A stretch of 59,676 nt of DNA from Methylococcales bacterium (GTDB lineage: Bacteria; Pseudomonadota; Gammaproteobacteria; Methylococcales; Methylomonadaceae), in contig QVQF01000100.1 in the NCBI GenBank assembly GCA_003584895.1, positions 1 through 59,676 of the forward strand, read 5' to 3'. Every line of letters begins with the position of its first letter. The first letter of the stretch is position 1. The notes under the pieces are model-generated. The model ran no database searches. It saw only the letters and a program-made list of their open reading frames with translations, and was not told where the DNA came from. Made by a program: the position numbers and the translations under genes. Positions 1-59,676 of this stretch are shown here, piece after piece.

Positions 1-621
1 GCAGCCATCGCTCCCCGCCGTAATTTCTGCACCTATAAATATCGTACCTACCCGAGTAGCGCCTCCAGTATAATCCGTATAACTAACAGGATAGCCTACT
101 ACGTCACAACTCCACCCGCCACAAGTATTTTGATTACTTGAATCAAGTCTGAGACACGGTAGCTCTAATGTTGGCTCGACACTAATCTGGCAGTCCCCAC
201 TAGAACCTAAAGAAATCGTAGTATCTATACTTATTGCACCGGCGCTGCCCGGGTCGACGGTATACTCTACTACAGATGAGCTGATGGCTTCTTCATCAAC
301 AGCCATACACGGAGGGGGCTCCTGAGGTGGAACATCAACATTAATTTTAAGATCAAGATCACAGCAATCTGAAGACTTTGGTCCGAATGTGCCGGTAACC
401 GTGGCCACTCCAGTGCCTGTAAAGGTGGCTGTCGGACAGATACACCCAAAGCCATAGGGAGGTGGCGGGGGAAGAATGATGTCAAAAGGTGGAGCAAAAC
501 ACGGATCCGGGGCATTCGGAATTTGGCAGTTGATTATTAAATCCCCAATTCTTTCAGGATTGCCGGATGAGATACACCGGGCCGAAAATGCTAATGATGA
601 AGATGAGGATGAGGATGACAT
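1..621 (-). CDS. Cys-rich fibre-array protein with N-terminal poly-Ser (partial, C-terminus outside window)
   Basis: The reading frame is open from an ATG at base 621 down to base 1, giving 207 codons without a stop, so the C-terminus lies outside the window. The start overlaps the stop of the upstream gene as TAATG, which indicates translational coupling. The protein begins with Met and eight serines (mixed TCA, TCC and TCT codons), followed by many cysteines (for example FGCICPT, SSDCCDL, NTCGGWSC) and a short proline run. I recognise no domain. Its position at the end of the fibre array and the poly-Ser tract shared with other members suggest a tail or baseplate appendage protein. It lacks the W...YP N-terminal motif of its neighbours. 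Function is inferred from context only. Confidence 0.7.
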   Translation of the reverse strand, partial: MSSSSSSSSLAFSARCISSGNPERIGDLIINCQIPNAPDPCFAPPFDIILPPPPPYGFGCICPTATFTGTGVATVTGTFGPKSSDCCDLDLKINVDVPPQEPPPCMAVDEEAISSSVVEYTVDPGSAGAISIDTTISLGSSGDCQISVEPTLELPCLRLDSSNQNTCGGWSCDVVGYPVSYTDYTGGATRVGTIFIGAEITAGSDGC

Positions 622-1601
622 TATGTCTTACACTCCTGAACAGCAGACTCTGCTGAGGCTGAAACTACCAGGCCGGCAACAGTAACCCCAGGACCGGATA
701 GAATTGTGAAATTCCCACTTGCGTCAGGCTGGATCCCGTTGATCGTGTTCACAAGCTCGTAACACATGTACTCATAGGCGCAGTTAGGATTCGGAACCAA
801 GGATGAGCTCGAGCTACTATAAGGGAACTCGCGGCTAATCCCAAGACACGGGGTTAGCGGCTCCCCCTCGCCTGCGGCCAGTCCTGCAGAAATTGTTATT
901 CCTTTGGATGCCACATCAAATTCTAGCTCTGTATTATATCCGGCTTTGAGGGCGATATCGCCCTCTAGATTCGTGGCAATCGTGTACACAGTCGGGCTCT
1001 CGTAACCCGGCAGATCTGAGTCCGGACTAATTACGGGAGGACAATTCGTGGATGAACTTGAGCTCATACAGTCACAAGTACTGCAGCCCGCGCCTTTGTC
1101 ATTGGCGATATGAATTCGTGTAACAGCATTGTTATAAAGGGTTTGTACAAGTGCTGGCTCGATGGCAGTCCAGGCTTTGTTGGCATAGAGCTGGATCTGA
1201 GATCCTAACGGAATTGCACTAAATAGTGGAGCAAGATCGCCAGTCACCAGGAAGCCAAAGCCGTGACCTACGCTACCAGCACCCCCGCCCACTGGGGTTG
1301 AATCCACGTACTCTGTATGCCCGAATTTATCAGAAGAAGTTCTTGTGAATACAAACTCCCAGCTAGGATCAGCGTCACTCACGAAGTGAAATGTTGCCGA
1401 GGTTCCGGATACGGCGACTGAGCTAAGCCAGACAGCGGTTGCTGGACTTGATGGGTTCTGGGTTGCTGCCCCAAGAACAAATCCTGCATCCAGAAGGATG
1501 GATTTAGCAAGCACAACACTTCCTAACTGTAGAGCATTAGGACCAGCCACAACAGGATATGTCGTGTTCTCTGCTAGATTATACCAACCAATACTAGGCA
1601 T
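621..1601 (-). CDS. Fibre-array paralogue, 326 aa
   Basis: This is a predicted tail or baseplate fibre-type protein. The N-terminus (W at residue 6, then TTYPVV) resembles the W...YP start of the other array members. A mid-protein LEGDIALKAG segment and a C-terminal TINGIQPDASGNFTI segment match motifs in four neighbouring proteins. Two short serine runs (residues after DCM and after FPY) look like flexible linkers. The ATG overlaps the previous stop by 8 nt. The INGxxPDxxGN motif resembles repeats found in phage tail-fibre proteins, but I cannot assign a receptor or a fold. The role as a host-binding or baseplate appendage is inferred from gene order downstream of the J-like baseplate gene. 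Confidence 0.75.
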   Translation of the reverse strand: MPSIGWYNLAENTTYPVVAGPNALQLGSVVLAKSILLDAGFVLGAATQNPSSPATAVWLSSVAVSGTSATFHFVSDADPSWEFVFTRTSSDKFGHTEYVDSTPVGGGAGSVGHGFGFLVTGDLAPLFSAIPLGSQIQLYANKAWTAIEPALVQTLYNNAVTRIHIANDKGAGCSTCDCMSSSSSTNCPPVISPDSDLPGYESPTVYTIATNLEGDIALKAGYNTELEFDVASKGITISAGLAAGEGEPLTPCLGISREFPYSSSSSSLVPNPNCAYEYMCYELVNTINGIQPDASGNFTILSGPGVTVAGLVVSASAESAVQECKT

Positions 1602-2370
1602 TCTTTGCTCCTGCTAGATAGATTTTAATTCCGTGTTCAATCGGCTCAACCCGCACAATGTTATCTGTCGATAGCCCATAGATCGAGTCATCCACAACCC
1701 CGGCAACAATATTAAAGTTACCATAGGCGTCTGGAAGAAGTCCATTAATTGTCTTAATAAACTTTAATGGCTGATACTCCTGAAAGGCATCAAAATAGGA
1801 CTTCCTTACGAATAGTGGCTCCCCGACAATGTCTACCCGGATTGCGCCATCTAAGGTCTTGGATAGTATAACCCCTTCTCCGCCAACAAGCCAGACATCT
1901 CCTGTGAATACAGTCGATGTACCTGCGATTGTAATTCCTGACACCCCTGGGTACGGCATTGGGGTAACGACTGTGGGCGCAAAGGTCGCCTGGGTTTGGG
2001 TAAATGAAATCGTGTCAGTCACAAATGTCGATAGCAGATATGGGTCAACTACCAGAACTCCCGCAGGTCGCCCCTGTGGGTCAAATAGCTCGACGACATC
2101 CGACTGGACTGACCTATCAAACACTCCTGTGCACACGATAACCGCTGGATCAATCGCCAGGGTGATCACGATTGTATTTCCGCTTGGGACTAGTTGATAT
2201 AAATAGACCGTTGTGTCTACAGCATTGGGATAGATTCTGGCATCAAGAACTACTCCATCCGGCAGCCTCAGTCCAGTGCTTCCAAGCAAGGTTGATCCGT
2301 CATCAAAGGGAAATCGTCGGTGACGATTGCTGTCCCGCCATTCAGGGTATAGTATTTGGGTTGTATTCAT
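1594..2370 (-). CDS. Fibre-array paralogue, 258 aa
   Basis: I chose the ATG at 2370 (MNTTQILYPEW) because it forms a TAATG overlap with the stop of the upstream gene; a start three codons earlier is also open. The N-terminus reads EWRDSNRHRRFPFDD, the array's W...(Y/F)P signature. FTGDVWLVGGEG and TINGLLPDAYGNFNI match the other two shared motifs. There is no poly-Ser tract and no signal peptide. It probably forms part of the tail or baseplate appendages. Evidence is family resemblance within the window plus position, not recognition of a known named family. Confidence 0.72.
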   Translation of the reverse strand: MNTTQILYPEWRDSNRHRRFPFDDGSTLLGSTGLRLPDGVVLDARIYPNAVDTTVYLYQLVPSGNTIVITLAIDPAVIVCTGVFDRSVQSDVVELFDPQGRPAGVLVVDPYLLSTFVTDTISFTQTQATFAPTVVTPMPYPGVSGITIAGTSTVFTGDVWLVGGEGVILSKTLDGAIRVDIVGEPLFVRKSYFDAFQEYQPLKFIKTINGLLPDAYGNFNIVAGVVDDSIYGLSTDNIVRVEPIEHGIKIYLAGAKNA

Positions 2371-2960
2371 TAGCTGCAACTTCCACAGGTCGCAACAGTG
2401 TGGCTATCTGATGCGACCGTAATTCCAAATGAGTCAACAAATATCCCACAGCCGATGGCCACGATACCGATCATTCCTGGACTAAACTCAACTCCAGAGG
2501 TGTATGTGCGTGATACCTGAGGCGTGTCGGCGACTGCTGAACTTCCGTACAAATCGACTTTTAGCTTGTTGGGAGAGGATATAAGATCTCTTGTCAGCCT
2601 AACCCGAAAACAATTAAACTGCGGCGGGTAGTCCACAATTCCTGAGGTAACAAAACTATCCGCCGCAATAAGTCTACTGCCAGAAGTAAGTCTTCCAATT
2701 ATGTAAGATGGCTTGTGGCTATACCCCGTGGTATTAGAGATGGACCCGGAAAGATCAAGGCCGGCGCAAATAATACTACCCGCACTCGGATCAATGCCAA
2801 TCCCAATAAGAATGTTTCTCCTATCTCCTCCGGTGGTTGCCATTGCTCTCAATTCAATCCATAAATTATCCGCGAGCCACGGAGAGGTTCCGCGTAACCC
2901 AGCCGTAGCAACTCCGCCAGCAGACTGGATCCCGTAAAATGCTTTATTATTTGTTGTCAT
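2370..2960 (-). CDS. Array protein of 196 aa, possibly a lectin-like beta-sandwich
   Basis: The start at 2960 (MTTNNKAFYG) makes a TAATG overlap with the preceding gene; the alternative at 2969 would overlap it by 10 nt. The protein does not carry the W...YP, GDxxL or INGxxPD motifs of its neighbours, so it is an unrelated gene embedded in the array. Its pattern of alternating hydrophobic strands (for example NCFRVRLTRD, LKVDLYGSS, GMIGIVAIG) could suit a concanavalin or LamG-type sandwich, but I cannot identify the family. It ends in a Cys-rich tail (ATCGSCS). A fibre-tip or accessory adhesin is possible. Confidence 0.6.
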   Translation of the reverse strand: MTTNNKAFYGIQSAGGVATAGLRGTSPWLADNLWIELRAMATTGGDRRNILIGIGIDPSAGSIICAGLDLSGSISNTTGYSHKPSYIIGRLTSGSRLIAADSFVTSGIVDYPPQFNCFRVRLTRDLISSPNKLKVDLYGSSAVADTPQVSRTYTSGVEFSPGMIGIVAIGCGIFVDSFGITVASDSHTVATCGSCS

Positions 2961-4687
2961 TATGGACACATCACAATAAGTGTTGTTGCCGTACTGTTAT
3001 CGACACCCGCCTTTAAACTGTAGGTTGCCGAGGTTCCTGCGGCTGAACTTCCAGCACTAAATACCAAGGGCTGAGCAGTACTGTAGTTACTCGGGGTGAA
3101 CACGAGTGTATCTGTAGCCACACTAATGTGTGCCGCAGCTGTCACCGTGGTAATATTAATATTTTGATTGATCAGCGGTTGAATCCCAAGATGCGGGTAT
3201 ATGGCGCCCGTTCCACCAGGGGAGATATGAATGGTGCCACCGCCAACAACTGTCTGAGTATCAATATTGTTGACTGTGACTGATGCCGAAGCCACATCCC
3301 CGAGTGTCACTCCGGTCTCAAAACTCTCGACTAAAGCAATCTCAAATAACATATTATCTTCAGACAGCCCATCATGAAGGGTTGGAATTGAAATTGTCGC
3401 TGAGCTACTCCCGCTGGATAGGATGACATATCCGGAAGCAGACGAGTAGTTGATTCCAAGCGTGGCGGGGTATGCCCCCGTCACGGTGTATCCGACCACA
3501 CGATCTGCATCCAGGGCGCCGGTCCTCGTAAGGGTTGCTGAGATTGTATCCCCCTCAGAAATGCTTGACGCAACCCCTGAAAGTGACACAGTTGAAAGCG
3601 GAGTCCAGGCGCCACCAACAGCCTCCCAGCCACACAAGCAATCAAGACTAGTCGCGAAGACATCGCAGTAGTTCGTCGGATTAATTGAAGAACACGGCAA
3701 GGACGAAGAGCTAGAGGATGATGAGGATGAGGATGAGCTTGAGCTCGATGACGAAGAAGATGAGCTAGAACTTGAAGACGGTACACAGTAGTCTGTCGGC
3801 TCAGGCAGCGGGGTTACCACCGGAAAGCATATGTCTTTTAGTCCAAGAGGAAAGTCTAGAAAAATAGTTCCTTCTTGAATCAAAATATCGCTGCTACTTG
3901 AATTGTAGGCATACTGAATTCCCGTGGCGATAATATCTTGTGACCCTGAGAAATCTAATTCCAGATCCCCGAGACAATCAGGAGAAAGTCCATTAATTGT
4001 CCTAATCGGGGTACCGCCGCAGGTCATGCTTTCTGGGCGGCCGCCACACGGTCCAGCATATGTACGAAACACATCTGTGCTTTGACTTCCGTCAAGCCCA
4101 ATGACGATGGCATTGACACTACTACTGCCGACAGTCCTGGCCTCGGCCTTAATCACAATATCATTGCCGGCCTTAAGAACCACATCCCCCGTAATTGGAA
4201 TGTAGTTACCGTTCCGACCAATTCCTGTGATAATACCGGCGGAATAAGGAAGTGCTGCCCTTGGAAGAATTATACTCTGTGCTGGGTTTGAAAACTTCAA
4301 GAACAACGTACTTGTAGTCGCAGCTGCTGATCCCAGTGTTAGCCAGCCAGCGGCACCCGGAACATATGGCACAAATACTAGCTTGTTACTGATTGCCCCA
4401 GTCTTCGGGCCCCAGACTGACGCGATTGGGGTGAATGTTCCATCAAATGAGCCGGATAACGGGTGGTTGACACAAGCCTGGAAGGTAGCGCTAAATAAGT
4501 GTTCGGTGACAGAGATTGAGGATAGAAATAGAAACTTTCCATAAATATCCGGCCATCTTAGGTAGAGATCAGAGATGAGTCCTTCAGGCAGTAAAGTACC
4601 GCTATCGCTAACCCGGGTTGCGGTGTTATCGATCGGGTACTCCCGACTGCTATTCTCATTTAACCACTCTGTGAAGATGGTGCTCAC
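2960..4687 (-). CDS. Fibre-array paralogue with 26-residue poly-Ser linker, 575 aa
   Basis: The start is GTG at 4687, overlapping the upstream TAG as TAGTG. The N-terminal TEWLNENSSREYPID, the central ITGDVVLKAGND and RTINGLSPDCLGDLEL place it in the array family. A 26-serine run (bases 3701-3778) then separates this N-terminal half from a C-terminal half containing a Calx-beta-like stretch (SISEGDTISATLTRTG ... SVTVNNID, roughly residues 370-475). Calx-beta domains bind calcium in many adhesins, and the resemblance here is by eye only. The architecture suggests an anchoring module, a flexible stalk and an exposed adhesive module. It is probably a host-recognition fibre. Confidence 0.75.
   Translation of the reverse strand: MSTIFTEWLNENSSREYPIDNTATRVSDSGTLLPEGLISDLYLRWPDIYGKFLFLSSISVTEHLFSATFQACVNHPLSGSFDGTFTPIASVWGPKTGAISNKLVFVPYVPGAAGWLTLGSAAATTSTLFLKFSNPAQSIILPRAALPYSAGIITGIGRNGNYIPITGDVVLKAGNDIVIKAEARTVGSSSVNAIVIGLDGSQSTDVFRTYAGPCGGRPESMTCGGTPIRTINGLSPDCLGDLELDFSGSQDIIATGIQYAYNSSSSDILIQEGTIFLDFPLGLKDICFPVVTPLPEPTDYCVPSSSSSSSSSSSSSSSSSSSSSSSSSSLPCSSINPTNYCDVFATSLDCLCGWEAVGGAWTPLSTVSLSGVASSISEGDTISATLTRTGALDADRVVGYTVTGAYPATLGINYSSASGYVILSSGSSSATISIPTLHDGLSEDNMLFEIALVESFETGVTLGDVASASVTVNNIDTQTVVGGGTIHISPGGTGAIYPHLGIQPLINQNINITTVTAAAHISVATDTLVFTPSNYSTAQPLVFSAGSSAAGTSATYSLKAGVDNSTATTLIVMCP
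3701..3778 (-). repeat. Poly-serine coding tract (26 Ser)
   Basis: There are 26 consecutive serine codons using all six codons (TCT, TCA, AGT, AGC, TCG, TCC). The DNA is not a simple microsatellite, so the run seems to be kept by selection on the protein. Shorter runs occur in five other genes of this window: near bases 595-618, within 621-1601, near 7925-7955, 28310-28330 and 29905-29925. Confidence 0.9.
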
Positions 4688-6135
4688 TATACTCCAATTC
4701 TATTTTGATTAGGCTTCAAGTATCCTACCGTAAAGGCGGAGACCGGAGCATATCCTGCAACCTCGCAGGTTGCGGTAATACTTACCGGAAGCCCTGCAGC
4801 CCGATTATTCGTAAAATACAACTCCACCTCGTATACTGTCTGTGACCCAGGATTTAGCGGATACGGAATATCAATTGACAATCCTGCTGGTACCGCAATT
4901 CTGGTTACCCCCTGTACCGGAACAAACAAAAAGGCTGCCTGCGGTACAATAATATACTGAGCTGCGGAGTCAATAGCAATGGAGATTTTCTTTGAGCCTA
5001 TGGCGGTTTGCGGGCCGCTGTAGCCCAGAATTACCTGAACAGTGATACTCCAGCCGTCTCTAGAGTAGGCTTTCACATCTGCAGAGACCGGAGAGATACA
5101 CGCGCAAGCGGCGTTCATTGCCTCGACGATGCAGGTATACTTCTCTATATCTGCCGTCAGGGTATCGTTGGCAGCCTTTAGCTGTAACCACACCGCCCGT
5201 AAATTATTGTACTCAGTAATATAGTCGTTGCAGTCGCAACAAACCTTACAGTCGCTATTCATCAGCAGCTGGTTGGGAACGATATAGGCAACCCCATCTA
5301 CGGTGGTCCTTAACTCTCTAAAAGAGATACAAGAATCCCCCAGCAATGAGATATTGCCTGCTGAGTTTGGAGCAATTCCGTTAATGGTCGTAACCTGGGA
5401 GCTGCTCCCACAGTTACACTCACTATACCAGCCAGCACCAGCCCCGCCGATTGCACTTACGGTAATAAAGTTCTGTAGTCTGCTGCTTACCGCAGCGCTA
5501 GCCAAAGCCCCAGCATAGGTTAGCGTACCTGGGGTGTTACTTAAGTCTGTACTGTATCCTGCCTCAAGTATCAGATCACCAGAAAAGAACTCAGGAGAAA
5601 AATTGCCATTCTGAAACCCTACGGAATAAACCCGATTCGACCAATTCTCTACCCGACTAGGCAGCAGGATAAGATTTGTAGGGGTTAGGGATAAATCCGC
5701 AGCTGTAATTCCTGCGCTGTCGAACACAAAGCGAATTACTGTTCTTAGATATGTCCACTCTGCTACAACCCAGGTCCCCCACGTAAATGCCGAGAAAACA
5801 ACAGGGGTTACAGTCGTGTCTAATAACATCGTCGAGGTTGCTGTCCACCTAAGCTTGATGTTTATCGGCGGATTGACCGCTGGTGTGCTTGTAGGGCCTG
5901 CTGTGATCGCTGAAGTCAAGCCTGCTGCATTAACTGTAAAATAGATCAGTTCCAAAGGCTCATTTCGGATATCCTGCCCTGGAACAATAGCTTCTGAGAA
6001 TCGAGCAAACCCATCAGCAAAGAGTGCCCGGTAGTCATCTGCGGGTACAGGGGTGCCATCATCAACAAATGGATATGCAATAAATCTATTTGATGTTAGC
6101 CACTGAAAGTCTGAGCCAAGAATTGTATTTGCCAT
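4687..6135 (-). CDS. Fibre-array paralogue, 482 aa
   Basis: The N-terminus (FQWLTSNRFIAYPFVDDGTP) has the array's W...YP signature. FSGDLILEAGYS and TTINGIAPNSAGNISLLGD follow mid-protein. Next comes a Cys-rich knot (DCKVCCDCND) that closely matches the CSKPCCGCNEL segment of the next upstream paralogue, then a likely coiled coil (YNNLRAVWLQLKAANDTL) and a C-terminal beta-rich domain. The coiled coil fits a trimeric fibre. It is a predicted tail or baseplate appendage protein. The shared Cys cluster links the 310-aa and 482-aa members as the closest pair. Confidence 0.75.
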   Translation of the reverse strand: MANTILGSDFQWLTSNRFIAYPFVDDGTPVPADDYRALFADGFARFSEAIVPGQDIRNEPLELIYFTVNAAGLTSAITAGPTSTPAVNPPINIKLRWTATSTMLLDTTVTPVVFSAFTWGTWVVAEWTYLRTVIRFVFDSAGITAADLSLTPTNLILLPSRVENWSNRVYSVGFQNGNFSPEFFSGDLILEAGYSTDLSNTPGTLTYAGALASAAVSSRLQNFITVSAIGGAGAGWYSECNCGSSSQVTTINGIAPNSAGNISLLGDSCISFRELRTTVDGVAYIVPNQLLMNSDCKVCCDCNDYITEYNNLRAVWLQLKAANDTLTADIEKYTCIVEAMNAACACISPVSADVKAYSRDGWSITVQVILGYSGPQTAIGSKKISIAIDSAAQYIIVPQAAFLFVPVQGVTRIAVPAGLSIDIPYPLNPGSQTVYEVELYFTNNRAAGLPVSITATCEVAGYAPVSAFTVGYLKPNQNRIGV

Positions 6136-6149
6136 AGCGCATTGCTACA

Positions 6150-7082
6150 CTATACTGTGCACGGACTTGCGGTACCTATCTTTGATGCAAGTATGGCTGT
6201 AGCCAGCTGGGTTAGGTTAGCCTGCAAATTATTTGTTAAATTCTGCAGTGTTGCGGCCTGGGACTGAAGAAGTGTCAAGTCGGTTTGAATTACAGAAAGC
6301 TCGTTACACCCACAACACGGTTTAGAGCAGGTATCACTTACTACAAGCTCTGAATTCGCTGAGTCATTGGCAATCGAAATACACTCACCGTTATTTATAA
6401 GTATGTTTCCTTTGGTATCAGGAGGAACCCCATTAACTGTGGTTACACACTGCGCAGTTCCTGAGGTATCGCAAGCACACTTCTGTACCAGGGAGGCTGT
6501 TGGCTGCACATCAATGCGTACTGTATTCGTGACCGGTATCATCGAAAAGGACACATTCTGACCAGCAACAAGCACAATATCCCCGTATAGTTTCTCGCTC
6601 TGCTCTGTACCGTTAATTACACTTAACGATGACACCCCGCTAATATCCGGACGAATCACACTTGGCTCAATTCTGGCCCCGGATAAATCAAATGTGTAGA
6701 AGCCTGAAATACTAGATAGTCCTGAAATTGACCCGATGGTTACAGATCCGGCGGTATCCTCGAGGCTGCCTGAACCAACAAGTCTATAGGTACTATTTCG
6801 GACAAATCCGGCTTGTGGGATTGAGACAACCCCTACAGCCTCGCCCGCGTACCCGAGGGTTACAACAATTCCTAGAGAGAAGATCGCGACATTGATGATG
6901 TAGAAGGCCGAAGTATCTACGAGCGAGGAACAAGGTACAGACAAGGTCATATCAACAATGAAATCATTTGGCAGCTGAATCGAATTGGTTATATCAAAAC
7001 GACTCGCTGTCTCACTGATTGGGTAGCTCCGCTGACTGTTCTGGCTAAGCCACCCTTGATTCCAGATATTTCCTGATGCCAT
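6150..7082 (-). CDS. Fibre-array paralogue, 310 aa, Cys cluster and coiled coil
   Basis: The N-terminal WLSQNSQRSYPISE, central KLYGDIVLVAGQN and TTVNGVPPDTKGNILI show it belongs to the array family. CSKPCCGCNEL is followed by a C-terminal heptad-like segment (VIQTDLTLLQSQAATLQNL) ending about 25 residues later, so unlike its 482-aa relative it stops at the coiled coil. It looks like the short version of that paralogue and may be the base of a fibre whose distal part is supplied by another gene. No enzymatic motif is visible. Confidence 0.75.
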   Translation of the reverse strand: MASGNIWNQGWLSQNSQRSYPISETASRFDITNSIQLPNDFIVDMTLSVPCSSLVDTSAFYIINVAIFSLGIVVTLGYAGEAVGVVSIPQAGFVRNSTYRLVGSGSLEDTAGSVTIGSISGLSSISGFYTFDLSGARIEPSVIRPDISGVSSLSVINGTEQSEKLYGDIVLVAGQNVSFSMIPVTNTVRIDVQPTASLVQKCACDTSGTAQCVTTVNGVPPDTKGNILINNGECISIANDSANSELVVSDTCSKPCCGCNELSVIQTDLTLLQSQAATLQNLTNNLQANLTQLATAILASKIGTASPCTV

Positions 7083-7090
7083 AGATTATA

Positions 7091-8935
7091 TTATGCTACC
7101 GGGGTTACCGTGTATCTTGTTTGGAGCAAACCGACATCCCCTAAATAGGCATCGGGTGCACTCCGCTGTAGGGTAAAGTAAATGGTGCTCGCCGGTCCGA
7201 CTTCAGGAATCGCTGTGGACACCTCAACATAGTTATTTGTGATAATTGCCGGAAGGGTCAGGCTTATCGGAGTACTCTCCGTAAGACTTGATAGATCGAT
7301 ACTTCCGCCTGCGGGCAGAGGCAAGACCCGATATGAGAAAGTAAATGCCGGCAGGGTACCTGTCGTCAATCCTAGGAACCAAAAGTAAATGTTTACTGTT
7401 CCGTAGTTAACCACATCGGCTCTACCAATAGATATCTTGCCACGGATGCTGCTAGTTCGATCCGCCGGAAAATCTAGATAGAGAATATTGTTTACATCCT
7501 GCTCTGTGACATTGTCCAGGGCAACAAGTTGAACCACCCCCTCGCGGTCAATGGTTTGATCCACAAACTGCAAGGTAATTGGTCCCTGACAGTAGCCATT
7601 TGTATCCGGACCCACTGCACCAGAAACAGTAATACTCGGTGAGATCGACCGCACCTGGCTCACCGTGTGTCCGTGGGTAAACGCCAGATTGGTTGGATTA
7701 AAATCCTTAAGCGATGTGTAGCTCAGGTCATCTGACGAGCTTGAGAACTGTAGGTTTACTCCAATCTTCAGGGCACCTGTAGTTGCAGGCAGCCCGTTGT
7801 TGGCGCAGGTTACACTTACCGTGGCGTCAGCCGGGGCAAGACTTGTCACCATATTTGATGCTGTTTTAAACACCATCTTTGTGAACCACACATCGATCCG
7901 TTTTGCAAAATTAAGCGGACTGCCGGATGATGAGCTGGACGAGGAACTCGTGCCTGTGTAATCCACCGCCCACGGAGCCTTACCGAGTCCATTCGCCATC
8001 CACCAGATACCGAACTCATTTACCTGAACGAGTTCCGGGGATGCGCCGCGACCATTAACCTCAATGTAAACATTTCCTGGCGGAACAGGTGGCCAGACAC
8101 TGCGAAGGGCGGCATCTTGCTGAATATTGTAACCAAATACCGCGCCAGCAGGAATTACCATTCCTGTAAAAGCTGAACTAGAAACCGGCAACCAACCCTC
8201 TACGGAAGAATTTGGTGCAGTAATTGTGTGCACAAATCCAGGAGTTGACGGGCTGACTAGGTCGTAGGCCTGGGCATTAGAATCCCAGGTTCCTAAACTA
8301 ATATCAGAAGGTGGGGTGTTCGGGGTGCCCGCCGGAAGGGCAGCAATCGAAACCTTATAGTGAATATGGTCGTCCAAAACATTTCTAGGACTAGGCATTA
8401 CGAAGACAACGTAATCGCCGGCGGCGTCCTGCCCAGAAATTGAAGCGCAAAGTACGCCCACTGCTGGTCTTGAGTTTGTCAGGAATCCGGGGGCCAAGGC
8501 TGATAAATAGTACAACCCTGCTGAGACAACCCCGCCTGCAACCACAGACAGTAGAGAACTATCGAAAGTGACTTCGCCGTGGAGCACAATATTGCCAAGG
8601 GTTGCTGTATCCTTAGAGAGTACTAGGCCTGTGCATAGTGCCTCTTGTGCCAGCCCAACCGGGATCCCATTTGTGTCATAGGCTACTGCGGCCAGGGCTG
8701 GCTGCCAGACGCCGTTCCCGTCCAGGTAAACCGCCATTCCAACAGCCGTAGTTGAGTCAAGTGGTTGATTGTGGGAAATAAGAGCAGTACCGATAAACGC
8801 AGAATCGACAACCTCCTTGAGGTATTCGGTTCTGGTTGCAAGGGCATCAACAGGCTGATTGGTTATTCCTGCTGAAACAGGAGTGCCATCAACAATTCTG
8901 GATACAACAGGCTGCCAGGCTGTAGGGGTTGCCAT
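7091..8935 (-). CDS. Tail fibre-type protein, 614 aa, with poly-Ser linker
   Basis: I start it at the ATG at 8935 (MATPTAWQPV), which overlaps the upstream stop as TAATG; a start seven codons earlier is open. The first 200 residues (VSAGITNQPVDALATRTEYL, then beta-strand repeats around NIVLHGEVTFDS) resemble baseplate-attached fibre proteins of large phages. A run of eight serines near the middle separates this from a C-terminal half rich in beta strands. It lacks the W...YP, GDxxL and INGxxPD motifs of the downstream array. It is the first fibre gene after the baseplate wedge genes, so it may connect the fibres to the baseplate. That is an inference. Confidence 0.72.
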   Translation of the reverse strand: MATPTAWQPVVSRIVDGTPVSAGITNQPVDALATRTEYLKEVVDSAFIGTALISHNQPLDSTTAVGMAVYLDGNGVWQPALAAVAYDTNGIPVGLAQEALCTGLVLSKDTATLGNIVLHGEVTFDSSLLSVVAGGVVSAGLYYLSALAPGFLTNSRPAVGVLCASISGQDAAGDYVVFVMPSPRNVLDDHIHYKVSIAALPAGTPNTPPSDISLGTWDSNAQAYDLVSPSTPGFVHTITAPNSSVEGWLPVSSSAFTGMVIPAGAVFGYNIQQDAALRSVWPPVPPGNVYIEVNGRGASPELVQVNEFGIWWMANGLGKAPWAVDYTGTSSSSSSSSGSPLNFAKRIDVWFTKMVFKTASNMVTSLAPADATVSVTCANNGLPATTGALKIGVNLQFSSSSDDLSYTSLKDFNPTNLAFTHGHTVSQVRSISPSITVSGAVGPDTNGYCQGPITLQFVDQTIDREGVVQLVALDNVTEQDVNNILYLDFPADRTSSIRGKISIGRADVVNYGTVNIYFWFLGLTTGTLPAFTFSYRVLPLPAGGSIDLSSLTESTPISLTLPAIITNNYVEVSTAIPEVGPASTIYFTLQRSAPDAYLGDVGLLQTRYTVTPVA

Positions 8936-9507
8936 TATTGCATCTCCACCGGCCATGAAACGCCGATTTCTTGATTTGAGGTTTTTGTGATCGGTGTCAT
9001 GTTGTAGAATCTTGCAAAGACTGTGTCCTGTGACATATCTGTAGGCACCGGTGCGGACACGAGAGCAAAACCATACACCTGACTACTCGCTCCTACTGTG
9101 AACGGTAATCCATTCTTTGCACCCACGAAGATACCTTTGGTAGAGGATAGAAATGTTACGACATTACTCACGTAATCAGAACCACTTGCGAGAAATGTCG
9201 GATCCGCGATGATCGGGGCTCGAACAAAATCCTGAGGGGCTGTTAGGCCTGTGTAGTACGCCTTTGCTCCACTTCTTGTCGGGGTCACCGACGGCGGAGT
9301 ACTGTTGCTAAATTCGAAGTAAATTGTATTAACCTTAAATGTAGAGGTTCCAGCTAAAACCTTAGCCAGGATATCAGCTGCACTATATACAGCAATGTTA
9401 TTACCGTGCTGTAGCGGTGTCCACAGCTCATTTGTAATCCCAAATACACTAGGTGTGCCCTTAGGCGGTCTGATGCTAATTTTCATAGTATTAAACAACG
9501 TCTCCAT
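8935..9507 (-). CDS. Baseplate-associated protein, 190 aa
   Basis: The frame is open upstream to 9558, but that would run deep into the upstream gene. I prefer ATG 9507 (METLFNTMKI) with a 17-nt overlap; ATG 9486 (MKISIRPP) is an alternative. The protein is beta-rich and contains KVNTIYFEFSNS, which resembles descriptions of small fibre or baseplate connector proteins, but no family is certain. It sits between a wedge-like gene and the first fibre gene, so a connector or small baseplate role is likely. Confidence 0.62.
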   Translation of the reverse strand: METLFNTMKISIRPPKGTPSVFGITNELWTPLQHGNNIAVYSAADILAKVLAGTSTFKVNTIYFEFSNSTPPSVTPTRSGAKAYYTGLTAPQDFVRAPIIADPTFLASGSDYVSNVVTFLSSTKGIFVGAKNGLPFTVGASSQVYGFALVSAPVPTDMSQDTVFARFYNMTPITKTSNQEIGVSWPVEMQ

Positions 9508-11026
9508 AATTATTTGCGCATTCCCCTTCCTCGACGTAGATAATCGGTCCGAGGTCAACAGATGCTATACTAATGGTTTCTGAAGGAGAAGTAAAGCTAA
9601 GAAGTTCAGCCCCAACATCGCTCACAGTTGAGGTGTCGTATGTATCCTGGCTTACCACAGCATTGACAAAGATAATGCAGGTTGTATGCGGTGGGAGGAT
9701 CTCCCGAAGAGTACGCAACCAGGCCAGTCCGAGAGCATCACTAGCTACCTGGGTTTGCTTAATCTTTATTCCAATCAAATTATTCCCAAAGAAGTTATCC
9801 AGAAGAAACCGCATGGGGTTAATTGTTGCTGGAAGGTCATATGCGGCCGGTTCTCCAACAGGACTAGGTCTTGTATCCAACAGGTTAGCCAAAGTGGCGC
9901 CAGCGGCCTCTCCGGCAGCCTGGGCGCTATCCCAGAATAGATCTACATCCCCTGGAAAGCCGGAGATCTCAAACTGCACCACAACCTTACCATTTGCATC
10001 CGGTCCCAAGTACTGCAAAGGAACTGTTGCATTCTTAAAGTAGAGATCGTTAAAGTAGCTACTTGTAATCATGCCGGAGCCAATTGTAATCCCAGGAATG
10101 GTGGCCGTACCAGCTGAGGCCGATGCAAAATCGATAATCTCGACAGTATCAACCAGCTGATCGCAGGCAGACAGTACATCCCCCACAGCCACCACCGGAA
10201 CAGAGCCGGGGGTAAAGCTATAGACATGGGCATTAGTGATAACCTGTATGGCTGTTGGGTTTGTTGTGATAACCTCAACAGTCTCCTTGGCTTCAATTAC
10301 GGTCGGAACTCCGAGAGTGGCGGAAACCAAGGAAGTGAGAATCCTAACAGTTGGCCCGAAGACGTGGCTATCAAATAGCGCATTAATGAGCCCCTTACTG
10401 CTCTCTGTTGATGGTAGCTTTAGATCAAGAACATAGCCAAAATTATTAAACAAAAACGCATCGTCAAACTCCCCGCTAAACCCCCACAGTCCAATCTCAT
10501 AGGAGGTGATTTTACTATCTGCCCCGTAAATTGGGCGTTGTGGAATCAAAGGATTACTAAACGGATTCTGCTTAAATACGATACTGCTATCAACAATCTC
10601 ATAATCAATTCCCTGTAAGAGTGAGAGACTGGGGGTAGTGATTCGATTAAACAAGGCAGTGATTTTCTTTAAATTTGCCGGAAGTGGAAGGGCAAACTTT
10701 GTGGTCAATGTTTGCCCATAAGTCAACCCATCGCCGTAAGCCCTACCTGAGCCATAGGCTGCCTCTCCCGCCGCAACTGTGTTTAAATCCCTTTGACTGA
10801 AAGTCAGCATGGACCACAGCTCTCGGTGAAGCAGTGGGATATCTCGACGGGACAGGCAGCGAATAGTGTCAATGTAGTCCAAATAGGCTTGCTCAAAAAG
10901 AGAGCACTGACCCGAAAAAAAGGTTTGCAGCTTATCCGTGTCTTGAAATATATCAGTCCAGAACGACCCGATTACGTCTAGTAGGGCTGTTTGAGAGTCT
11001 AGATCATTTCTTGGATAGGTTAGCAT
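9491..11026 (-). CDS. Baseplate wedge-like protein, 511 aa
   Basis: It starts with TAATG overlap on the stop of the J-like gene. The helical N-terminus (SFWTDIFQDTDKLQTFFSG, then FEQAYLDYIDTIRCLSRRD) is of the kind found in wedge proteins encoded right after baseplate J in many myophages (the gpI/gp7 position). A repeated YGSGRAYGDGLTYG segment follows near residue 90. The large beta-rich C-terminal part has no recognisable enzyme motif. The function is assigned from synteny: gp25-like, J-like, then this gene. Confidence 0.68.
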   Translation of the reverse strand: MLTYPRNDLDSQTALLDVIGSFWTDIFQDTDKLQTFFSGQCSLFEQAYLDYIDTIRCLSRRDIPLLHRELWSMLTFSQRDLNTVAAGEAAYGSGRAYGDGLTYGQTLTTKFALPLPANLKKITALFNRITTPSLSLLQGIDYEIVDSSIVFKQNPFSNPLIPQRPIYGADSKITSYEIGLWGFSGEFDDAFLFNNFGYVLDLKLPSTESSKGLINALFDSHVFGPTVRILTSLVSATLGVPTVIEAKETVEVITTNPTAIQVITNAHVYSFTPGSVPVVAVGDVLSACDQLVDTVEIIDFASASAGTATIPGITIGSGMITSSYFNDLYFKNATVPLQYLGPDANGKVVVQFEISGFPGDVDLFWDSAQAAGEAAGATLANLLDTRPSPVGEPAAYDLPATINPMRFLLDNFFGNNLIGIKIKQTQVASDALGLAWLRTLREILPPHTTCIIFVNAVVSQDTYDTSTVSDVGAELLSFTSPSETISIASVDLGPIIYVEEGECANNYGDVV

Positions 11027-12675
11027 TAGATCCTATTGTAATTAACCGCCATCGGATTGACGACAACATCTGAAGAACGTAGATAAAATCCAACCGTCCT
11101 CGGGCTAATGTTTTCCTCAGCAACAGTCGGAATCACCAACCTATCTGGACCATAAATATAGATGTTTGTACCACTCGGTGCCCGAATGACTCCGCGAATA
11201 TCCACAGGCACGTCTGCGTAGCCAGCCGAGCCGATAACGCCGCTCACAGTATTAACAATCAGCGAGGCCGGAATACTCTCTGCTGAAAAATCCAAGGAGT
11301 TAATTGCAGCAGCAATCGCGGTCTGAATCCCTGCAGCTGTGTCACTTGTAAATGTGATTTGATCCGAGCGGTACTTCACATTGACTGTAATGGAAACAAA
11401 ACAAGGAATTGCTGCCCGAACAAGATAATCGCCGGCAGGGGTTCTCCGGTCTCTCGCGATGAGCAGATTTTGAATAGCACCAATCGAGGGAATAGCTGAG
11501 ACATACACATCGTAATTTGTTGTGCTCGTGCCAGCAACCATTCCTGAGGTTGACGCCGCAGGATCAACAAACTGCACAACAGCTGTCTGGTAGGCTGAGT
11601 AGATACCCTCTACTGTGGTTCCGAAGTACGGAGTAAAGTCTGCCGTCGGTGTATTAAGACTTCTGGTGTCCATGATGATACTCAGAGAGCCTGCTGCACC
11701 TGAGCCTGCAGGCTTGATCGCCTCGACTCGATAGAATCCTGGGAACTCATTGGATGCAAAGGATAGCTGGAATACCTGCTCTGCTGCATTGATCAAAACA
11801 GCTGGTCGGTTTGTGAGAGTAATCGTCGGGGCGGTGCCTGGCTTCACATAGACATCTGCCTTACCGCCGGTTCCAATTCCAAAGATATTGTGCTTATCGC
11901 GGGACATCTCGATGTCACCGTTACCGATTATGCTAACTGCCGCAATACCAGTAAAAGAAGATTTTATGAGAGCAGAGATAGATTGCCTATCCGCAGTAGA
12001 CTTGGCACTAATTCCTGTGCTGAGCTCAGCAATCAACTCTTGATTTGTCTGCTCTGCAGCTCCAGTAACAAAGTCACTGGCGGCATAGACTGCGGTAACA
12101 TTTGAAACTGTTGACTTGATTGTAAATGCTGTGCCGGACAAAATCACAGACGGTCCGGCATCCGCAGCGACCACGTCCACAGTAAAGTAGGAGGTACCAG
12201 CAGCGCCAGTCTCAATCAGTCTTGAGGTAGGTGTGACCGAGTCAACATCACTTACTCCCCAGAACTGAGATACTGTTTGAAAGTTAATCCCGGAGGCAGA
12301 CACAAAGACTGTACCGATAGGTACTGGGGTGAAAACACTTTCGCCGACTGTGAGGACAAGACTTCCAGTTGTGTAGGTTGCCGGGGCCCGGGCTACTAGA
12401 AAGTTAGACAAGATGCCGTCAACAACTGCCGGACTGGCAAGAGTCGGATTGGCCGCAACCTGCAACAAGGATTGACTTGCATTCAGGTTTGCAATGTTCT
12501 GGCTGTTTAGGGTATAGAATACGGCAGCGGGGGTAATCAGCAACTGCCGGAGAACGCTCCCATACGAGGTATCTAGGGCTGGGTGTGCCTCGTTTAAAAG
12601 CTGGGCCAGGTAATCAGCATTTGCTGAAACTGTTGTCTGATCAAGTGCTGATAAAGTAATGGATGTTGTTGCCAT
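11026..12675 (-). CDS. Baseplate J-like protein, 549 aa
   Basis: This is a predicted baseplate wedge component of the gpJ/gp6-like family. The N-terminal helix followed by a site reading TSYGSVLRQLLITPAA, and the later VGESVFTPVPIGTVFVSASGINF segment (residues about 108-132), match the usual J-like layout in which a helical start is followed by a beta domain with a pre-set 'G..f..Pag..v' pattern. The C-terminal part contains the typical late segment for coefficients (VNVKYRSDQITFTSD). It lies immediately downstream of the gp25-like gene, as in P2- and T4-type baseplates. Confidence 0.85.
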   Translation of the reverse strand: MATTSITLSALDQTTVSANADYLAQLLNEAHPALDTSYGSVLRQLLITPAAVFYTLNSQNIANLNASQSLLQVAANPTLASPAVVDGILSNFLVARAPATYTTGSLVLTVGESVFTPVPIGTVFVSASGINFQTVSQFWGVSDVDSVTPTSRLIETGAAGTSYFTVDVVAADAGPSVILSGTAFTIKSTVSNVTAVYAASDFVTGAAEQTNQELIAELSTGISAKSTADRQSISALIKSSFTGIAAVSIIGNGDIEMSRDKHNIFGIGTGGKADVYVKPGTAPTITLTNRPAVLINAAEQVFQLSFASNEFPGFYRVEAIKPAGSGAAGSLSIIMDTRSLNTPTADFTPYFGTTVEGIYSAYQTAVVQFVDPAASTSGMVAGTSTTNYDVYVSAIPSIGAIQNLLIARDRRTPAGDYLVRAAIPCFVSITVNVKYRSDQITFTSDTAAGIQTAIAAAINSLDFSAESIPASLIVNTVSGVIGSAGYADVPVDIRGVIRAPSGTNIYIYGPDRLVIPTVAEENISPRTVGFYLRSSDVVVNPMAVNYNRI

Positions 12676-12684
12676 AATTTCCTA

Positions 12685-13119
12685 TTAAACTGCGACCATC
12701 GGAATAGGCAGGGTAATCTGCCTAGAGGAACCTGCCGCGGTTGCTATCTGAACATAGAGAGTAAGTTTCTCTGCCACCGCATCAATACTGCTTGAAATCA
12801 AGGTAACAGAGGTAATCTGCTCGTCTGCTGGTGTACTCACAACCGTGTGCAGAGTATTGTATTGCAGGAACAAGGATACTGCAAGACCAAATGCCGCCTG
12901 GATATCTCGATCCGTCCGGATACCCCCAGTAAGCATGTCACCAATAAATGGACTCCCGAATGTTGGGTCGTATGTGTTCGTCCCGCGTTGGGTTAAAAAG
13001 AATGTTGTAAAGGCCTGGGCTGCCTTTTCAATACCAACGACTCCACACCCCGGTCCGAGTTCAAGACCGAGTTTCACGTCACCAACTAAGGCTGTATTTG
13101 TAAAGATTCCTAGATCCAT
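12685..13119 (-). CDS. gp25-like baseplate wedge protein, 144 aa
   Basis: The length and the central TQRGTNTYDPTFGSPF segment fit the gp25/W-like (lysozyme-fold) baseplate family, where a G-x-x-x-x-x-P-x-F-G motif is typical. The protein would link wedge and hub and, by analogy with contractile injection systems, help initiate sheath assembly. It follows a 146-aa protein by 1 nt and precedes the J-like gene by 9 nt, the conserved order for these two components. Confidence 0.82.
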   Translation of the reverse strand: MDLGIFTNTALVGDVKLGLELGPGCGVVGIEKAAQAFTTFFLTQRGTNTYDPTFGSPFIGDMLTGGIRTDRDIQAAFGLAVSLFLQYNTLHTVVSTPADEQITSVTLISSSIDAVAEKLTLYVQIATAAGSSRQITLPIPMVAV

Positions 13120-13120
13120 A

Positions 13121-13561
13121 TTAGCTCAGTGGTGGCTGCAGATCATCTAAATCCTCAATCGTCTTGGTGTACAGTTCTTCAAAAATCATTTCGTTTTGGG
13201 CCTTCATTCTCGCGGCTGTATCCGCGATGTCTTGAAGTCTGGTCCGGTTGTATCGAAAGCTATACCCTTGTTGCCAGCTTGCGAGTACCCCGGCCTGAAT
13301 CTTACTAACAACGGCCTGCCGAACCCCATCTGTTGCCTTCTCGGCAGAGTCGATTGCAGCGACATACGTACGCGAGGCCTCCTTAATACTGAACATCTTA
13401 TCAACCGCAGAGGTATCAAAAAGATTATTATCTTTCGCATCCCCCTCTGGGCTAGGAAATGCTTTTGCCCATACAGGCTGATCAGAATTAATAAGCCCCT
13501 TGTATATGGCGAGGGACTTATCCGTCAAGGCTGTGAATAGATTGGTGTAGGTTGTGATCAT
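13121..13561 (-). CDS. Unrecognised helical baseplate-region protein, 146 aa
   Basis: The protein is almost wholly alpha-helical by composition, without signal peptide or membrane segment. Its start overlaps the stop of the sigma-factor gene. Segments such as SRTYVAAIDSAEKATDGVRQ suggest a helical bundle. I do not recognise it. Placement between sigma and the gp25-like gene suggests a small baseplate or assembly protein. A role as a sigma-binding partner is conceivable because of the tight coupling, but nothing in the sequence demands it. Confidence 0.65.
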   Translation of the reverse strand: MITTYTNLFTALTDKSLAIYKGLINSDQPVWAKAFPSPEGDAKDNNLFDTSAVDKMFSIKEASRTYVAAIDSAEKATDGVRQAVVSKIQAGVLASWQQGYSFRYNRTRLQDIADTAARMKAQNEMIFEELYTKTIEDLDDLQPPLS

Positions 13562-14364
13562 TATATAATGTTGTAATTATACCCCTCTTCAAGCTGTTTT
13601 GCAATCCTTGCGGATCGCTGAGAAACCGCCGGGACACTAATCCCGAGTTTGGCTGCGATCATGGATTTACTTAACTTTTCAGAGCCACGCATGCCAGTGC
13701 TCCACTCCATTATTTTCTTATCTGTTGGGCCTAGCTGGGCATGCGTGAGATCCATCCAAAGCTGCTCGGTATCCGGTCTAACCGTACCAGGAGTAGCTTT
13801 GATTCCCTCATCGGTCGTAAACGCGGCCTCGCTAATGGAAGGTCGACTATACTTCTTCATGACAAATGAAATTCGCTTATGTGAGATACCTGTAGCATCC
13901 GCCAGCTCATCACTGTTAGGCTCCCGTCCGAGCTCGTACTTCAACTCCTCACTTGTATTTCGAATTGATTTTAAATCCAAGGCGGCCTGCTCTGGCATCG
14001 GAATCGCAAAGGACTGCCGACTGCCAATTCGCTGTAGCCGCTGAAGTTCTGTAAATACAAAGGTTGGTAAGGCTGCTCCCCGACTTGGATCAAAGCGCTC
14101 AATAGCTTTTGCAACATGCAGCTGGGCGGCTGTTCGAACACTTGGGTCGCCAGTGTAACCGTAAGTCTTGATTGCTTTATCAATTGTTGGCTGTAAAGCA
14201 CCGATGAGCGGGGTAAGTGTTTCCGGCCGCTTATTAGCCTGATAGTGCTTGTACAGACTGTCGACTGTTGCTCTTGGGGTTCGCACTGTAGGCTTGTTAA
14301 GAGCACTAGGGCCCTGCTCGTCGCTGGCAATTGTATCTAGGATTGCTGGTTCGTTGTCGTCCAT
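13561..14364 (-). CDS. Phage sigma-70-family RNA polymerase sigma factor, 267 aa
   Basis: Residues about 50-125 look like sigma region 2 (AKAIERFDPSRGAALPTF fits the conserved 'A...rFDp.rG..F.Ty' helix), 135-172 like region 3 (EELKYELGREPNSDELADAT) and 205-262 like region 4 with a helix-turn-helix (SMIAAKLGISVPAVSQRSAR). A sigma factor would direct core polymerase to phage promoters. Here it could serve the phage-encoded beta/beta' (54737-59173 and 43573-46557) or the host core. It is unusual to find it inside the baseplate operon, 2 nt after the stop of the hub-like gene and overlapping the next gene. That would give late or structural-level expression, perhaps for packaging or late promoters. 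The N-terminal 45 residues are variable and probably disordered. Confidence 0.85.
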   Translation of the reverse strand: MDDNEPAILDTIASDEQGPSALNKPTVRTPRATVDSLYKHYQANKRPETLTPLIGALQPTIDKAIKTYGYTGDPSVRTAAQLHVAKAIERFDPSRGAALPTFVFTELQRLQRIGSRQSFAIPMPEQAALDLKSIRNTSEELKYELGREPNSDELADATGISHKRISFVMKKYSRPSISEAAFTTDEGIKATPGTVRPDTEQLWMDLTHAQLGPTDKKIMEWSTGMRGSEKLSKSMIAAKLGISVPAVSQRSARIAKQLEEGYNYNII

Positions 14365-14365
14365 A

Positions 14366-15982
14366 TTACACCGCTATGTCCTTTTCTAGTTCTTTAACAT
14401 ATGCAATATTGTAGGTACTTCCTTTGAAGTAGGTAGTAAACAGCGGGTGCTCGGTTTCTGCGACTGCGTCATCCGCCTTTGTTCGAACATGGGATAGGAA
14501 GAACGTGGTTGAGGCTGCTGTCTGCCCTGGAGCCACGGAGATATTAATCCTAACCCCTTCGACATTAGCATAGAAATACTGCTTCTCATCTTTTTTACTG
14601 GTGTACAAGTCGTTTCCTGCTGCCTCAACCCTAACACAAGCGGCAGGAGGAATATCGAATCGAAGCTTTCCAGACAGGGTTGCTGTGTTGCCTCTAAACG
14701 CCTCATTGCAGAACACCATGTGCGCCAGACGCGGGGCGGGTCCGTTCTTACCCCAGGAGTTAAACAAATCTGTTACTGTTTGATTCGCCTTCGTCTCCCC
14801 GGCTGGCACAGCTGTCGGATTCGAGCCTCCGGAGAAGATGGTTGCGCCGGAGGCGATGTCATCCGCAGTAGTGGTCCCATTTAGGTATACCCAGGCTGGT
14901 GCCGGCACAACTAACAGCTGCCCGTCATTCGAGGGAGTACACCAGCCAAAGGCGGCAGAAATAAACTGACGAGCGGGTGTTGAAACTCCAGAGAGGCCGG
15001 AAGAACCTACAACAAACTTTACCCCAGAAATTGGCCGTCTAAATCCGGTTGTGACAATGCTCGAGTACTCCGCAGCGCCGATATCCGTAAAAGCATCAGT
15101 TATAGTGGAGGCCAACATTGGGGCGACTGGCGCGACCATAAAGCCGTCTGCTGCCGGAATAAAACCTACTCCGAATGCACTCAACTGGCTAAGCATTTTT
15201 GACCAGACAGTAACCCCGCGACCCTGCGACCACAAAGCGTTGGCAATGCTAAGCCCCATCGCTTGAAACACCCTGTCGTGCGCTAGATCAGGCTGCAACT
15301 GAACCGGATCAATAGTCTCGTCGTAATCATTCAGGATATTCAGAGCAAGTTTGTTGTTCAGAACTGTGTTCCCTGCTACGCCAGTTCCTGGCTGGGCGAT
15401 ACTTGGCTTAAGTAGCGGGGCGGTGCACATGGAGATAAGTGAGTCCTTCAGTGCTGCTTCCCAAAAATCACTTCTAAGCTTCGGGGCGAAGGCAGCTGCT
15501 AAGGCCTGGGCGGTGGCCGCTTGAACACCAGCAGCCCCAATTTTCCAAACCATTGGCCGGAAGAAGTCTCCCACGGATGCGGTCGAAAATAAGTCAGAAA
15601 AAGCTGAAGAGTACGCTAGGTCATTGAGAACGCTTACGACCCCAAGAACAATACTGCAAGACCCGTAAGTCTTACTATAGCTACAAGCACTGGTGTACCC
15701 GTTAAAAATTAAAGTCGGCGATGGGCTGGCGGATCCAGAATCTGCTGTGGTTACTACAAGATAAATCTTAACCGCTAGTCTTTGCTCTAAGGAATTAAGT
15801 TTCTCCTGTATTGGAGACTTGGAGCCATCAGCCAGCTGTCCCATAGATAAAACAACTGTAGCCTTAGGAATTTGATTAACAGCAAAGTCCAGCTCGAGCT
15901 GACTAACTGAGATCCTATCTCCAATATTTTGGATACTCGCGTAGGCTGTTATGCCTTTATAGACTACAAATGTTTTAGCCAT
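14366..15982 (-). CDS. Baseplate hub-like protein, 538 aa
   Basis: This is a predicted tail hub (gp27/gpD-like position). The N-terminus (VVYKGITAYASIQNIGDRIS followed by ELDFAVNQIPKATVVLSMG) has the pattern of hub proteins, in which an initial barrel contains 'v..i.i......n..p.a.v.l..g'. A late SVAPGQTAASTTFFLSHVRT segment precedes the C-terminal strand pair. It lies between two small tail proteins that follow the tape measure and the sigma/gp25/J group, which is where hub genes sit. Identification is by layout and composition rather than a diagnostic motif. Confidence 0.65.
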   Translation of the reverse strand: MAKTFVVYKGITAYASIQNIGDRISVSQLELDFAVNQIPKATVVLSMGQLADGSKSPIQEKLNSLEQRLAVKIYLVVTTADSGSASPSPTLIFNGYTSACSYSKTYGSCSIVLGVVSVLNDLAYSSAFSDLFSTASVGDFFRPMVWKIGAAGVQAATAQALAAAFAPKLRSDFWEAALKDSLISMCTAPLLKPSIAQPGTGVAGNTVLNNKLALNILNDYDETIDPVQLQPDLAHDRVFQAMGLSIANALWSQGRGVTVWSKMLSQLSAFGVGFIPAADGFMVAPVAPMLASTITDAFTDIGAAEYSSIVTTGFRRPISGVKFVVGSSGLSGVSTPARQFISAAFGWCTPSNDGQLLVVPAPAWVYLNGTTTADDIASGATIFSGGSNPTAVPAGETKANQTVTDLFNSWGKNGPAPRLAHMVFCNEAFRGNTATLSGKLRFDIPPAACVRVEAAGNDLYTSKKDEKQYFYANVEGVRINISVAPGQTAASTTFFLSHVRTKADDAVAETEHPLFTTYFKGSTYNIAYVKELEKDIAV

Positions 15983-15985
15983 ATG

Positions 15986-16756
15986 TTATGGGCTGGACTC
16001 ATTGGATCGATAGATATATCCAAGTAAGAATCCACTCAAGTTTAGCGGCAAGTTCGCAGTGCTTGTGGCAAGATTATAAAAAGTCAGGTACGGCTCAATC
16101 AGTGGATCCCCAAAGACGGCTGTACTAAATCGAGGCAGGGCTGCTGAAAGTCCTGCGCTTACTGCCCCGAGGTCTACAGCGGGTACCTTTGTATAGTGAA
16201 CCTGCCAGACATATGCCGGTACGCTATTTCCAAAAATGGTCATGCAGAGGTTTGATCCAGGAAGGTATATGCTAGAGGACACCCCGCCTGAAAATGTTAC
16301 CGACTGCTGCACCACAGTGTTGAGATATGCAATATTTACAGTACCTGAATCAGCCTTGGTAAGCATCCAGTCAAAATTAAGTCTTCCGGTTGTGTCGGTG
16401 GCGAGCGCAGCTGGTGCGTGGAATACCTGCGCGGAATTGGCTGGACCGGACAAGGTGTACCCTTCCGTGGCACCCACCAACCCGGCACCACCTGGAGTAT
16501 AGGTTATCCTAGGATCAAGAGCGTACACATACTCCTTAAAGTCTGTCGCGTGTAGGATATCCATGTACTGGGCTGTGCGATACACAAGTCCTGCGTAATC
16601 AGGGAGTGTTCCGAAGAGTGTTGCCCGAACAGTGGCCAAGGCCGAAGTTGCTGCCTTTGAATTAAAGCTAGGAATAAAGACGTCCCCCGCAACTGCTGGG
16701 TCAACCGTGTGCGGGCCGTCTACATTAAGTAAAAGTGTTCTAGCGTGATTTATCAT
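15986..16756 (-). CDS. Tail/baseplate protein of unknown family, 256 aa
   Basis: I use ATG 16756 (MINHARTLLLNVDGP), just 4 nt after the preceding stop; a start seven codons upstream would overlap that gene. The protein is beta-rich, contains no cysteine cluster and no transmembrane segment, and reads RTLLLNVDGP near its start. Proteins of this kind follow the tape measure in large myophages and often form part of the hub or tube-baseplate junction. I cannot name the family. Confidence 0.65.
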   Translation of the reverse strand: MINHARTLLLNVDGPHTVDPAVAGDVFIPSFNSKAATSALATVRATLFGTLPDYAGLVYRTAQYMDILHATDFKEYVYALDPRITYTPGGAGLVGATEGYTLSGPANSAQVFHAPAALATDTTGRLNFDWMLTKADSGTVNIAYLNTVVQQSVTFSGGVSSSIYLPGSNLCMTIFGNSVPAYVWQVHYTKVPAVDLGAVSAGLSAALPRFSTAVFGDPLIEPYLTFYNLATSTANLPLNLSGFLLGYIYRSNESSP

Positions 16757-16760
16757 GGTT

Positions 16761-17255
16761 CTACTGTGGTAGCACAAAAAAGCTTAATTCAAAGTTTACG
16801 AGTTCAAGTCTTGGATCATGAGATTCTACAGTAAGCCCAACCAGAAATCCAAATACAGGTGTGGTCTGGCTACCAGCAAGAATTGCTAAATTAATCGGGG
16901 ATGTATTCAAGGACACGGAATTATTTTTGTAGTAAGCCACAATACTCGAGAACCCGTGATCTGATGAATTACATGGGTTTCCAGCAATCCCTGTGACAAC
17001 AAGCGGAGTTAGCTTTTCTCCAAAGGAGTACACGTATACCCGCTTATCGAGGGTTTGGGTAAACTGAGTCTGTGCCTCTTGCCCCATTTTAAACCCGGTT
17101 ATAATTAGCAGGCCGCTGCTGCCTCCAACTGCTGAAGTAAACCCTGGCGGCGCAGTTTTGCTTTGGTCATAGATCTTTATCGAGCCAAGGGCCGCATCGC
17201 CTGGAAGCTGGCAAGCGACTAATTTTCCTGGGGCTGTATTTCCAAATATATTCAT
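16761..17255 (-). CDS. Small tail/baseplate protein, 164 aa
   Basis: It starts 6 nt after the tape-measure stop. It is beta-rich with a hydrophobic ESHDPRLELVNFELSFFVLP end and has no membrane or signal segment. Its position directly after the tape measure suggests a distal-tube or baseplate hub component comparable in place to T4 gp53/gp48-type proteins, but no motif proves this. Confidence 0.62.
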   Translation of the reverse strand: MNIFGNTAPGKLVACQLPGDAALGSIKIYDQSKTAPPGFTSAVGGSSGLLIITGFKMGQEAQTQFTQTLDKRVYVYSFGEKLTPLVVTGIAGNPCNSSDHGFSSIVAYYKNNSVSLNTSPINLAILAGSQTTPVFGFLVGLTVESHDPRLELVNFELSFFVLPQ

Positions 17256-17261
17256 AGTGCG

Positions 17262-20200
17262 TTAAGTCAGGCGGGATATGATCTCCGTATCGTCGAACTC
17301 TATAGACTCACTGGGGGCTCCGGCGTCGCCTTGAGTTCGTTTAAGTGTAACCGAGCCAGAAATCTTAACCCCCTTACGAGAATCCTCCTTCGCTTGAAGC
17401 GCAGCCATTACCTCGTGTCCTTTCTCTGTTTGCGCAAGCGGGCCTACTAGATTGGCGCCGGAATTCATGAATGACTGCACGGCGGCCAAGCTGGAACTGG
17501 CCTTACGATTGAATCCGCCTAAAACAGTTGGATTAACTGAAAAGCCGCGCCTCGCCGTATCCACGGTCTCTTGTATCTCCAATAAATTTAAAGGTGCCGA
17601 TTTTTCATCAGCCTTCTCCCGAAGTTTTCTAGCTAGCGCATCTCGCCCTGGACCTTCCGGTACCATGCTGAGAAACCTACTAATAATCTCGTCTGAGGCA
17701 GCCGAGGGGGCACCACTCTTGTCGACCTTTTGGCCTAAATCCTTACTTATATCTTGGAAAAGCTTCAGCGCTCCAGGGTCAGCGATTGCATCAGTAACCG
17801 CCTTTGCATATGCTGCTGTACCTGGGAGAGCACCTGTCTTATTGTACCTAGCAATGACACTCCCGAGCTCTTTAACTTTTTTATTATCCACAAAATCAGC
17901 CATGTGCTCAATTAGTGGCCCTGTACCAGCAGAAGTAATGCTGTCGTAAAGCTTATGTGACCAGGATTGCGGTCCCATCCCAGCTACAGTAAATAACTCG
18001 GTTGCGATGGCGCGGGACTCGGCTATCCCCGCAAGATTCTTTCGATACTTTTCCGCCTGACTACTGTACTGGGCGAGTATCTCCTCTTCGGTACCGTAAT
18101 TGAAGGCGGCAGCAGTCACCCCCATAGGGACTCTAGCGAGCCCAGAAAATCGGCGGGCCTCGTCAGGCGCAATATCCTCCGAGACAAGACTATCCTCAAT
18201 ATTAGTCCTAATAGCCTCGGGACCGGAACCGGCGGATGACGCTAAGAAACCTTTCACAACAGCCTTCGCTAGCCTTGTCTCGCTCCCTGGCTTGACGCCC
18301 TTCGCGCCTGAAAATACTGAAAGTACGGCGTGTTCCAGTCGGTCTCTAACCTCATTCATCTGTAGATTGTGCAAGGCAGATATGAGCTTGGAGTCGCTCA
18401 ACTCCTTCCGCGTATCTATTGCTTCTGAACTACGCAACATGCCTACCACGTCTTGTGGCAGCCCACGCCGATTCTGTATGTCCTGCATCTGGTTAAACTC
18501 TGGCGTGCCGCCAGTAGTAACACTGGCAAGAAAACCTGCTTCGTTAGAATCACCACTCACTGCCCTGGCGTAGCGCTCAAGAAAAGCTTTCTCAGCAGGA
18601 TCCTTTGACACAGCTGCATGCTTTAGAATTAGATCTTCCTGGGATAAATTAGAATCAAATTTTTGAATGTTTCCCAGCACTCTGAATCCTGCAATCTGTC
18701 CGGCAAGAGTAACCCCCATTGGAGACTGCTGCGCGTCCTGTATCCTCTTAGTAAACCTTGCAACAGTTGCCTGCTCAGTAGTACTTCCAAAGAAAATCTT
18801 CTCAGGAGCCATAGCACTCATATCCGAGAAGGCTTTACCCGCAAGGGCTGCCTGCAGCGCTATATCTGTACCAGAGGATCCACTGAGCCCCATTGCACGA
18901 CTACGGTTGGCGGCAATAGCAGCGGAAGCAGTGATAAGCGGCGTAGCGATTCCTGTGATTCTAGAAACTTCTGTAACTCTCTGTGCGAGCTGATGAATAG
19001 CATCAGGTGACATCTCTTTAAGTGCACCGGCGGTCATCTCATCTAAATTCAAAATGAGTTCAGATATGCCTTTTTTGTCTCCGAATATGTCCTTAAGACT
19101 ATTGACAATCTTGTGCATTCCGCCAAGTTGCTCAACTATTCTTGAATTACGCAGCTCGCCCTCTGCTCCTTGCAGCGCAATATCAGAAACCATCTTCACG
19201 TCTTCTTCTGTGCTAGGAGCTGCGCCGCCGTGGACTTTCTTAAACTGCTCGACTAGCCCGGCTTGCCTGTCTAATTTGTTCTTAGCTATCTCATCTTTGT
19301 GCTGCGCCATCTCGGCAACAGATAACGGGGACGCGAGAATCCCGCGTCTTGCTAACTCGATAGCGATGTCTCCGGTCTCACCGACACTGACTCCACGGGT
19401 GTATTCTAGATTCTCGCGTCCGTCGAGTTTGCGATACGATGCCTCAAGAATCGCGAGGGATGTTGCAGCAGTATCGCTACCTTTTAGCCCGAACGGATCA
19501 ACGCCTCCCGGCCCGATGCTGGCGGCGTGATACAGCGCTGGACCTAGAGTAGCAGCAGGATTTATCAAACCTGGCAAGCTAGGCATGCCGAGCGAGCCGG
19601 CCATGCCGAGAACTCCTCGAAGAGTCATTCCCAATCCTCCTCTGCTGAGCATGGTATCACTCATCGTCTCAGCAGCCCTGGCTGAATCCGAGGATGCCCG
19701 CATAAGATCCTCGGGGCTTGCATTAGGCCCGAGAGCTGCTGTTCTAAGGTTTGTAAGCACTGCTGCTAGCCGCGTCTTATCCCATGCCTTTAAGGCCGCC
19801 ATTGGCGCGCTTTCGATGTAGTCTCTAGGGGTTCCGATACCGCCGGCTCTCCAAGACTCAAACATCATGTGCGAGCCGTAAGCAGCAGACAGAGGGTCAT
19901 ACCGGCCAAGACCGCCAAACGGACGGTCGAATCCCTGGGCGGACGCGGCGCTGAAAGCCAACTGCTGAAGCCCTACAGAGGCTACCAAGTTTCCAATGGT
20001 TCCAATTAGCGGAATTTGCGGTATCTGAAATCCGCCACTAAATCTTGGCGTATAATCTCCGACCGAGGTGTAGGGGCTTTGATTTTGCTGCTGTACCTGA
20101 CCATACATGCCTTGCTGCCAAACAGGAGTCCCGTAGTAGGCAGATGTTGTCTCCTGGGCCTGAGCCGCCATTTGCTGCCAGATGGAGAACTGCTGCTGGT

Positions 20201-20291
20201 GTGCTGCCCAGTCGTATGTTCCACCACTCCGACTGGACAGGACCATCGAGCCGTCTCCAAACAAATGATCATATGTAGAGCCATCGCCCAT
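17262..20291 (-). CDS. Tape measure protein, 1009 aa
   Basis: This is a long, mainly helical protein with a Gln/Tyr/Gly-rich N-terminus (residues about 25-90), a hydrophobic section (IPLIGTIGNLVASVGLQQLA, about 92-111) and a glycine-rich region (GMTLRGVLGMAGSLGMPSLP) before long helical repeats. The gene lies directly after the frameshifting chaperone pair, the diagnostic place for tape measures. These proteins set tail length and are ejected with the DNA. At about 1.5 angstrom per residue, 1009 residues would suggest a tail of roughly 150 nm. No peptidase or lytic motif is obvious. Confidence 0.85.
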   Translation of the reverse strand: MGDGSTYDHLFGDGSMVLSSRSGGTYDWAAHQQQFSIWQQMAAQAQETTSAYYGTPVWQQGMYGQVQQQNQSPYTSVGDYTPRFSGGFQIPQIPLIGTIGNLVASVGLQQLAFSAASAQGFDRPFGGLGRYDPLSAAYGSHMMFESWRAGGIGTPRDYIESAPMAALKAWDKTRLAAVLTNLRTAALGPNASPEDLMRASSDSARAAETMSDTMLSRGGLGMTLRGVLGMAGSLGMPSLPGLINPAATLGPALYHAASIGPGGVDPFGLKGSDTAATSLAILEASYRKLDGRENLEYTRGVSVGETGDIAIELARRGILASPLSVAEMAQHKDEIAKNKLDRQAGLVEQFKKVHGGAAPSTEEDVKMVSDIALQGAEGELRNSRIVEQLGGMHKIVNSLKDIFGDKKGISELILNLDEMTAGALKEMSPDAIHQLAQRVTEVSRITGIATPLITASAAIAANRSRAMGLSGSSGTDIALQAALAGKAFSDMSAMAPEKIFFGSTTEQATVARFTKRIQDAQQSPMGVTLAGQIAGFRVLGNIQKFDSNLSQEDLILKHAAVSKDPAEKAFLERYARAVSGDSNEAGFLASVTTGGTPEFNQMQDIQNRRGLPQDVVGMLRSSEAIDTRKELSDSKLISALHNLQMNEVRDRLEHAVLSVFSGAKGVKPGSETRLAKAVVKGFLASSAGSGPEAIRTNIEDSLVSEDIAPDEARRFSGLARVPMGVTAAAFNYGTEEEILAQYSSQAEKYRKNLAGIAESRAIATELFTVAGMGPQSWSHKLYDSITSAGTGPLIEHMADFVDNKKVKELGSVIARYNKTGALPGTAAYAKAVTDAIADPGALKLFQDISKDLGQKVDKSGAPSAASDEIISRFLSMVPEGPGRDALARKLREKADEKSAPLNLLEIQETVDTARRGFSVNPTVLGGFNRKASSSLAAVQSFMNSGANLVGPLAQTEKGHEVMAALQAKEDSRKGVKISGSVTLKRTQGDAGAPSESIEFDDTEIISRLT

Positions 20292-20297
20292 TGTTTA

Positions 20298-20795
20298 TTA
20301 TTTTCTCTTTACCTTTGTTCTGACTTTAATTCGACTGCTTTCAGTTTTTTCTGATTGTTTGACTTGTGACCTCTTTGAGAGCTCTTCAATGGTCGCTTTA
20401 ATTCTTGCGGCAACCTCAGGGTCATCTGGGTTACCGAAAACTTTCGCCCAGTTCTCTCGCATCTCTTCAGGAGTCTCGCCAATGCCTGCCTTCGATCCCG
20501 CGATTTGCTGACTCTTGCTGACATACGGAAGCAGAATCTCGGTAATTCGCTTAAAGCGCTTGTCAGCTTGCTTAAAGTGATGCTCATATATCTCCTTATT
20601 GGATGCCCCGGCGGCTGAAGCGTGAAGTAGGCACCCTGTCCGATACACGTCTGTAATCCTCTCTCGCTCTATCTCATCGAGTATCAGCTTCTCCTTAATT
20701 AACCACTTTAAATCATTGCTATCAGCTTTACAAAAATCAAGCCGACCAGATGCCTGAGCTGCTACAGCTAAACTTTTCCATCGGCCGGCTTCCAA
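20298..20795 (-). CDS. Tail assembly chaperone, frameshift extension (T-like), about 165 aa
   Basis: This reading frame opens only three codons before the slip site (a TGA lies at 20805-20807) and has no ATG and no Shine-Dalgarno sequence; its first possible start is TTG at 20795. It is best explained as the -1 frame extension of the upstream 242-aa chaperone, giving a fusion of about 399 residues. The extension is charged and helical, ending in a Lys/Arg-rich tail (RIKVRTKVKRK). In other phages, the longer chaperone product binds the tape measure and recruits tube protein. The tape measure gene starts 7 nt after its stop. Confidence 0.82.
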   Translation of the reverse strand: MEAGRWKSLAVAAQASGRLDFCKADSNDLKWLIKEKLILDEIERERITDVYRTGCLLHASAAGASNKEIYEHHFKQADKRFKRITEILLPYVSKSQQIAGSKAGIGETPEEMRENWAKVFGNPDDPEVAARIKATIEELSKRSQVKQSEKTESSRIKVRTKVKRK

Positions 20796-21496
20796 AAATT
20801 TTCGTCAGTTGTGTGCATAATCAAGGTACGACAGATCGCATCAAACCGCTTCTGGCAGGCCAGCAGAATGGACAGCAGACCTTCACTCATACCATTGATG
20901 AGGAGATCATGCGCGACCACAATATTCCGGCGCTTACCGTCTGCATCTTTGTACTCAGCGGCTTTAACCAACTCAGGATAGTCGGCCTGACGCAGAGGAG
21001 TGGTGCGCTTCAAACTACAAACAAGCATTAACCGCTGCATCCGCAGCATATATCCCGGATTGTACATAAGCGGGGCTGTGGCGATCACTCCTGACTTAAC
21101 CTCGTCTTCAAGCTGGCTAAAGATCTGGTCATTCTCCTCAGTGGTTCTGCTGCGAAGCACAATCTTCAAGGCCCCACCCATTTCAACAAATTCTTTAGTA
21201 AAGCGCGGCTCTCCGAGGATGTGCCGCATCCAGGCCATCTTATCACTCTCTGATGGAGCATCTAGTGCTGTCGCCTTCTGATACTGCAACCCACAGTGTG
21301 GACAGGCCCGAGTATCAATCGATGCCACTGCGGTTACTTTACTGTCGCTGTTATTATACTCTGTCTCAGCAGCATCACCGACGTCACTACGGGGCGTACC
21401 TGACTCGGTGGCCGGTATACTTGTCTCTGCTTTAATTTCTGGCACAAAAGGCTTTGGGCCTTCTGGTACTACAAACTGCGTTTGTTTATCTTCCAT
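20768..21496 (-). CDS. Tail assembly chaperone (G-like), 242 aa
   Basis: The ATG at 21496 has a good ribosome binding site (AGGAG 5 nt upstream). The N-terminal 60 residues are low-complexity, followed by a CPHCGL zinc-ribbon-like motif and a helical domain. It occupies the place between spike/tube genes and the tape measure, where phages encode overlapping chaperones related by frameshift. The slippery heptamer lies at its 3' end (20795-20801), eight codons before its stop. The short form would be the major product, the frameshifted long form the minor one. Confidence 0.8.
   Translation of the reverse strand: MEDKQTQFVVPEGPKPFVPEIKAETSIPATESGTPRSDVGDAAETEYNNSDSKVTAVASIDTRACPHCGLQYQKATALDAPSESDKMAWMRHILGEPRFTKEFVEMGGALKIVLRSRTTEENDQIFSQLEDEVKSGVIATAPLMYNPGYMLRMQRLMLVCSLKRTTPLRQADYPELVKAAEYKDADGKRRNIVVAHDLLINGMSEGLLSILLACQKRFDAICRTLIMHTTDENFWKPADGKV
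20795..20801 (-). promoter_or_regulatory. Programmed -1 frameshift slippery site A AAT TTT
   Basis: The chaperone frame reads GAA AAT TTT TGG, a perfect X XXY YYZ heptamer. A -1 slip moves decoding onto TTG GAA GCC, straight into the 165-aa extension. The extension frame is closed upstream by TGA only 4 nt beyond the heptamer, so the fused product can arise only here. Confidence 0.85.
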
Positions 21497-21513
21497 GTGT
21501 CTCCTACCTGTTT

Positions 21514-24102
21514 TTAGTTCTGATTACTAATAATATAACTATCTTGCAATACAGCGCTGTTTGTCGCTGGTGCTGTCCCGTCACTAGCCGCCGATTTAGC
21601 AACATCGTTCTGTCGGGTGCTCCAGTCAAATAATTCCGTGCTTTCTATTCTACTAAATAAAGATTTACTAGTCCAGTTATTGTATCCAGGATGCGGCATT
21701 GTTTTATCCCCGTGGAAGCTAACAGCCTTCTCATCCCAAGCATCTGCTGTACCATTCTGACGATATGCGAACTGCCACCGGGACTCAGGGATGATAACCC
21801 CCTCTCCAGCTAACCCATACTGCTCCTCATTACGGCAGCTGAAGGCTAGGGTGTCTATGAGCTGCTGATCCCCCATCTTTGACGAGGCGTAAACCTCGGT
21901 CCTAAGCTGTGGGCCGGAAAGTGCCGTATTCGCAGAGATCTGCCCGATGATTGTTGTAATAAATCCTGAAATATCAGATGCAGTCTTTGTTTGTGGGGTG
22001 ATGTCGTAGCCCTGCTTGGCGGCAGCAGACCCGGTTACAAATAAACTTGAATCCAAAATTGTTGAGCCGACCTTTACTGCGAAGTATCCTTTATTCTGGA
22101 TAAGAGCAGAGTTCTTTGAGAACTCATTACAGACCGCCTGATCCGCGCCGCTCTTCGAGGCCGGGGTGTAGCCAAAGATCTGCTTCAGTGTCTGGTTGGT
22201 GTAGCAAATGTTGTTATTTGCGATTGTCGTGACTGTACCAGTACCGCCGCCAGCATCGAAGATAAGAGTTCCGCCTGCCCCGATAGTAGAGATATAGCTG
22301 TTTAGCCCATAGGTCGAGATGGTTGACGTCTTCGCGAGCAGGGTAATGCCATATGAAGTTGTGGCTTCTCCCGGCCCGCTGTATGCGTTGCTGCCATCTA
22401 CAGACCGGCTCTCGATCAGCACTCCGCCTGACTCTCCACCGTTGCCCGCAAGCATGTGTAGATTTTTCTCAGCCTTGATCCGCACATCTTTATTGGAAGC
22501 CGTAATGTCGATCGAAGTTCCGGCTTTGAGATTAATGTCATCCGGAGCCCAGACATTCATGTTACGTCCTGGCCGCATCCAGACATCTCCCGGACAGGAA
22601 ATAATTAGATTACCGCCTGTCATGTGAATTGAGGATCCGTAGCCGTCTTCAATTAAAACTGAACCATCCTCAAGCTGTGCCATAATGCTCCGGGAGCAGT
22701 AGTACTTTGTTCCACCGTTGGCCTTATCTCGGTGATCCACATTCAAGGTGCCGTAGGTCGGCAGCTTGTACTCAAATGTGGTTTTCATCTTTGTAAAATT
22801 GTTATAGATCGCACCATCTGCCCCAGGAATCTTATCCCCGGTTGAGTTAGTGTCCTCGCTCTTAGGCAAGGACCAATCATTCTTATGCTTGAGAATCGGC
22901 ACAATCCCGTAGTGCATAAAAATGTGGGCGTGGTAATCGTAGATCTTCTGCCCCCAGTTTATGGCTGTCTCATCAGACTTGCTCCATTTGAAATCCTCTT
23001 TGTCGTGCGGGTCTCCTGTACCAAGACTGAGGCTGCCTGCAGCATGATAGTTCTTGTAGGAATCCCCGAGGTCTGCGTTCTCTTCAGGAAGGTATTCTCG
23101 GTTAGGCACCGGAATGAAAATGTATTTCTCATGGATGATTCCTTTGGCTGAACGCACTGTGTACAGCCCGTTCACATGCTTCTGAATATCCAGAAGTCCA
23201 CGAAGCCCCCAGGCAGCAGAGCCAGACGGCTTGACAGGCGCAACCACCATCTCTCGGTCAAGGTCGCCCAAGTATCCTCTAAAACGAATGTGACGCGGGG
23301 GCGCTTGTTGGGTTGCATACTTAGGCTCAAGCCGAGACTTGGTTTGACCTGGTTTGTATACCCCGCCGTCAGAGTTCTCGGTTGTAAAGTCCTCTTTGGG
23401 GTTGGCCATACCTTTGGCTTCCCAGGAATAAGGATTGATCCAATCAATATCTGTAATCTCACCTTCGTCGTCCCGAACAGATCGCTCACCGCCGGCGTGC
23501 CAGTGATCAAGATTGTGGGAATGAATTCTAACAAGATTATCCTGCTGGAAGCACCACATGCCGGCGCATTCCGAAGCTCGGATCCAGGCGAACAGACGCG
23601 ACAGTCCAACCCCAACCCCTAGCTCGTTATTAAATCCTAAATCAGATCCAGGGATGGTGTCCAGCGGCCGACAGGCGTTGTAGTTTGTGACAGTATTTTT
23701 CTGGGTTAGATAATGCCAAATTGGATTATTTGCTCGGTGGGTACTGTCAATAGGCTTGGTTGTTTCCTGAAATAAGGCTGTGCGCTTATCCGGAAAAAAT
23801 GGTACAGAGCCTAGGATAATCGCGTACTGTGGTAGCTCTGTGCTGTAGGTACAAAATACCTGAGTGCCGATAGCGTGTAGTCCTAGTTTTGTAGGGGCTA
23901 GTCTTGAAAAGCTGCTTTCAGAGGAAAGATCAATTGCCCACATGGGGGCGGAGTCAATTTGGATAAGGTAAAGATTCTCACCGCCGAGTACATCAATGAT
24001 CATCCCAATACCAAACCGAGTGATGCGCGGCAACTCTTGTGCTAAGAATTGCTCCGGTTTTTGAAGTACTGGGGCTTTGGTACCTGAGTTAAGTGGTGGC
24101 AT
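21514..24102 (-). CDS. Baseplate spike / needle protein (gp5/VgrG-like), 862 aa
   Basis: The N-terminal region (RFGIGMIIDVLGGENLYLIQ ... YAIILGSVPFF, about residues 30-120) has the strand pattern of the OB fold in phage hub spikes. Residues about 475-570 (DGSVLIEDGYGSSIHMTGGN then KDVRIKAEKNLHMLAGNGG) form the short repeated strands typical of the gp5/VgrG beta-prism. The protein would puncture the outer envelope. Its position between tube and chaperones, before the tape measure, is unusual because spikes usually lie downstream of the tape measure. No lysozyme motif is visible in this protein. The lytic domain instead occurs in the 47197-50226 protein. Confidence 0.75.
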   Translation of the reverse strand: MPPLNSGTKAPVLQKPEQFLAQELPRITRFGIGMIIDVLGGENLYLIQIDSAPMWAIDLSSESSFSRLAPTKLGLHAIGTQVFCTYSTELPQYAIILGSVPFFPDKRTALFQETTKPIDSTHRANNPIWHYLTQKNTVTNYNACRPLDTIPGSDLGFNNELGVGVGLSRLFAWIRASECAGMWCFQQDNLVRIHSHNLDHWHAGGERSVRDDEGEITDIDWINPYSWEAKGMANPKEDFTTENSDGGVYKPGQTKSRLEPKYATQQAPPRHIRFRGYLGDLDREMVVAPVKPSGSAAWGLRGLLDIQKHVNGLYTVRSAKGIIHEKYIFIPVPNREYLPEENADLGDSYKNYHAAGSLSLGTGDPHDKEDFKWSKSDETAINWGQKIYDYHAHIFMHYGIVPILKHKNDWSLPKSEDTNSTGDKIPGADGAIYNNFTKMKTTFEYKLPTYGTLNVDHRDKANGGTKYYCSRSIMAQLEDGSVLIEDGYGSSIHMTGGNLIISCPGDVWMRPGRNMNVWAPDDINLKAGTSIDITASNKDVRIKAEKNLHMLAGNGGESGGVLIESRSVDGSNAYSGPGEATTSYGITLLAKTSTISTYGLNSYISTIGAGGTLIFDAGGGTGTVTTIANNNICYTNQTLKQIFGYTPASKSGADQAVCNEFSKNSALIQNKGYFAVKVGSTILDSSLFVTGSAAAKQGYDITPQTKTASDISGFITTIIGQISANTALSGPQLRTEVYASSKMGDQQLIDTLAFSCRNEEQYGLAGEGVIIPESRWQFAYRQNGTADAWDEKAVSFHGDKTMPHPGYNNWTSKSLFSRIESTELFDWSTRQNDVAKSAASDGTAPATNSAVLQDSYIISNQN

Positions 24103-24140
24103 TATCTAATCCTATTGCTATTAACTATATCATACCTACT

Positions 24141-24183
24141 ACAAAAGACAAGGCACAAGCTGAATTACAGCGCGTGCCTTGTC
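24141..24183 (-). terminator. Intrinsic terminator after the tail tube gene
   Basis: On the minus-strand RNA, GACAAGGCAC (24183-24174) pairs perfectly with GTGCCTTGTC (24156-24147), with an inner GCTG/CAGC pair in the loop, followed directly by TTTTGT. This is the clearest rho-independent terminator in the window. It separates the sheath/tube operon from the spike and tail-tip genes. Confidence 0.82.
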
Positions 24184-24204
24184 AAGAACTACTGCCTGAG
24201 TCTG

Positions 24205-24684
24205 TTACGGCTGCTCTAGACTTACGAACATACCGCCAATATTCTCTCCAATGAGCATATCCTTGGATGCCATTGTAATACCAAGCCTTGTAATCAATGC
24301 CTGCTTAAGTGTGTAGCTAACACCCTGCGCGGACACGGGGTCGACTCCAACAAATTTGCACCACTTATTACTCGCAGTCAGTTTAATATCACTGTTCGCA
24401 TAGGAGCACGGATCTCCATAGTTCGTCATAAAGCTTGAGGCTACGTCAGTCGGCGAAGCGATCTTACCAAGTGTAAACTCACCAGCGGGACGGCCGGCAA
24501 TAAAATAAACAGCATTAGAACCTAGCTCATACAGTCTCTGTAAATCTTGACTGTAGTTTACTCCAATATTTTCGACCAGAAGTCCTGGGCCTTGGATGTC
24601 TCCAAACGTAACCGCAACTGCACCCTCACTGAGAGGATCGAATGTTCCGCCAACTGTCTGTGTTCTGTTAAAAACCTCTGCCAT
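24205..24684 (-). CDS. Tail tube protein, 159 aa
   Basis: The length and sequence layout fit myophage tail tubes: a beta-barrel protein beginning with a conserved 'FNR.......F.P.seG' type segment (EVFNRTQTVGGTFDPLSEG), a central LYELGSNAVYFIAGRPAGEF segment, and a C-terminal TMASKDMLIGENIGGMF strand pair. It directly follows the sheath gene (30-nt gap) and is followed by a strong hairpin terminator, consistent with very high expression of both. It would form the inner tube under the contractile sheath. Confidence 0.87.
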   Translation of the reverse strand: MAEVFNRTQTVGGTFDPLSEGAVAVTFGDIQGPGLLVENIGVNYSQDLQRLYELGSNAVYFIAGRPAGEFTLGKIASPTDVASSFMTNYGDPCSYANSDIKLTASNKWCKFVGVDPVSAQGVSYTLKQALITRLGITMASKDMLIGENIGGMFVSLEQP

Positions 24685-24713
24685 AATATACCTCTATTGT
24701 TGTTTACTTTTGT

Positions 24714-27443
24714 TTATACCACAAGGTGTACTTCAATAATATTCAGTGGGTACGGTAGATCCGCGGTAACCACTGCAACCAATCTATCAGCCAGGATTGG
24801 GCTTGCTGCCAAAGAGGTTAGCACCATATCCAGTACTTGAGGACCTGTTGTACCAACACTAGCACTTAAGGATGTAGCAAGATGTCCGATCGCCACACTA
24901 ACTAACTCGCTAGTTGCAGGCGTAGTGTTGTACTTGCCGATGAACGGAGCAACTGTTTCCAGAAGCAGGTAGCTGATAGAATCAACATTGGTTGTAACCG
25001 ATAGTTCCTGCATGTTGAGATCTGAATTATCTGTGCTTAATTGGTGCCGGGTGTAGATCGTACCGGCCGGATTCTGGGTAACAATGTATACCCCATCGCC
25101 CGCCAGTGTATTAAGATCTGACACGCTCATCAATCGCGTCGAGCGCGGCACGGCATCAAAGCCAGCAACTGCAACATTTGTTAACCCTTGTTGCGGAACA
25201 ACGCCTGACTTCAAGCCCGCCAGGGCTGCTGCAAGAATATATCCCGGATAGGTCACGCCGGCTGAGACAGCCTGGTCGGGCCACACATTATATACCCGAC
25301 GGCTGGCGAAAGCTGCGGCCTTGCTACCAACATAGTTTGCAATACCTGTGCTGTTAAGCACCCGCCAAATTTCAATCTTGGCTGCAACCGAAACCGGTAC
25401 AGACGGACCAGCAACAAGACGTAGGGAGTCATCACTGATGACTTGAGCAACAACATACTCTGAGAATACAGGGTTACTGTAGTCATCGAGGGTATACTGC
25501 GCCCGCACCACATCACCAACTTTGACGCCGGCCGTAACAAAGCTCAATGGAGTTACTTCACCTGTGGTCACAAGGTCAACAATTGTGTACTGTGTCGTTG
25601 GTGCGTTTGGATCAACAACGATTGTCGCAAGAAGTGCATCTCCGCTTGTTGGATGCGTCTGAGAAACTGGAATCTCTGAAAGACCTTGGGTTGAAACCCA
25701 AGTAATCCGCCATCGTCCGTTCTCAGGAGTACTCATTGTCTGCACATGGGCTGCGCATTCATCCTGAATTGCACGATCAAAGGTCATCGGGACGATAGCG
25801 TAGATATTTGTGTTATCCGTCACTGCTTCAAGGGCTACCTCATAGGACGCAAGAGTATCATCTGCCGTTGCCATGAAATATACCGGCACCCCGTTAGAGT
25901 TTGCCAGGGCTTTAGCAATACCTGTCTGTAACTCGTGGTCGGCATCAATGGCGCCACCAAGGTACGTAATGATGTCGGCTTCTGTTGAGGCCGTGTACGG
26001 CGCATCTGTGCCTACTTGGCTGAACGCCTTGTACTGCACAAACACGTCTCCAGAAATAACAGGAAGCGGGATTAGATTACCTGTGTCATCAACCCAGGTT
26101 GAATCCGCGGATGTAATCCCGGCATTAACTGTGACGTATTCTAGTGTGGACACGAAATTTTCCTGACCAGGAACATCTAGTCGATTTTCAGAGACCTGAA
26201 TGTTCTTCTGAATTCCAAGGGTAACAGACAAAGCCGGTGCCCCTGTGATCAAAGCTGCTGGTAGATTCTTACCGAGAACGATTGTCTTAACCGCAGCCTT
26301 AGCGGGGGCTGTGCAGACGATGTAGAAACGATCCCCTAAAGATAGACCAGTACTGCTAAACGCAACACTTAGGCCATAGGATCCGATAGCTACAGGGGTT
26401 GCTGATGCTGTGATCGCATACGGGCCACCAACATCGATACCTGTTGTGGTACTAACTGTGATTGTCGGATTTGCTGCGTATAGTCCGCCTGCAGATACGG
26501 TAACTACATATGTTGTGTTTGTCGCCCCGGTGTATGTTCCGGTAACTGTTGCGACAGCCGCTGCGTAGTTTTGGGAAACAACAATCCGCCAAACCTGACC
26601 AGCAACAAAATTGTTTGAAGCACTTGTTGTCCAGGTTACTTCAAGACCGCGGGTACCAATTGCCGTAGCTGAACCAAATGCTGCCGGGATAACTGTAGAA
26701 ACACTGTCATTACCAGACGCGCTGACGACCTTAAGGACTGCTGTCGTTGCGTCCCCACCAATCGAGCCAGTTGTGACAGTAACTGTGTAGACCTCGTTGA
26801 CGTTACCGTCTGCAAGACCATCATATGCTGCTACACTTACTGTTCCAACCGCAACATTGTTTGAGGTTCCAGATGTCTGTGTGGCTGTGCCTGCATCGGT
26901 ACCTACTGCGTTGGTGGAATCCGCTGAGGATGACTTGCTGGATGCGGTCATGTCGTTAATGAATCCGGCAACATAGGTTGTTAGAGAAACCGGGTTACCT
27001 GAAACAACTGCGGACACGGTAACAGTATCGCCCACAGTTACGTCTCGGTTGCCAAGTCCGACATTCCGAGCGAATGAGCTGTAGGTTACCCAGTTAATCG
27101 ATGTGGAGTGAATCCGATTCTTATAACCATCTGCTGCGAAAGTTGAGGTAGTGTTTGAGGAGCCTGCGTCTACGTAGTAGTAGCGAAGCAGCGCGTTATC
27201 GATAAAGAGCTGAGTTAATCCTTGAATGACGACCGCACCGACCTGAAGATTTGGCCAGGCGTAATTAGTTGCGAGGTCTGCATTGTACGCCCCAAGACTT
27301 CCAAGTTGCTTCTCAGAAGCCTGAGCATAGCGAATTGTTTGGTAGTTAGGACCAACAATGAATGCTTGTAGTGGATTAGCGTTTGCTACAGAAGTTGCGT
27401 TGAACTCCTGATAGACTTGGGCCTGTGGTACGATATATGCCAT
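24714..27443 (-). CDS. Tail sheath protein with duplicated inserted domain, 909 aa
   Basis: The N-terminus (AYIVPQAQVYQEFNATSVAN, then LQAFIVGPNYQTIRY) and the C-terminal half (adjacent-sheath linkers and LDMVLTSLAASPILADRL) are typical of contractile tail sheaths. The protein is longer than common sheaths (T4 gp18 has 659 residues). The extra length includes two consecutive related units of about 85-90 residues at about 198-290 and 296-380, which share Y-x-VTV, AIGxxGLxV and GxxxxIV patterns. They probably form beta-sandwich domains exposed on the sheath surface. The N-terminal half also has a Ser/Thr-rich linker (about residues 165-195). Confidence 0.9.
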   Translation of the reverse strand: MAYIVPQAQVYQEFNATSVANANPLQAFIVGPNYQTIRYAQASEKQLGSLGAYNADLATNYAWPNLQVGAVVIQGLTQLFIDNALLRYYYVDAGSSNTTSTFAADGYKNRIHSTSINWVTYSSFARNVGLGNRDVTVGDTVTVSAVVSGNPVSLTTYVAGFINDMTASSKSSSADSTNAVGTDAGTATQTSGTSNNVAVGTVSVAAYDGLADGNVNEVYTVTVTTGSIGGDATTAVLKVVSASGNDSVSTVIPAAFGSATAIGTRGLEVTWTTSASNNFVAGQVWRIVVSQNYAAAVATVTGTYTGATNTTYVVTVSAGGLYAANPTITVSTTTGIDVGGPYAITASATPVAIGSYGLSVAFSSTGLSLGDRFYIVCTAPAKAAVKTIVLGKNLPAALITGAPALSVTLGIQKNIQVSENRLDVPGQENFVSTLEYVTVNAGITSADSTWVDDTGNLIPLPVISGDVFVQYKAFSQVGTDAPYTASTEADIITYLGGAIDADHELQTGIAKALANSNGVPVYFMATADDTLASYEVALEAVTDNTNIYAIVPMTFDRAIQDECAAHVQTMSTPENGRWRITWVSTQGLSEIPVSQTHPTSGDALLATIVVDPNAPTTQYTIVDLVTTGEVTPLSFVTAGVKVGDVVRAQYTLDDYSNPVFSEYVVAQVISDDSLRLVAGPSVPVSVAAKIEIWRVLNSTGIANYVGSKAAAFASRRVYNVWPDQAVSAGVTYPGYILAAALAGLKSGVVPQQGLTNVAVAGFDAVPRSTRLMSVSDLNTLAGDGVYIVTQNPAGTIYTRHQLSTDNSDLNMQELSVTTNVDSISYLLLETVAPFIGKYNTTPATSELVSVAIGHLATSLSASVGTTGPQVLDMVLTSLAASPILADRLVAVVTADLPYPLNIIEVHLVV

Positions 27444-27465
27444 AGTTTAACTCTCCGAAATTTGT

Positions 27466-28113
27466 TTAATTTTCCCCGACTACTAGTGAGATACTCTTTA
27501 ATACTGGTGCTATTTTATCTATAACCCACGCATGTGAAAATGCGTATGAAACTGTAATCGGCGTAACCCAATGCTCACTAGACTCTTCTAGCTTAGCGAT
27601 TTGTCCGAAATTGTCAATCTTTAGTTTCAAAAACATGAACTCTTGTTGCAGTAGCGGCTTGAACTCTACAAGCTGAAAAAACAGCTCTGTACCTAGGGTT
27701 TCAGCCTCAGCGGCAGAACTAGCGATACAGAAGAGGGTATGGCTGCCCATTAGTACTACGGCACAAGGGGTACCCGTACCTCCTTGTAGACGGTCTCCAA
27801 ATGTTATGGAATCGCTCATATGCAAGTCCATTCGCTTTACCATAATTGCCGGACGCTGCTGGACTATATTTGTCTTCCACCGAGTGGCTGACTCAATCAT
27901 GATTTTGCTCTTCGTATCATCCGCATTCCAGATGAATTCCCGAAGACTTTCTTCCCGAAGATTGTCTGCGAGTGAGAAATGCTGCCGGGCAATTGAAACA
28001 AAAATACCGGTCAGGATTAGTGGCTTTAGTTTAGAAATACACAAGGACGACACGCAGTCCGTGCGTGCATCTGTAGTAATTCCTACCACCCCACCTGGTG
28101 CAATGATTGCCAT
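27466..28113 (-). CDS. Probable tail terminator/completion protein, 215 aa
   Basis: The ATG overlaps the stop of the 60-aa gene (TAATG). It is an alpha/beta protein with AVVLMGSHTLFCIASSAAEA in the middle and a C-terminal hydrophobic stretch, placed immediately before the sheath gene. In myophages this slot usually holds the tail terminator or tail completion protein (T4 gp15/P2 gpS-like). No diagnostic motif is visible, so the assignment rests on synteny. Confidence 0.62.
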   Translation of the reverse strand: MAIIAPGGVVGITTDARTDCVSSLCISKLKPLILTGIFVSIARQHFSLADNLREESLREFIWNADDTKSKIMIESATRWKTNIVQQRPAIMVKRMDLHMSDSITFGDRLQGGTGTPCAVVLMGSHTLFCIASSAAEAETLGTELFFQLVEFKPLLQQEFMFLKLKIDNFGQIAKLEESSEHWVTPITVSYAFSHAWVIDKIAPVLKSISLVVGEN

Positions 28114-28295
28114 TATCGTGTAACTCCTAGCGTCTTTTCAAGTTTACTTTTACTCGGTGGTTGATACCCCTCGAGCGAGATCTTCCCAAACATTGGATTT
28201 GTCTCAACCACCGCAACAGGTGACGGAGCCTTTTCTTTCTCTTTCTTCACAACCTGCGGATCAGGCGTAAATGTTGTTCCACGTGAGAGTGCCAT
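28113..28295 (-). CDS. Small Lys/Pro-rich protein, 60 aa
   Basis: It is a short polar protein without membrane segment or cysteine (KKEKEKAPSPVAVVETNP in the middle). It is tightly coupled: 6 nt after the previous stop, and its own stop overlaps the next ATG. It could be a neck or connector accessory. I do not recognise a family. Coupling and clean spacing are the reasons to accept it. Confidence 0.6.
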   Translation of the reverse strand: MALSRGTTFTPDPQVVKKEKEKAPSPVAVVETNPMFGKISLEGYQPPSKSKLEKTLGVTR

Positions 28296-28301
28296 ACTAG
28301 C

Positions 28302-29138
28302 CTATGCGCTACTAGAGCTAGACGAGCTTGAGGATATGACCTCATCCGGACGAACTAAATTATAAACCACATCAGTCGCTGGCGCAAGACGAAGCTCGAT
28401 CGGATCCTGAATAATTGGGCACATCTTAAAGTCAATATAGCCAACACTACCAACAATATATCTCTGATCCGTCACAGCATTACACCACACATCGTTAGTA
28501 TTCATCTCAGGACAAATTATTGCCCTGGCTTTTCGGGCCCGATTATCCTCTACCCCTGCGTTCTCTGTGGTTACTTTCTTATGGTGCGGGGCCCCACCTT
28601 GGGACTGCCCAACATAGAACGTAATTGGGTCATAGTAGCCGCCCGTAATTCCGACCCCAAAACACTCAGAACAATTACTACCACGAGTGGCCTCTTGGGT
28701 ATCCCAGTCGCCGCAGGTCGTACACACCGGACCCCACTGTCTGCGCTTCCAGAGGAAACCACAGGTTCCGCCAAATTTAGTCATCCAGAGAGTCTCACGC
28801 TGAATGATTGCTCGGGATAACAGGTACTCCTGTTTTGACATCTGCCCTTGAGCAGAAGCAACCCGTGAGGAGTACACTACATTGTTGTTATCCACAAGAT
28901 CTACTCTGTATTGGATATCCCAATCCTTAGAGTATGTCCGCTGCTTTGTGTCAATCGCAAAATTGTTATTGAGCACTACTGCCGCCAGCTCGAAGTTCTG
29001 TGAAGCAGCAAAGTCTGTGACGTACACCTTGAAAGTGTAAGGCTGGGCGGCTTTGAAAAAAGGATTTAAATCCCAATGAATCAAAGTCCCGCCCTGGGTA
29101 CGGCTATAAATTTTAAGTGGCTGAAATACCTCCGCCAT
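28302..29138 (-). CDS. Neck/connector-region protein with zinc-ribbon motif and C-terminal poly-Ser, 278 aa
   Basis: A CTTCGDW ... NCSECFGVG pair of CxxC motifs (about residues 132-158) predicts a zinc ribbon; a similar Cys pattern occurs in structural proteins of other large myophages. The N-terminal part (LKIYSRTQGGTLIHWDLNPF) is a probable beta domain. The C-terminus is nine serines plus alanine, a poly-Ser tail like those of the fibre array. It lies between the 311-aa gene and the probable tail terminator, so a neck role is inferred. Confidence 0.65.
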   Translation of the reverse strand: MAEVFQPLKIYSRTQGGTLIHWDLNPFFKAAQPYTFKVYVTDFAASQNFELAAVVLNNNFAIDTKQRTYSKDWDIQYRVDLVDNNNVVYSSRVASAQGQMSKQEYLLSRAIIQRETLWMTKFGGTCGFLWKRRQWGPVCTTCGDWDTQEATRGSNCSECFGVGITGGYYDPITFYVGQSQGGAPHHKKVTTENAGVEDNRARKARAIICPEMNTNDVWCNAVTDQRYIVGSVGYIDFKMCPIIQDPIELRLAPATDVVYNLVRPDEVISSSSSSSSSA

Positions 29139-29139
29139 A

Positions 29140-29226
29140 CTATGTCCTACGTCCTGTGTGCTCTCCGCGCTTGTGGGCTTTAATGAAATTACAACTTATA
29201 CAAAGAACCTGCTGGATTAGAACCAT
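29140..29226 (-). CDS. Candidate 28-aa microprotein with CxxC...HxxxxH
   Basis: An ATG at 29226 overlaps the end of the 311-aa gene, and the frame ends at TAG 29140-29142, one base before the ATG of the 278-aa gene, so it fills the gap exactly. It encodes CISCNFIKAHKRGEHTG, a C-x2-C-x5-H-x4-H spacing that could bind zinc. No clear Shine-Dalgarno is seen; expression would rely on coupling. It could be a chance reading frame. Confidence 0.35.
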   Translation of the reverse strand: MVLIQQVLCISCNFIKAHKRGEHTGRRT

Positions 29227-30152
29227 CTTCTAACATACGAGCTGCGCTGCGTACCCCATGCGTTTTCGATATTCTGCTCAAGCTTGGAGGACTTAATAAA
29301 CTCCTTCCACTCTGCCAGCAGCTGGCTTGATAGCTCTGTGTAAATCTTAACCTTATTTTGTAGATTGATCTGTGCCCCGCTAACACCATAGTCAAGATAG
29401 TTACGGGCGTAAGAGTTTGCCGCCATCCGCATTAAGTAGCCAGAGGCTGCGTTCAACCAGTGTGACCGCCACGGGAATGTTGAGGCTGTATAGCTGGTCT
29501 TCGGCTGATAGGTTTCGTTGAACTCATCAATCGGCCGAATAATGCAGAATGCAATTTCGGTATCTGAGAACTCTACATCGTCTAAAAGAAAATTTTGATC
29601 CGGGCAGACATCCCGTAGGATTAGCCGCACCTCAGCAATGGAGATTGGTCCGTTTGACTCAGTTTGGACTGTGTGCTCAACCGACAGCCAGTACGGAGTT
29701 GACTGCATAAGATTGCCATCGGTATCAAATATTGCTACCTGTGCAAAGAATATACCAGGTCGGTTAGTCTGAGCTCGATCCAGCTGAACCTCGACAATCC
29801 CTTTTGCGTAGTCTGTAACAACCGCAGGAACATCCATAGTGAGCATGTGTGAATCCGGCCGCTCTTCAGCCATAAATCGGGCTGTATACATCAGCGGGCC
29901 GCCTGAGGACGAAGAGCTTGAGGTAGTGATAATCTTGCCTGAAATAGGCGTTAAATCAATCACAGTGCCTGTCCTATCGACCAGATTGAGGGTAAGATTT
30001 ACTCTCTGACCTTGTTTGACATTTAGGACAAACTTACTTCCCAAACAGGTAGGATTACCAAAATCTGAAGCAGGGGTATGCGGAAGATCCGCAGTGCCTG
30101 TGTCAGCCGGGGCTGTTGGCTTTGTGCTAGATGTTGGGATACAGTCGCTCAT
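29217..30152 (-). CDS. Probable head-tail connector protein, 311 aa
   Basis: It has an N-terminal beta domain (KFVLNVKQGQRVNLTLNLVD, about residues 40-60, then a serine run at about 77-82), then a helical C-terminal half with SDTEIAFCIIRPIDEFNETY and SHWLNAASGYLMRMAANSYA. The helical part resembles head-completion or adaptor proteins. The gene is the first after the head cluster and precedes the tail genes, so a connector role is likely but not proven. The N-terminal beta domain with poly-Ser may be displayed outside. Confidence 0.6.
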   Translation of the reverse strand: MSDCIPTSSTKPTAPADTGTADLPHTPASDFGNPTCLGSKFVLNVKQGQRVNLTLNLVDRTGTVIDLTPISGKIITTSSSSSSGGPLMYTARFMAEERPDSHMLTMDVPAVVTDYAKGIVEVQLDRAQTNRPGIFFAQVAIFDTDGNLMQSTPYWLSVEHTVQTESNGPISIAEVRLILRDVCPDQNFLLDDVEFSDTEIAFCIIRPIDEFNETYQPKTSYTASTFPWRSHWLNAASGYLMRMAANSYARNYLDYGVSGAQINLQNKVKIYTELSSQLLAEWKEFIKSSKLEQNIENAWGTQRSSYVRRWF

Positions 30153-30168
30153 AGGTTCACTATAAAGC

Positions 30169-30207
30169 TAAACTCGGCACAAAGCAATAAACTTTATGCC
30201 GAGTTTA
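30169..30207 (-). terminator. Hairpin between the 145-aa gene and the connector operon
   Basis: In minus-strand RNA TAAACTCGGCATAAAG pairs with CTTTGTGCCGAGTTTA (16 bp with one U-G pair) around a 7-nt loop. The run after the stem (GCTTTATAG) is only weakly T-rich, so it may be a partial terminator or an mRNA-end stabiliser. It is placed 20 nt after the 145-aa gene's stop. Confidence 0.7.
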
Positions 30208-30226
30208 AACTAATTTGATGGATACA

Positions 30227-30664
30227 TTATTCTGAGTGTTGTTCTACCAATGCTACTGCACTTCCTGAAGTACCGCTCACTGTCACTTTATACATGTTTG
30301 CCGGAATGTCTTTAAATACAACAACAGAGCCTGTTGCGGGAATACTTACAGCAGCACCATAGGGTAAATACTTTTGAGGGGCAACCTGAGCGTCATCTCC
30401 GCCGAATGCCCAAAGCTGAATAGTTGGGGTACCTGATGTTGGGGACACATAAAGTGCGAGATAGGCATTACTTCCGCGCATGTTGGTACCGTAGGTTATA
30501 GTCCCTGAATTCTGGATCATCTTGCCGGAATCGACAGTTAGATCAAGAACGGCTACAGAGCTTAGCGGACCGGTGGTAACAACATCATCGGCGGAAACGG
30601 TACGATACAGTTTCTTGCCAGTTAAATACGTAGTAAGGTAGAGAGATTTTAGACCTACGCCCAT
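30227..30664 (-). CDS. Beta-rich head-region protein, 145 aa
   Basis: It is a small protein with repeated strand-turn segments (NAYLALYVSPTSGTPTIQLW, ATGSVVVFKDIPANMYKVTV) and no cysteine, signal peptide or membrane segment. Hairpins flank the gene on both sides (30683-30707 upstream, 30169-30207 downstream), suggesting its own regulated dosage. A capsid decoration or head-fibre protein is a reasonable guess. I cannot identify the family. Confidence 0.6.
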   Translation of the reverse strand: MGVGLKSLYLTTYLTGKKLYRTVSADDVVTTGPLSSVAVLDLTVDSGKMIQNSGTITYGTNMRGSNAYLALYVSPTSGTPTIQLWAFGGDDAQVAPQKYLPYGAAVSIPATGSVVVFKDIPANMYKVTVSGTSGSAVALVEQHSE

Positions 30665-30682
30665 AATTCCTTTTTAACAGCC

Positions 30683-30707
30683 GCCGGGGTGCTCGTGACA
30701 CCCCGGC
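30683..30707 (-). other. GC-rich intercistronic hairpin
   Basis: GCCGGGGTG and CACCCCGGC form a perfect 9-bp stem with a 7-nt loop, between the 115-aa gene and the 145-aa gene. On the minus strand it is not followed by a T run, so it is more likely an RNA-stability or attenuation element than a complete terminator. Confidence 0.65.
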
Positions 30708-30721
30708 AGGTTAAGAGTTAG

Positions 30722-31069
30722 TTATTGTCTGAGGGCTTCGAGAGCAGCCTGAACATACGGGTCAGCTTGTGCCGCTTTAACTGTCTCAGCACTGACTTGA
30801 GCTTCTTGCTGCGAATAAGCCTGAGCACCAAGAAGACCGCGCATACCGGCTGCTGCTGTCTTAATTACAGCTCCAGCTGATCTGTCCCGGTCGCCGGCTA
30901 GTTCTGCTTCCTTGATGCGAACTCCGGCGGCGATCTCTAGAAGATCTGAGAGTTCCTGTTCATTAGCAGGCGTGATACCGAGCTCCGCTGCTTTCGCAAT
31001 GAATGCCGGGGCATACACCCTTTGGAACAGTACATCACCGACGGTTGCTTCTGTATTTTGGGTATTCAT
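30722..31069 (-). CDS. Helical head-region protein with APAFIAKAAELGI motif, 115 aa
   Basis: It is a small, wholly helical protein. Near the N-terminus it carries APAFIAKAAELGITP, one of the short amphipathic motifs related to those in several other head-region proteins of this window. The rest is Ala/Gln/Glu-rich (AQAYSQQEAQVSAETV). It lies between the Sec-exported protein and the 145-aa protein. It could be an internal head or core protein. No known family is recognised. Confidence 0.62.
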   Translation of the reverse strand: MNTQNTEATVGDVLFQRVYAPAFIAKAAELGITPANEQELSDLLEIAAGVRIKEAELAGDRDRSAGAVIKTAAAGMRGLLGAQAYSQQEAQVSAETVKAAQADPYVQAALEALRQ

Positions 31070-31080
31070 GAATTGTCTCC

Positions 31081-31746
31081 TTACTTACTTACTGCTACTG
31101 GGATTAAAACCTTTACGGTCTTATTAGCCACTGGCACTCTTGCAACCAATGTCTGCGTGGCAACAATATTGCTTGTTGTCAGACCGGTAACGTAGGTAAG
31201 AACATTTGTTGCTGTTCCGTAAACATTAGTGAACGAGCCTGTCGTGGATCCAACGAGAACGGAGTAAACAGTCTGGTTCGATGTGCTAACTGTGTTCAGA
31301 TATGCCAATAGACTGATTGCATTCGATGTAATCGACGTAACCTGCGCATTGACGATAGTGCTGATATTTGTGTTTAGCAATACTGTCGGGCCGTAGTTAC
31401 TGATCCCTGAAATGATGTTAGTTAGACTCGATGTCACGTTTGTAACAATCTTGCCTGCATCCTTAGACGTTAGATCAGAAACAGCACCACGAATCAGTGA
31501 CGTTAGAACGCCATTATTTGTTGATACAACAGATACTGAAATACCAGAAACTAGGTCTGTCAGAGTATTGCCTACGCCTGATGTGGCAAGGTAAACAGTG
31601 AGCAAGCCGTTAGAATCTGTGGTTCCAGAGGCGTAGACTGGGAGAATCCCCTTATCGTAGCCGACTGTGTTGTCAGAAGCAGCGATCGCTGCTGAAGATA
31701 CAAGAACTGCTGTCGCTAGAGCGACCAAACTTTTTAACTTAAGCAT
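31081..31746 (-). CDS. Sec-exported protein of unknown function, 221 aa
   Basis: I start it at ATG 31746 rather than 31755: GGAGG lies 9 nt before the former but only 1 nt before the latter. The resulting N-terminus (MLKLKSLVALATAVLVSSAA) is a classical Sec signal peptide, with a probable signal peptidase I site near AIA-AS. The mature part is Thr/Ser/Val/Asn-rich, has no cysteine, and repeats TNxxxxVT-type segments. Phage genes for exported proteins usually act on the host envelope (for example exclusion or receptor masking). This one sits directly downstream of the major capsid gene. The function is unknown. Confidence 0.75.
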   Translation of the reverse strand: MLKLKSLVALATAVLVSSAAIAASDNTVGYDKGILPVYASGTTDSNGLLTVYLATSGVGNTLTDLVSGISVSVVSTNNGVLTSLIRGAVSDLTSKDAGKIVTNVTSSLTNIISGISNYGPTVLLNTNISTIVNAQVTSITSNAISLLAYLNTVSTSNQTVYSVLVGSTTGSFTNVYGTATNVLTYVTGLTTSNIVATQTLVARVPVANKTVKVLIPVAVSK

Positions 31747-31768
31747 TTTTTCCATGCCTCCAATTTAC

Positions 31769-31805
31769 GTCATAGAGTCGCGGCTGTCAACCCCGACTCT
31801 ATGAC
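31769..31805 (-). other. 12-bp perfect hairpin after the capsid gene
   Basis: GTCATAGAGTCG and CGACTCTATGAC pair perfectly around a 13-nt loop, 15 nt downstream of the capsid stop. On the minus strand there is no T run after it, so it probably tunes read-through or protects the abundant capsid mRNA 3' end rather than ending transcription fully. On the plus strand it is followed by CTTTTAAA. Confidence 0.7.
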
Positions 31806-31819
31806 TTTTAAACTACAGA

Positions 31820-32752
31820 TTATGACGTGAAATCGACACGGGCTATTCCAGCCACGTTACCGATTGCAGATCCAATACTTTCGTATGCGAAGAACTCAAG
31901 CAAGTAGAACTTACGTTCAATTGCCATGGTCGTATCTTCGAGAACGAAGAACTTACCAAGGAACTTAGGTTCCGCGAACATGAAGAAGGTGTTATCCGGA
32001 ACAAGGTCGCGCTTGATCGTTACGAGCACGCGTGTGTTCAAGAATGTGCTCTCTGAGTAGCCCTTTAGAAGGATTTCTTCAGAGAGGTCACCACCGATTT
32101 CATCACGACCCCATTTTTGGAGATCTTTCACTGTGATGTTGTTCATCAACAGTGTTGAGGTTTCCAAGTGAGATGGCGTTGACGGCATAACCTTCAATGC
32201 TTCGTTAAATGTCTCGCGGGTGATACCACCGCTGATCGTCTTGTACTGCACTGTGTTTGTTTCCGTTACCGGAGTATTCACTGTGCCGAGCAAGCTATTG
32301 ACTGCGCGGATGGCTTTGCCGTCTTCTTCTGCCAACATGTCTTTGATCGCGTTGTCGCTCAAGACTTGGCGAATGTCCATGTCCCAGGTACGAAGTTCAT
32401 CAATGTCCTTCGTGAAGCGTGGGGTTGCGATACGGTCGAACATAACGCGGTAACGCGGGCCACGGATATACCGGTTCATCGGCAATGTTGCATAGGGGAT
32501 GCTGATAGCCGCTGGAGAACCCGGTTCCTTGTCCACGATCTTCACGTTCTTGTCGGTATCGACTTGACGATCCAACTCATCGTTGGTGATCGGTACAGGT
32601 GGAATGATTTTGCGCCAGAAGCCATCTTCACGCATTTTCACGCGTGTAAATTCATTGACGGCTTGTTGGGCGTTCTTTTGCATGCCATGATCGTCAGATG
32701 TGATCTGGTCATAGAATGCTTGGTTAACCGCTTTTGTGCTATATTCACTCAT
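31820..32752 (-). CDS. Major capsid protein (HK97-fold type), 310 aa
   Basis: The layout fits the capsid family of many large myophages: MKREDGFWRKI-type start (here MREDGFWRKIIPPVPITNDE), then LDRQVDTDKNVKIVDKEPGS, PYATLPMNRYIRGPRYRVMF (E-loop/spine side), a KDIDELRTWDMDIRQVLSDN helix and a C-terminal FVLEDTTMAIERKFYLLEFF strand. It follows the scaffold-like, 117-aa and decoration-like genes and is flanked by a hairpin, consistent with strong expression. Residual uncertainty is only about subfamily. Confidence 0.85.
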   Translation of the reverse strand: MSEYSTKAVNQAFYDQITSDDHGMQKNAQQAVNEFTRVKMREDGFWRKIIPPVPITNDELDRQVDTDKNVKIVDKEPGSPAAISIPYATLPMNRYIRGPRYRVMFDRIATPRFTKDIDELRTWDMDIRQVLSDNAIKDMLAEEDGKAIRAVNSLLGTVNTPVTETNTVQYKTISGGITRETFNEALKVMPSTPSHLETSTLLMNNITVKDLQKWGRDEIGGDLSEEILLKGYSESTFLNTRVLVTIKRDLVPDNTFFMFAEPKFLGKFFVLEDTTMAIERKFYLLEFFAYESIGSAIGNVAGIARVDFTS

Positions 32753-32797
32753 CGCGCACTCTCCTTAATAATGTATTAATTATTATTGGTTAATTGT

Positions 32798-33307
32798 TTA
32801 GGCGTGTGGCAAGAAGACAGGCCAGAAGCGAATGACGCCTTTACGGAATTCATTCGTTAGGGTTCCATCACTCACAATACCACAGATCGTGTTTGTTCCA
32901 AATGCGCCTGAAGTCAACAGACCAGCGTTTGCAGCTGCTGGGGCTGGTGAAGTCAACTGCGCGTTCGGGGCATATGATCCAGCTACAAACTGGGTCGATT
33001 CTAGCTCATAAGAACCTACAGCCACCAACGTGTTAATACGTGGGGTTGATGTTCCTTGACCAACTAGATTGCCATCATCGCCAACTACATCCAAATCATA
33101 GGAATTCTGGAACGCAAATAGCGGCATCGCATTGTCGATAAGACCTAGACGAAGAGCGCCCGTGGTCGGATCGATCGATACGACACTACCGGCATAAATT
33201 GCCGGTTCGCCAGACTTGACGTTCAGGGCTTTGTCCAGGGCGTACGGACTCGGCCAGCCTTTGATAGGATTCAACTCATGATCAAACATTTGAGCAGGTG
33301 TACTCAT
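32798..33307 (-). CDS. Head decoration-like protein, 169 aa
   Basis: It is a beta-rich protein with SGEPAIYAGSVVSIDPTTGA near residues 32-51, the kind of 'G.vv.ld...g' hairpin found in capsid decoration (gpD-type) proteins, and a C-terminal strand pair ending FRKGVIRFWPVFLPHA. It is encoded just upstream of the capsid gene, a usual place for decoration proteins. The identification is by position and strand pattern. Confidence 0.6.
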   Translation of the reverse strand: MSTPAQMFDHELNPIKGWPSPYALDKALNVKSGEPAIYAGSVVSIDPTTGALRLGLIDNAMPLFAFQNSYDLDVVGDDGNLVGQGTSTPRINTLVAVGSYELESTQFVAGSYAPNAQLTSPAPAAANAGLLTSGAFGTNTICGIVSDGTLTNEFRKGVIRFWPVFLPHA

Positions 33308-33329
33308 ATTTTCTACTCTCCTTAGTTAG

Positions 33330-33683
33330 TTAACTGTTTCCCATTAATCTAGCAGCAAACGCTGAGTCAGCTTCTGACCCCTTCGCGCCCGCAGCCTTGA
33401 CGGAATCCTTATCAGGGCTTCCAATTGTTTCAGCCCGGGTAACCGATGCTGTTTTTTGTAGTGCGTCAAGAATCGATACTGGATTTGACGCAAATTCTTT
33501 TGCCTTAGCAGCCTTTAGATGCGGGCTTAGCAAACCCTGCTTCGCCAAAATCTCAACAGCTTCTTCAGCTTTTTCTGCCAAGAGTTGTTCTTGCCGCGCA
33601 CTCTTTTCAATCAACGGCTGAGTCTCCGCCACGTATGTGGCCATCTTCTTGAGCTCGCTTGAATCAATATTTACTGTAGCCAT
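33330..33683 (-). CDS. Helical head-assembly protein, 117 aa
   Basis: It is a strongly helical, charged protein: QEQLLAEKAEEAVEILAKQG in the first half, KEFASNPVSILDALQKTASV in the middle and SEADSAFAARLMGN at the end. It has no membrane or signal segment. Placed between the scaffold-like and decoration-like genes, it is a candidate core, scaffold or capsid-assembly accessory protein. No family is recognised. Confidence 0.62.
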   Translation of the reverse strand: MATVNIDSSELKKMATYVAETQPLIEKSARQEQLLAEKAEEAVEILAKQGLLSPHLKAAKAKEFASNPVSILDALQKTASVTRAETIGSPDKDSVKAAGAKGSEADSAFAARLMGNS

Positions 33684-33700
33684 GGTATTTTTCGCTCCTA

Positions 33701-34837
33701 TTATTTTGAGTTAGAGGCTAGCGTCTTAAGCGCAGATCGCATTGCTTCTGCCGCCTTTACTGCACCAGCTGATGCTTGTGCTTCCATTCCTGGGCCTTGA
33801 CCAGCGCCTGGGGACATTCCACCAGGAGCGGCACCTTCAGTTGGTGCACCGCCGACTGCGCCTTCATGCTGGGCTAGTGCCAAAATATCTTCAGGCTTTA
33901 CACCCGCCTGTATGAGTGATTCCACAAGGGCCATAATTTCTTGCTCGCTCGGCTGACCGCCCGCGCCACCTGCTGGGGCTCCGCCTGCTGCTTCTGGACC
34001 TGCTGCTGGAGGAAGTGCAACTCCTTCTGGACCTGCTGGAGCGCCCTGGCCTGCTGCCATCATCGCTTCTTGTTCCCCCTCGCTTGCCTTAATGAATCCC
34101 GCGATGTAGTCAAACACATTCGCTGCGTCCTTCTCTGCTGACTTAACAATATTTGCAATGACTTCTGCATCAGCCTGGCGGGCCTGCTCAACACCCGCGT
34201 CCTTAACCAATCCAATCTGTACCGCTGCAGCATACGCTGCTTGGTAACCTGCGGCCTTGGCTTCTAAAATTTCTTTCGGTTCTTCATCCTTTGGCTCTTC
34301 AATCTTTTCGACATGCTTTACAGCTGCTTCGATTTTCTTCTCGCAAGCACATGGCACTTTACCACACTTACAAGTCTTCGACGCTGTCTTGGTAGCTGCC
34401 GCAATTGCTGTTAGGATATCGTTACCTGATGCGTAGAGGGAGCTGTACTTTTCACCGAATGAACCTTTTGCTGGATGCGAGGTTCCGCCATTGCGCCCTG
34501 CGTCATCCTTTGTTCCTTTCACGCTGGATGTTTCATGCGCTGGGTCTTCGCCTGTTGACTTTGATTCATTTCCAAGGTGGAGTGAAGGATTCTTTTCTCC
34601 GCGGCCTGCACCTGATGTTGCATCAGCTGAGGCGGCGTCAATTGAATTATGAATTTGTGACTTTACGTCAGCGGTGTTTTCCGCGCTACGAGCGCCTTCT
34701 GTGGCTTTCTCAGTTGCGTCTTCGACTTTCTTCGATGGGTGTGAAGTGTTAGTGTCTCCTTCACTTGCGCGCTTATCAAGGGCTTCCGACAACCATTGGT
34801 CGATTTCTCCCTGAATTTTTGATCCGTATGTGGCCAT
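33701..34837 (-). CDS. Scaffold/core-like protein, 378 aa
   Basis: It is a long low-complexity protein: charged, disordered N-terminal 110 residues; a Cys motif (KTCKCGKVPCACEKK) near residue 160; a helical region (GYQAAYAAAVQIGLVKDAG); and a Gly/Pro/Ala-rich C-terminal third ending in a helix (AVKAAEAMRSALKTLASNSK). The combination and its location between a probable prohead protease and the capsid gene fit a prohead core or scaffold that the protease cuts. The Cys motif is unusual for a scaffold and could bind zinc. Confidence 0.62.
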   Translation of the reverse strand: MATYGSKIQGEIDQWLSEALDKRASEGDTNTSHPSKKVEDATEKATEGARSAENTADVKSQIHNSIDAASADATSGAGRGEKNPSLHLGNESKSTGEDPAHETSSVKGTKDDAGRNGGTSHPAKGSFGEKYSSLYASGNDILTAIAAATKTASKTCKCGKVPCACEKKIEAAVKHVEKIEEPKDEEPKEILEAKAAGYQAAYAAAVQIGLVKDAGVEQARQADAEVIANIVKSAEKDAANVFDYIAGFIKASEGEQEAMMAAGQGAPAGPEGVALPPAAGPEAAGGAPAGGAGGQPSEQEIMALVESLIQAGVKPEDILALAQHEGAVGGAPTEGAAPGGMSPGAGQGPGMEAQASAGAVKAAEAMRSALKTLASNSK

Positions 34838-34952
34838 AGCTTGTTTCTCCTAACGTGTTAAATTTCGTCTAGACTTAATTAACGGTTAACTATCTCTTAG
34901 TGTATTGAATTATTTTTAAAAAGCAACAACAAAGTTGTATAAGTTACTTCTG

Positions 34953-36449
34953 CTAAATAACATAGTTCTGCATAACAGCCATCTTTGCCAAAAAGTCATC
35001 ACCTGTAAGCGCACCGGAGTGGGTTAAAAATGCTAACTTATATCGGCTATAAAGATTGGCTAGATGCCCAGCAGCTGGGGACACATTTGCTGTGCCGCCT
35101 GCTACTCCTGCAGTCTTTTCAATACTCAGTTTACGAATGGCTGCCATTACTGCCCGTGAGTCCACAGCACTCTTTGTAATCGAGTGCGTAGGTGTCAACT
35201 CTGCAATCTTCTCTCGAGCTGATCTTGAGAGCAAAGATGTTCCTAGTTCAAAGTTCTTTAGGACTTCTGACTTACCGTTGAAGTCTTCTAGAGCTCTGGT
35301 GTAGATACCTGGCAATACTGACTCCGCCTCGTGCACAATACTTGCAACCTTATAATACTTATCGCCAAGAATAACCTTGGCAAACTCAGATACATTAAGA
35401 CAGATTCCGCTGGATGTCAACCCACCGAGCACGTCATCAACGCCGGCGCCGGCTGACTTCAACTGTGCAATATCCTCGTCTTCGATGTCCGGTCTCACTT
35501 CTTTATGGAAGGTTATTGTGAGTCTGTGATGCTTATCGTCTTTCTTGGATTTGCCTGATACTATTCCTTGTACTTCTTTTTCGATGTCTGAAAGCTTACT
35601 TAGACTAGCTAGCTTGGAACTAAGTTTCTCCAGTGAGAGATCTGCGTAGCCATCAAGAATCGGCGGATACAGCGTTTCATTCTCGGCGAGCTCTGCTCCG
35701 GAAACAACCTGGTTTGCGCTCGCTACCTTGAGCAGGCTAAATGCAATTCTATCCGCAGGGACTGTCACTTTGGAAATATCAAAGAATGTCATGTGATCGT
35801 TAATCGCGCCTACCTGATGTCCTGACTTTGTAATCTGCGTCATGTTACTGAGCAAGTGATCGCAGTACTCGGCGCGTTTGGCTGCCTGGTTACCACAAAT
35901 GCTGCAATAATCATACGGCACCTTACAGGCCATCGAAACAGCTAAATCTTTACCGCTGGCTATCTTCTCTAGATCCTCTTTCCAGTCAGCATCCGGAACC
36001 CGAAGGATAAGCTCTACCCGACTCATCGCTTCATTGTGCGCGCTCTTGACCACGTCACCACAGGACTTCTTTGGATCTTTATTGCAGTGATGTCGATAGA
36101 CCTTTGCAAACTTCTCGAATGTCCAGTGCCGGGTCTTATTTCCGTGCGCTATTTTAACATGGGATTTATTTTTATCCTTCGGTTCCGGAAAATGATAATC
36201 CTGGCCTTGCTTAAAGAAAATGTCGCCATTTCGATTGGCCCCGTAGTACTCACTGTCGCCCATTGCGATGACGTGCAGGAAAGAGTGACCCTTTTCAGGT
36301 TTAATATCTGCGGTCTTGAATACCCCAGCGGCGGCGCGTTTTGACATCCAGGCGCTATCCACCCCGCGACTGTGGACATCCACAATGCTGACCACGTTGT
36401 CTTCGTAGTTGTAGGACGCAGGGAGAATTACTTTAAGAAATGGTTCCAT
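34953..36449 (-). CDS. Probable prohead protease-like protein, 498 aa
   Basis: The N-terminal half resembles prohead maturation proteases of large myophages: HSFLHVIAMGDSEYYGANRN (about residues 55-74, an acidic/Asn-rich turn after the first strand), SMACKVPYDYCSICGNQA (172-189) and INDHMTFFDISKVTVPADRI. C182-x2-C185, C196 and H198 form a probable zinc knuckle. The C-terminal 230 residues are helical, ending KLAFLTHSGALTGDDFLAKM. It sits immediately before the scaffold-like and capsid genes, which is where maturation proteases lie. I could not identify the catalytic triad with certainty; H55/S56 and S172 are candidates. Confidence 0.55.
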   Translation of the reverse strand: MEPFLKVILPASYNYEDNVVSIVDVHSRGVDSAWMSKRAAAGVFKTADIKPEKGHSFLHVIAMGDSEYYGANRNGDIFFKQGQDYHFPEPKDKNKSHVKIAHGNKTRHWTFEKFAKVYRHHCNKDPKKSCGDVVKSAHNEAMSRVELILRVPDADWKEDLEKIASGKDLAVSMACKVPYDYCSICGNQAAKRAEYCDHLLSNMTQITKSGHQVGAINDHMTFFDISKVTVPADRIAFSLLKVASANQVVSGAELAENETLYPPILDGYADLSLEKLSSKLASLSKLSDIEKEVQGIVSGKSKKDDKHHRLTITFHKEVRPDIEDEDIAQLKSAGAGVDDVLGGLTSSGICLNVSEFAKVILGDKYYKVASIVHEAESVLPGIYTRALEDFNGKSEVLKNFELGTSLLSRSAREKIAELTPTHSITKSAVDSRAVMAAIRKLSIEKTAGVAGGTANVSPAAGHLANLYSRYKLAFLTHSGALTGDDFLAKMAVMQNYVI

Positions 36450-36454
36450 ATTGA

Positions 36455-37534
36455 TTACCCCTGATCGTCGGCGGGTGGGCTATTCTTTTTCTTCTTAAGA
36501 TTATTGTAAAGCCTATAGCCTCCGTACGCCGCCAGAGGAATACCGGCTGCAAGAAGAATCTTTTGCGTTAGTGAAAGCCCCTCATCCGGAGCTTGGGCGC
36601 CATTTGACTTGCCGGTCTCCTTACTAAGATCTGTACTAAGGATAGCGTTGAAATCCTTGACTTGATCTGCTTGTCGCTCCCTCTGAATGGCAACAAGGTC
36701 TGGATTAATTCTAGGATCCGGTAGTTTATTAAAAAGTCTTTGATAGCCGTATGTGCCTACTCCCGCAAGAGTTGCCATCCCAGCAAGAATAGCTCCAGCC
36801 CGACCGGAGTGCGCTGAATGACTCAGCTCACTAGAGGTATCGGCTAATATTTCTCTCCAAGGCTTAGACCCGATACGAGCACCTACTTCGCTTTTAATGT
36901 CCTCTAGAGCCTGCCCTGCCGCTTGGTTGCCTCCTAAGTAGTTTGCAGCAAGCCTGAATGGTTTTGTGATCCACCTGCCGGAAGCCGGGGTATTCCACTC
37001 TGCCATAGATTTACCACCATAACCGTAAGGCCTTAACTCGATCCCTGTGGAGAATGAGGTTCCCTCGCGCAAGCCGGTCAGATACTTTTCAATATCAGTG
37101 GGAGCAGTTCTTGCTGTAAAAGATACCTTACCGGCTGCATCCCTTGAACCACCAAATATTTGGCGCATTAAAGGACTCGTAGCCGATGAACCGGTATTGC
37201 CGAGGAGTGCGTCATAGAGCTGTCTATTTTTCAAGCCAAATGGTAACCCGGCAGCCACGCCATTTCTAACAGTCCGAGAGGCAAGAAGTGTTCCGGCGGC
37301 GACGCCGGAGCCAACAGTGTACGGTAAATAGTTAGGAGTCGTTGCGTATAAATTTTGCGGTGCGACCTGGAGTACGTTCGGGCTAGCCGCAAACTGTGCC
37401 ACAAGTCTAGGATCCGCTGTACCGGCGGCAATCGCCGAACTCTGTAACGCGTCCATATCTATATCAGACGCATCTCCTGAAACAGAGTTTGTTGTCGCTA
37501 TTTTAACTAAGTTATCGACAAAAGTGTTATTCAT
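36455..37534 (-). CDS. Head-region protein with C-terminal membrane helix, 359 aa
   Basis: I choose ATG 37534 (MNNTFVDNLVKIATTNSVSG), overlapping the previous stop by 8 nt; a start at 37594 would overlap 68 nt. There is a Gly/Ala-rich hydrophobic stretch (YTVGSGVAAGTLLASRTVRN) near the first third, another in the middle (GRAGAILAGMATLAGVGTYG) and a C-terminal LLAAGIPLAAYGGYRLY followed by Lys-rich residues. Such pore-like hydrophobic segments are typical of virion proteins that insert in membranes during ejection. The protein is unrecognised and the function is inferred. Confidence 0.62.
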   Translation of the reverse strand: MNNTFVDNLVKIATTNSVSGDASDIDMDALQSSAIAAGTADPRLVAQFAASPNVLQVAPQNLYATTPNYLPYTVGSGVAAGTLLASRTVRNGVAAGLPFGLKNRQLYDALLGNTGSSATSPLMRQIFGGSRDAAGKVSFTARTAPTDIEKYLTGLREGTSFSTGIELRPYGYGGKSMAEWNTPASGRWITKPFRLAANYLGGNQAAGQALEDIKSEVGARIGSKPWREILADTSSELSHSAHSGRAGAILAGMATLAGVGTYGYQRLFNKLPDPRINPDLVAIQRERQADQVKDFNAILSTDLSKETGKSNGAQAPDEGLSLTQKILLAAGIPLAAYGGYRLYNNLKKKKNSPPADDQG

Positions 37535-38807
37535 CAGATTTTCCAGCACCCGGGGCAGTGAGAAGGTACTTGTAGTCAGTACCTGGCTCATCACGCTTCT
37601 TCATTTGATTCTCAACATCAAGTAAATTTTTTGCCTCAAATGTGTCTACGCCATCACCTTCTAGGTATCGGCGCAAGACTGTGCGCATCATCATTGGTGA
37701 TTCTGAAAGTCTAGGAGTGACCTGCGCTACCTCGTTATAGGCAGTGAGCACCTTGTGCGGATCGTGCCGCTTAATCACAGGATCATTCTTCATTAAATCA
37801 CTAAGCATCAGCTGAGCATCAATATTTTTATACTCTGTCTCTAGCTTTGGATCCAGAACATTACTGATAGCTTTTTGTTGAATTGATCCGGCATTCGGCT
37901 TTTTCTTCATCTCCGAAATCATGCCGATATCTTTTACGGAGTCAAGCAGTGCTCCGGATTTAGACAAAAAGCTTACACGCGCTTGCAATCCTTGCTTACA
38001 AGCCTCTGCTTCTTTTTGCAAGGAATTGGCGACCCTAGCACTCGAGATATACGCGTCTGTTGTGGCCACGATCTTTGCATAGAGGGCATCAACCTCTGCC
38101 ATCTTAGGACTCGTTGATTGCTTCACTACAGACGCCCGTTTCTCGCCGAGGGCTGCTGCATTTGAGGTAGTATACACAATGTTTAAAACATGTTTTGCGG
38201 CAGCATCCTTACTTAAAAGGTGGGCCTCAACTTCATTGAAAGCCGCATGGCCAAATTGTCTAAAATACTCAGCCATCTTGTCGACTGCTGTAAGCATCTT
38301 ATTCCTAGAGATACTAAGCTCAAGTCTCGCAGCCTCGGCTCGCTTCTGCAGCCTGTCGCTCTCACCATAGGCCCGGCTAAGCAAATGATTAATATCTGCC
38401 TGTCCGTAAGTATGCACTTCCTTGCCACTGTGGAGCGGAATCACATCCCGGGTTGTATCGAAGTAGGTCGCTTCCTTTGCCAACACCTCTAAAGGAACAA
38501 ACTCAGCTTCTTTTCTGTGTCCTGGGGTTGCTACATTTTGAGGATACATTTCTGAAAGGACCTCTACCGGATCCGCGATCGCAAAAGACTCTGCACGCTC
38601 GGTGCCTGAGGCTTCCTTGTAGTGCTTTAGAGTTTTTGAAACATTAAATGCTTCGACCATCCGCAAGGTAAAGTCCTTACCAAATCCAAGGTCTGAAGCA
38701 ACCTTAGCGATTGCGGTGCTGGGGGCAACACCTGCATTGGCTTGTTTAATGGCGACCTTTAGTCCATCCAGTATTTGCTTCTCTTGATCTTTAGTAATTG
38801 TTTCCAT
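37527..38807 (-). CDS. Helical virion-type protein, 426 aa
   Basis: It is almost entirely alpha-helical and charged, without cysteine clusters apart from one CKQG. N-terminal LDGLKVAIKQANAGVAPSTA and a coiled-coil-like middle (RLQKRAEAARLELSISRNKM) are the main visible features. It has no signal or membrane segment. Its place among head-region genes suggests an internal head or portal-associated protein. I cannot assign portal here or elsewhere in the window. Confidence 0.62.
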   Translation of the reverse strand: METITKDQEKQILDGLKVAIKQANAGVAPSTAIAKVASDLGFGKDFTLRMVEAFNVSKTLKHYKEASGTERAESFAIADPVEVLSEMYPQNVATPGHRKEAEFVPLEVLAKEATYFDTTRDVIPLHSGKEVHTYGQADINHLLSRAYGESDRLQKRAEAARLELSISRNKMLTAVDKMAEYFRQFGHAAFNEVEAHLLSKDAAAKHVLNIVYTTSNAAALGEKRASVVKQSTSPKMAEVDALYAKIVATTDAYISSARVANSLQKEAEACKQGLQARVSFLSKSGALLDSVKDIGMISEMKKKPNAGSIQQKAISNVLDPKLETEYKNIDAQLMLSDLMKNDPVIKRHDPHKVLTAYNEVAQVTPRLSESPMMMRTVLRRYLEGDGVDTFEAKNLLDVENQMKKRDEPGTDYKYLLTAPGAGKSDE

Positions 38808-38825
38808 ATGTATTCCTATGCCAAA

Positions 38826-39554
38826 CTACTTTGATGGGCTGCCACCAACCGCACCAGCGCCCTGCCACGTCTTATCAGCAGCTAAGCTGGGATTCGGCGT
38901 GTTTGGCGTTCGCGAAGTTACGTTGCCGCGGCCAGCGTACTGCCACGCCTTATCAGCAGCTAAGCCGGAATTTAGGCCATGCGCAGCGTAGCCGCCGAGC
39001 GCACCCAGGGCACCACCACCAAGTATGGTGGCCAAAAGTCCAGGACGTTTTTTCTTATCTTGAAGTAAACTCAATAGCGGCAACCCAGCGGCCCCAGCAA
39101 GCGCACCGACGGCCATGCCAGGAAAACTATCACTGTTAGGCATCCCAAACTGACTAAATAATCCAGGACGCGGGTTGCTTGCCACGTATTCTTTAGCCAG
39201 CTCCTTCGGGTCTGGAGTAAAGTCAAGCTTCGGAGATTTGAAGCCCTGGTTTGCCAGAAACGTGTCTATCGCGGCATCCGACGGCACCGTCGGTGCTGTA
39301 GTAGATTCGCCATCAGCTTGCTTTAAAATACCAATCCAGGCTTCCGCGATCTGCTCATTACTCGCGCCGGCCTTCTCAAGACCGTCTTCGGTGGCGGCAA
39401 CAAATGCAGCGACCTGCCTTTGGATAGCTGCGCATTTTTCAGTAAGACCAGCGTCGTCTATAAAGTCGCGGCGGCCTTGGTCGAAAGCTTCCGCTAGTTT
39501 TTCGTAAGTAGCGATTGATGTTTGTGCGTCTAGGGCGGTAGTTTTAGTGTTCAT
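38826..39554 (-). CDS. Head-region protein with helical tag and membrane segments, 242 aa
   Basis: The N-terminal EAFDQGRRDFIDDAGLTEKC closely parallels the SFSEGVVEFAKDAGLSEEQ segment of the next upstream 55-aa protein. Two glycine-rich hydrophobic stretches (GMAVGALAGAAGLPLLSLLQ and GLLATILGGGALGALGGYAA) follow at about residues 145-197. The C-terminal part holds an imperfect repeat (LAADKAWQYAG and LAADKTWQGAG). It is probably a small ejected or internal head protein. No known family is recognised. Confidence 0.62.
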   Translation of the reverse strand: MNTKTTALDAQTSIATYEKLAEAFDQGRRDFIDDAGLTEKCAAIQRQVAAFVAATEDGLEKAGASNEQIAEAWIGILKQADGESTTAPTVPSDAAIDTFLANQGFKSPKLDFTPDPKELAKEYVASNPRPGLFSQFGMPNSDSFPGMAVGALAGAAGLPLLSLLQDKKKRPGLLATILGGGALGALGGYAAHGLNSGLAADKAWQYAGRGNVTSRTPNTPNPSLAADKTWQGAGAVGGSPSK

Positions 39555-39601
39555 ATGTTGTCCTTTAGTGTAAGATGTTGAGGGTCAAGAATCAACAATA
39601 A

Positions 39602-39769
39602 TTATTTAGACTCCTGACTGGCGGCCTCTGCGAGTCTCTCTTGAATAAACCCGGCGACCTTCGTTAGCTGCTCCTCACTAAGTCCAGCATCCTTAGCGAA
39701 CTCAACAACTCCTTCGCTAAATGACTCGGTGATTTTTGCCTTCATCTGTTCTGCTGTCTTGATTTCCAT
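39602..39769 (-). CDS. 55-aa helical protein carrying the recurring motif
   Basis: ATG 39769 has GGAG 6 nt upstream (GAAGGAGTAAT-ATG), and its TAA is at 39602-39604. The protein is a single charged helix pair centred on SFSEGVVEFAKDAGLSEEQL. It consists of little more than this motif, whereas related motifs in larger proteins are N-terminal or interdomain. Spacing (1 nt after the preceding stop) and the ribosome binding site support it as a real gene. Confidence 0.7.
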   Translation of the reverse strand: MEIKTAEQMKAKITESFSEGVVEFAKDAGLSEEQLTKVAGFIQERLAEAASQESK

Positions 39770-39770
39770 A

Positions 39771-40658
39771 TTACTCCTTCGCTGCGGCTTTACTTACGTC
39801 GACTACGTCGACTATATTTGTGTCTGGCTTCCTAAGTCTTTCCATCACAGATGCCAGACGTTCTGGTGGTTCTTCCACCTCACCTGCGAGACTCTTTACT
39901 GAAAACTGAATTGCTTGAACCATTGTGGCCGCGTCATCTACAATCGGGGTTGTCGGCGCAACCGCGGTTGACTTCACGTGCTCGATCTTCATCAGCTCTA
40001 AATACTCTTGCATAATCTCAGGAGCAGAGTAGCTACTAATACTCCGAGTAAAGGATGCTTCGGCCGCATTCTTCCGAACCATGCTGCTAATCAACTCATC
40101 CATATGGGACTGAGTCTTTCGAGTAAGCCCACCGACTGCCCAATACTCCTTAAGCATGTCTGCCCCATAAAAATAACCTAACGACTTCCAATAAAAATCA
40201 AAATTCTTTGGGGATGCTCCCTTTGTCAGTCCGGGACTTAGCAGATCATTCAAAACATATAGTGAGCTATCCAGCCGATCCCGAACATCAAAAAACACAT
40301 CCTCGTACGCTTTAACCACCGCGACCTCACAAGGTACCTGAGCTGCAATGTCCTCTGCCGGCATCCTCGCAACAATCATTGCCTCAACTGCCCAGCGAAT
40401 AAAGTTCGCTTTACTGTAGGCATCAAAAGCATAGTACAAAGGACCAAACTCTTCAACTAACTTTCTAAGCTTGGCTTCCTTGTTCCTGGTTATCGGCTCT
40501 TCGGCTTGCTGTAGCCGGATTAAAAACCGATATGCCTGCGTAACCTGCGCGTCGTCTACCTCTGGTGCTGGTGTGCGTCGGGAATCAAGCAAATCCTGAG
40601 CCCGTAACCAGCGCCAATCCTTGGTACGAAAACTATCATTCTTAGTACTGAGTATCAC
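39771..40658 (-). CDS. Helical protein with possible helix-turn-helix, 295 aa
   Basis: It starts at GTG 40658 (no ATG fits). It is an all-helical protein; AEDIAAQVPCEVAVVKAYED (about residues 100-119) has a helix-turn-helix appearance. The frequent Trp/Tyr/Phe residues and KNFDFYWKSLGYFYGADMLK suggest a globular helical fold. A terminase small subunit or other DNA-binding packaging factor is possible from the HTH and the position before head genes, but a terminase large subunit is not present in the window. Unassigned. Confidence 0.6.
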   Translation of the reverse strand: MILSTKNDSFRTKDWRWLRAQDLLDSRRTPAPEVDDAQVTQAYRFLIRLQQAEEPITRNKEAKLRKLVEEFGPLYYAFDAYSKANFIRWAVEAMIVARMPAEDIAAQVPCEVAVVKAYEDVFFDVRDRLDSSLYVLNDLLSPGLTKGASPKNFDFYWKSLGYFYGADMLKEYWAVGGLTRKTQSHMDELISSMVRKNAAEASFTRSISSYSAPEIMQEYLELMKIEHVKSTAVAPTTPIVDDAATMVQAIQFSVKSLAGEVEEPPERLASVMERLRKPDTNIVDVVDVSKAAAKE

Positions 40659-40875
40659 AATCTAAAAACTCATTTAATGCGAGCCTGTCTTCCCTGGCAG
40701 TAAATCCACTTTGAATCCCCGGAAGACCACGCCGTAACTGATATTCTTTCTCAGCCCGATACCTCTCGAGCTCCGACTGCAAGAGACTAATCTCTAGTCT
40801 TAAGCACTCTAGCTCGTTTTCTTGATCCTTAAATGTTTGCTGATAGGCTTCAAGCTGCTCGTCGTTAATGTACAT
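40642..40875 (-). CDS. Small coiled-coil protein, 77 aa
   Basis: A clear coiled coil (ECLRLEISLLQSELERYRAE) occupies the centre, with an acidic N-terminus and a short C-terminal tail. It follows a 76-aa gene by 2 nt and overlaps the 295-aa gene by 17 nt. It could be a packaging or head-assembly accessory factor. No known family is recognised. Confidence 0.62.
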   Translation of the reverse strand: MYINDEQLEAYQQTFKDQENELECLRLEISLLQSELERYRAEKEYQLRRGLPGIQSGFTAREDRLALNEFLDCDTQY

Positions 40876-40877
40876 TC

Positions 40878-41108
40878 CTAATCTTCTTCTGTCTCGTCCG
40901 GAGCCCGCACCGAAACCGAACGCACGATATCATCACAAATAATTCCTAAAAAGCTTGCGAGGGCGTCTGACTGTTGCTCTGTCTTAGAGACCGCAATACT
41001 GATCCGCTCACCATCCGCAGTGTAGCCGCAAAGTACAAACGATTCGAGAAACTCGGAAACCCGGTTTTTAATCTCTTGGGCCATCGCCATGTTTTCTTGG
41101 TCGTCCAT
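40878..41108 (-). CDS. Small acidic protein, 76 aa
   Basis: It is a helical N-terminus (NRVSEFLESFVLCGYTADGE) followed by a beta-type segment and an acidic C-terminal end (APDETEED). Its start ATG lies 9 nt after the 794-aa gene's stop with a GGAGG sequence close by. I do not recognise a family; its tight packing in the operon argues that it is translated. Confidence 0.6.
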   Translation of the reverse strand: MDDQENMAMAQEIKNRVSEFLESFVLCGYTADGERISIAVSKTEQQSDALASFLGIICDDIVRSVSVRAPDETEED

Positions 41109-41117
41109 TTCTCCTCC

Positions 41118-43502
41118 TTAGCTCTCAATGCCATCGAGGTCAACATCAGACCCCATCATCGACATTTCAGGCTCAGCAGTTTTCTTCTTTAGAAACAGGA
41201 CTAAATCCCCCGAGGACTTAAAGGTGTTCTTGAGTGAATCCTCGAGCTCGCTCATCTCTGTCTCACCGTAACGATCTACGAACTTATCATTATGCCAATA
41301 GAACATAAACAGCAGGCGTCCAATTCGGTCCACGCCGACCATTAGATCACCTAGGTACTTATCAATGTGAGTCCCAATATCCACCGCTTTGACAAGGGAA
41401 CTTACAATCGCTGTATCGAATACTTCTTTTTGTCCACTCTTTGCAGCCCTGGTTGCTAGGTTAGTCGCGGACTCGTCCAGCGGCTCAAGCGCCCGATCCT
41501 TGTATCCCGGAGGAGGCAGCATGGAATCAACGCGGTACGCCCCGTCAACTGCTGGCTGAACAATTGCTCGATTACGGTCCGAGTATGACGGCATTGTTGT
41601 CTGCAGAATCGCACCGATATCCGGGGCATAGGCCTCGCCACCCACCCGATTATTGGCGGATAACTTCACGAGCTGCTTTGTAACCCCGTCTGCGGAGGCT
41701 TGCTTAACAACTGCCTTTGCTGTGCCTAAATCAGTATTGTAGTGGCGAACAATATACTCAATCGCTGAAATCTTTGTTAGACTCTTTGAGATAGCCTGTG
41801 CATCCTTAACCTGGTAGGTAACCCCGTCGCTGTAAACCTGGAACGGGTGATATGCACCTGACTTATATAGCTCGTGCTCAATGTCACTCATTGTTCCTAA
41901 TGGATAGCCGAGTTGATCCCCATAAACTGAAGTACTGTCAATCTTCGCTGCTTTGCAGCTATTGCCAACAAACAAGGTATCTCCGATATTTACCAAACCT
42001 GTAGCTGTCTTACTAATAACAATTCTTCGAACCCCATAAATCTTACCAGCATCCGCGACTGATTCTCTTCCATCTTTTTCTTTTGCACTAACTTTTCTAG
42101 GAATATCGTATCCTGCGCGGCTGTGCTCAATTTTAGCATAGGAGTAATCATTACGGGCGTGGGATCGAATTGCCAGCCCGCAATCACCAGCCGTACTAGT
42201 GCAAGCCCTAACGAAATACTGGGTGTCCCCGTCTTCTGTGATCTTCTGCTCAACTTGAAATGGGATGGTGCCAGTACCGTCTTCAGCAACAATGCTGTAA
42301 ATCGCTGAGTCCTTAAGATTTTCCAACCGTGTTGGAAAGTCTTTAAACCACTTTAGGTACTCAGTTCGCGGGTCGGGCACAGGCTTAACACACAAGGCAC
42401 CCTGAAGAACATTGGTATACCCTTTCCCGGCTTTAGTAATTACTGTACAAATATTGGCAACACCCGTACCGATTGTCTTTGGAGCAACAATGATTAGAAC
42501 CTCAATGAACTGGGCGGGGCGAACCAAAAGCTGATAGACGCCCGTCTCGGTTGGATTTGTGAGCTGGGTCTCGAGTACTGCGCTGAATACCTGGGTTGTG
42601 CCATCCCGATGATCCCGAATGGTAATTCCATCCGCAACAAGCTCATCCCGCTCAGCGTCTGTAAGTTCACTATCCAGAAGATTACGTTTCTCGGATAGCT
42701 TGATTAGCTCGAAACCAGTCCTCACCTTTGCAGGCGCCACAACTTCTGCTTTCTTAGGAAATGCTGGCAGGATATCGTGCAGGTCGTAGAAGGACAATAC
42801 AGACCGAGCAAAGAGTGGATTTGATTGCATCCGACTGGCAATCTTTGTGACGGCCTTGAGCCCCATATCTTTTAGAACCGCGCTTAGCGAGGTTCTGGCT
42901 GCAGCCTGCTTGTAAGTATCACAAGTGGGTGAGATTGTAAAACACGCCATTGCTGGCTCGATGTCAAACGGCTCACCTTGAATGTAGTAGCCAACTTTCT
43001 TAAATCCCCTGGCCTTACAAATCGCTTCAGAGGCAAAGTTTGATGACTTAGAAAATGGGGAGTCTCGGAAAGGCGTAAAGTCAGGTTGAATGTTGCGGAT
43101 CTCTTGAGCATTGAACGCGTGGCTCTCACCAAGGACAATCGGCTTACGATTAATCAAATAGTTAACCCAGTTTTCCTGTAATGGAACGAATGAGTCCTGG
43201 GCTTTAATGTACAGCAACTCGTAACCCTTTAACTCTCCGTTGATGAAGAATACGGGGGCATAGTACCACTGCTTGGACATCTTAAATCCAAAAATTCCTG
43301 CAGCCTTTGTCGCATCATCATTCTTATCAATAACCTGGAAACCAACTAGATAGTCAAGAAGCTTTGGAGCCCTGTCTTTAAGAAAAGCGTATGCGAGATC
43401 CGCAAAAGTTCTTTCGAACTGTGCGTCCTGACCCGGCTGTCCGCCAGGCTGCATTGACATACTATTATCATCCGCTTTTTTTAGCATAGTAGGATCTGAC
43501 AT
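41118..43502 (-). CDS. Large virion-type protein of unknown function, 794 aa
   Basis: It begins with a short low-complexity N-terminus (DDNSMSMQPGGQPGQ), then helical and beta regions such as FERTFADLAYAFLKDRAPKL and KMSKQWYYAPVFFINGELKG. The C-terminal 90 residues are helical (IGTHIDKYLGDLMVGVDRIG, then an acidic tail DVDLDGIES). No enzymatic motif is evident. The gene is transcribed from after a region with an operator-like direct repeat (43531-43555) and follows beta'C. It may be a portal-associated or inner head protein; a portal function cannot be excluded, but I see no portal hallmark. Confidence 0.65.
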   Translation of the reverse strand: MSDPTMLKKADDNSMSMQPGGQPGQDAQFERTFADLAYAFLKDRAPKLLDYLVGFQVIDKNDDATKAAGIFGFKMSKQWYYAPVFFINGELKGYELLYIKAQDSFVPLQENWVNYLINRKPIVLGESHAFNAQEIRNIQPDFTPFRDSPFSKSSNFASEAICKARGFKKVGYYIQGEPFDIEPAMACFTISPTCDTYKQAAARTSLSAVLKDMGLKAVTKIASRMQSNPLFARSVLSFYDLHDILPAFPKKAEVVAPAKVRTGFELIKLSEKRNLLDSELTDAERDELVADGITIRDHRDGTTQVFSAVLETQLTNPTETGVYQLLVRPAQFIEVLIIVAPKTIGTGVANICTVITKAGKGYTNVLQGALCVKPVPDPRTEYLKWFKDFPTRLENLKDSAIYSIVAEDGTGTIPFQVEQKITEDGDTQYFVRACTSTAGDCGLAIRSHARNDYSYAKIEHSRAGYDIPRKVSAKEKDGRESVADAGKIYGVRRIVISKTATGLVNIGDTLFVGNSCKAAKIDSTSVYGDQLGYPLGTMSDIEHELYKSGAYHPFQVYSDGVTYQVKDAQAISKSLTKISAIEYIVRHYNTDLGTAKAVVKQASADGVTKQLVKLSANNRVGGEAYAPDIGAILQTTMPSYSDRNRAIVQPAVDGAYRVDSMLPPPGYKDRALEPLDESATNLATRAAKSGQKEVFDTAIVSSLVKAVDIGTHIDKYLGDLMVGVDRIGRLLFMFYWHNDKFVDRYGETEMSELEDSLKNTFKSSGDLVLFLKKKTAEPEMSMMGSDVDLDGIES

Positions 43503-43530
43503 TATGATTCTTCTCCAAAAATTGTGGTTC

Positions 43531-43555
43531 TATACACCCGTAAAGTATACACCCG
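43531..43555 (-). promoter_or_regulatory. 10-bp direct repeat in the leader of the 794-aa gene
   Basis: Two identical copies (plus strand TATACACCCG at 43531-43540 and 43546-43555) are separated by 5 bp in the 70-bp gap between beta'C and the 794-aa gene. Short inverted sequences ATTGTG/CACAAT flank the block. This looks like a regulator site or promoter region. I could not confirm -35/-10 boxes. Confidence 0.5.
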
Positions 43556-43572
43556 GGGTAGTAGAAACACAA

Positions 43573-46557
43573 TTAATAAATTCCTGATGCATTTAAATCT
43601 TGACCAAAGTCCTTAGCGCGGGCAAGTCCTGGAATGAAGCTTGTTGAGTGTTCTTTTGAATCCCTAGATCTAACTGTTGCCTCAATGATTCCTTTCTCCA
43701 ATCCCCAACCGCCAAGACGAACCTGCCAGTCAGGGGACTGAGCCAAATTCTCAATATCTCGCACCATCTCCGGTTCAAAACTTGGGGCATCGGCGTGAGC
43801 CATGATCTCGTGTACTCCGTGCTTCTCTAAGTCTGCGGCAACCCGATGGTTGATCTTGGTTCCGATCGAATATTGCAGATCAGGACGCTCGAGATACATT
43901 CCAACAGCGGCCTTCGGTTTTTTGGCAACTGTTCCGTGGCGTGGTTTATAGTCACGCTCCATGTTTCCATACTCGATTAAATCATCAGGAAGCGCCCCTT
44001 CCGGCCCATCAGTGTCCGTAACCCTAACATGATTAATTAGACCGCGGGAGAGGATCTCAATGTTCCGCCGATTGGCTGGCATATCGTTCGCCCTAAACGC
44101 GTCCTTAAAGGCCTTAGTAAATACTAAGCGTCCATCACCGACTCCCCGGTACCTGACAATCTCTGCGGGATTTGGGATCCCCTCTGTCATAATATCCCCG
44201 GTCTCTACTCGGTCGCCGGCTTTAACCTTAATACCCGTATCCGGTGGGACATAGTGCTCAACTCCCCCGACGCTAATGGTGGAGCCACCTTGCGGCAGTG
44301 TGGTAACCCCCTGAACGATCCCGTCAACGGAAGCCAAGGTTGCCGCATTCTTAAACGAGCTTGGTATTTCAGTCATCTGCTTAATTAGGGCTACGCCGCC
44401 CATCCCGCCGCCATGACCTTTGCGGTCCTCTTTGCCTGTTGCTCGGCCGCCGGTGTGCTTAACATTCAGCATGCCTTGTGAGATTCTTTCAGCTAAAGCC
44501 TGGGCGGCGGCGACCCCAACATTGTCACCGATACTGGGGAGTGCCCCTGTCTCGCGAACACCTGTGCATAATGAGCACAACCCGCTCTTAGCCTGACAGG
44601 TAATTGGAGATCGAACCAGGATCTCCTGGTCACCAAGAGTTTTTCCAATTCGACCGTCCACGATCTGTCCGAGCTTGTATGGACCATAGTTACCCGCGAG
44701 TATGCTACCGACATTGTCTGGATCATTTGCCGGAACACTAATTCCACGAGCAGTACCGCAGTCCTTCTCCGTCACAACATTTCGGTGGGCAGCTTGAACT
44801 AGTTTCTTACCAAAGAAACCTGCTTCTTGTACGGCGAATTTAGTACTATTACCAGACACTAAACCGTTGGCTAGTAAAAACATATGATTGCTAGAGTCAA
44901 CCTCTATATCTCTTGTCTGTATATGCCCTACCAGCTCTTTACTAACCATCTTAAAACAATAACTGCTATTTTGTGCTTTAGACTTAACCCTAAACTTCTT
45001 AAGTTTATTAGCTTTGACACCAACTAGTGGGATTGCTAAATAAAACTTCTCTACAGCTACGCTGTGGGAGATAGTAAAACTATACAGGGAATGTGTGGCG
45101 TGTGCGTCTCTCTCTGTGCCCTGAGCAAATATATCGCTGCACCAGATACCAAAGCGTAACTCAAGCAGCCGCCTCAGCTGATCAATCATTTTTCTAGACG
45201 TTGATGCGAACGAAATGCTGCACCCCTTACCTCTCCTATATACTGAACCACCTGTAGAGAATAGTCCGGAAACTAATCTAGCCGCAGAGTTAATATTCCA
45301 CGAGTATACATCCTTAGGCAGCTCCTTATTATGAGCTAGCGTCTCGCCCATTACTTCCTTGAGATACTGCTTAACAGGACCATCCTTGCCGTCCTTCTCA
45401 CACAGCACATATCCATATTGTTTCTCAAAGGACTTATGCAGGGTAACGCCAAAACTACTAAGGTATCCTGCAACGTCACGTAACAGTTTTTTATCCGCAC
45501 AGGAAAAAATATATCTACCTCGTGTCGATGGAGCGAGGCAGTCATCTCCTAGCATTAAACCAACTAATAAAGCGAACTCTTCATTCTTACCTAACTTACT
45601 ACGTAGATCCTCTCCGTGGGCCGGTATGGCAACATACGTACTCTTACCAGTCTTCGGGTATAGTTTTCCCGCACCAAGCGGAATTAAAGAATATTTAGCG
45701 CCTGCATATGTATCGTTTTTACCTTTTAATCTCGCAAGCATCCTGTGCGAATCTGTGGCTACGAGGGTTACTAAGCGAGAAGACCAGTTAACCCTAAAAG
45801 AATATGAGTAGCAAAGTTGCTCCCCGCTATTGTATACAGCCCTAACTAATACGGAAGAAATACAACCCTGCGCATCAGAACCAAGTACCCTATCTCCCAC
45901 TACAATATCTTTAATTTTTTTACTGCTATAGTCTGACAATAATACCTCAGTATTCTCATCAAGACAAATTGTTCCCTTACGCCCACCATAGGAACCTGCC
46001 CAATATTCCGCAGGATCCAGTCCCTTGGAGTACGAACTTAAAATTGGCATTGGGATAACCCGATTACGATGATCTGTTACAAGCAAGTCGCCTGCAACCA
46101 AAGAGCGCATATCAGGACGAGAACCTCGGGAGCCCGATATGACTTGGGTGGCAAATGGATTCTTATCAAGAACACCCTGATTAAAGGTGGTATCCTCAAC
46201 ATCCTTTGTGCGCGCTCCCACAATATTCTTAATCATCTCACCTTGCTCTTCTGTTGTGAGATTCTTCTGCGCAAGAATAATGTTCACCCGTTTGCGAAGG
46301 TCATCAAGTTTCACCTTCAGCGCTGGTTGGGCTTCAAGACTCTTAATTGAAAGGCTGAAACCACTCGTATGTGCCGACTGATGGCCGGTTGTAAATAGCT
46401 TCTGAATAGTATCGCGAAATTCGTCGGGAGTTGTGTGCTGCTGCAATTGCTCCATCAAATCATTCATACCCTTCTTGTCGATGACACGGCTGTAATCTTG
46501 AAGTTCTTTTGGCAAAGTACTGTTAACAAGCACCTGCCCACAAGTTGTATGCAACAT
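43573..46557 (-). CDS. RNA polymerase beta' C-terminal half, with intein, 994 aa before splicing
   Basis: I start at ATG 46557, one base after the HNH stop; the longer frame to 46602 would overlap it. Residues 1-197 match beta' after the catalytic region (VLVNSTLPKELQ, then SGSRGSRPDMRSLVAG, matching the bacterial 'SGARGS...Q' segment) and end in the bridge helix at GGRKGTI. The intein occupies residues 198-570. STKFAVQEAGFFGKKLVQAA then resumes the bridge helix, followed by the second zinc-binding Cys set (EKDCGT, TCQAKSGLCSLCTG) and a trigger-loop-like GVAAAQALAERISQGMLNVK ... HTGG. The C-terminal part contains sandwich-barrel/clamp-like segments. It pairs with the beta-beta'N protein to form the catalytic core. 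The split lies at about the cyanobacterial rpoC1/rpoC2 boundary. Confidence 0.88.
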   Translation of the reverse strand: MLHTTCGQVLVNSTLPKELQDYSRVIDKKGMNDLMEQLQQHTTPDEFRDTIQKLFTTGHQSAHTSGFSLSIKSLEAQPALKVKLDDLRKRVNIILAQKNLTTEEQGEMIKNIVGARTKDVEDTTFNQGVLDKNPFATQVISGSRGSRPDMRSLVAGDLLVTDHRNRVIPMPILSSYSKGLDPAEYWAGSYGGRKGTICLDENTEVLLSDYSSKKIKDIVVGDRVLGSDAQGCISSVLVRAVYNSGEQLCYSYSFRVNWSSRLVTLVATDSHRMLARLKGKNDTYAGAKYSLIPLGAGKLYPKTGKSTYVAIPAHGEDLRSKLGKNEEFALLVGLMLGDDCLAPSTRGRYIFSCADKKLLRDVAGYLSSFGVTLHKSFEKQYGYVLCEKDGKDGPVKQYLKEVMGETLAHNKELPKDVYSWNINSAARLVSGLFSTGGSVYRRGKGCSISFASTSRKMIDQLRRLLELRFGIWCSDIFAQGTERDAHATHSLYSFTISHSVAVEKFYLAIPLVGVKANKLKKFRVKSKAQNSSYCFKMVSKELVGHIQTRDIEVDSSNHMFLLANGLVSGNSTKFAVQEAGFFGKKLVQAAHRNVVTEKDCGTARGISVPANDPDNVGSILAGNYGPYKLGQIVDGRIGKTLGDQEILVRSPITCQAKSGLCSLCTGVRETGALPSIGDNVGVAAAQALAERISQGMLNVKHTGGRATGKEDRKGHGGGMGGVALIKQMTEIPSSFKNAATLASVDGIVQGVTTLPQGGSTISVGGVEHYVPPDTGIKVKAGDRVETGDIMTEGIPNPAEIVRYRGVGDGRLVFTKAFKDAFRANDMPANRRNIEILSRGLINHVRVTDTDGPEGALPDDLIEYGNMERDYKPRHGTVAKKPKAAVGMYLERPDLQYSIGTKINHRVAADLEKHGVHEIMAHADAPSFEPEMVRDIENLAQSPDWQVRLGGWGLEKGIIEATVRSRDSKEHSTSFIPGLARAKDFGQDLNASGIY
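44848..45966 (-). mobile_element. Intein (373 aa) in the beta' bridge helix, endonuclease motifs degenerate
   Basis: The intein begins CLDENTEVLL after extein GGRKGTI, has a block-B-like VATDSHRML, block F HMFLLANG and ends LVSGN before Ser of the C-extein. Removing it restores same-length alignment with bacterial bridge helix RKG..xTxxxxxxxxG. The penultimate residue is Gly rather than the usual His. The two LAGLIDADG-like blocks read LLVGLMLGDDCL and LVSGLFSTGGSV; the second lacks the catalytic Asp, so the homing endonuclease is probably inactive. The sequence looks more AT-rich than the flanking exteins by eye. Confidence 0.88.
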
Positions 46558-46558
46558 A

Positions 46559-47194
46559 TTAAAACCTACTTGCGATGAGTTTGCAAATACGCACAAACTC
46601 ATTGTGGGAATAGTTTCGTTTCATTTGATTTGCAACTTTCGTTACCCATTGTAAATTGCTAATGCCGTCGCTACCACCGCTGTATTTAGGAACTATATGA
46701 TCTACCCACGCAGTTTGACCAAGAATTAATTTTTCTCCAGTATATGCGCAGCAGCCATTTTGCTGATCAAATAGTTCTCGCAACTCTTCCGCAGTAGCAT
46801 CATAACTATAGCTAGCAGACTTAAAAAAACAGTCAGAACATAAAGGGTAATCTACAGATAGTGATATTCTATACTTATCTTGATCTAATACACTAGGGCA
46901 TTTAGAGCACAGTCCGGCTGCTATCTTTCTACAAACTCTAAGATCTGCTCGTTTATTATTCTTTCCGAGATAAGAAGAGCACACAGAACCAACCCTATCT
47001 AACTTAGTTCCACAAGGACATAAACCTTGCGCTAAAAACTTTTCTCTTCTTTGCTTCTGTATCTTATTTCTAGTACTTCCACAAATACTACAATATATAG
47101 AAGCCGTAGCTGGTCTCTTATAGCAGTTGTAGCATAATCCTTTACTTTTGGCTAAAATTCTCTTGTCTCTAATTTGTTCTTTAGTACGCGGCAT
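46559..47194 (-). CDS. HNH endonuclease with Cys-rich N-terminus, 211 aa
   Basis: This is a free-standing homing-type endonuclease. The N-terminal 125 residues carry several Cys pairs (C21/C24, C35/C38, C59/C61, C96/C99, C119/C122) probably forming zinc fingers. The C-terminal region has the HNH core (VDHIVPKYSGG at 164-174, SNLQWVT at 179-185, and an Asn/Lys-rich end KVANQMKRN). It lies between the ligase-lysozyme gene and intein-containing beta'C, 1-2 nt from each. Such genes often spread beside conserved phage genes; this one may target an allele lacking the intein. Base composition looks more AT-rich than neighbours. Confidence 0.82.
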   Translation of the reverse strand: MPRTKEQIRDKRILAKSKGLCYNCYKRPATASIYCSICGSTRNKIQKQRREKFLAQGLCPCGTKLDRVGSVCSSYLGKNNKRADLRVCRKIAAGLCSKCPSVLDQDKYRISLSVDYPLCSDCFFKSASYSYDATAEELRELFDQQNGCCAYTGEKLILGQTAWVDHIVPKYSGGSDGISNLQWVTKVANQMKRNYSHNEFVRICKLIASRF

Positions 47195-47196
47195 AA

Positions 47197-50100
47197 TTAC
47201 TTACCTTTATTTTGCCGTACTACTGGCCAACCATTTGTTACAGTGCTCATGTCGTTTAGGTCGGCAGTCATTCTATTCTTTATACCTTCACCAAGTTCCG
47301 GATCCTGAATACCTTTAAAATCCATAAACTCTCTACCGCCTGCCTCCCATGTAGGTATACTCTTATTCCGCATCGCGGTGTTGAACAAAGCAACAGCTTT
47401 AGGACTCTTCCCCGCTACACCTTGATAGGTCGAGGATACAGCACCAGATAGAGCTCTAGCAGGAGCATTTGTCATTCCTGGCATTAGTTTAAAAGTGCTG
47501 TCAATAAAGGCTGGCAGCCTATGGTTTAAAACTGTTGTCGCCTCATTCGTGGTAATTGGCCGCTGGTTTCCGTAAATCTGATTTGCAGCAGGCTTACCAA
47601 TAGCTTTAGCAACTTGATTCGAATCTGTCTCGCCGTAACCTAAAGTTAGTTTGCCGTCACTGATATTCTTTGGCACAGGATTAAAACCCTCGCGACCTTT
47701 GATGGTTGACGAGATAGCGTTTGTGTTCACAGTAGGCTGTATACCGGCCTGCTTGCCCAATAGATATGCTGCGAAAGACTGTTCTTTCTCCATAGGTTCT
47801 GGGAGTGGAAACCTTCCTGTAGCAGACTCTTTACCCATTTGATAGGCAACAAAAGATACCTTCTCCAACTCTTTTTTCTCCGCGGCTCTAGCCTTATTCT
47901 TGCTGTGAAGATACTTAGCCAAAGCAGCAACACCGACACCACCGGTGACAAGGCCGGCGCCGAGGAGTGCGTTTCGTACGCCGCCGACTGCGGCAAGCAA
48001 GTCAGAATACATCTTATTATCAGGTACCATATCGTGCGAGGTCCCCCACTCTGCCCGCAATATTTTTGGCGCTAGTGTGGGATCCTTTAGTGCGTAATCC
48101 CTAAATGCAGCAACACTACCTGTAGGATTCTGTGAAATAAACTTATCCCGCAGTCCAGCGAGTGCACTATTAAAGCTAGCAGTGTCAGCATCGCAGCCCG
48201 ACCCTTCTCCAGGAAGTTTAGCTGGGTCTATTGGGGTGTGTGTAACAGCCTCCAAAGATTTAGCATTAACTGGATCTAAGTACCAAGAACCCTCACTTAT
48301 CTGCTTAGTATAAGCGTGGGGCCCGCTCTTCGCGTACTCTGTGTAGTGCTCTCTAGAGCTATCATTCCACGTAAATGGTTTTAGTGCGGGTATTTTGTCG
48401 GCTACAGGCCGAATGGCAGAACGGACTGCTCGCATATACTTCCAGCTAGGCACGCCAAGTACATTAAGTTTAGCTGCGTCATGTCCTTTAGAAACGTAAT
48501 CTAAAACAATCTGAGGATCTCCAGGGTTTAACCCAGCTCGCTCCCAATTCTTATAGGCATCACCAAACTCGCGAATCTCTCGATGAGATTCCGGATCAAG
48601 AAAAATATTGCCAGCTCCAACCATACCAGCACCACCGGCGACAAGCGCTAATCCTGGATACAGCAGCTGATGCCGCAACATCTGCTTCTTCTTATCTACG
48701 TCTGTGGTTGGCTGACTCGATATACTCTGCGGAATAGGAATATCTGGCAGTGAGATAGATAATGAACCTACGGCCGCCTGCTTACCCATTTGATAGGCTA
48801 TGTATGATCTTTTTTCCACTGGTGTGTAATCCTCGTTCCTTGCAATAAATGATGGTGCCCGATATGCCCCAGAACCGAACTGCTCTTGAGCAGCGATTCT
48901 AGCTTTCCTTCCAATCCACTGATCAGCATTCTCAAGCATATCAGCTCGATCCTCATCTGTAAAGCCTGATCCTACCTCTCCAACAATGTCGCCTTCTGGA
49001 TCAAGACTATACCCAAATCCACCAGCACCTTTTCCTTTATACTTACCCATACCCGGAAAGATCTCTCGAATATGCACATCACTTTCCGGAAATAACTTAA
49101 CTTTGGTTGGTACTCCTCCGGCCACTGGATGAGCAACGATCCCCTCACTTGTGCGCTGATTCTGTTTGCCCTTAATGTCTCCCCATAACTTTCGCTTGTC
49201 TTCTTCGGTGTACGCGTATTCTGGTTCATGAAATATGTCCTTAGGCAGGTGCTTCAAATATTGCTGAATGAGCTTACGACTCTCATCCAACGGCATGTTG
49301 GGAAACTTCTTTTCCCCATTCATAGTGTCAATTCCAAAGAGTGCCATTCGGAGCTTAATGCCCTCTTCTTGTTGTTTCTTTAAAGACTTTGCAACAGAAG
49401 AATTCAGCAGTCCGCCAAGCTCTGCGGTAGGAATAGCTTTTCCATTCCGCTCTCCCCAGGTCTCACCAATCAAGGTTGCATCCTGCAACTCTTTAGGGAG
49501 TTCAATCTTCTTACCTGACAGCCCAAGTCTTTGGGTATGAACAATTGGGGCCCCGGTCTCCGAGCGCTTGCGGTAACTTAAGGCATTAACCTTATCCCCA
49601 ACAATATCCAAGAGATTCATGGCACCATCGATCTTCTCACTCATCGCATAATCCTGCGTCATGAGTCGATCAATCTGATCTGCAGGAATAGTCTTATACT
49701 TTACCTTCTCGTGGCCTGGCGGCGTATTGGGGGTGGTATTAAACATCAACCAGGAGCCACCTTGAGTCTGTTTGGCTCTCGCCGTACCCTCTGCTGGGGT
49801 GGAGGACTTACGAACAAGAGTAAACTCTTCAGGATTCTTGCGATGGGTGACTACAAATTTAATTTTAGTGGGAGTGGCTTCGGTTACAAGGAGGGAACCC
49901 TTCTCGTGAGTTCTGACATCTCCGGCGCCATAGCCTGATTCTAGAGTTCCCTCAAACTCTGAGTAGGAACCACGATGCAGGGGCTGCTGAAAAAGCATGA
50001 TTGGCCTGTCCCCTGGTCCGGGCATATTTTTCTTGGTCGCAAAACTTAAAGTTCGATCCTCAGGCATCCCATGAATGCGGTAATCAAAGTGGCGACCAGC

Positions 50101-50226
50101 CCGGCGAGCATTGTGCTCCTGAACAACAAAAGGAACAGACTGATTCAGGGGAAGATGCTGAGTGTTACCAAACCGGAAAGGATCGGGTAAACCTTCAGCG
50201 TAATCGTCCTGAATGTCTTCTGGCAT
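47197..50226 (-). CDS. LigD-type phosphoesterase - ATP-dependent DNA ligase - GH24 lysozyme fusion, 1009 aa
   Basis: Residues 1-150 are a LigD-type 3'-phosphoesterase domain (EHNARRAGRHFDYRI, with H38, H46, D48 and R50; YSEFEGTLESGYGAGDV at 88-104). Residues 170-465 are an ATP-dependent DNA ligase with the nucleophile motif SEKIDGA (K198), IGETWG (E255), SEGIV (E361), TKVK (K375, K377) and an OB-fold ending in AYRAPSFIARNED. Two Gly-rich hydrophobic segments (about 521-543 and 743-773) follow. Residues about 838-1000 resemble a GH24 phage lysozyme (GREGF with E846, TLGYGE, then TWEAGGREFMDF). Three copies of an AYQxGKQA-type motif (474-486, 791-803, 817-827) lie at domain boundaries. A ligase fused to a muramidase suggests a virion protein acting at entry or a polyprotein cut at these motifs; that is inference. 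Confidence 0.85.
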   Translation of the reverse strand: MPEDIQDDYAEGLPDPFRFGNTQHLPLNQSVPFVVQEHNARRAGRHFDYRIHGMPEDRTLSFATKKNMPGPGDRPIMLFQQPLHRGSYSEFEGTLESGYGAGDVRTHEKGSLLVTEATPTKIKFVVTHRKNPEEFTLVRKSSTPAEGTARAKQTQGGSWLMFNTTPNTPPGHEKVKYKTIPADQIDRLMTQDYAMSEKIDGAMNLLDIVGDKVNALSYRKRSETGAPIVHTQRLGLSGKKIELPKELQDATLIGETWGERNGKAIPTAELGGLLNSSVAKSLKKQQEEGIKLRMALFGIDTMNGEKKFPNMPLDESRKLIQQYLKHLPKDIFHEPEYAYTEEDKRKLWGDIKGKQNQRTSEGIVAHPVAGGVPTKVKLFPESDVHIREIFPGMGKYKGKGAGGFGYSLDPEGDIVGEVGSGFTDEDRADMLENADQWIGRKARIAAQEQFGSGAYRAPSFIARNEDYTPVEKRSYIAYQMGKQAAVGSLSISLPDIPIPQSISSQPTTDVDKKKQMLRHQLLYPGLALVAGGAGMVGAGNIFLDPESHREIREFGDAYKNWERAGLNPGDPQIVLDYVSKGHDAAKLNVLGVPSWKYMRAVRSAIRPVADKIPALKPFTWNDSSREHYTEYAKSGPHAYTKQISEGSWYLDPVNAKSLEAVTHTPIDPAKLPGEGSGCDADTASFNSALAGLRDKFISQNPTGSVAAFRDYALKDPTLAPKILRAEWGTSHDMVPDNKMYSDLLAAVGGVRNALLGAGLVTGGVGVAALAKYLHSKNKARAAEKKELEKVSFVAYQMGKESATGRFPLPEPMEKEQSFAAYLLGKQAGIQPTVNTNAISSTIKGREGFNPVPKNISDGKLTLGYGETDSNQVAKAIGKPAANQIYGNQRPITTNEATTVLNHRLPAFIDSTFKLMPGMTNAPARALSGAVSSTYQGVAGKSPKAVALFNTAMRNKSIPTWEAGGREFMDFKGIQDPELGEGIKNRMTADLNDMSTVTNGWPVVRQNKGK

Positions 50227-50438
50227 TAATGTTTAAAATCCTCTTTCTTAAACCCAAGCATTGCAAGGGTACCATCAAATCCGGTCTCAGACGCATTCTG
50301 GCTCACGTACTGCTCAGCGCCGAGCTGGGCCCAGACAAGAAGTGGATCCCCTTTATCTGAGAGAATCACCAAAGCGCCAACGCCATCCTTAATCGTCAAA
50401 TCCTGTTTAAGATTTCCACTAATTGTTATAACTTTCAT
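50226..50438 (-). CDS. Small beta-rich protein, 70 aa
   Basis: It has strand-turn segments (KVITISGNLKQDLTIKDGVG, ALVILSDKGDPLLVWAQLG) and a short C-terminal helix (FKKEDFKH). TAATG overlaps on both sides couple it to the 246-aa gene upstream and the ligase fusion downstream. It could be a regulator or binding partner of the fusion enzyme; no known family is recognised. Confidence 0.62.
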   Translation of the reverse strand: MKVITISGNLKQDLTIKDGVGALVILSDKGDPLLVWAQLGAEQYVSQNASETGFDGTLAMLGFKKEDFKH

Positions 50439-51178
50439 TAGCTTTTCTTGCGAGCCCTAGCAAAACGTGTGGCAGTCGAAGTTCCCACTTTAGGTGCCTC
50501 GGCTTGTTTTGCCGTACTCTCTCCAGGAAGCTTTCCGTCTTCTGCGACGTCCAACACTGCAGATACAGGAATCCCAGCATCCATTCCGTGCATCGTCTCT
50601 GAGTCAAGTAATGCGCTCTCGCCAGAGCCTGGTCCAAAACCACCGAATGCGCTGGCCTTCTGTGGCTGTCCACCTATTGGGTAGGATCCTTCTGATGGGA
50701 TACCTAAAAAAGACATCAAACGTTGGAGCTCTGATTCGAGCTTTCCAACCTTTGCTTTTGTTGTCTCGCGATCCGACTGCTCCTCGTGTGAAGCTGGGGC
50801 ACCAAAACCTGTTGGATCCTCTTGTTGCCCCTTTTGCCCACCAGGTTGAATACCCATCTTCTGCAATGTGTCGATAACTGTAGCCTGCACCATCTCTTGA
50901 ATTTGTGCCATTGGATCTTGCTGAGGTGGTGGGGCTTGCTGCCCAGCATTCGGATCTCCCTGTGGAGGTTGTGGAGGCTGGGGCGGTGCGGCCTGACCCT
51001 GACCCTGACTCGGATCCCCTTGTGCAGGTTGTGGTGGTTGGGCTTGAGGAGCTTGTGCTTGCTGATTTGGATCCTCGCCTGGAGGCGGGGGAGGCATCTG
51101 TCCTTTTGGAATCGGAACAAACGCCTGCTTTTCTAGTCGAGCTAGATTCTCTAAAGCTTGTGTTAGTAAATCACTCAT
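50438..51178 (-). CDS. Gln/Pro-rich low-complexity protein, 246 aa
   Basis: The first 110 residues are made of PPPP and QAQ-type repeats (PPPPPGEDPNQQAQAP), followed by a helical middle (DPMAQIQEMVQATVIDTLQK) and a C-terminal part with a conserved-looking IPVSAVLDVAEDGKLPGEST. It is likely disordered at the N-terminus and may act as a scaffold, spacer or internal head protein. The DNA includes repeats of the same codons. Function unknown. Confidence 0.6.
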   Translation of the reverse strand: MSDLLTQALENLARLEKQAFVPIPKGQMPPPPPGEDPNQQAQAPQAQPPQPAQGDPSQGQGQAAPPQPPQPPQGDPNAGQQAPPPQQDPMAQIQEMVQATVIDTLQKMGIQPGGQKGQQEDPTGFGAPASHEEQSDRETTKAKVGKLESELQRLMSFLGIPSEGSYPIGGQPQKASAFGGFGPGSGESALLDSETMHGMDAGIPVSAVLDVAEDGKLPGESTAKQAEAPKVGTSTATRFARARKKS

Positions 51179-51181
51179 GAC

Positions 51182-51619
51182 TTATTTTAAACTCAAAAGG
51201 TACTTTAGTTTGTTGAGGGTACCAGTAACCTCATCCCGAATATTTGCTAAATCTGTGTCACTCTTTTTAATACCAAACTTCTCAAGATCATTAAGGTCTT
51301 CAATACAGGTTTCGATATACTCGCCTGTAACTCGGTGGGAATCAATTGATTTGGGGATGCTGATGCGCCCGTATCTGCCTTGATAGCTTTCAATAAACTT
51401 GTCTGTCTCATCTGTAACATCGTCTAGAATTTTATCAAACGCAAGATGCTCGGCATAACTTGTTGTATTCCAATGGGATACCTGTAGAGCATTTTTGAGC
51501 TCCTGAAGAAAAGCAATTAAATTGCTCTTCGGGGCTTCTGTCTTTTTCATGTCTGCATCGGCTTCGTATCGAGAAATTTGCTCGATAACGATCGTGACAT
51601 CGCTCTGCTTCTCTGACAT
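51182..51619 (-). CDS. Ferritin-like DUF5856-type protein, 145 aa
   Basis: LKNALQVSHWNTTSYAEHLA (residues 41-60) plus FDKILDD and FIESYQGRYGR match the pattern I know from DUF5856 proteins of large phages and giant viruses: a helix with HW.T.SYA.H followed by Y.G.YGR. The HW...H spacing recalls the metal-binding or helix-packing face of Dps/ferritin-like four-helix proteins. If so it may bind iron or protect DNA, but no activity is established here. It lies between the low-complexity 325-aa and 246-aa proteins. Confidence 0.7.
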   Translation of the reverse strand: MSEKQSDVTIVIEQISRYEADADMKKTEAPKSNLIAFLQELKNALQVSHWNTTSYAEHLAFDKILDDVTDETDKFIESYQGRYGRISIPKSIDSHRVTGEYIETCIEDLNDLEKFGIKKSDTDLANIRDEVTGTLNKLKYLLSLK

Positions 51620-51621
51620 GT

Positions 51622-52599
51622 TTATGCCATTCCAGGAATCTTACCGCCGGGTTTAATTCTCGACATCAGTGGCTGCATGCCTCCTGCAAGAGGTCCCATG
51701 CCCATCCCACCCATCATGTCCATACCTTGCTGCCCACCACCGGTTGCTGATTGATCCGCGGCACCAGGCTGTGGTTGAACCGTATACTTAACCACATTGC
51801 CGTAGCTTTGAAGCATTTTCTGAAAAATGTCTAGGGCTTTGTGCTTTAAGCCATCCTGGCCGGCATAGATTTGTTGTTCAGCAGATGGGGCTTCAGGAGT
51901 TGAAGGTTGCTGTTGTTCAGGCATGCCTCCACCCATTGCCATTCCTGGGCCTCCAGCAGCCCCGCCAAGAGCCGCGGATAAGTCAGGACTGGTCCCAATG
52001 GCTTGTTTGAGCATTGAGGCCTTAGTTAAGGCGCTAAACCCTTCAGGGGTTGAAATACGATCTAGAATAAAAATTTTATTGTGTGTCGCTGCTGAAGCAG
52101 TCGCATACTTGTAGAAATATGCAGCTTTTGCTAAACCGGCAATGTTACCTGACTTCAATCTCGCGAGCATTGCTTCTTTCTTCGCACCTGAGATTTCTGT
52201 CTTTTCTTTTGAGTTCTTATCGACAGATGGCCCAACTTTACGAAAACGAACGTCATCCTTAACCTCGGCAGCAGCGGCTGCTTTAGCTGGCATGTCTTTC
52301 TCAACATTGGTTCCAGGCAAGGTTGGATTATCGAGACGTGGCTGACCAACAGCATCACTCTTTGCTTTACCATCACCCTTAGCACTCACTTGTCGGAAAC
52401 GCGGATCAGCACTAACCTTAGCTGGTGCAATCGCATCTCCCTGTGCTGTGATAGGAATATCTTCTGGTTTATGTTTGTCTGTCTGTGTAACCATGTTTGG
52501 TATCTCCGCTGTTTTTGTTGCCAAAATAGACATCGCTTCTCCGATGGTAAATTTACCAGGAATGTGGTTTAAGGCTCCGTTATCAAGTAATTTGCTCAT
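51622..52599 (-). CDS. Low-complexity virion-type protein, 325 aa
   Basis: The N-terminal region has two copies of an RFRxV motif (DPRFRQVSAKG and DVRFRKVGPS). A central helical part contains GLAKAAYFYKYATASAATHN, and the C-terminal third is Met/Gly-rich (GMDMMGGMGMGPLAGGM). It has no enzyme motif. Its start follows a micro-ORF and a long hairpin (52654-52819), so it may be under special post-transcriptional control. Probably structural; not recognised. Confidence 0.6.
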   Translation of the reverse strand: MSKLLDNGALNHIPGKFTIGEAMSILATKTAEIPNMVTQTDKHKPEDIPITAQGDAIAPAKVSADPRFRQVSAKGDGKAKSDAVGQPRLDNPTLPGTNVEKDMPAKAAAAAEVKDDVRFRKVGPSVDKNSKEKTEISGAKKEAMLARLKSGNIAGLAKAAYFYKYATASAATHNKIFILDRISTPEGFSALTKASMLKQAIGTSPDLSAALGGAAGGPGMAMGGGMPEQQQPSTPEAPSAEQQIYAGQDGLKHKALDIFQKMLQSYGNVVKYTVQPQPGAADQSATGGGQQGMDMMGGMGMGPLAGGMQPLMSRIKPGGKIPGMA

Positions 52600-52653
52600 A
52601 AAATTTGCTCCTAATGAATACTACCACTCGATGGAGTGAAATGCAATTGTATT

Positions 52654-52710
52654 TTAAATACATGGGTCAGGTTGTTCAAATTCATCCTCAAAGTCAAAAT
52701 CATCATCCAT
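52654..52710 (-). CDS. Candidate 18-aa acidic micro-ORF
   Basis: ATG 52710 has a strong GGAG 6 nt upstream (AAAGGAGTATGCC-ATG). The peptide MDDDFDFEDEFEQPDPCI is extremely acidic and ends at TAA 52654. It follows the long hairpin and precedes the 325-aa gene by 54 nt. It may be a leader peptide or a small inhibitor. I can only show the ribosome binding site and the unusual charge. Confidence 0.45.
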   Translation of the reverse strand: MDDDFDFEDEFEQPDPCI

Positions 52711-52732
52711 GGCATACTCCTTTATGTGATTC

Positions 52733-52819
52733 TCTTTCAATTTATATAGTTACGTAGTAACTAATGGTAGTTAACCAATAAGTGCCATTAGTTACTACGT
52801 AACTATATAAATTGAAAGA
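52733..52819 (-). repeat. 35-bp perfect inverted repeat with 17-nt loop
   Basis: Arms 52733-52767 and 52785-52819 are perfectly complementary (starting TCTTTCAATT on the plus strand and ending AATTGAAAGA). The loop is 52768-52784. No T run follows on either strand. It begins 6 nt after the stop of the candidate spanin gene and ends 23 nt before the micro-ORF start. The AT-rich stem is far longer than a normal terminator. It may be an RNA processing (RNase III-type) site, a transcription pause site or a recombination or origin-type palindrome. Confidence 0.9.
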
Positions 52820-52824
52820 AACTG

Positions 52825-53337
52825 TTAATCATCAGACTTCCGTAATTGCTTCTTTGTGTGGGTTTCAATAACTTTACCATCATAAAGCTTCTTACCCTTC
52901 CATGCGAGAAACAAAGTAATCAATCCTGGAAATATGTAAGTCTTTGATACTCCGTAGATTAGCTCAAACCATTTCTGATCATGAACCTGTACCTGCTGGG
53001 CGATAGCACTTGTGTTTGTTCCTGCACTTGTCCAGGCATCAGCCATTTTTGCGATATTCCTAGCAGCAAGTCTAAAGTCAGCAATCGTGTCAGCTGAAGT
53101 AGCGTTCGTTGTACTTAAGGATGAGACACTTACAGAAATGGCTGCATTCGATAAAGCAAGGATTGCGCCATTGAGCTTTGCGAGTGTATCTTGCGGGATT
53201 ATTTCCAGGTTACTTAGTGTATTTGAGGCCGCGTAGAGGGCGCCATCCAGTCGATCTATTGTTGACCTGGGCACAACCTTGACAGTACCGCAGGCAGTAC
53301 ATACAACTAGCAGGATTATTGGAACAAGTTTATTCAG
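52825..53337 (-). CDS. Candidate unimolecular spanin (lipoprotein + C-terminal membrane helix), 170 aa, CTG start
   Basis: The first internal usual start is GTG 53274, but the frame stays open upstream to CTG 53337, which overlaps the PhoH stop and has AGGA about 9 nt before it. From there the protein starts MNKLVPIILLVVCTACGTVK, a lipoprotein-type signal with Cys at positions 13 and 16 (box CTA-C16). After a Ser/Thr/Asn-rich middle, a C-terminal hydrophobic segment (about residues 128-146, YIFPGLITLFLAWKG) and a Lys-rich tail follow. This is the architecture of u-spanins, which join outer and inner membrane at lysis. Rival views are a simple lipoprotein or a membrane-anchored virion protein. 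Confidence 0.55.
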   Translation of the reverse strand: MNKLVPIILLVVCTACGTVKVVPRSTIDRLDGALYAASNTLSNLEIIPQDTLAKLNGAILALSNAAISVSVSSLSTTNATSADTIADFRLAARNIAKMADAWTSAGTNTSAIAQQVQVHDQKWFELIYGVSKTYIFPGLITLFLAWKGKKLYDGKVIETHTKKQLRKSDD

Positions 53338-54061
53338 ATTTCTTCTTTCCTAGTTTATTGATAATGAACTTAACCAGCTGACTCCGAACAATGTCCTCTG
53401 TTGTAAAGCGAAAACTGAAGATTCCATTTTGTCGTGATTCCTCATCATCAAACTGGGCAGCGATCTTTGCAAATCCGCTTTTGTTCCCAATATCCACCTG
53501 ATCCGGATCCGCGATGATAAAGACCTTTGAGTACTCACCCGTTCGCGTAATGAACGTAAAGATTTCATTATAGGTACAGTTCTGAGCCTCGTCTAGAATC
53601 AGTCCTTTGGCCGCAAAGTTCAGGCCACGAAGAAACGAGATCGGCATCCCAACAATCCGCTGTTCCTTTGTAAGCATTTCCACCTCATTCTTTGGAATGA
53701 GTTCTTCGAGCTTATCCAGAAGTGGTTGAATATAGGGGTGGATCTTACTGTTGATTTCGCCCGGTAGGAAACCAATTTTTTGATCCGCTGACTCTACAGC
53801 ACTTCGGATATAGACTACATCACTTAGACGTTTGTCACTTAAAAGCTTTAAGGTAGCGAGAACAGCACAGAATGTCTTGGAGGTTCCGGCAGGTCCGGAA
53901 ACAAATACGACTTTGACATCTTTACTGGTTACGAGCTTTATGAACTCTTGCTGTCTGGCTGTAAGATCAGCGCGCTCTCGAATCGTGAGTGGCGCCTTTA
54001 ACTTTCCTTTTTGATAGACTGTTGGGCTCGTGTCGACATTTGGCTTTCGCTTGTCTTTCAT
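53330..54061 (-). CDS. phoH: PhoH-like ATPase, 243 aa
   Basis: It has Walker A GPAGTSKT (residues 56-63), VVYIRSAVESADQKIGFLPG (82-101), Walker B LILDEAQN (154-161) and a later GEYSKVFIIADPDQVD. These are the full PhoH hallmarks, including the RxAVE...GFLPGE segment. PhoH proteins are common in phages; their role is uncertain, with RNA-related ATPase/helicase activity the usual suggestion. The first 30 residues are basic and likely flexible. It lies beside the polymerase gene, which is consistent with an RNA-related role. Confidence 0.92.
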   Translation of the reverse strand: MKDKRKPNVDTSPTVYQKGKLKAPLTIRERADLTARQQEFIKLVTSKDVKVVFVSGPAGTSKTFCAVLATLKLLSDKRLSDVVYIRSAVESADQKIGFLPGEINSKIHPYIQPLLDKLEELIPKNEVEMLTKEQRIVGMPISFLRGLNFAAKGLILDEAQNCTYNEIFTFITRTGEYSKVFIIADPDQVDIGNKSGFAKIAAQFDDEESRQNGIFSFRFTTEDIVRSQLVKFIINKLGKKKSE

Positions 54062-54095
54062 CTAGCACACCGTCCTTGTTACTGGTTGGCTGAAA

Positions 54096-54740
54096 CTACG
54101 TTGTTGGTTTAAAAAATCCTTTGGGTGCTTTTCCGGATAAGGCTGGAAGAGTATTTGTTCCACCACTGCCCACAGCCGTCCCAACTGTCTTTACTGCAGG
54201 ATCGATTCGATTCTGGGTGTTTTGAATTGCGACATTTTGCTGATGTATATTGTAGTGATCCTTAGCAAGTCCTGCACCTTCTCTTACATCGTGCCATACC
54301 GGCTCTGCTGTGCCTGCTGCCGCTCCCCAGACTGCGCCGGGTACTCCGCCTGTCGAAAATCCGGCTACTGCCCCAGAAGCCATTGGCAGCGCTTCTCGGG
54401 TCACTTGCTTTACGTATCCGTTCGGCATCTGGTCTGTAAGCTTATTGCCAAGATAGTCGGCTACTAGTCCACCCCCAAATCCTTTACCCATCCGAGTAAG
54501 TGTCGCTGGGTTTGTGAAGCCGCCGGTGCTCGGATTCTTCGCAAGATGTTGCACATAGCCTTCCGCCCTTTGAACTGTGTCTGCCATAAGGCGCTTGGCC
54601 GCTGTGCCTCTAGCTTGCGCTAGACCGGTGTCTGCGATCCACCGTCCTGCTGTGCCTGCTGCGTCGCCGGCACTATTCGCACTAGCCTGCTGCATCTCAG
54701 TCGCAGCTTTAACCCCTAAATTAAATGCTAGTTTATTCAT
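54096..54740 (-). CDS. Glycine-rich protein with N-terminal LAFNLGVKAA motif, 214 aa
   Basis: It begins MNKLAFNLGVKAATEMQQAS, a short amphipathic motif related to those in the ligase-lysozyme and head proteins. The middle (GGLVADYLGNKL, SGAVAGFSTGGVPGAVWGAA) is Gly/Ala-rich and could span or perturb membranes. The ATG overlaps the polymerase stop as ATGA. No known family is recognised. An internal virion or ejected protein is a reasonable inference. Confidence 0.62.
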   Translation of the reverse strand: MNKLAFNLGVKAATEMQQASANSAGDAAGTAGRWIADTGLAQARGTAAKRLMADTVQRAEGYVQHLAKNPSTGGFTNPATLTRMGKGFGGGLVADYLGNKLTDQMPNGYVKQVTREALPMASGAVAGFSTGGVPGAVWGAAAGTAEPVWHDVREGAGLAKDHYNIHQQNVAIQNTQNRIDPAVKTVGTAVGSGGTNTLPALSGKAPKGFFKPTT

Positions 54741-57700
54741 TTCTCTTCCTTGATTACAACAGGTGCGTCTACGGTTAGCTCCCCTCTATGGAATGCTTCA
54801 ATCATTTCTTTTCTTGTATTGTACACCCGCGGTGGTTTGTTATTGTCTTTTTCGTGAGAGGCGAGATAGAGTCCTGCCAGAAATTCTTGTCTTGGCGCCC
54901 AGTTGACTTTGAAGTCAGCCGGCGATCGTAGGTTACGGCTTGGTAGCAGCTTCTCCTTTGCTTCCTTAATTGCCTTCTCAGATACTACCACATGGAAGTT
55001 CATAGCATCACCATCAAAATCCGCATTGAACCCAGGGGTAATCGCCGGGCTTAGCTGAAGCGTCTTGTCATTAGTGAGTACCGGATAGAAGGCCATCAAA
55101 CTGTATCGGTGAAGGGCCGGAGCGCGAGTCGCCATAACTGGCCGATCTTTCATTTCTTCCTGCAGCATTTCCAAGGCTTGCTTGGAGTGGTCCGCGACCA
55201 GCTTCACAGCTTGGGCCTTCGCGGTGGGTGAGTCACCCATCGCCCGGGCGAGCCGACGGGCCACAAACGGGCTGTAGAGCTGCCAGGCCTGTTCGACGGG
55301 GATTCCGATATGGTCCATGTCAAGTTGCGGGTTCGGGGTAATGGCGGCCCTTCCAGATAGCTCTGTGGAGGCCCCTAGCAGCTTTTGCTGGAACAGTCCG
55401 AGCTTGGGAGATGTCCCGAACACGTCGGCCAGTAGTCCGCGAACCATTCGGGTTTTACGTTCTGGCTTTACCGGATCCCCAAGCCCGACAACTGCCTTCA
55501 GTGAATTGTAAGTATTCAGACGCGCTGCGCCGACCGGCTCGCCTTGGAGAAGTCCACTAACTTCCTTGAGATTATTATTCGCCTCAAGCAGGTCCATATA
55601 AAGCTCGTTCACACCGGCGACCATATCGAAATTTTCTGTGGCAGTAATGGGTCGGAAGATTGGCGGGAGCACCGGAACCTTGCTAATCATTAGTTCCTTT
55701 GGGGTCACTTTCTGCTTCGCGAGGCCGCTGAGGATCTTTAACTTCTTACAAGCGTCGTCCCTCCGGGATGCAGACTCTGCTTCCTTAAAGATTTGCTTTT
55801 GGGTTTCAATCTCTTGTGGAACACTGATTCGGCCAAGCGCCTCCTGCATCGCCTGCGGGCCAGTCCCAATTCCAGGAATATCCTGGGTCCCAGATAAGAC
55901 GCCTTCAAAACTCTTCTGGGTCAGTCCAAGCAGGCGCCGAATTGAGTCTTCCATTACTGGCTGGGGAAGCGGCTCGTGCAGCGTAATGTGGGACCAGTTG
56001 TGCCCCCCGTGCCCGCCGGTGATCCCACGATCAAATAATCCCCCTTCCACTGGATCTAGCGACTTCTCGCCAAAAGCTTCTCTGCCAAACTGAGCGAGCC
56101 ACTTTACTGTGGAAGGTTTTGTGACCTCACCGTGCGACATGTGGGTAGCTTCTTTATCCGTCATTGCGGATAGGTTTAGCAGGTCCCCGTGTTTATTAAC
56201 ATTGATACCTGAGGCCTTCAGCATATAGAGAAACTTTTTATAGGCCAAAGGAATATCTGGAGTGGGCGGCGGGAAGCCCTGAATCATCGCCCGCCAGTAG
56301 GCCTCATTCCGCTGCCCACGAATTGTTTTAATGTCGCGAATGTTTTCAACAGCCCCATGGGAGATTAGCGCTGACATCTCACCAAACCCAACCCGCTTTG
56401 GATTCTCCTCATCAAAGCCACCCGCGGGCTCACCCTCAGAGGTATAGGAGCCGAGTGCCCGCCCCGAGCCTTTCGACTCAGCGGTATGGTGCAGTTTCAT
56501 ATAAAACCGATCCCCCACCAGCACATTCGGGATCACGCGATTGCTATCCCCCGGATCTACAATCGCTTCCGTATCTTTAACATTATGGGCCTGCATTTCT
56601 TTCTTAACAAAATCAATAAAGCTCTCATCCGAGAATGAAGGAACCCGATAGCCCCGACCTCGTTGGCGGGCAATCTTACCGAGTACAGCCTCGAACATCT
56701 GTGCCGGATTAACCCGGGAAATTACACCCAGTGGATTTTGTAGCACATCCAGTGGCTGGCCATCTTGAGTGTGGGGCATTTGATCATCTGGAACCACTGC
56801 TCCAATAACACCTTTATCACCATAGCGCCCCGACATCTTATCGCCAACTTCGGCAGGAGCGTAGCCTTTGACCGCGACCTTAATTCCATCATCGTCAGAG
56901 AACACATCTGTAATCTGTCCTGGAAAGTGGTGCTTCCACTCAACTGCGCTATCAATCCAGGTTGTCCCAGATGCGCGATGTAGTTGACCCGCACCTTTCT
57001 GAGCACGGCGCTCAACAGAGAGAATGATTGGATCCCCATAGTTCAATGTAGTCCCAGGTTTGACAACCCCGTTGTTGTCCACCTTATCCAGCTGGTCCTT
57101 AGTGTAGACTGATGGGTAAATTGAGAGGTACTTGTTCCGAGACACAGCCATATTATCACCAACGTCTGCTTTCTCGGTGTACATGTGCTCGCTGGTTAGC
57201 TTCTTCGCTGCTGAGGCTGAGATAACATAGGCGTCTTCGTAGTTCTCTCCCTTGTAGGGCAGGTATCCAACACGTAGGTTTGTCCCGACAGCCAGCGTTC
57301 CGGCTTTATCAGTAAAGTTAGAGTGCGCGAGTAGACCACCGGCCCGCACCACGTCACCCGGTTTAACCGTCGGAGTGTTTGTGAGCAGTGTTTTGCGATT
57401 AAAGGGGAAATTGTGGTAGAGCTCGTAGGATCGATCTGTGCCATCTTGTTGTTTTACAGTGACCGAACCTTTATCTACTTTCTGAACAATTCCAGGCTGC
57501 TCTGATCTAACAACAGCGGACAGCCTACCTAGTTGGTTTTCAAAACTGTCAGTACCATCTGGTGTAAGTGCCTGCACAAGAGGTGCTTCCGGATTCTGTA
57601 GGGCCAAAGCTTGATTGGCCATCTTTGCGCCCATCAGTAACCGACCAGCTTTGATCGCGCTAATCATCGGGACAATGTTTGAGCCTATGGTAAACATATT

Positions 57701-59173
57701 ACTAGCCGAAGGCACGATGTAGTCAACCTTGCTTGGATCCGCAAACTGGAGTTTTCCTCCGGCCATTACTTTTACCTGAGCCCGACCTTCTTTTTTAGCC
57801 CGCTCAATCTCTCCTGGAAATGCAATGACTTTATCCGAGACATCTTCGGCTTTAACATAGTCCTGTTTCTTGGTCCTTGCGTTAAACATTTGGGTGTAGA
57901 TGTTTCCATCACTACCCTTCTTAACCCCATGCGCAAAGCGGGAGTCAACCCCTACAGAACCAGACTCCGGACTCCGCACAGGATCGATAAATCCAAAGTA
58001 CGACGGCTGTACGTTTCTTGACTCTACAGGAACTGCTTCTTCAGAAATACCACCTTCACCGATTCGAACCACCCGTAGGTTTTGGTCAACCGGATCCACG
58101 GTATTAATTTCTTCAAGTGGCTGGGCCAATCCAGATTTATAGAACACTGAGTTAATGTGCGGGTCAAGGGCCCCAAATTTAATTCCTGAAAGATTGCCTC
58201 TTAGGGTTGCTTTCCATAGAGCAGCTGAGCCGACGCGACCTGAGTCTTTGAGAATTCTTTCTTTAAAAAAGTCTTCCGGTGACATGATCGCTTGATAGCT
58301 CAAAGAATCACGATCATCTGTGTCTTCTGTGCCCTTACCGATATTGATTAGTTTCTGAGAACTCCGAAGCATAACCTCTGGGGTTACATTTCCAAATGCC
58401 TTACCCAGAGTACGTTGCGTAGATTTGGGGTCCAGAGTCATACCGTGAAGTAATTCAGCAAAATGCTTGTTCACCTCTTCACCTTCACCCTTTTTAGCCC
58501 GGTAGCCTGCTAGACGTTCGTAGGCTTTACGCACAGTCCGCGGGTCATCACTTTCGAGGGTGTTAGCTGTAGTAATCTCTGGACCCCAAGCTTCACGCAT
58601 CTGAGTATCGTTGACTCCGATTGCTTTTAGGATTGGGTAGAGTTTTAGGTCCGCCTGACCGATGTGCATTCGAAACACACCTGTCTTAGGCTCCATGAAT
58701 ATTCGGAAGGAAGGGCCACCTTTAAGAACATTGAAGTGGGATTCAAGTTCTCCGCTTTCTTTACGGCGGGAGAAGACACCGTTTTTAAGTCGCATTTGAT
58801 TCGCGATCGTGTACTCATTTCCATGAATAATAAATGTTCCCCGTTGGGTCATAAAGGGAACATGGGCGAGCACTGTCTTCTTTTGGTCAACAACCTTGTT
58901 CTCAGCCTTATCGAACAGCTTCCAGGTGCCAACCAATCTTCGATGGAGATTCCGTCTCTGGAGAATCGCTTTCTTTTGCTCCTCTAGAGAGAATGTCTCA
59001 GGCCCTTCGTATCGAGGATTATCGATGCTTAAACGAAAGCGATCATTCTCGATTGGATAGGCTGTATTGATTGCCCCAATGGTACCGTCATAGATGTTTT
59101 TTCTGGTTGTATCATAATCCAGAAAATCCCTAAGCTCAGTACCGTCAGGTAGGGTGTTCGGGCTACTACTCAT
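54737..59173 (-). CDS. RNA polymerase beta fused to beta' N-terminal half, 1478 aa
   Basis: Residues 1-950 match bacterial beta: FMTQRGTFIIHGNEYTIANQ (about 107-126), RLLMGAKMANQA (511-522), AGTLAVGTNLRVGYLPYKGE (624-643, the 'LALGrN...pw.Gyn' motif), VGDKMSGRYGDKGVIGAVVP (776-795) and FGEMSALISHGA (930-941). Residues about 1010-1478 match beta' N-terminus: GEVTKPSTVKW, GLFDRGITGG, LMISKVPVLPPIFRPI (1161-1176), GASTELSGRAAI, TRAPALHRYSLMAFYPVL, then NADFDGDA with catalytic D1385/D1387/D1389. The N-terminal zinc ribbon of beta' seems absent: no Cys cluster exists where it should be (GLFDRGITGGHGGHNWSHIT). The gene ends at GLYLAS-type sequence, and the rest of beta' is encoded at 43573-46557. 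It has the conserved active site, so an active core is likely. Confidence 0.92.
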   Translation of the reverse strand: MSSSPNTLPDGTELRDFLDYDTTRKNIYDGTIGAINTAYPIENDRFRLSIDNPRYEGPETFSLEEQKKAILQRRNLHRRLVGTWKLFDKAENKVVDQKKTVLAHVPFMTQRGTFIIHGNEYTIANQMRLKNGVFSRRKESGELESHFNVLKGGPSFRIFMEPKTGVFRMHIGQADLKLYPILKAIGVNDTQMREAWGPEITTANTLESDDPRTVRKAYERLAGYRAKKGEGEEVNKHFAELLHGMTLDPKSTQRTLGKAFGNVTPEVMLRSSQKLINIGKGTEDTDDRDSLSYQAIMSPEDFFKERILKDSGRVGSAALWKATLRGNLSGIKFGALDPHINSVFYKSGLAQPLEEINTVDPVDQNLRVVRIGEGGISEEAVPVESRNVQPSYFGFIDPVRSPESGSVGVDSRFAHGVKKGSDGNIYTQMFNARTKKQDYVKAEDVSDKVIAFPGEIERAKKEGRAQVKVMAGGKLQFADPSKVDYIVPSASNMFTIGSNIVPMISAIKAGRLLMGAKMANQALALQNPEAPLVQALTPDGTDSFENQLGRLSAVVRSEQPGIVQKVDKGSVTVKQQDGTDRSYELYHNFPFNRKTLLTNTPTVKPGDVVRAGGLLAHSNFTDKAGTLAVGTNLRVGYLPYKGENYEDAYVISASAAKKLTSEHMYTEKADVGDNMAVSRNKYLSIYPSVYTKDQLDKVDNNGVVKPGTTLNYGDPIILSVERRAQKGAGQLHRASGTTWIDSAVEWKHHFPGQITDVFSDDDGIKVAVKGYAPAEVGDKMSGRYGDKGVIGAVVPDDQMPHTQDGQPLDVLQNPLGVISRVNPAQMFEAVLGKIARQRGRGYRVPSFSDESFIDFVKKEMQAHNVKDTEAIVDPGDSNRVIPNVLVGDRFYMKLHHTAESKGSGRALGSYTSEGEPAGGFDEENPKRVGFGEMSALISHGAVENIRDIKTIRGQRNEAYWRAMIQGFPPPTPDIPLAYKKFLYMLKASGINVNKHGDLLNLSAMTDKEATHMSHGEVTKPSTVKWLAQFGREAFGEKSLDPVEGGLFDRGITGGHGGHNWSHITLHEPLPQPVMEDSIRRLLGLTQKSFEGVLSGTQDIPGIGTGPQAMQEALGRISVPQEIETQKQIFKEAESASRRDDACKKLKILSGLAKQKVTPKELMISKVPVLPPIFRPITATENFDMVAGVNELYMDLLEANNNLKEVSGLLQGEPVGAARLNTYNSLKAVVGLGDPVKPERKTRMVRGLLADVFGTSPKLGLFQQKLLGASTELSGRAAITPNPQLDMDHIGIPVEQAWQLYSPFVARRLARAMGDSPTAKAQAVKLVADHSKQALEMLQEEMKDRPVMATRAPALHRYSLMAFYPVLTNDKTLQLSPAITPGFNADFDGDAMNFHVVVSEKAIKEAKEKLLPSRNLRSPADFKVNWAPRQEFLAGLYLASHEKDNNKPPRVYNTRKEMIEAFHRGELTVDAPVVIKEEK

Positions 59174-59178
59174 TTATT

Positions 59179-59676
59179 TTAGGCGGTCGCAAATGTAGGG
59201 GTTTGACCCTTCGCGGCGTCGAATCCCACATCAAGCATCTTCTTAGGGAGCTCGAATGCAGATGGCTGGGTGTTCGTATTCTTAGCAATGCCGCCTGCTA
59301 TATTTGGTTTTTGCTGTGGGGTAGCATTGCTGACAGGCGGTGTTCCTGTGGATTGCTGTCCTGGCATTGGTTTAGGCGTCAAACTTAGATTCGTGTTAGG
59401 TGGCTGACTGCCGGCGCTCGCGAGTGCCGGAGAATCCGGAGAAGGTTCCGCAGCACTGCTGGTAGGTGGTGTTGCTTGGATCGTCGGCGGGTTTGGTGCC
59501 GGAGAATCCGGAGAGACCGTCGGCGGGTTTGGTGCCGGAGTTGTGGATGTACTTGTTCCTGCGCCTGTATTCTTGTCTGTAGGAGCTGGCGGTGCTACAG
59601 GCGTCTTATTTTCAGGGGTTCCCGTCGGCGCCGGTGGAATTATGTCCGCAGTCGCTTGTGGTTTGGATTTAAGGCC
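59179..59676 (-). CDS. Proline-rich protein (partial, N-terminus outside window)
   Basis: The frame is open from base 59676 through to the stop at 59179, with no start needed inside the window; the ATG at 59382 is internal. It is very rich in Pro, Thr, Ser and Ala, with repeated PDSPA and APNPPT units, and ends PKKMLDVGFDAAKGQTPTFA. Only the last 45 residues look foldable. It lies 5 nt upstream of the polymerase gene. It is probably a disordered structural or spacer protein; the family is unknown. Confidence 0.65.
   Translation of the reverse strand, partial: GLKSKPQATADIIPPAPTGTPENKTPVAPPAPTDKNTGAGTSTSTTPAPNPPTVSPDSPAPNPPTIQATPPTSSAAEPSPDSPALASAGSQPPNTNLSLTPKPMPGQQSTGTPPVSNATPQQKPNIAGGIAKNTNTQPSAFELPKKMLDVGFDAAKGQTPTFATA
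59482..59540 (-). repeat. Tandem repeat in the Pro-rich gene (23 nt, 36-nt period)
   Basis: CGTCGGCGGGTTTGGTGCCG with a further GAG occurs at 59482-59504 and again at 59518-59540. It encodes the PAPNPPT units. The spacer (AATCCGGAGAGAC) has related copies nearby (about 59426-59442). Confidence 0.85.

Follow-up and report, generated by a model that had tools for sequence, protein, structure and literature searches.

LigD, the NHEJ ligase D, has the domain order PE-LIG-POL in Pseudomonas, with a 3′-phosphoesterase (PE) ahead of the ligase. Polyvalent proteins, known from phages and conjugative elements, have been described with lysozyme, 2H, pyrophosphatase, GNAT, and SNF2 domains, and a zincin-type peptidase for processing is often, but not universally, part of the chain (PMC5512222). 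In that text, the three mentions of "ligase" refer to RNA ligases and "LigD" is absent (PMC5512222). The SPN3US head is packed with proteins that are thought to be ejected, several of which are cut by the prohead protease after A-x-E (PMC10052503). The isolate closest to the phage sequence studied here is Salmonella phage Arash, in whose virions Gp206, Gp216, and Gp217 were detected with 128, 40, and 38 unique peptides, and a separate DNA ligase, Gp177, with just 2 (PMC10585845). Here, we analyzed a 59,676-nucleotide stretch of a Methylococcales contig (QVQF01000100.1; the whole stretch is called the window), which encodes a protein that unites unrelated enzymatic domains in one phage polypeptide, firmly assigned for the PE and the ligase and weakly for a GH24-like end (Table 1).

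The first-pass annotation had described this protein as a DNA ligase fused to a phage lysozyme, with a LigD-type phosphoesterase in front. Its coordinates were correct, the gene lying on the minus strand; both hydrophobic segments are present, and H38, H46, D48, K198, E255, E361, K375/K377, and E846 were all found where it had placed them. It is extremely unlikely that an assembly or sequencing error fused two adjacent genes: the contig does come from a fragmented assembly and the lysozyme-like end is unique to this protein, but the reading frame is open over all 1,009 codons, joints 1 and 2 are near copies in the same frame, and relatives carry comparably long fusions. Codon-position GC is similar throughout the gene, with first-position GC lower at residues 831 to 1009 (0.49 versus 0.57 to 0.60).

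Table 1. Features of the fusion protein and of related genes in the window.
Feature	Coordinates	Strand	Residues	Basis or remark
Fusion ORF: PE, DNA ligase, hydrophobic/middle region, GH24-like end	47197..50226	minus	1009 aa	1009 codons
LigD-type 3′-phosphoesterase (PE) domain	49810..50121	minus	36-139	H38, H46, D48, R50, H84, Y88; Pfam LigD_N, PDB 3p4h, conservation
K-x-S motif VRKSS	49801..49815	minus	138-142	Last PE strand into PE/ligase linker
ATP-dependent DNA ligase, nucleotidyltransferase + OB	48829..49650	minus	193-466	K198, E255, E361, K375, K377; PHROG 114, AlphaFold, Foldseek
Joint 1, tandem motif VEKRSYIAYQMGKQA	48775..48819	minus	470-484	Directly after ligase
Hydrophobic stretch 1	48598..48666	minus	521-543	
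Hydrophobic stretch 2	47908..47973	minus	752-773	
Joint 2, tandem motif LEKVSFVAYQMGKES	47824..47868	minus	787-801	Near copy of joint 1
Joint 3, motif LGKQA	47746..47760	minus	823-827	Ahead of GH24-like part
GH24-like region	47425..47694	minus	845-934 (matched)	E846 and T861 kept, I855 at D/C position; Pfam sub-threshold, hhalign
Fused RNA polymerase beta + N-terminal beta′	54737..59173	minus		Homolog of Arash virion Gp206, 32% identity
RNA polymerase beta′ C-terminal half with inserted LAGLIDADG/Hint intein	43573..46602	minus		Homolog of Arash virion Gp216
Major capsid protein (MCP)	31820..32752	minus		Motif MQKNA at residue 24; Arash homology
Candidate head maturation protease, Arash gp222 family	34953..36449	minus		H121 and S172 invariant in 16/16 rows; many K-x-A/S motifs

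The PE-ligase assignment is firm, and the PE and complete ligase motif set with OB fold read from the sequence at first pass were borne out by Pfam, PHROG, AlphaFold, and Foldseek. The PE domain matched Pfam LigD_N marginally above its cut-off (E = 1.3e-7, 32.1 bits against 31.1) and PDB 3p4h at E = 2.8e-10, and residues 193 to 466 matched PHROG 114, "ATP-dependent DNA ligase" (E = 4.5e-15); in Pfam, the ligase core gave sub-threshold OB matches only. AlphaFold pLDDT exceeded 90 across residues 21 to 460, except 141 to 160, and the best Foldseek matches were DNA ligases. In an alignment of 34 sequences including the fusion protein, K198, D200, E361, and K377 are invariant, and H38, H46, D48, R50, H84, Y88, E255, and K375 are kept at ≥90%. 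As in bacterial LigD, the PE stands directly before an ATP-dependent nucleotidyltransferase/OB ligase with its catalytic residues kept. Unlike bacterial LigD, however, the protein is phage encoded, has variable extra domains, and shows no polymerase domain in Pfam and PHROG scans of the whole chain. Ku (PF02735) was matched in none of 49 related phage records, a set that includes many fragments; the Bacillus subtilis control genome gave a match, and the window covers only part of its own phage. Classical end joining thus appears unlikely. An NAD+ ligase is also present in 3 of the 49 records, and 4 of 25 have a second ATP-type ligase, so there the module cannot simply be equated with the replicative ligase.

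The lysozyme-like end is far less secure. Its Pfam GH24 match stays below the curated cut-off of 22.3 bits both in the whole protein (E = 0.016, 15.9 bits) and when the end is scanned alone (E = 0.0014, 19.4 bits). Alignment by hhalign against a profile of 10 GH24 proteins scored 37 across just 30 columns; none of 30 shuffles exceeded 21.3, and no other window protein exceeded 21.8. An AlphaFold model from the one sequence, without relatives, reached a pLDDT of 38. The catalytic residues of GH24 are E, D/C, and T; here E846 and T861 are kept, and the D/C expected nine residues after E846 is I855. Relatives of this end numbered 0 in 50 related records (a search without positive control, for which an empty result says little), none in viral contigs (single-sequence search), and none significant among the proteins of the fetched loci (best E, 0.39). 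The label "phage lysozyme" was therefore too strong. N4-type virion RNA polymerases appeared among the phage matches to this end at E values of 0.3 or worse, which are not significant. Found solely in this protein, the end may help wall passage or may be degenerate. Taken together, the sub-threshold match, the missing residue, and the lack of a relative make ligase plus lysozyme one pairing among many partners.

When the whole protein was searched against the phage collection, a threshold of E 1e-5 gave no match and E 10 only weak ligase and PE stretches; no close relative was found in viral contigs (single-sequence search), and none in 100 related genomes apart from its own. Across 398 genomes of the phylum, its own genome and four short matches to the PE part, in open frames of 829 to 921 residues, were all that was recovered. 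For the orphan middle region, which lies between the two hydrophobic stretches, three weak matches (E 0.002 to 0.01, one with an internal stop), one match among the fetched proteins (E 0.004), and PHROG 36668 (function unknown; E = 0.012) were not used.

The PE-ligase core recurs across Arash-related phages as a module whose partners change. It was found in 42 IMG/VR loci, 38 after removal of apparent duplicates, and 18 of these 38 carry large extra parts on it; the partners identified by Pfam include SNF2 helicase, RNA polymerase beta′, 2H esterase, pyrophosphatase, GNAT, Nudix, and histidine phosphatase. In two loci (L090 and L129), the fused helicases share 36 to 37% identity with Arash Gp217, and in L103, the module is fused to an RNA polymerase beta′ half homologous to Arash Gp216. 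As in the virion-RNA polymerase lineage of Arash and Vibrio phage D69, the window encodes beta and N-terminal beta′ in one chain and C-terminal beta′ in another, and its capsid, sheath, and other late genes are homologous. It differs from Arash in that the Arash ligase is separate (Gp177), and the virion data for this lineage come from Arash only. Taking proteins with 5 or more unique peptides as strong virion proteins and same-strand genes within flanks of up to 8 kb as neighbors, a homolog of a strong Arash virion protein lies beside the module in 25 of 38 loci. For other ligases of related records, the same holds in 1 of 8 regions (Fisher p = 0.014). The enrichment persists (20 of 32, p = 0.017) after dropping six loci in which the module had originally been encountered next to the polymerase.

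These associations bear on whether the module is an ordinary cytoplasmic repair or replication ligase that drifted into fusions, its late-gene location being incidental and nothing being packaged. Most records searched contain no other ligase, and 13 of the 38 loci lack a same-strand strong-virion homolog (9 of these 13 lack any Arash homolog), as such a ligase would allow. However, fusion to homologs of two abundant virion proteins, the virion-gene neighborhood, and a head-linked motif at the joints make this reading improbable.

That motif, hydrophobic-x-K-x-A/S, occurs in six copies in the fusion protein, all at or between domain edges. A strict form built on the fusion protein was seen 0 times against 1.15 expected in the 1,756 proteins of the fetched loci, and the looser form used here is the product of a second look after the strict one failed. 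With the motif first noticed in the same data and the homologs not independent, 24 copies were observed at module edges against 4.2 expected, and K ranked first of 15 center residues tried. By edge, it was present in 14 of 23 N-edge and 6 of 13 C-edge segments; with the module start corrected, the N-edge count was 14 of 22 segments (15 copies against 1.9 expected), and the module interior was depleted (7 against 28.5). Among window genes above 30 kb, the head side, 59 copies were found against 23.9 expected, with K again first among 15 center residues, whereas tail-side genes had 17 against 14.8 and K was not first. In Arash, strong virion proteins carry 99 copies against 61.8 expected, compared with 16 against 21.3 in undetected proteins. 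The motif also lies at residues 21 to 30 of the MCP in 21 of 23 clusters; one of the two retrieval patterns contained the motif, and it was present in 15 of 17 clusters retrieved with the other pattern alone.

The candidate maturation protease is encoded 11 kb from the fusion gene. PHROG 18299 was matched in 5 of 5 members of its family (best E = 8.4e-10), with the window's own candidate reaching only E = 0.039 against the protease PHROG, and a PHROG labeled DNA methyltransferase matched 4 of 5 members (best E, 4.2e-8).

The leader of T4 internal proteins acts as a capsid-targeting tag, and the motif could likewise be a tag and not a cutting site, with the fusion packed whole and acting as a single chain. 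This would suit relatives without a large N-terminal part (e.g., L088, L093, L112, and L113), which have the motif in short N-terminal leaders, and its spread across the window genes above 30 kb. Nevertheless, we consider it unlikely, since the motif is depleted within the folded module, sits at both edges, and is repeated at joints, its MCP position is one where cleavage during maturation would come as no surprise, and a protease candidate is present. Given how short and common the motif is, many of its copies must escape cutting or act as a tag. Very unlikely, in turn, is a tail- or baseplate-associated entry protein with the ligase as passenger: lysozyme domains are known in tail proteins (PMC5512222) and the hydrophobic stretches would fit, but the motif is enriched on the head side and not the tail side, the catalytic D/C is missing, and the 50 related records, searched without positive control, held no relative of the lysozyme-like end.

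On balance, we slightly favor the fusion being a "polyvalent" multi-enzyme precursor of a contractile-tailed, Arash-related phage that would be packaged in the head, cut by a protease, and repair the incoming DNA. The suggestions at first pass of a virion protein and of a polyprotein are compatible with each other and both gain indirect support from the partners homologous to Arash virion RNA polymerase beta′ and helicase, the virion-gene neighbors, and the joint motif, from which we infer packaging and cutting. In such a scheme, the fusion would be packaged alongside the virion RNA polymerase in the head, and the candidate maturation protease would cut it at hydrophobic-x-K-x-[AS] joints into three products: the PE-ligase (about residues 1 to 482), the middle region, and the GH24-like end. 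Once ejected, the PE could trim 3′-phosphate or 3′-ribonucleotide blocks and the ligase could seal nicks in the incoming genome, allowing immediate transcription and replication. That a phage lineage with a virion RNA polymerase also has a capsid enzyme for DNA end healing and sealing, made in polyproteins with interchangeable partners and released by the head protease at these joints, so that damage in the incoming DNA is mended ahead of all phage gene expression, is a more tentative proposal, to which we give not quite an even chance. If true, phages would bring DNA repair into the cell from the capsid along with transcription, with a bearing on the survival of incoming genomes under nicking defenses, and the joint motif would be a handle for spotting packaged cargo across a mostly uncultured phage group.

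The fusion resembles polyvalent proteins in joining unrelated enzymatic domains in a single chain, but differs in its head-linked K-x-A/S joints and in having no zincin-type peptidase or other fused metallopeptidase in a Pfam scan. Among the matches listed for literature on polyvalent-protein DNA ligases, ejected ligases, and phage LigD, no title or abstract opening described a PE-ligase phage module. The site proposed here (hydrophobic-x-K-x-A/S) also differs from that of SPN3US, where cleavage follows A-x-E (PMC10052503). As a separate observation, the tail of the relative L088 contains the sequence HEAGH together with a sub-threshold match to Zn_peptidase_2.

The PE-ligase protein is encoded by one uninterrupted frame that combines a LigD-type 3'-phosphoesterase (PE) with a DNA ligase, as the first-pass annotation had claimed; Pfam, PHROG, AlphaFold, Foldseek, and a match of aa 36-139 to the solved 3'-phosphoesterase 3p4h (E = 2.8e-10) all agree on this. 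The AlphaFold model, built with 33 homologues, has a pLDDT above 90 across aa 21-460 save for 141-160, and its Foldseek matches are DNA ligases (archaeal, T4, LigD, and others). The annotated catalytic residues are conserved among the aligned homologues, and both hydrophobic segments are present. The protein is nevertheless not a full LigD, as a polymerase domain was not found in it.

Features of the PE-ligase protein, its relatives, and the surrounding window
Feature	Location	Strand	Evidence or remark
PE-ligase gene	47197-50226	minus	single ORF, 1009 codons
LigD_N (PE)	aa 36-139		Pfam E = 1.3e-7, barely above Pfam cut-off
ATP-dependent DNA ligase	aa 193-466		PHROG 114, E = 4.5e-15
Hydrophobic stretches	aa 521-543, 752-773		
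Joint motif copies	aa 138, 470, 480, 787, 797, 823		
SNF2/helicase partner	L090, L129		above Pfam cut-off
RNAP beta' partner	L103		above Pfam cut-off
2H esterase partner	L097, L101, L102		above Pfam cut-off
Inorganic pyrophosphatase partner	L097, L106		above Pfam cut-off
GNAT partner	L106		above Pfam cut-off
Nudix partner	L111		above Pfam cut-off
Histidine phosphatase partner	L105		above Pfam cut-off
HAD/PNKP-like; LNS2-like; AAA/zeta-like; zinc peptidase	L107; L099; L102; L088		below Pfam cut-off
beta' C-terminal half fused directly to module	L103:5208-9515		single 1436-aa frame
beta + N-terminal beta' chain	54737-59173		1478 aa; NADFDGD active-site motif near its end (residue ~1383); remaining beta' a separate gene
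beta' C-terminal (beta'C) gene	43573-46602		in-frame Hint/LAGLIDADG intein
HNH endonuclease gene	46559-47194		overlaps start of beta'C gene
Candidate head maturation protease gene	34953-36449	minus	
Major capsid protein gene	31820-32752	minus	
Poly-serine runs	1-621, 28302-29138		N-terminus of one protein, C-terminus of the other

The annotation had also called the C-terminal end a phage lysozyme (a GH24-like domain, E846), and here the sequence comparison bears out a likeness but does not establish a GH24 identity. Scanned alone, the end reached 19.4 bits in Pfam against a cut-off of 22.3, while hhalign against a GH24 profile (10 sequences drawn from 19 fetched loci) scored 37 over just 30 aligned columns, compared with maxima of 21.3 in 30 shuffles and 21.8 among other window proteins. 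The catalytic E and T of GH24 align with E846 and T861, but I855 occupies the D/C position, with a D two residues further on. Structure prediction of the end gave no fold, and a search of 50 related records, run without a positive control and so of little weight when empty, recovered no relatives of it.

A PE-ligase profile search found 42 viral loci, four of which appear to repeat others and were dropped. By ORF length, at least 100 residues precede the PE-ligase part (the module) in 14 of the remaining 38, and at least 150 follow it in six; two loci have both, giving 18 with large extra parts. Fourteen others encode proteins of 444-562 aa, barely larger than the module, and six are fragments or not resolved. 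The partners change between phages: among 19 family proteins scanned with Pfam (E ≤ 0.01; 17 of them fused), nine have partners above the cut-off, and no other named family was found in L089, L096, L100, L114, L117, L123, or L124. The fusions at L117:7053-11903 and L129:4890-9272 contain stretches that, judged by eye, we take to be like YiiX/NlpC-type peptidases; Pfam named no peptidase family in either. Locus L088 shares a contig with L166, the most similar capsid protein among module-bearing relatives (75%), and gene order there is that of the window (PE-ligase, beta'C, then homologues of 41118 and 39771). Where the window protein has its GH24-like end, L088 has HEAGH and a sub-threshold Zn_peptidase_2 match: the tails are exchanged. 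Bacterial genome contigs yielded only two relatives, in metagenome-assembled Flavobacteriales and Blastopirellula.

Within the window protein, joint 1 (VEKRSYIAYQMGKQA, aa 470-484) and joint 2 (LEKVSFVAYQMGKES, aa 787-801) are near copies and joint 3 (LGKQA, aa 823-827) is a half copy, their general form being hydrophobic-x-K-x-[AS]. All six copies of this motif fall at domain edges or between them; the one at aa 138 begins on the last PE strand of the AlphaFold model. With nine of the 42 loci set aside (duplicates, fragments, and unresolved cases), the motif occurs in 14/23 N-side edge segments of relatives (15 matches versus 2.1 expected from shuffles) and, with the window protein counted, in 6/13 C-side edges (9 versus 2.3), and is depleted in the module interior (8 versus 29.8). 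The edge was first set at the BLAST match start, which falls inside the module in a few loci, chiefly L129; with a corrected start, the N side gave 14/22 (15 versus 1.9) and the interior 7 versus 28.5 in 32 proteins. When 15 different centre residues were compared, K came out top at module edges (5.65-fold) and also, with the PE-ligase gene excluded, in the window genes above 30 kb (2.47-fold); in those below 30 kb it was fifth (1.14-fold).

The window is contig C2 (bases 1-59676) in a 2.6-Mb assembly of 235 contigs, and every gene that could be named is a phage gene (tail sheath, major head protein, PhoH, fused RNA polymerase beta + beta'N, and beta'C). The polymerase-nearest isolates, Salmonella phage Arash and Vibrio phages D69, D181, and D148, share ~32% identity. 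In BLAST, 12 window proteins matched 12 of the 147 compared Arash proteins (out of 252, mostly the longer ones) in 13 rows, and the virion table of PMC10585845 gives each of these 12 Arash proteins at least seven unique peptides. The virion proteins detected most in the same table include the RNA polymerase subunits Gp206 and Gp216 and the helicase Gp217; its authors consider carry-over of abundant enzymes possible. Because the table is uneven, and some proteins in it reach 100% coverage from just two unique peptides, we called a virion protein strong at five or more unique peptides. On this basis, K took first place among the strong Arash virion proteins (1.6-fold) and 13th among the undetected ones (0.75-fold). 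The module is fused to Gp217 homologues in L090 (36%) and L129 (37%) and to a Gp216 homologue in L103. By the same peptide data, a homologue of a strong virion protein lies on the same strand, in flanks of up to 8 kb, in 25/38 PE-ligase loci, compared with 1/8 regions of other ligases (five ATP-type and three NAD+-type, with one of the eight truncated at a contig end; Fisher p = 0.014); nine of the 38 have no Arash homologue whatever nearby. Removing the six loci where the module was first encountered beside the polymerase left 20/32 versus 1/8 (p = 0.017).

In the capsid proteins (76 loci gathered, one open-ended and dropped), the motif occurs at residue 21-30 in 21 of 23 clusters, and the remaining two retain K-x-A. 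The first 50 residues hold 22 matches (19.1 per 1000) and the rest 15 (2.6 per 1000); shuffling those 50 gave the motif in 4.6/23 on average (maximum 9). One search pattern of the capsid fetch included the motif; in the 17 clusters carrying just the motif-free pattern, it is found in 15. Two more distant capsid proteins outside the cluster set differ, L124 having the motif (residue 14) and L121 lacking the hydrophobic form. K-x-A is retained near residue 25 in the window capsid protein and relatives L166-L241, and this may be a maturation site.

The product of 34953-36449, 37% identical to Arash gp222, probably belongs to a head maturation protease family. PHROG 18299 ('head maturation protease') matched 5/5 scanned members (best E = 8.4e-10; the window's own only 0.039), and H121 and S172 are invariant in 16 aligned rows, a set that includes Arash twice and several truncated rows. 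All five members also match two PHROGs whose function is unknown, and four match one labelled DNA methyltransferase (best 4.2e-8); Pfam and PDB scans gave nothing useful. This otherwise unannotated head gene family carries many K-x-A/S motifs.

What the sequences show directly is the architecture, its conservation, the exchange of partners around the module, and the motif statistics; beyond that, we propose that the PE-ligase protein would be packaged in the virion as a precursor and cut at its joints, and that its products would be ejected into the cell, where the PE-ligase may repair the incoming DNA. LigD-type PE domains take off 3'-phosphates and 3'-ribonucleotides. Ku was found in none of 49 related records, many of them fragments, which makes nick repair likelier than end joining. 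An NAD+ ligase accompanies the module in 3/49 records and a second ATP-type ligase in 4/25 (22 of the 25 from PE-ligase loci; the search overlooked the known module in the L113 record), and since separate ligases coexist in some phages, the module would have its own job there; in phages without one, it could also serve replication. For the proposed processing, the nearest model is the cleavage of SPN3US head proteins after A-x-E (PMC10052503). As a kind, the protein fits the 'polyvalent proteins' of PMC5512222, whose text names lysozyme, 2H, pyrophosphatase, GNAT, and SNF2 domains, uses 'ligase' three times, for RNA ligases, and does not contain 'LigD'. The beta'C intein and the HNH gene form two adjacent homing-type elements.
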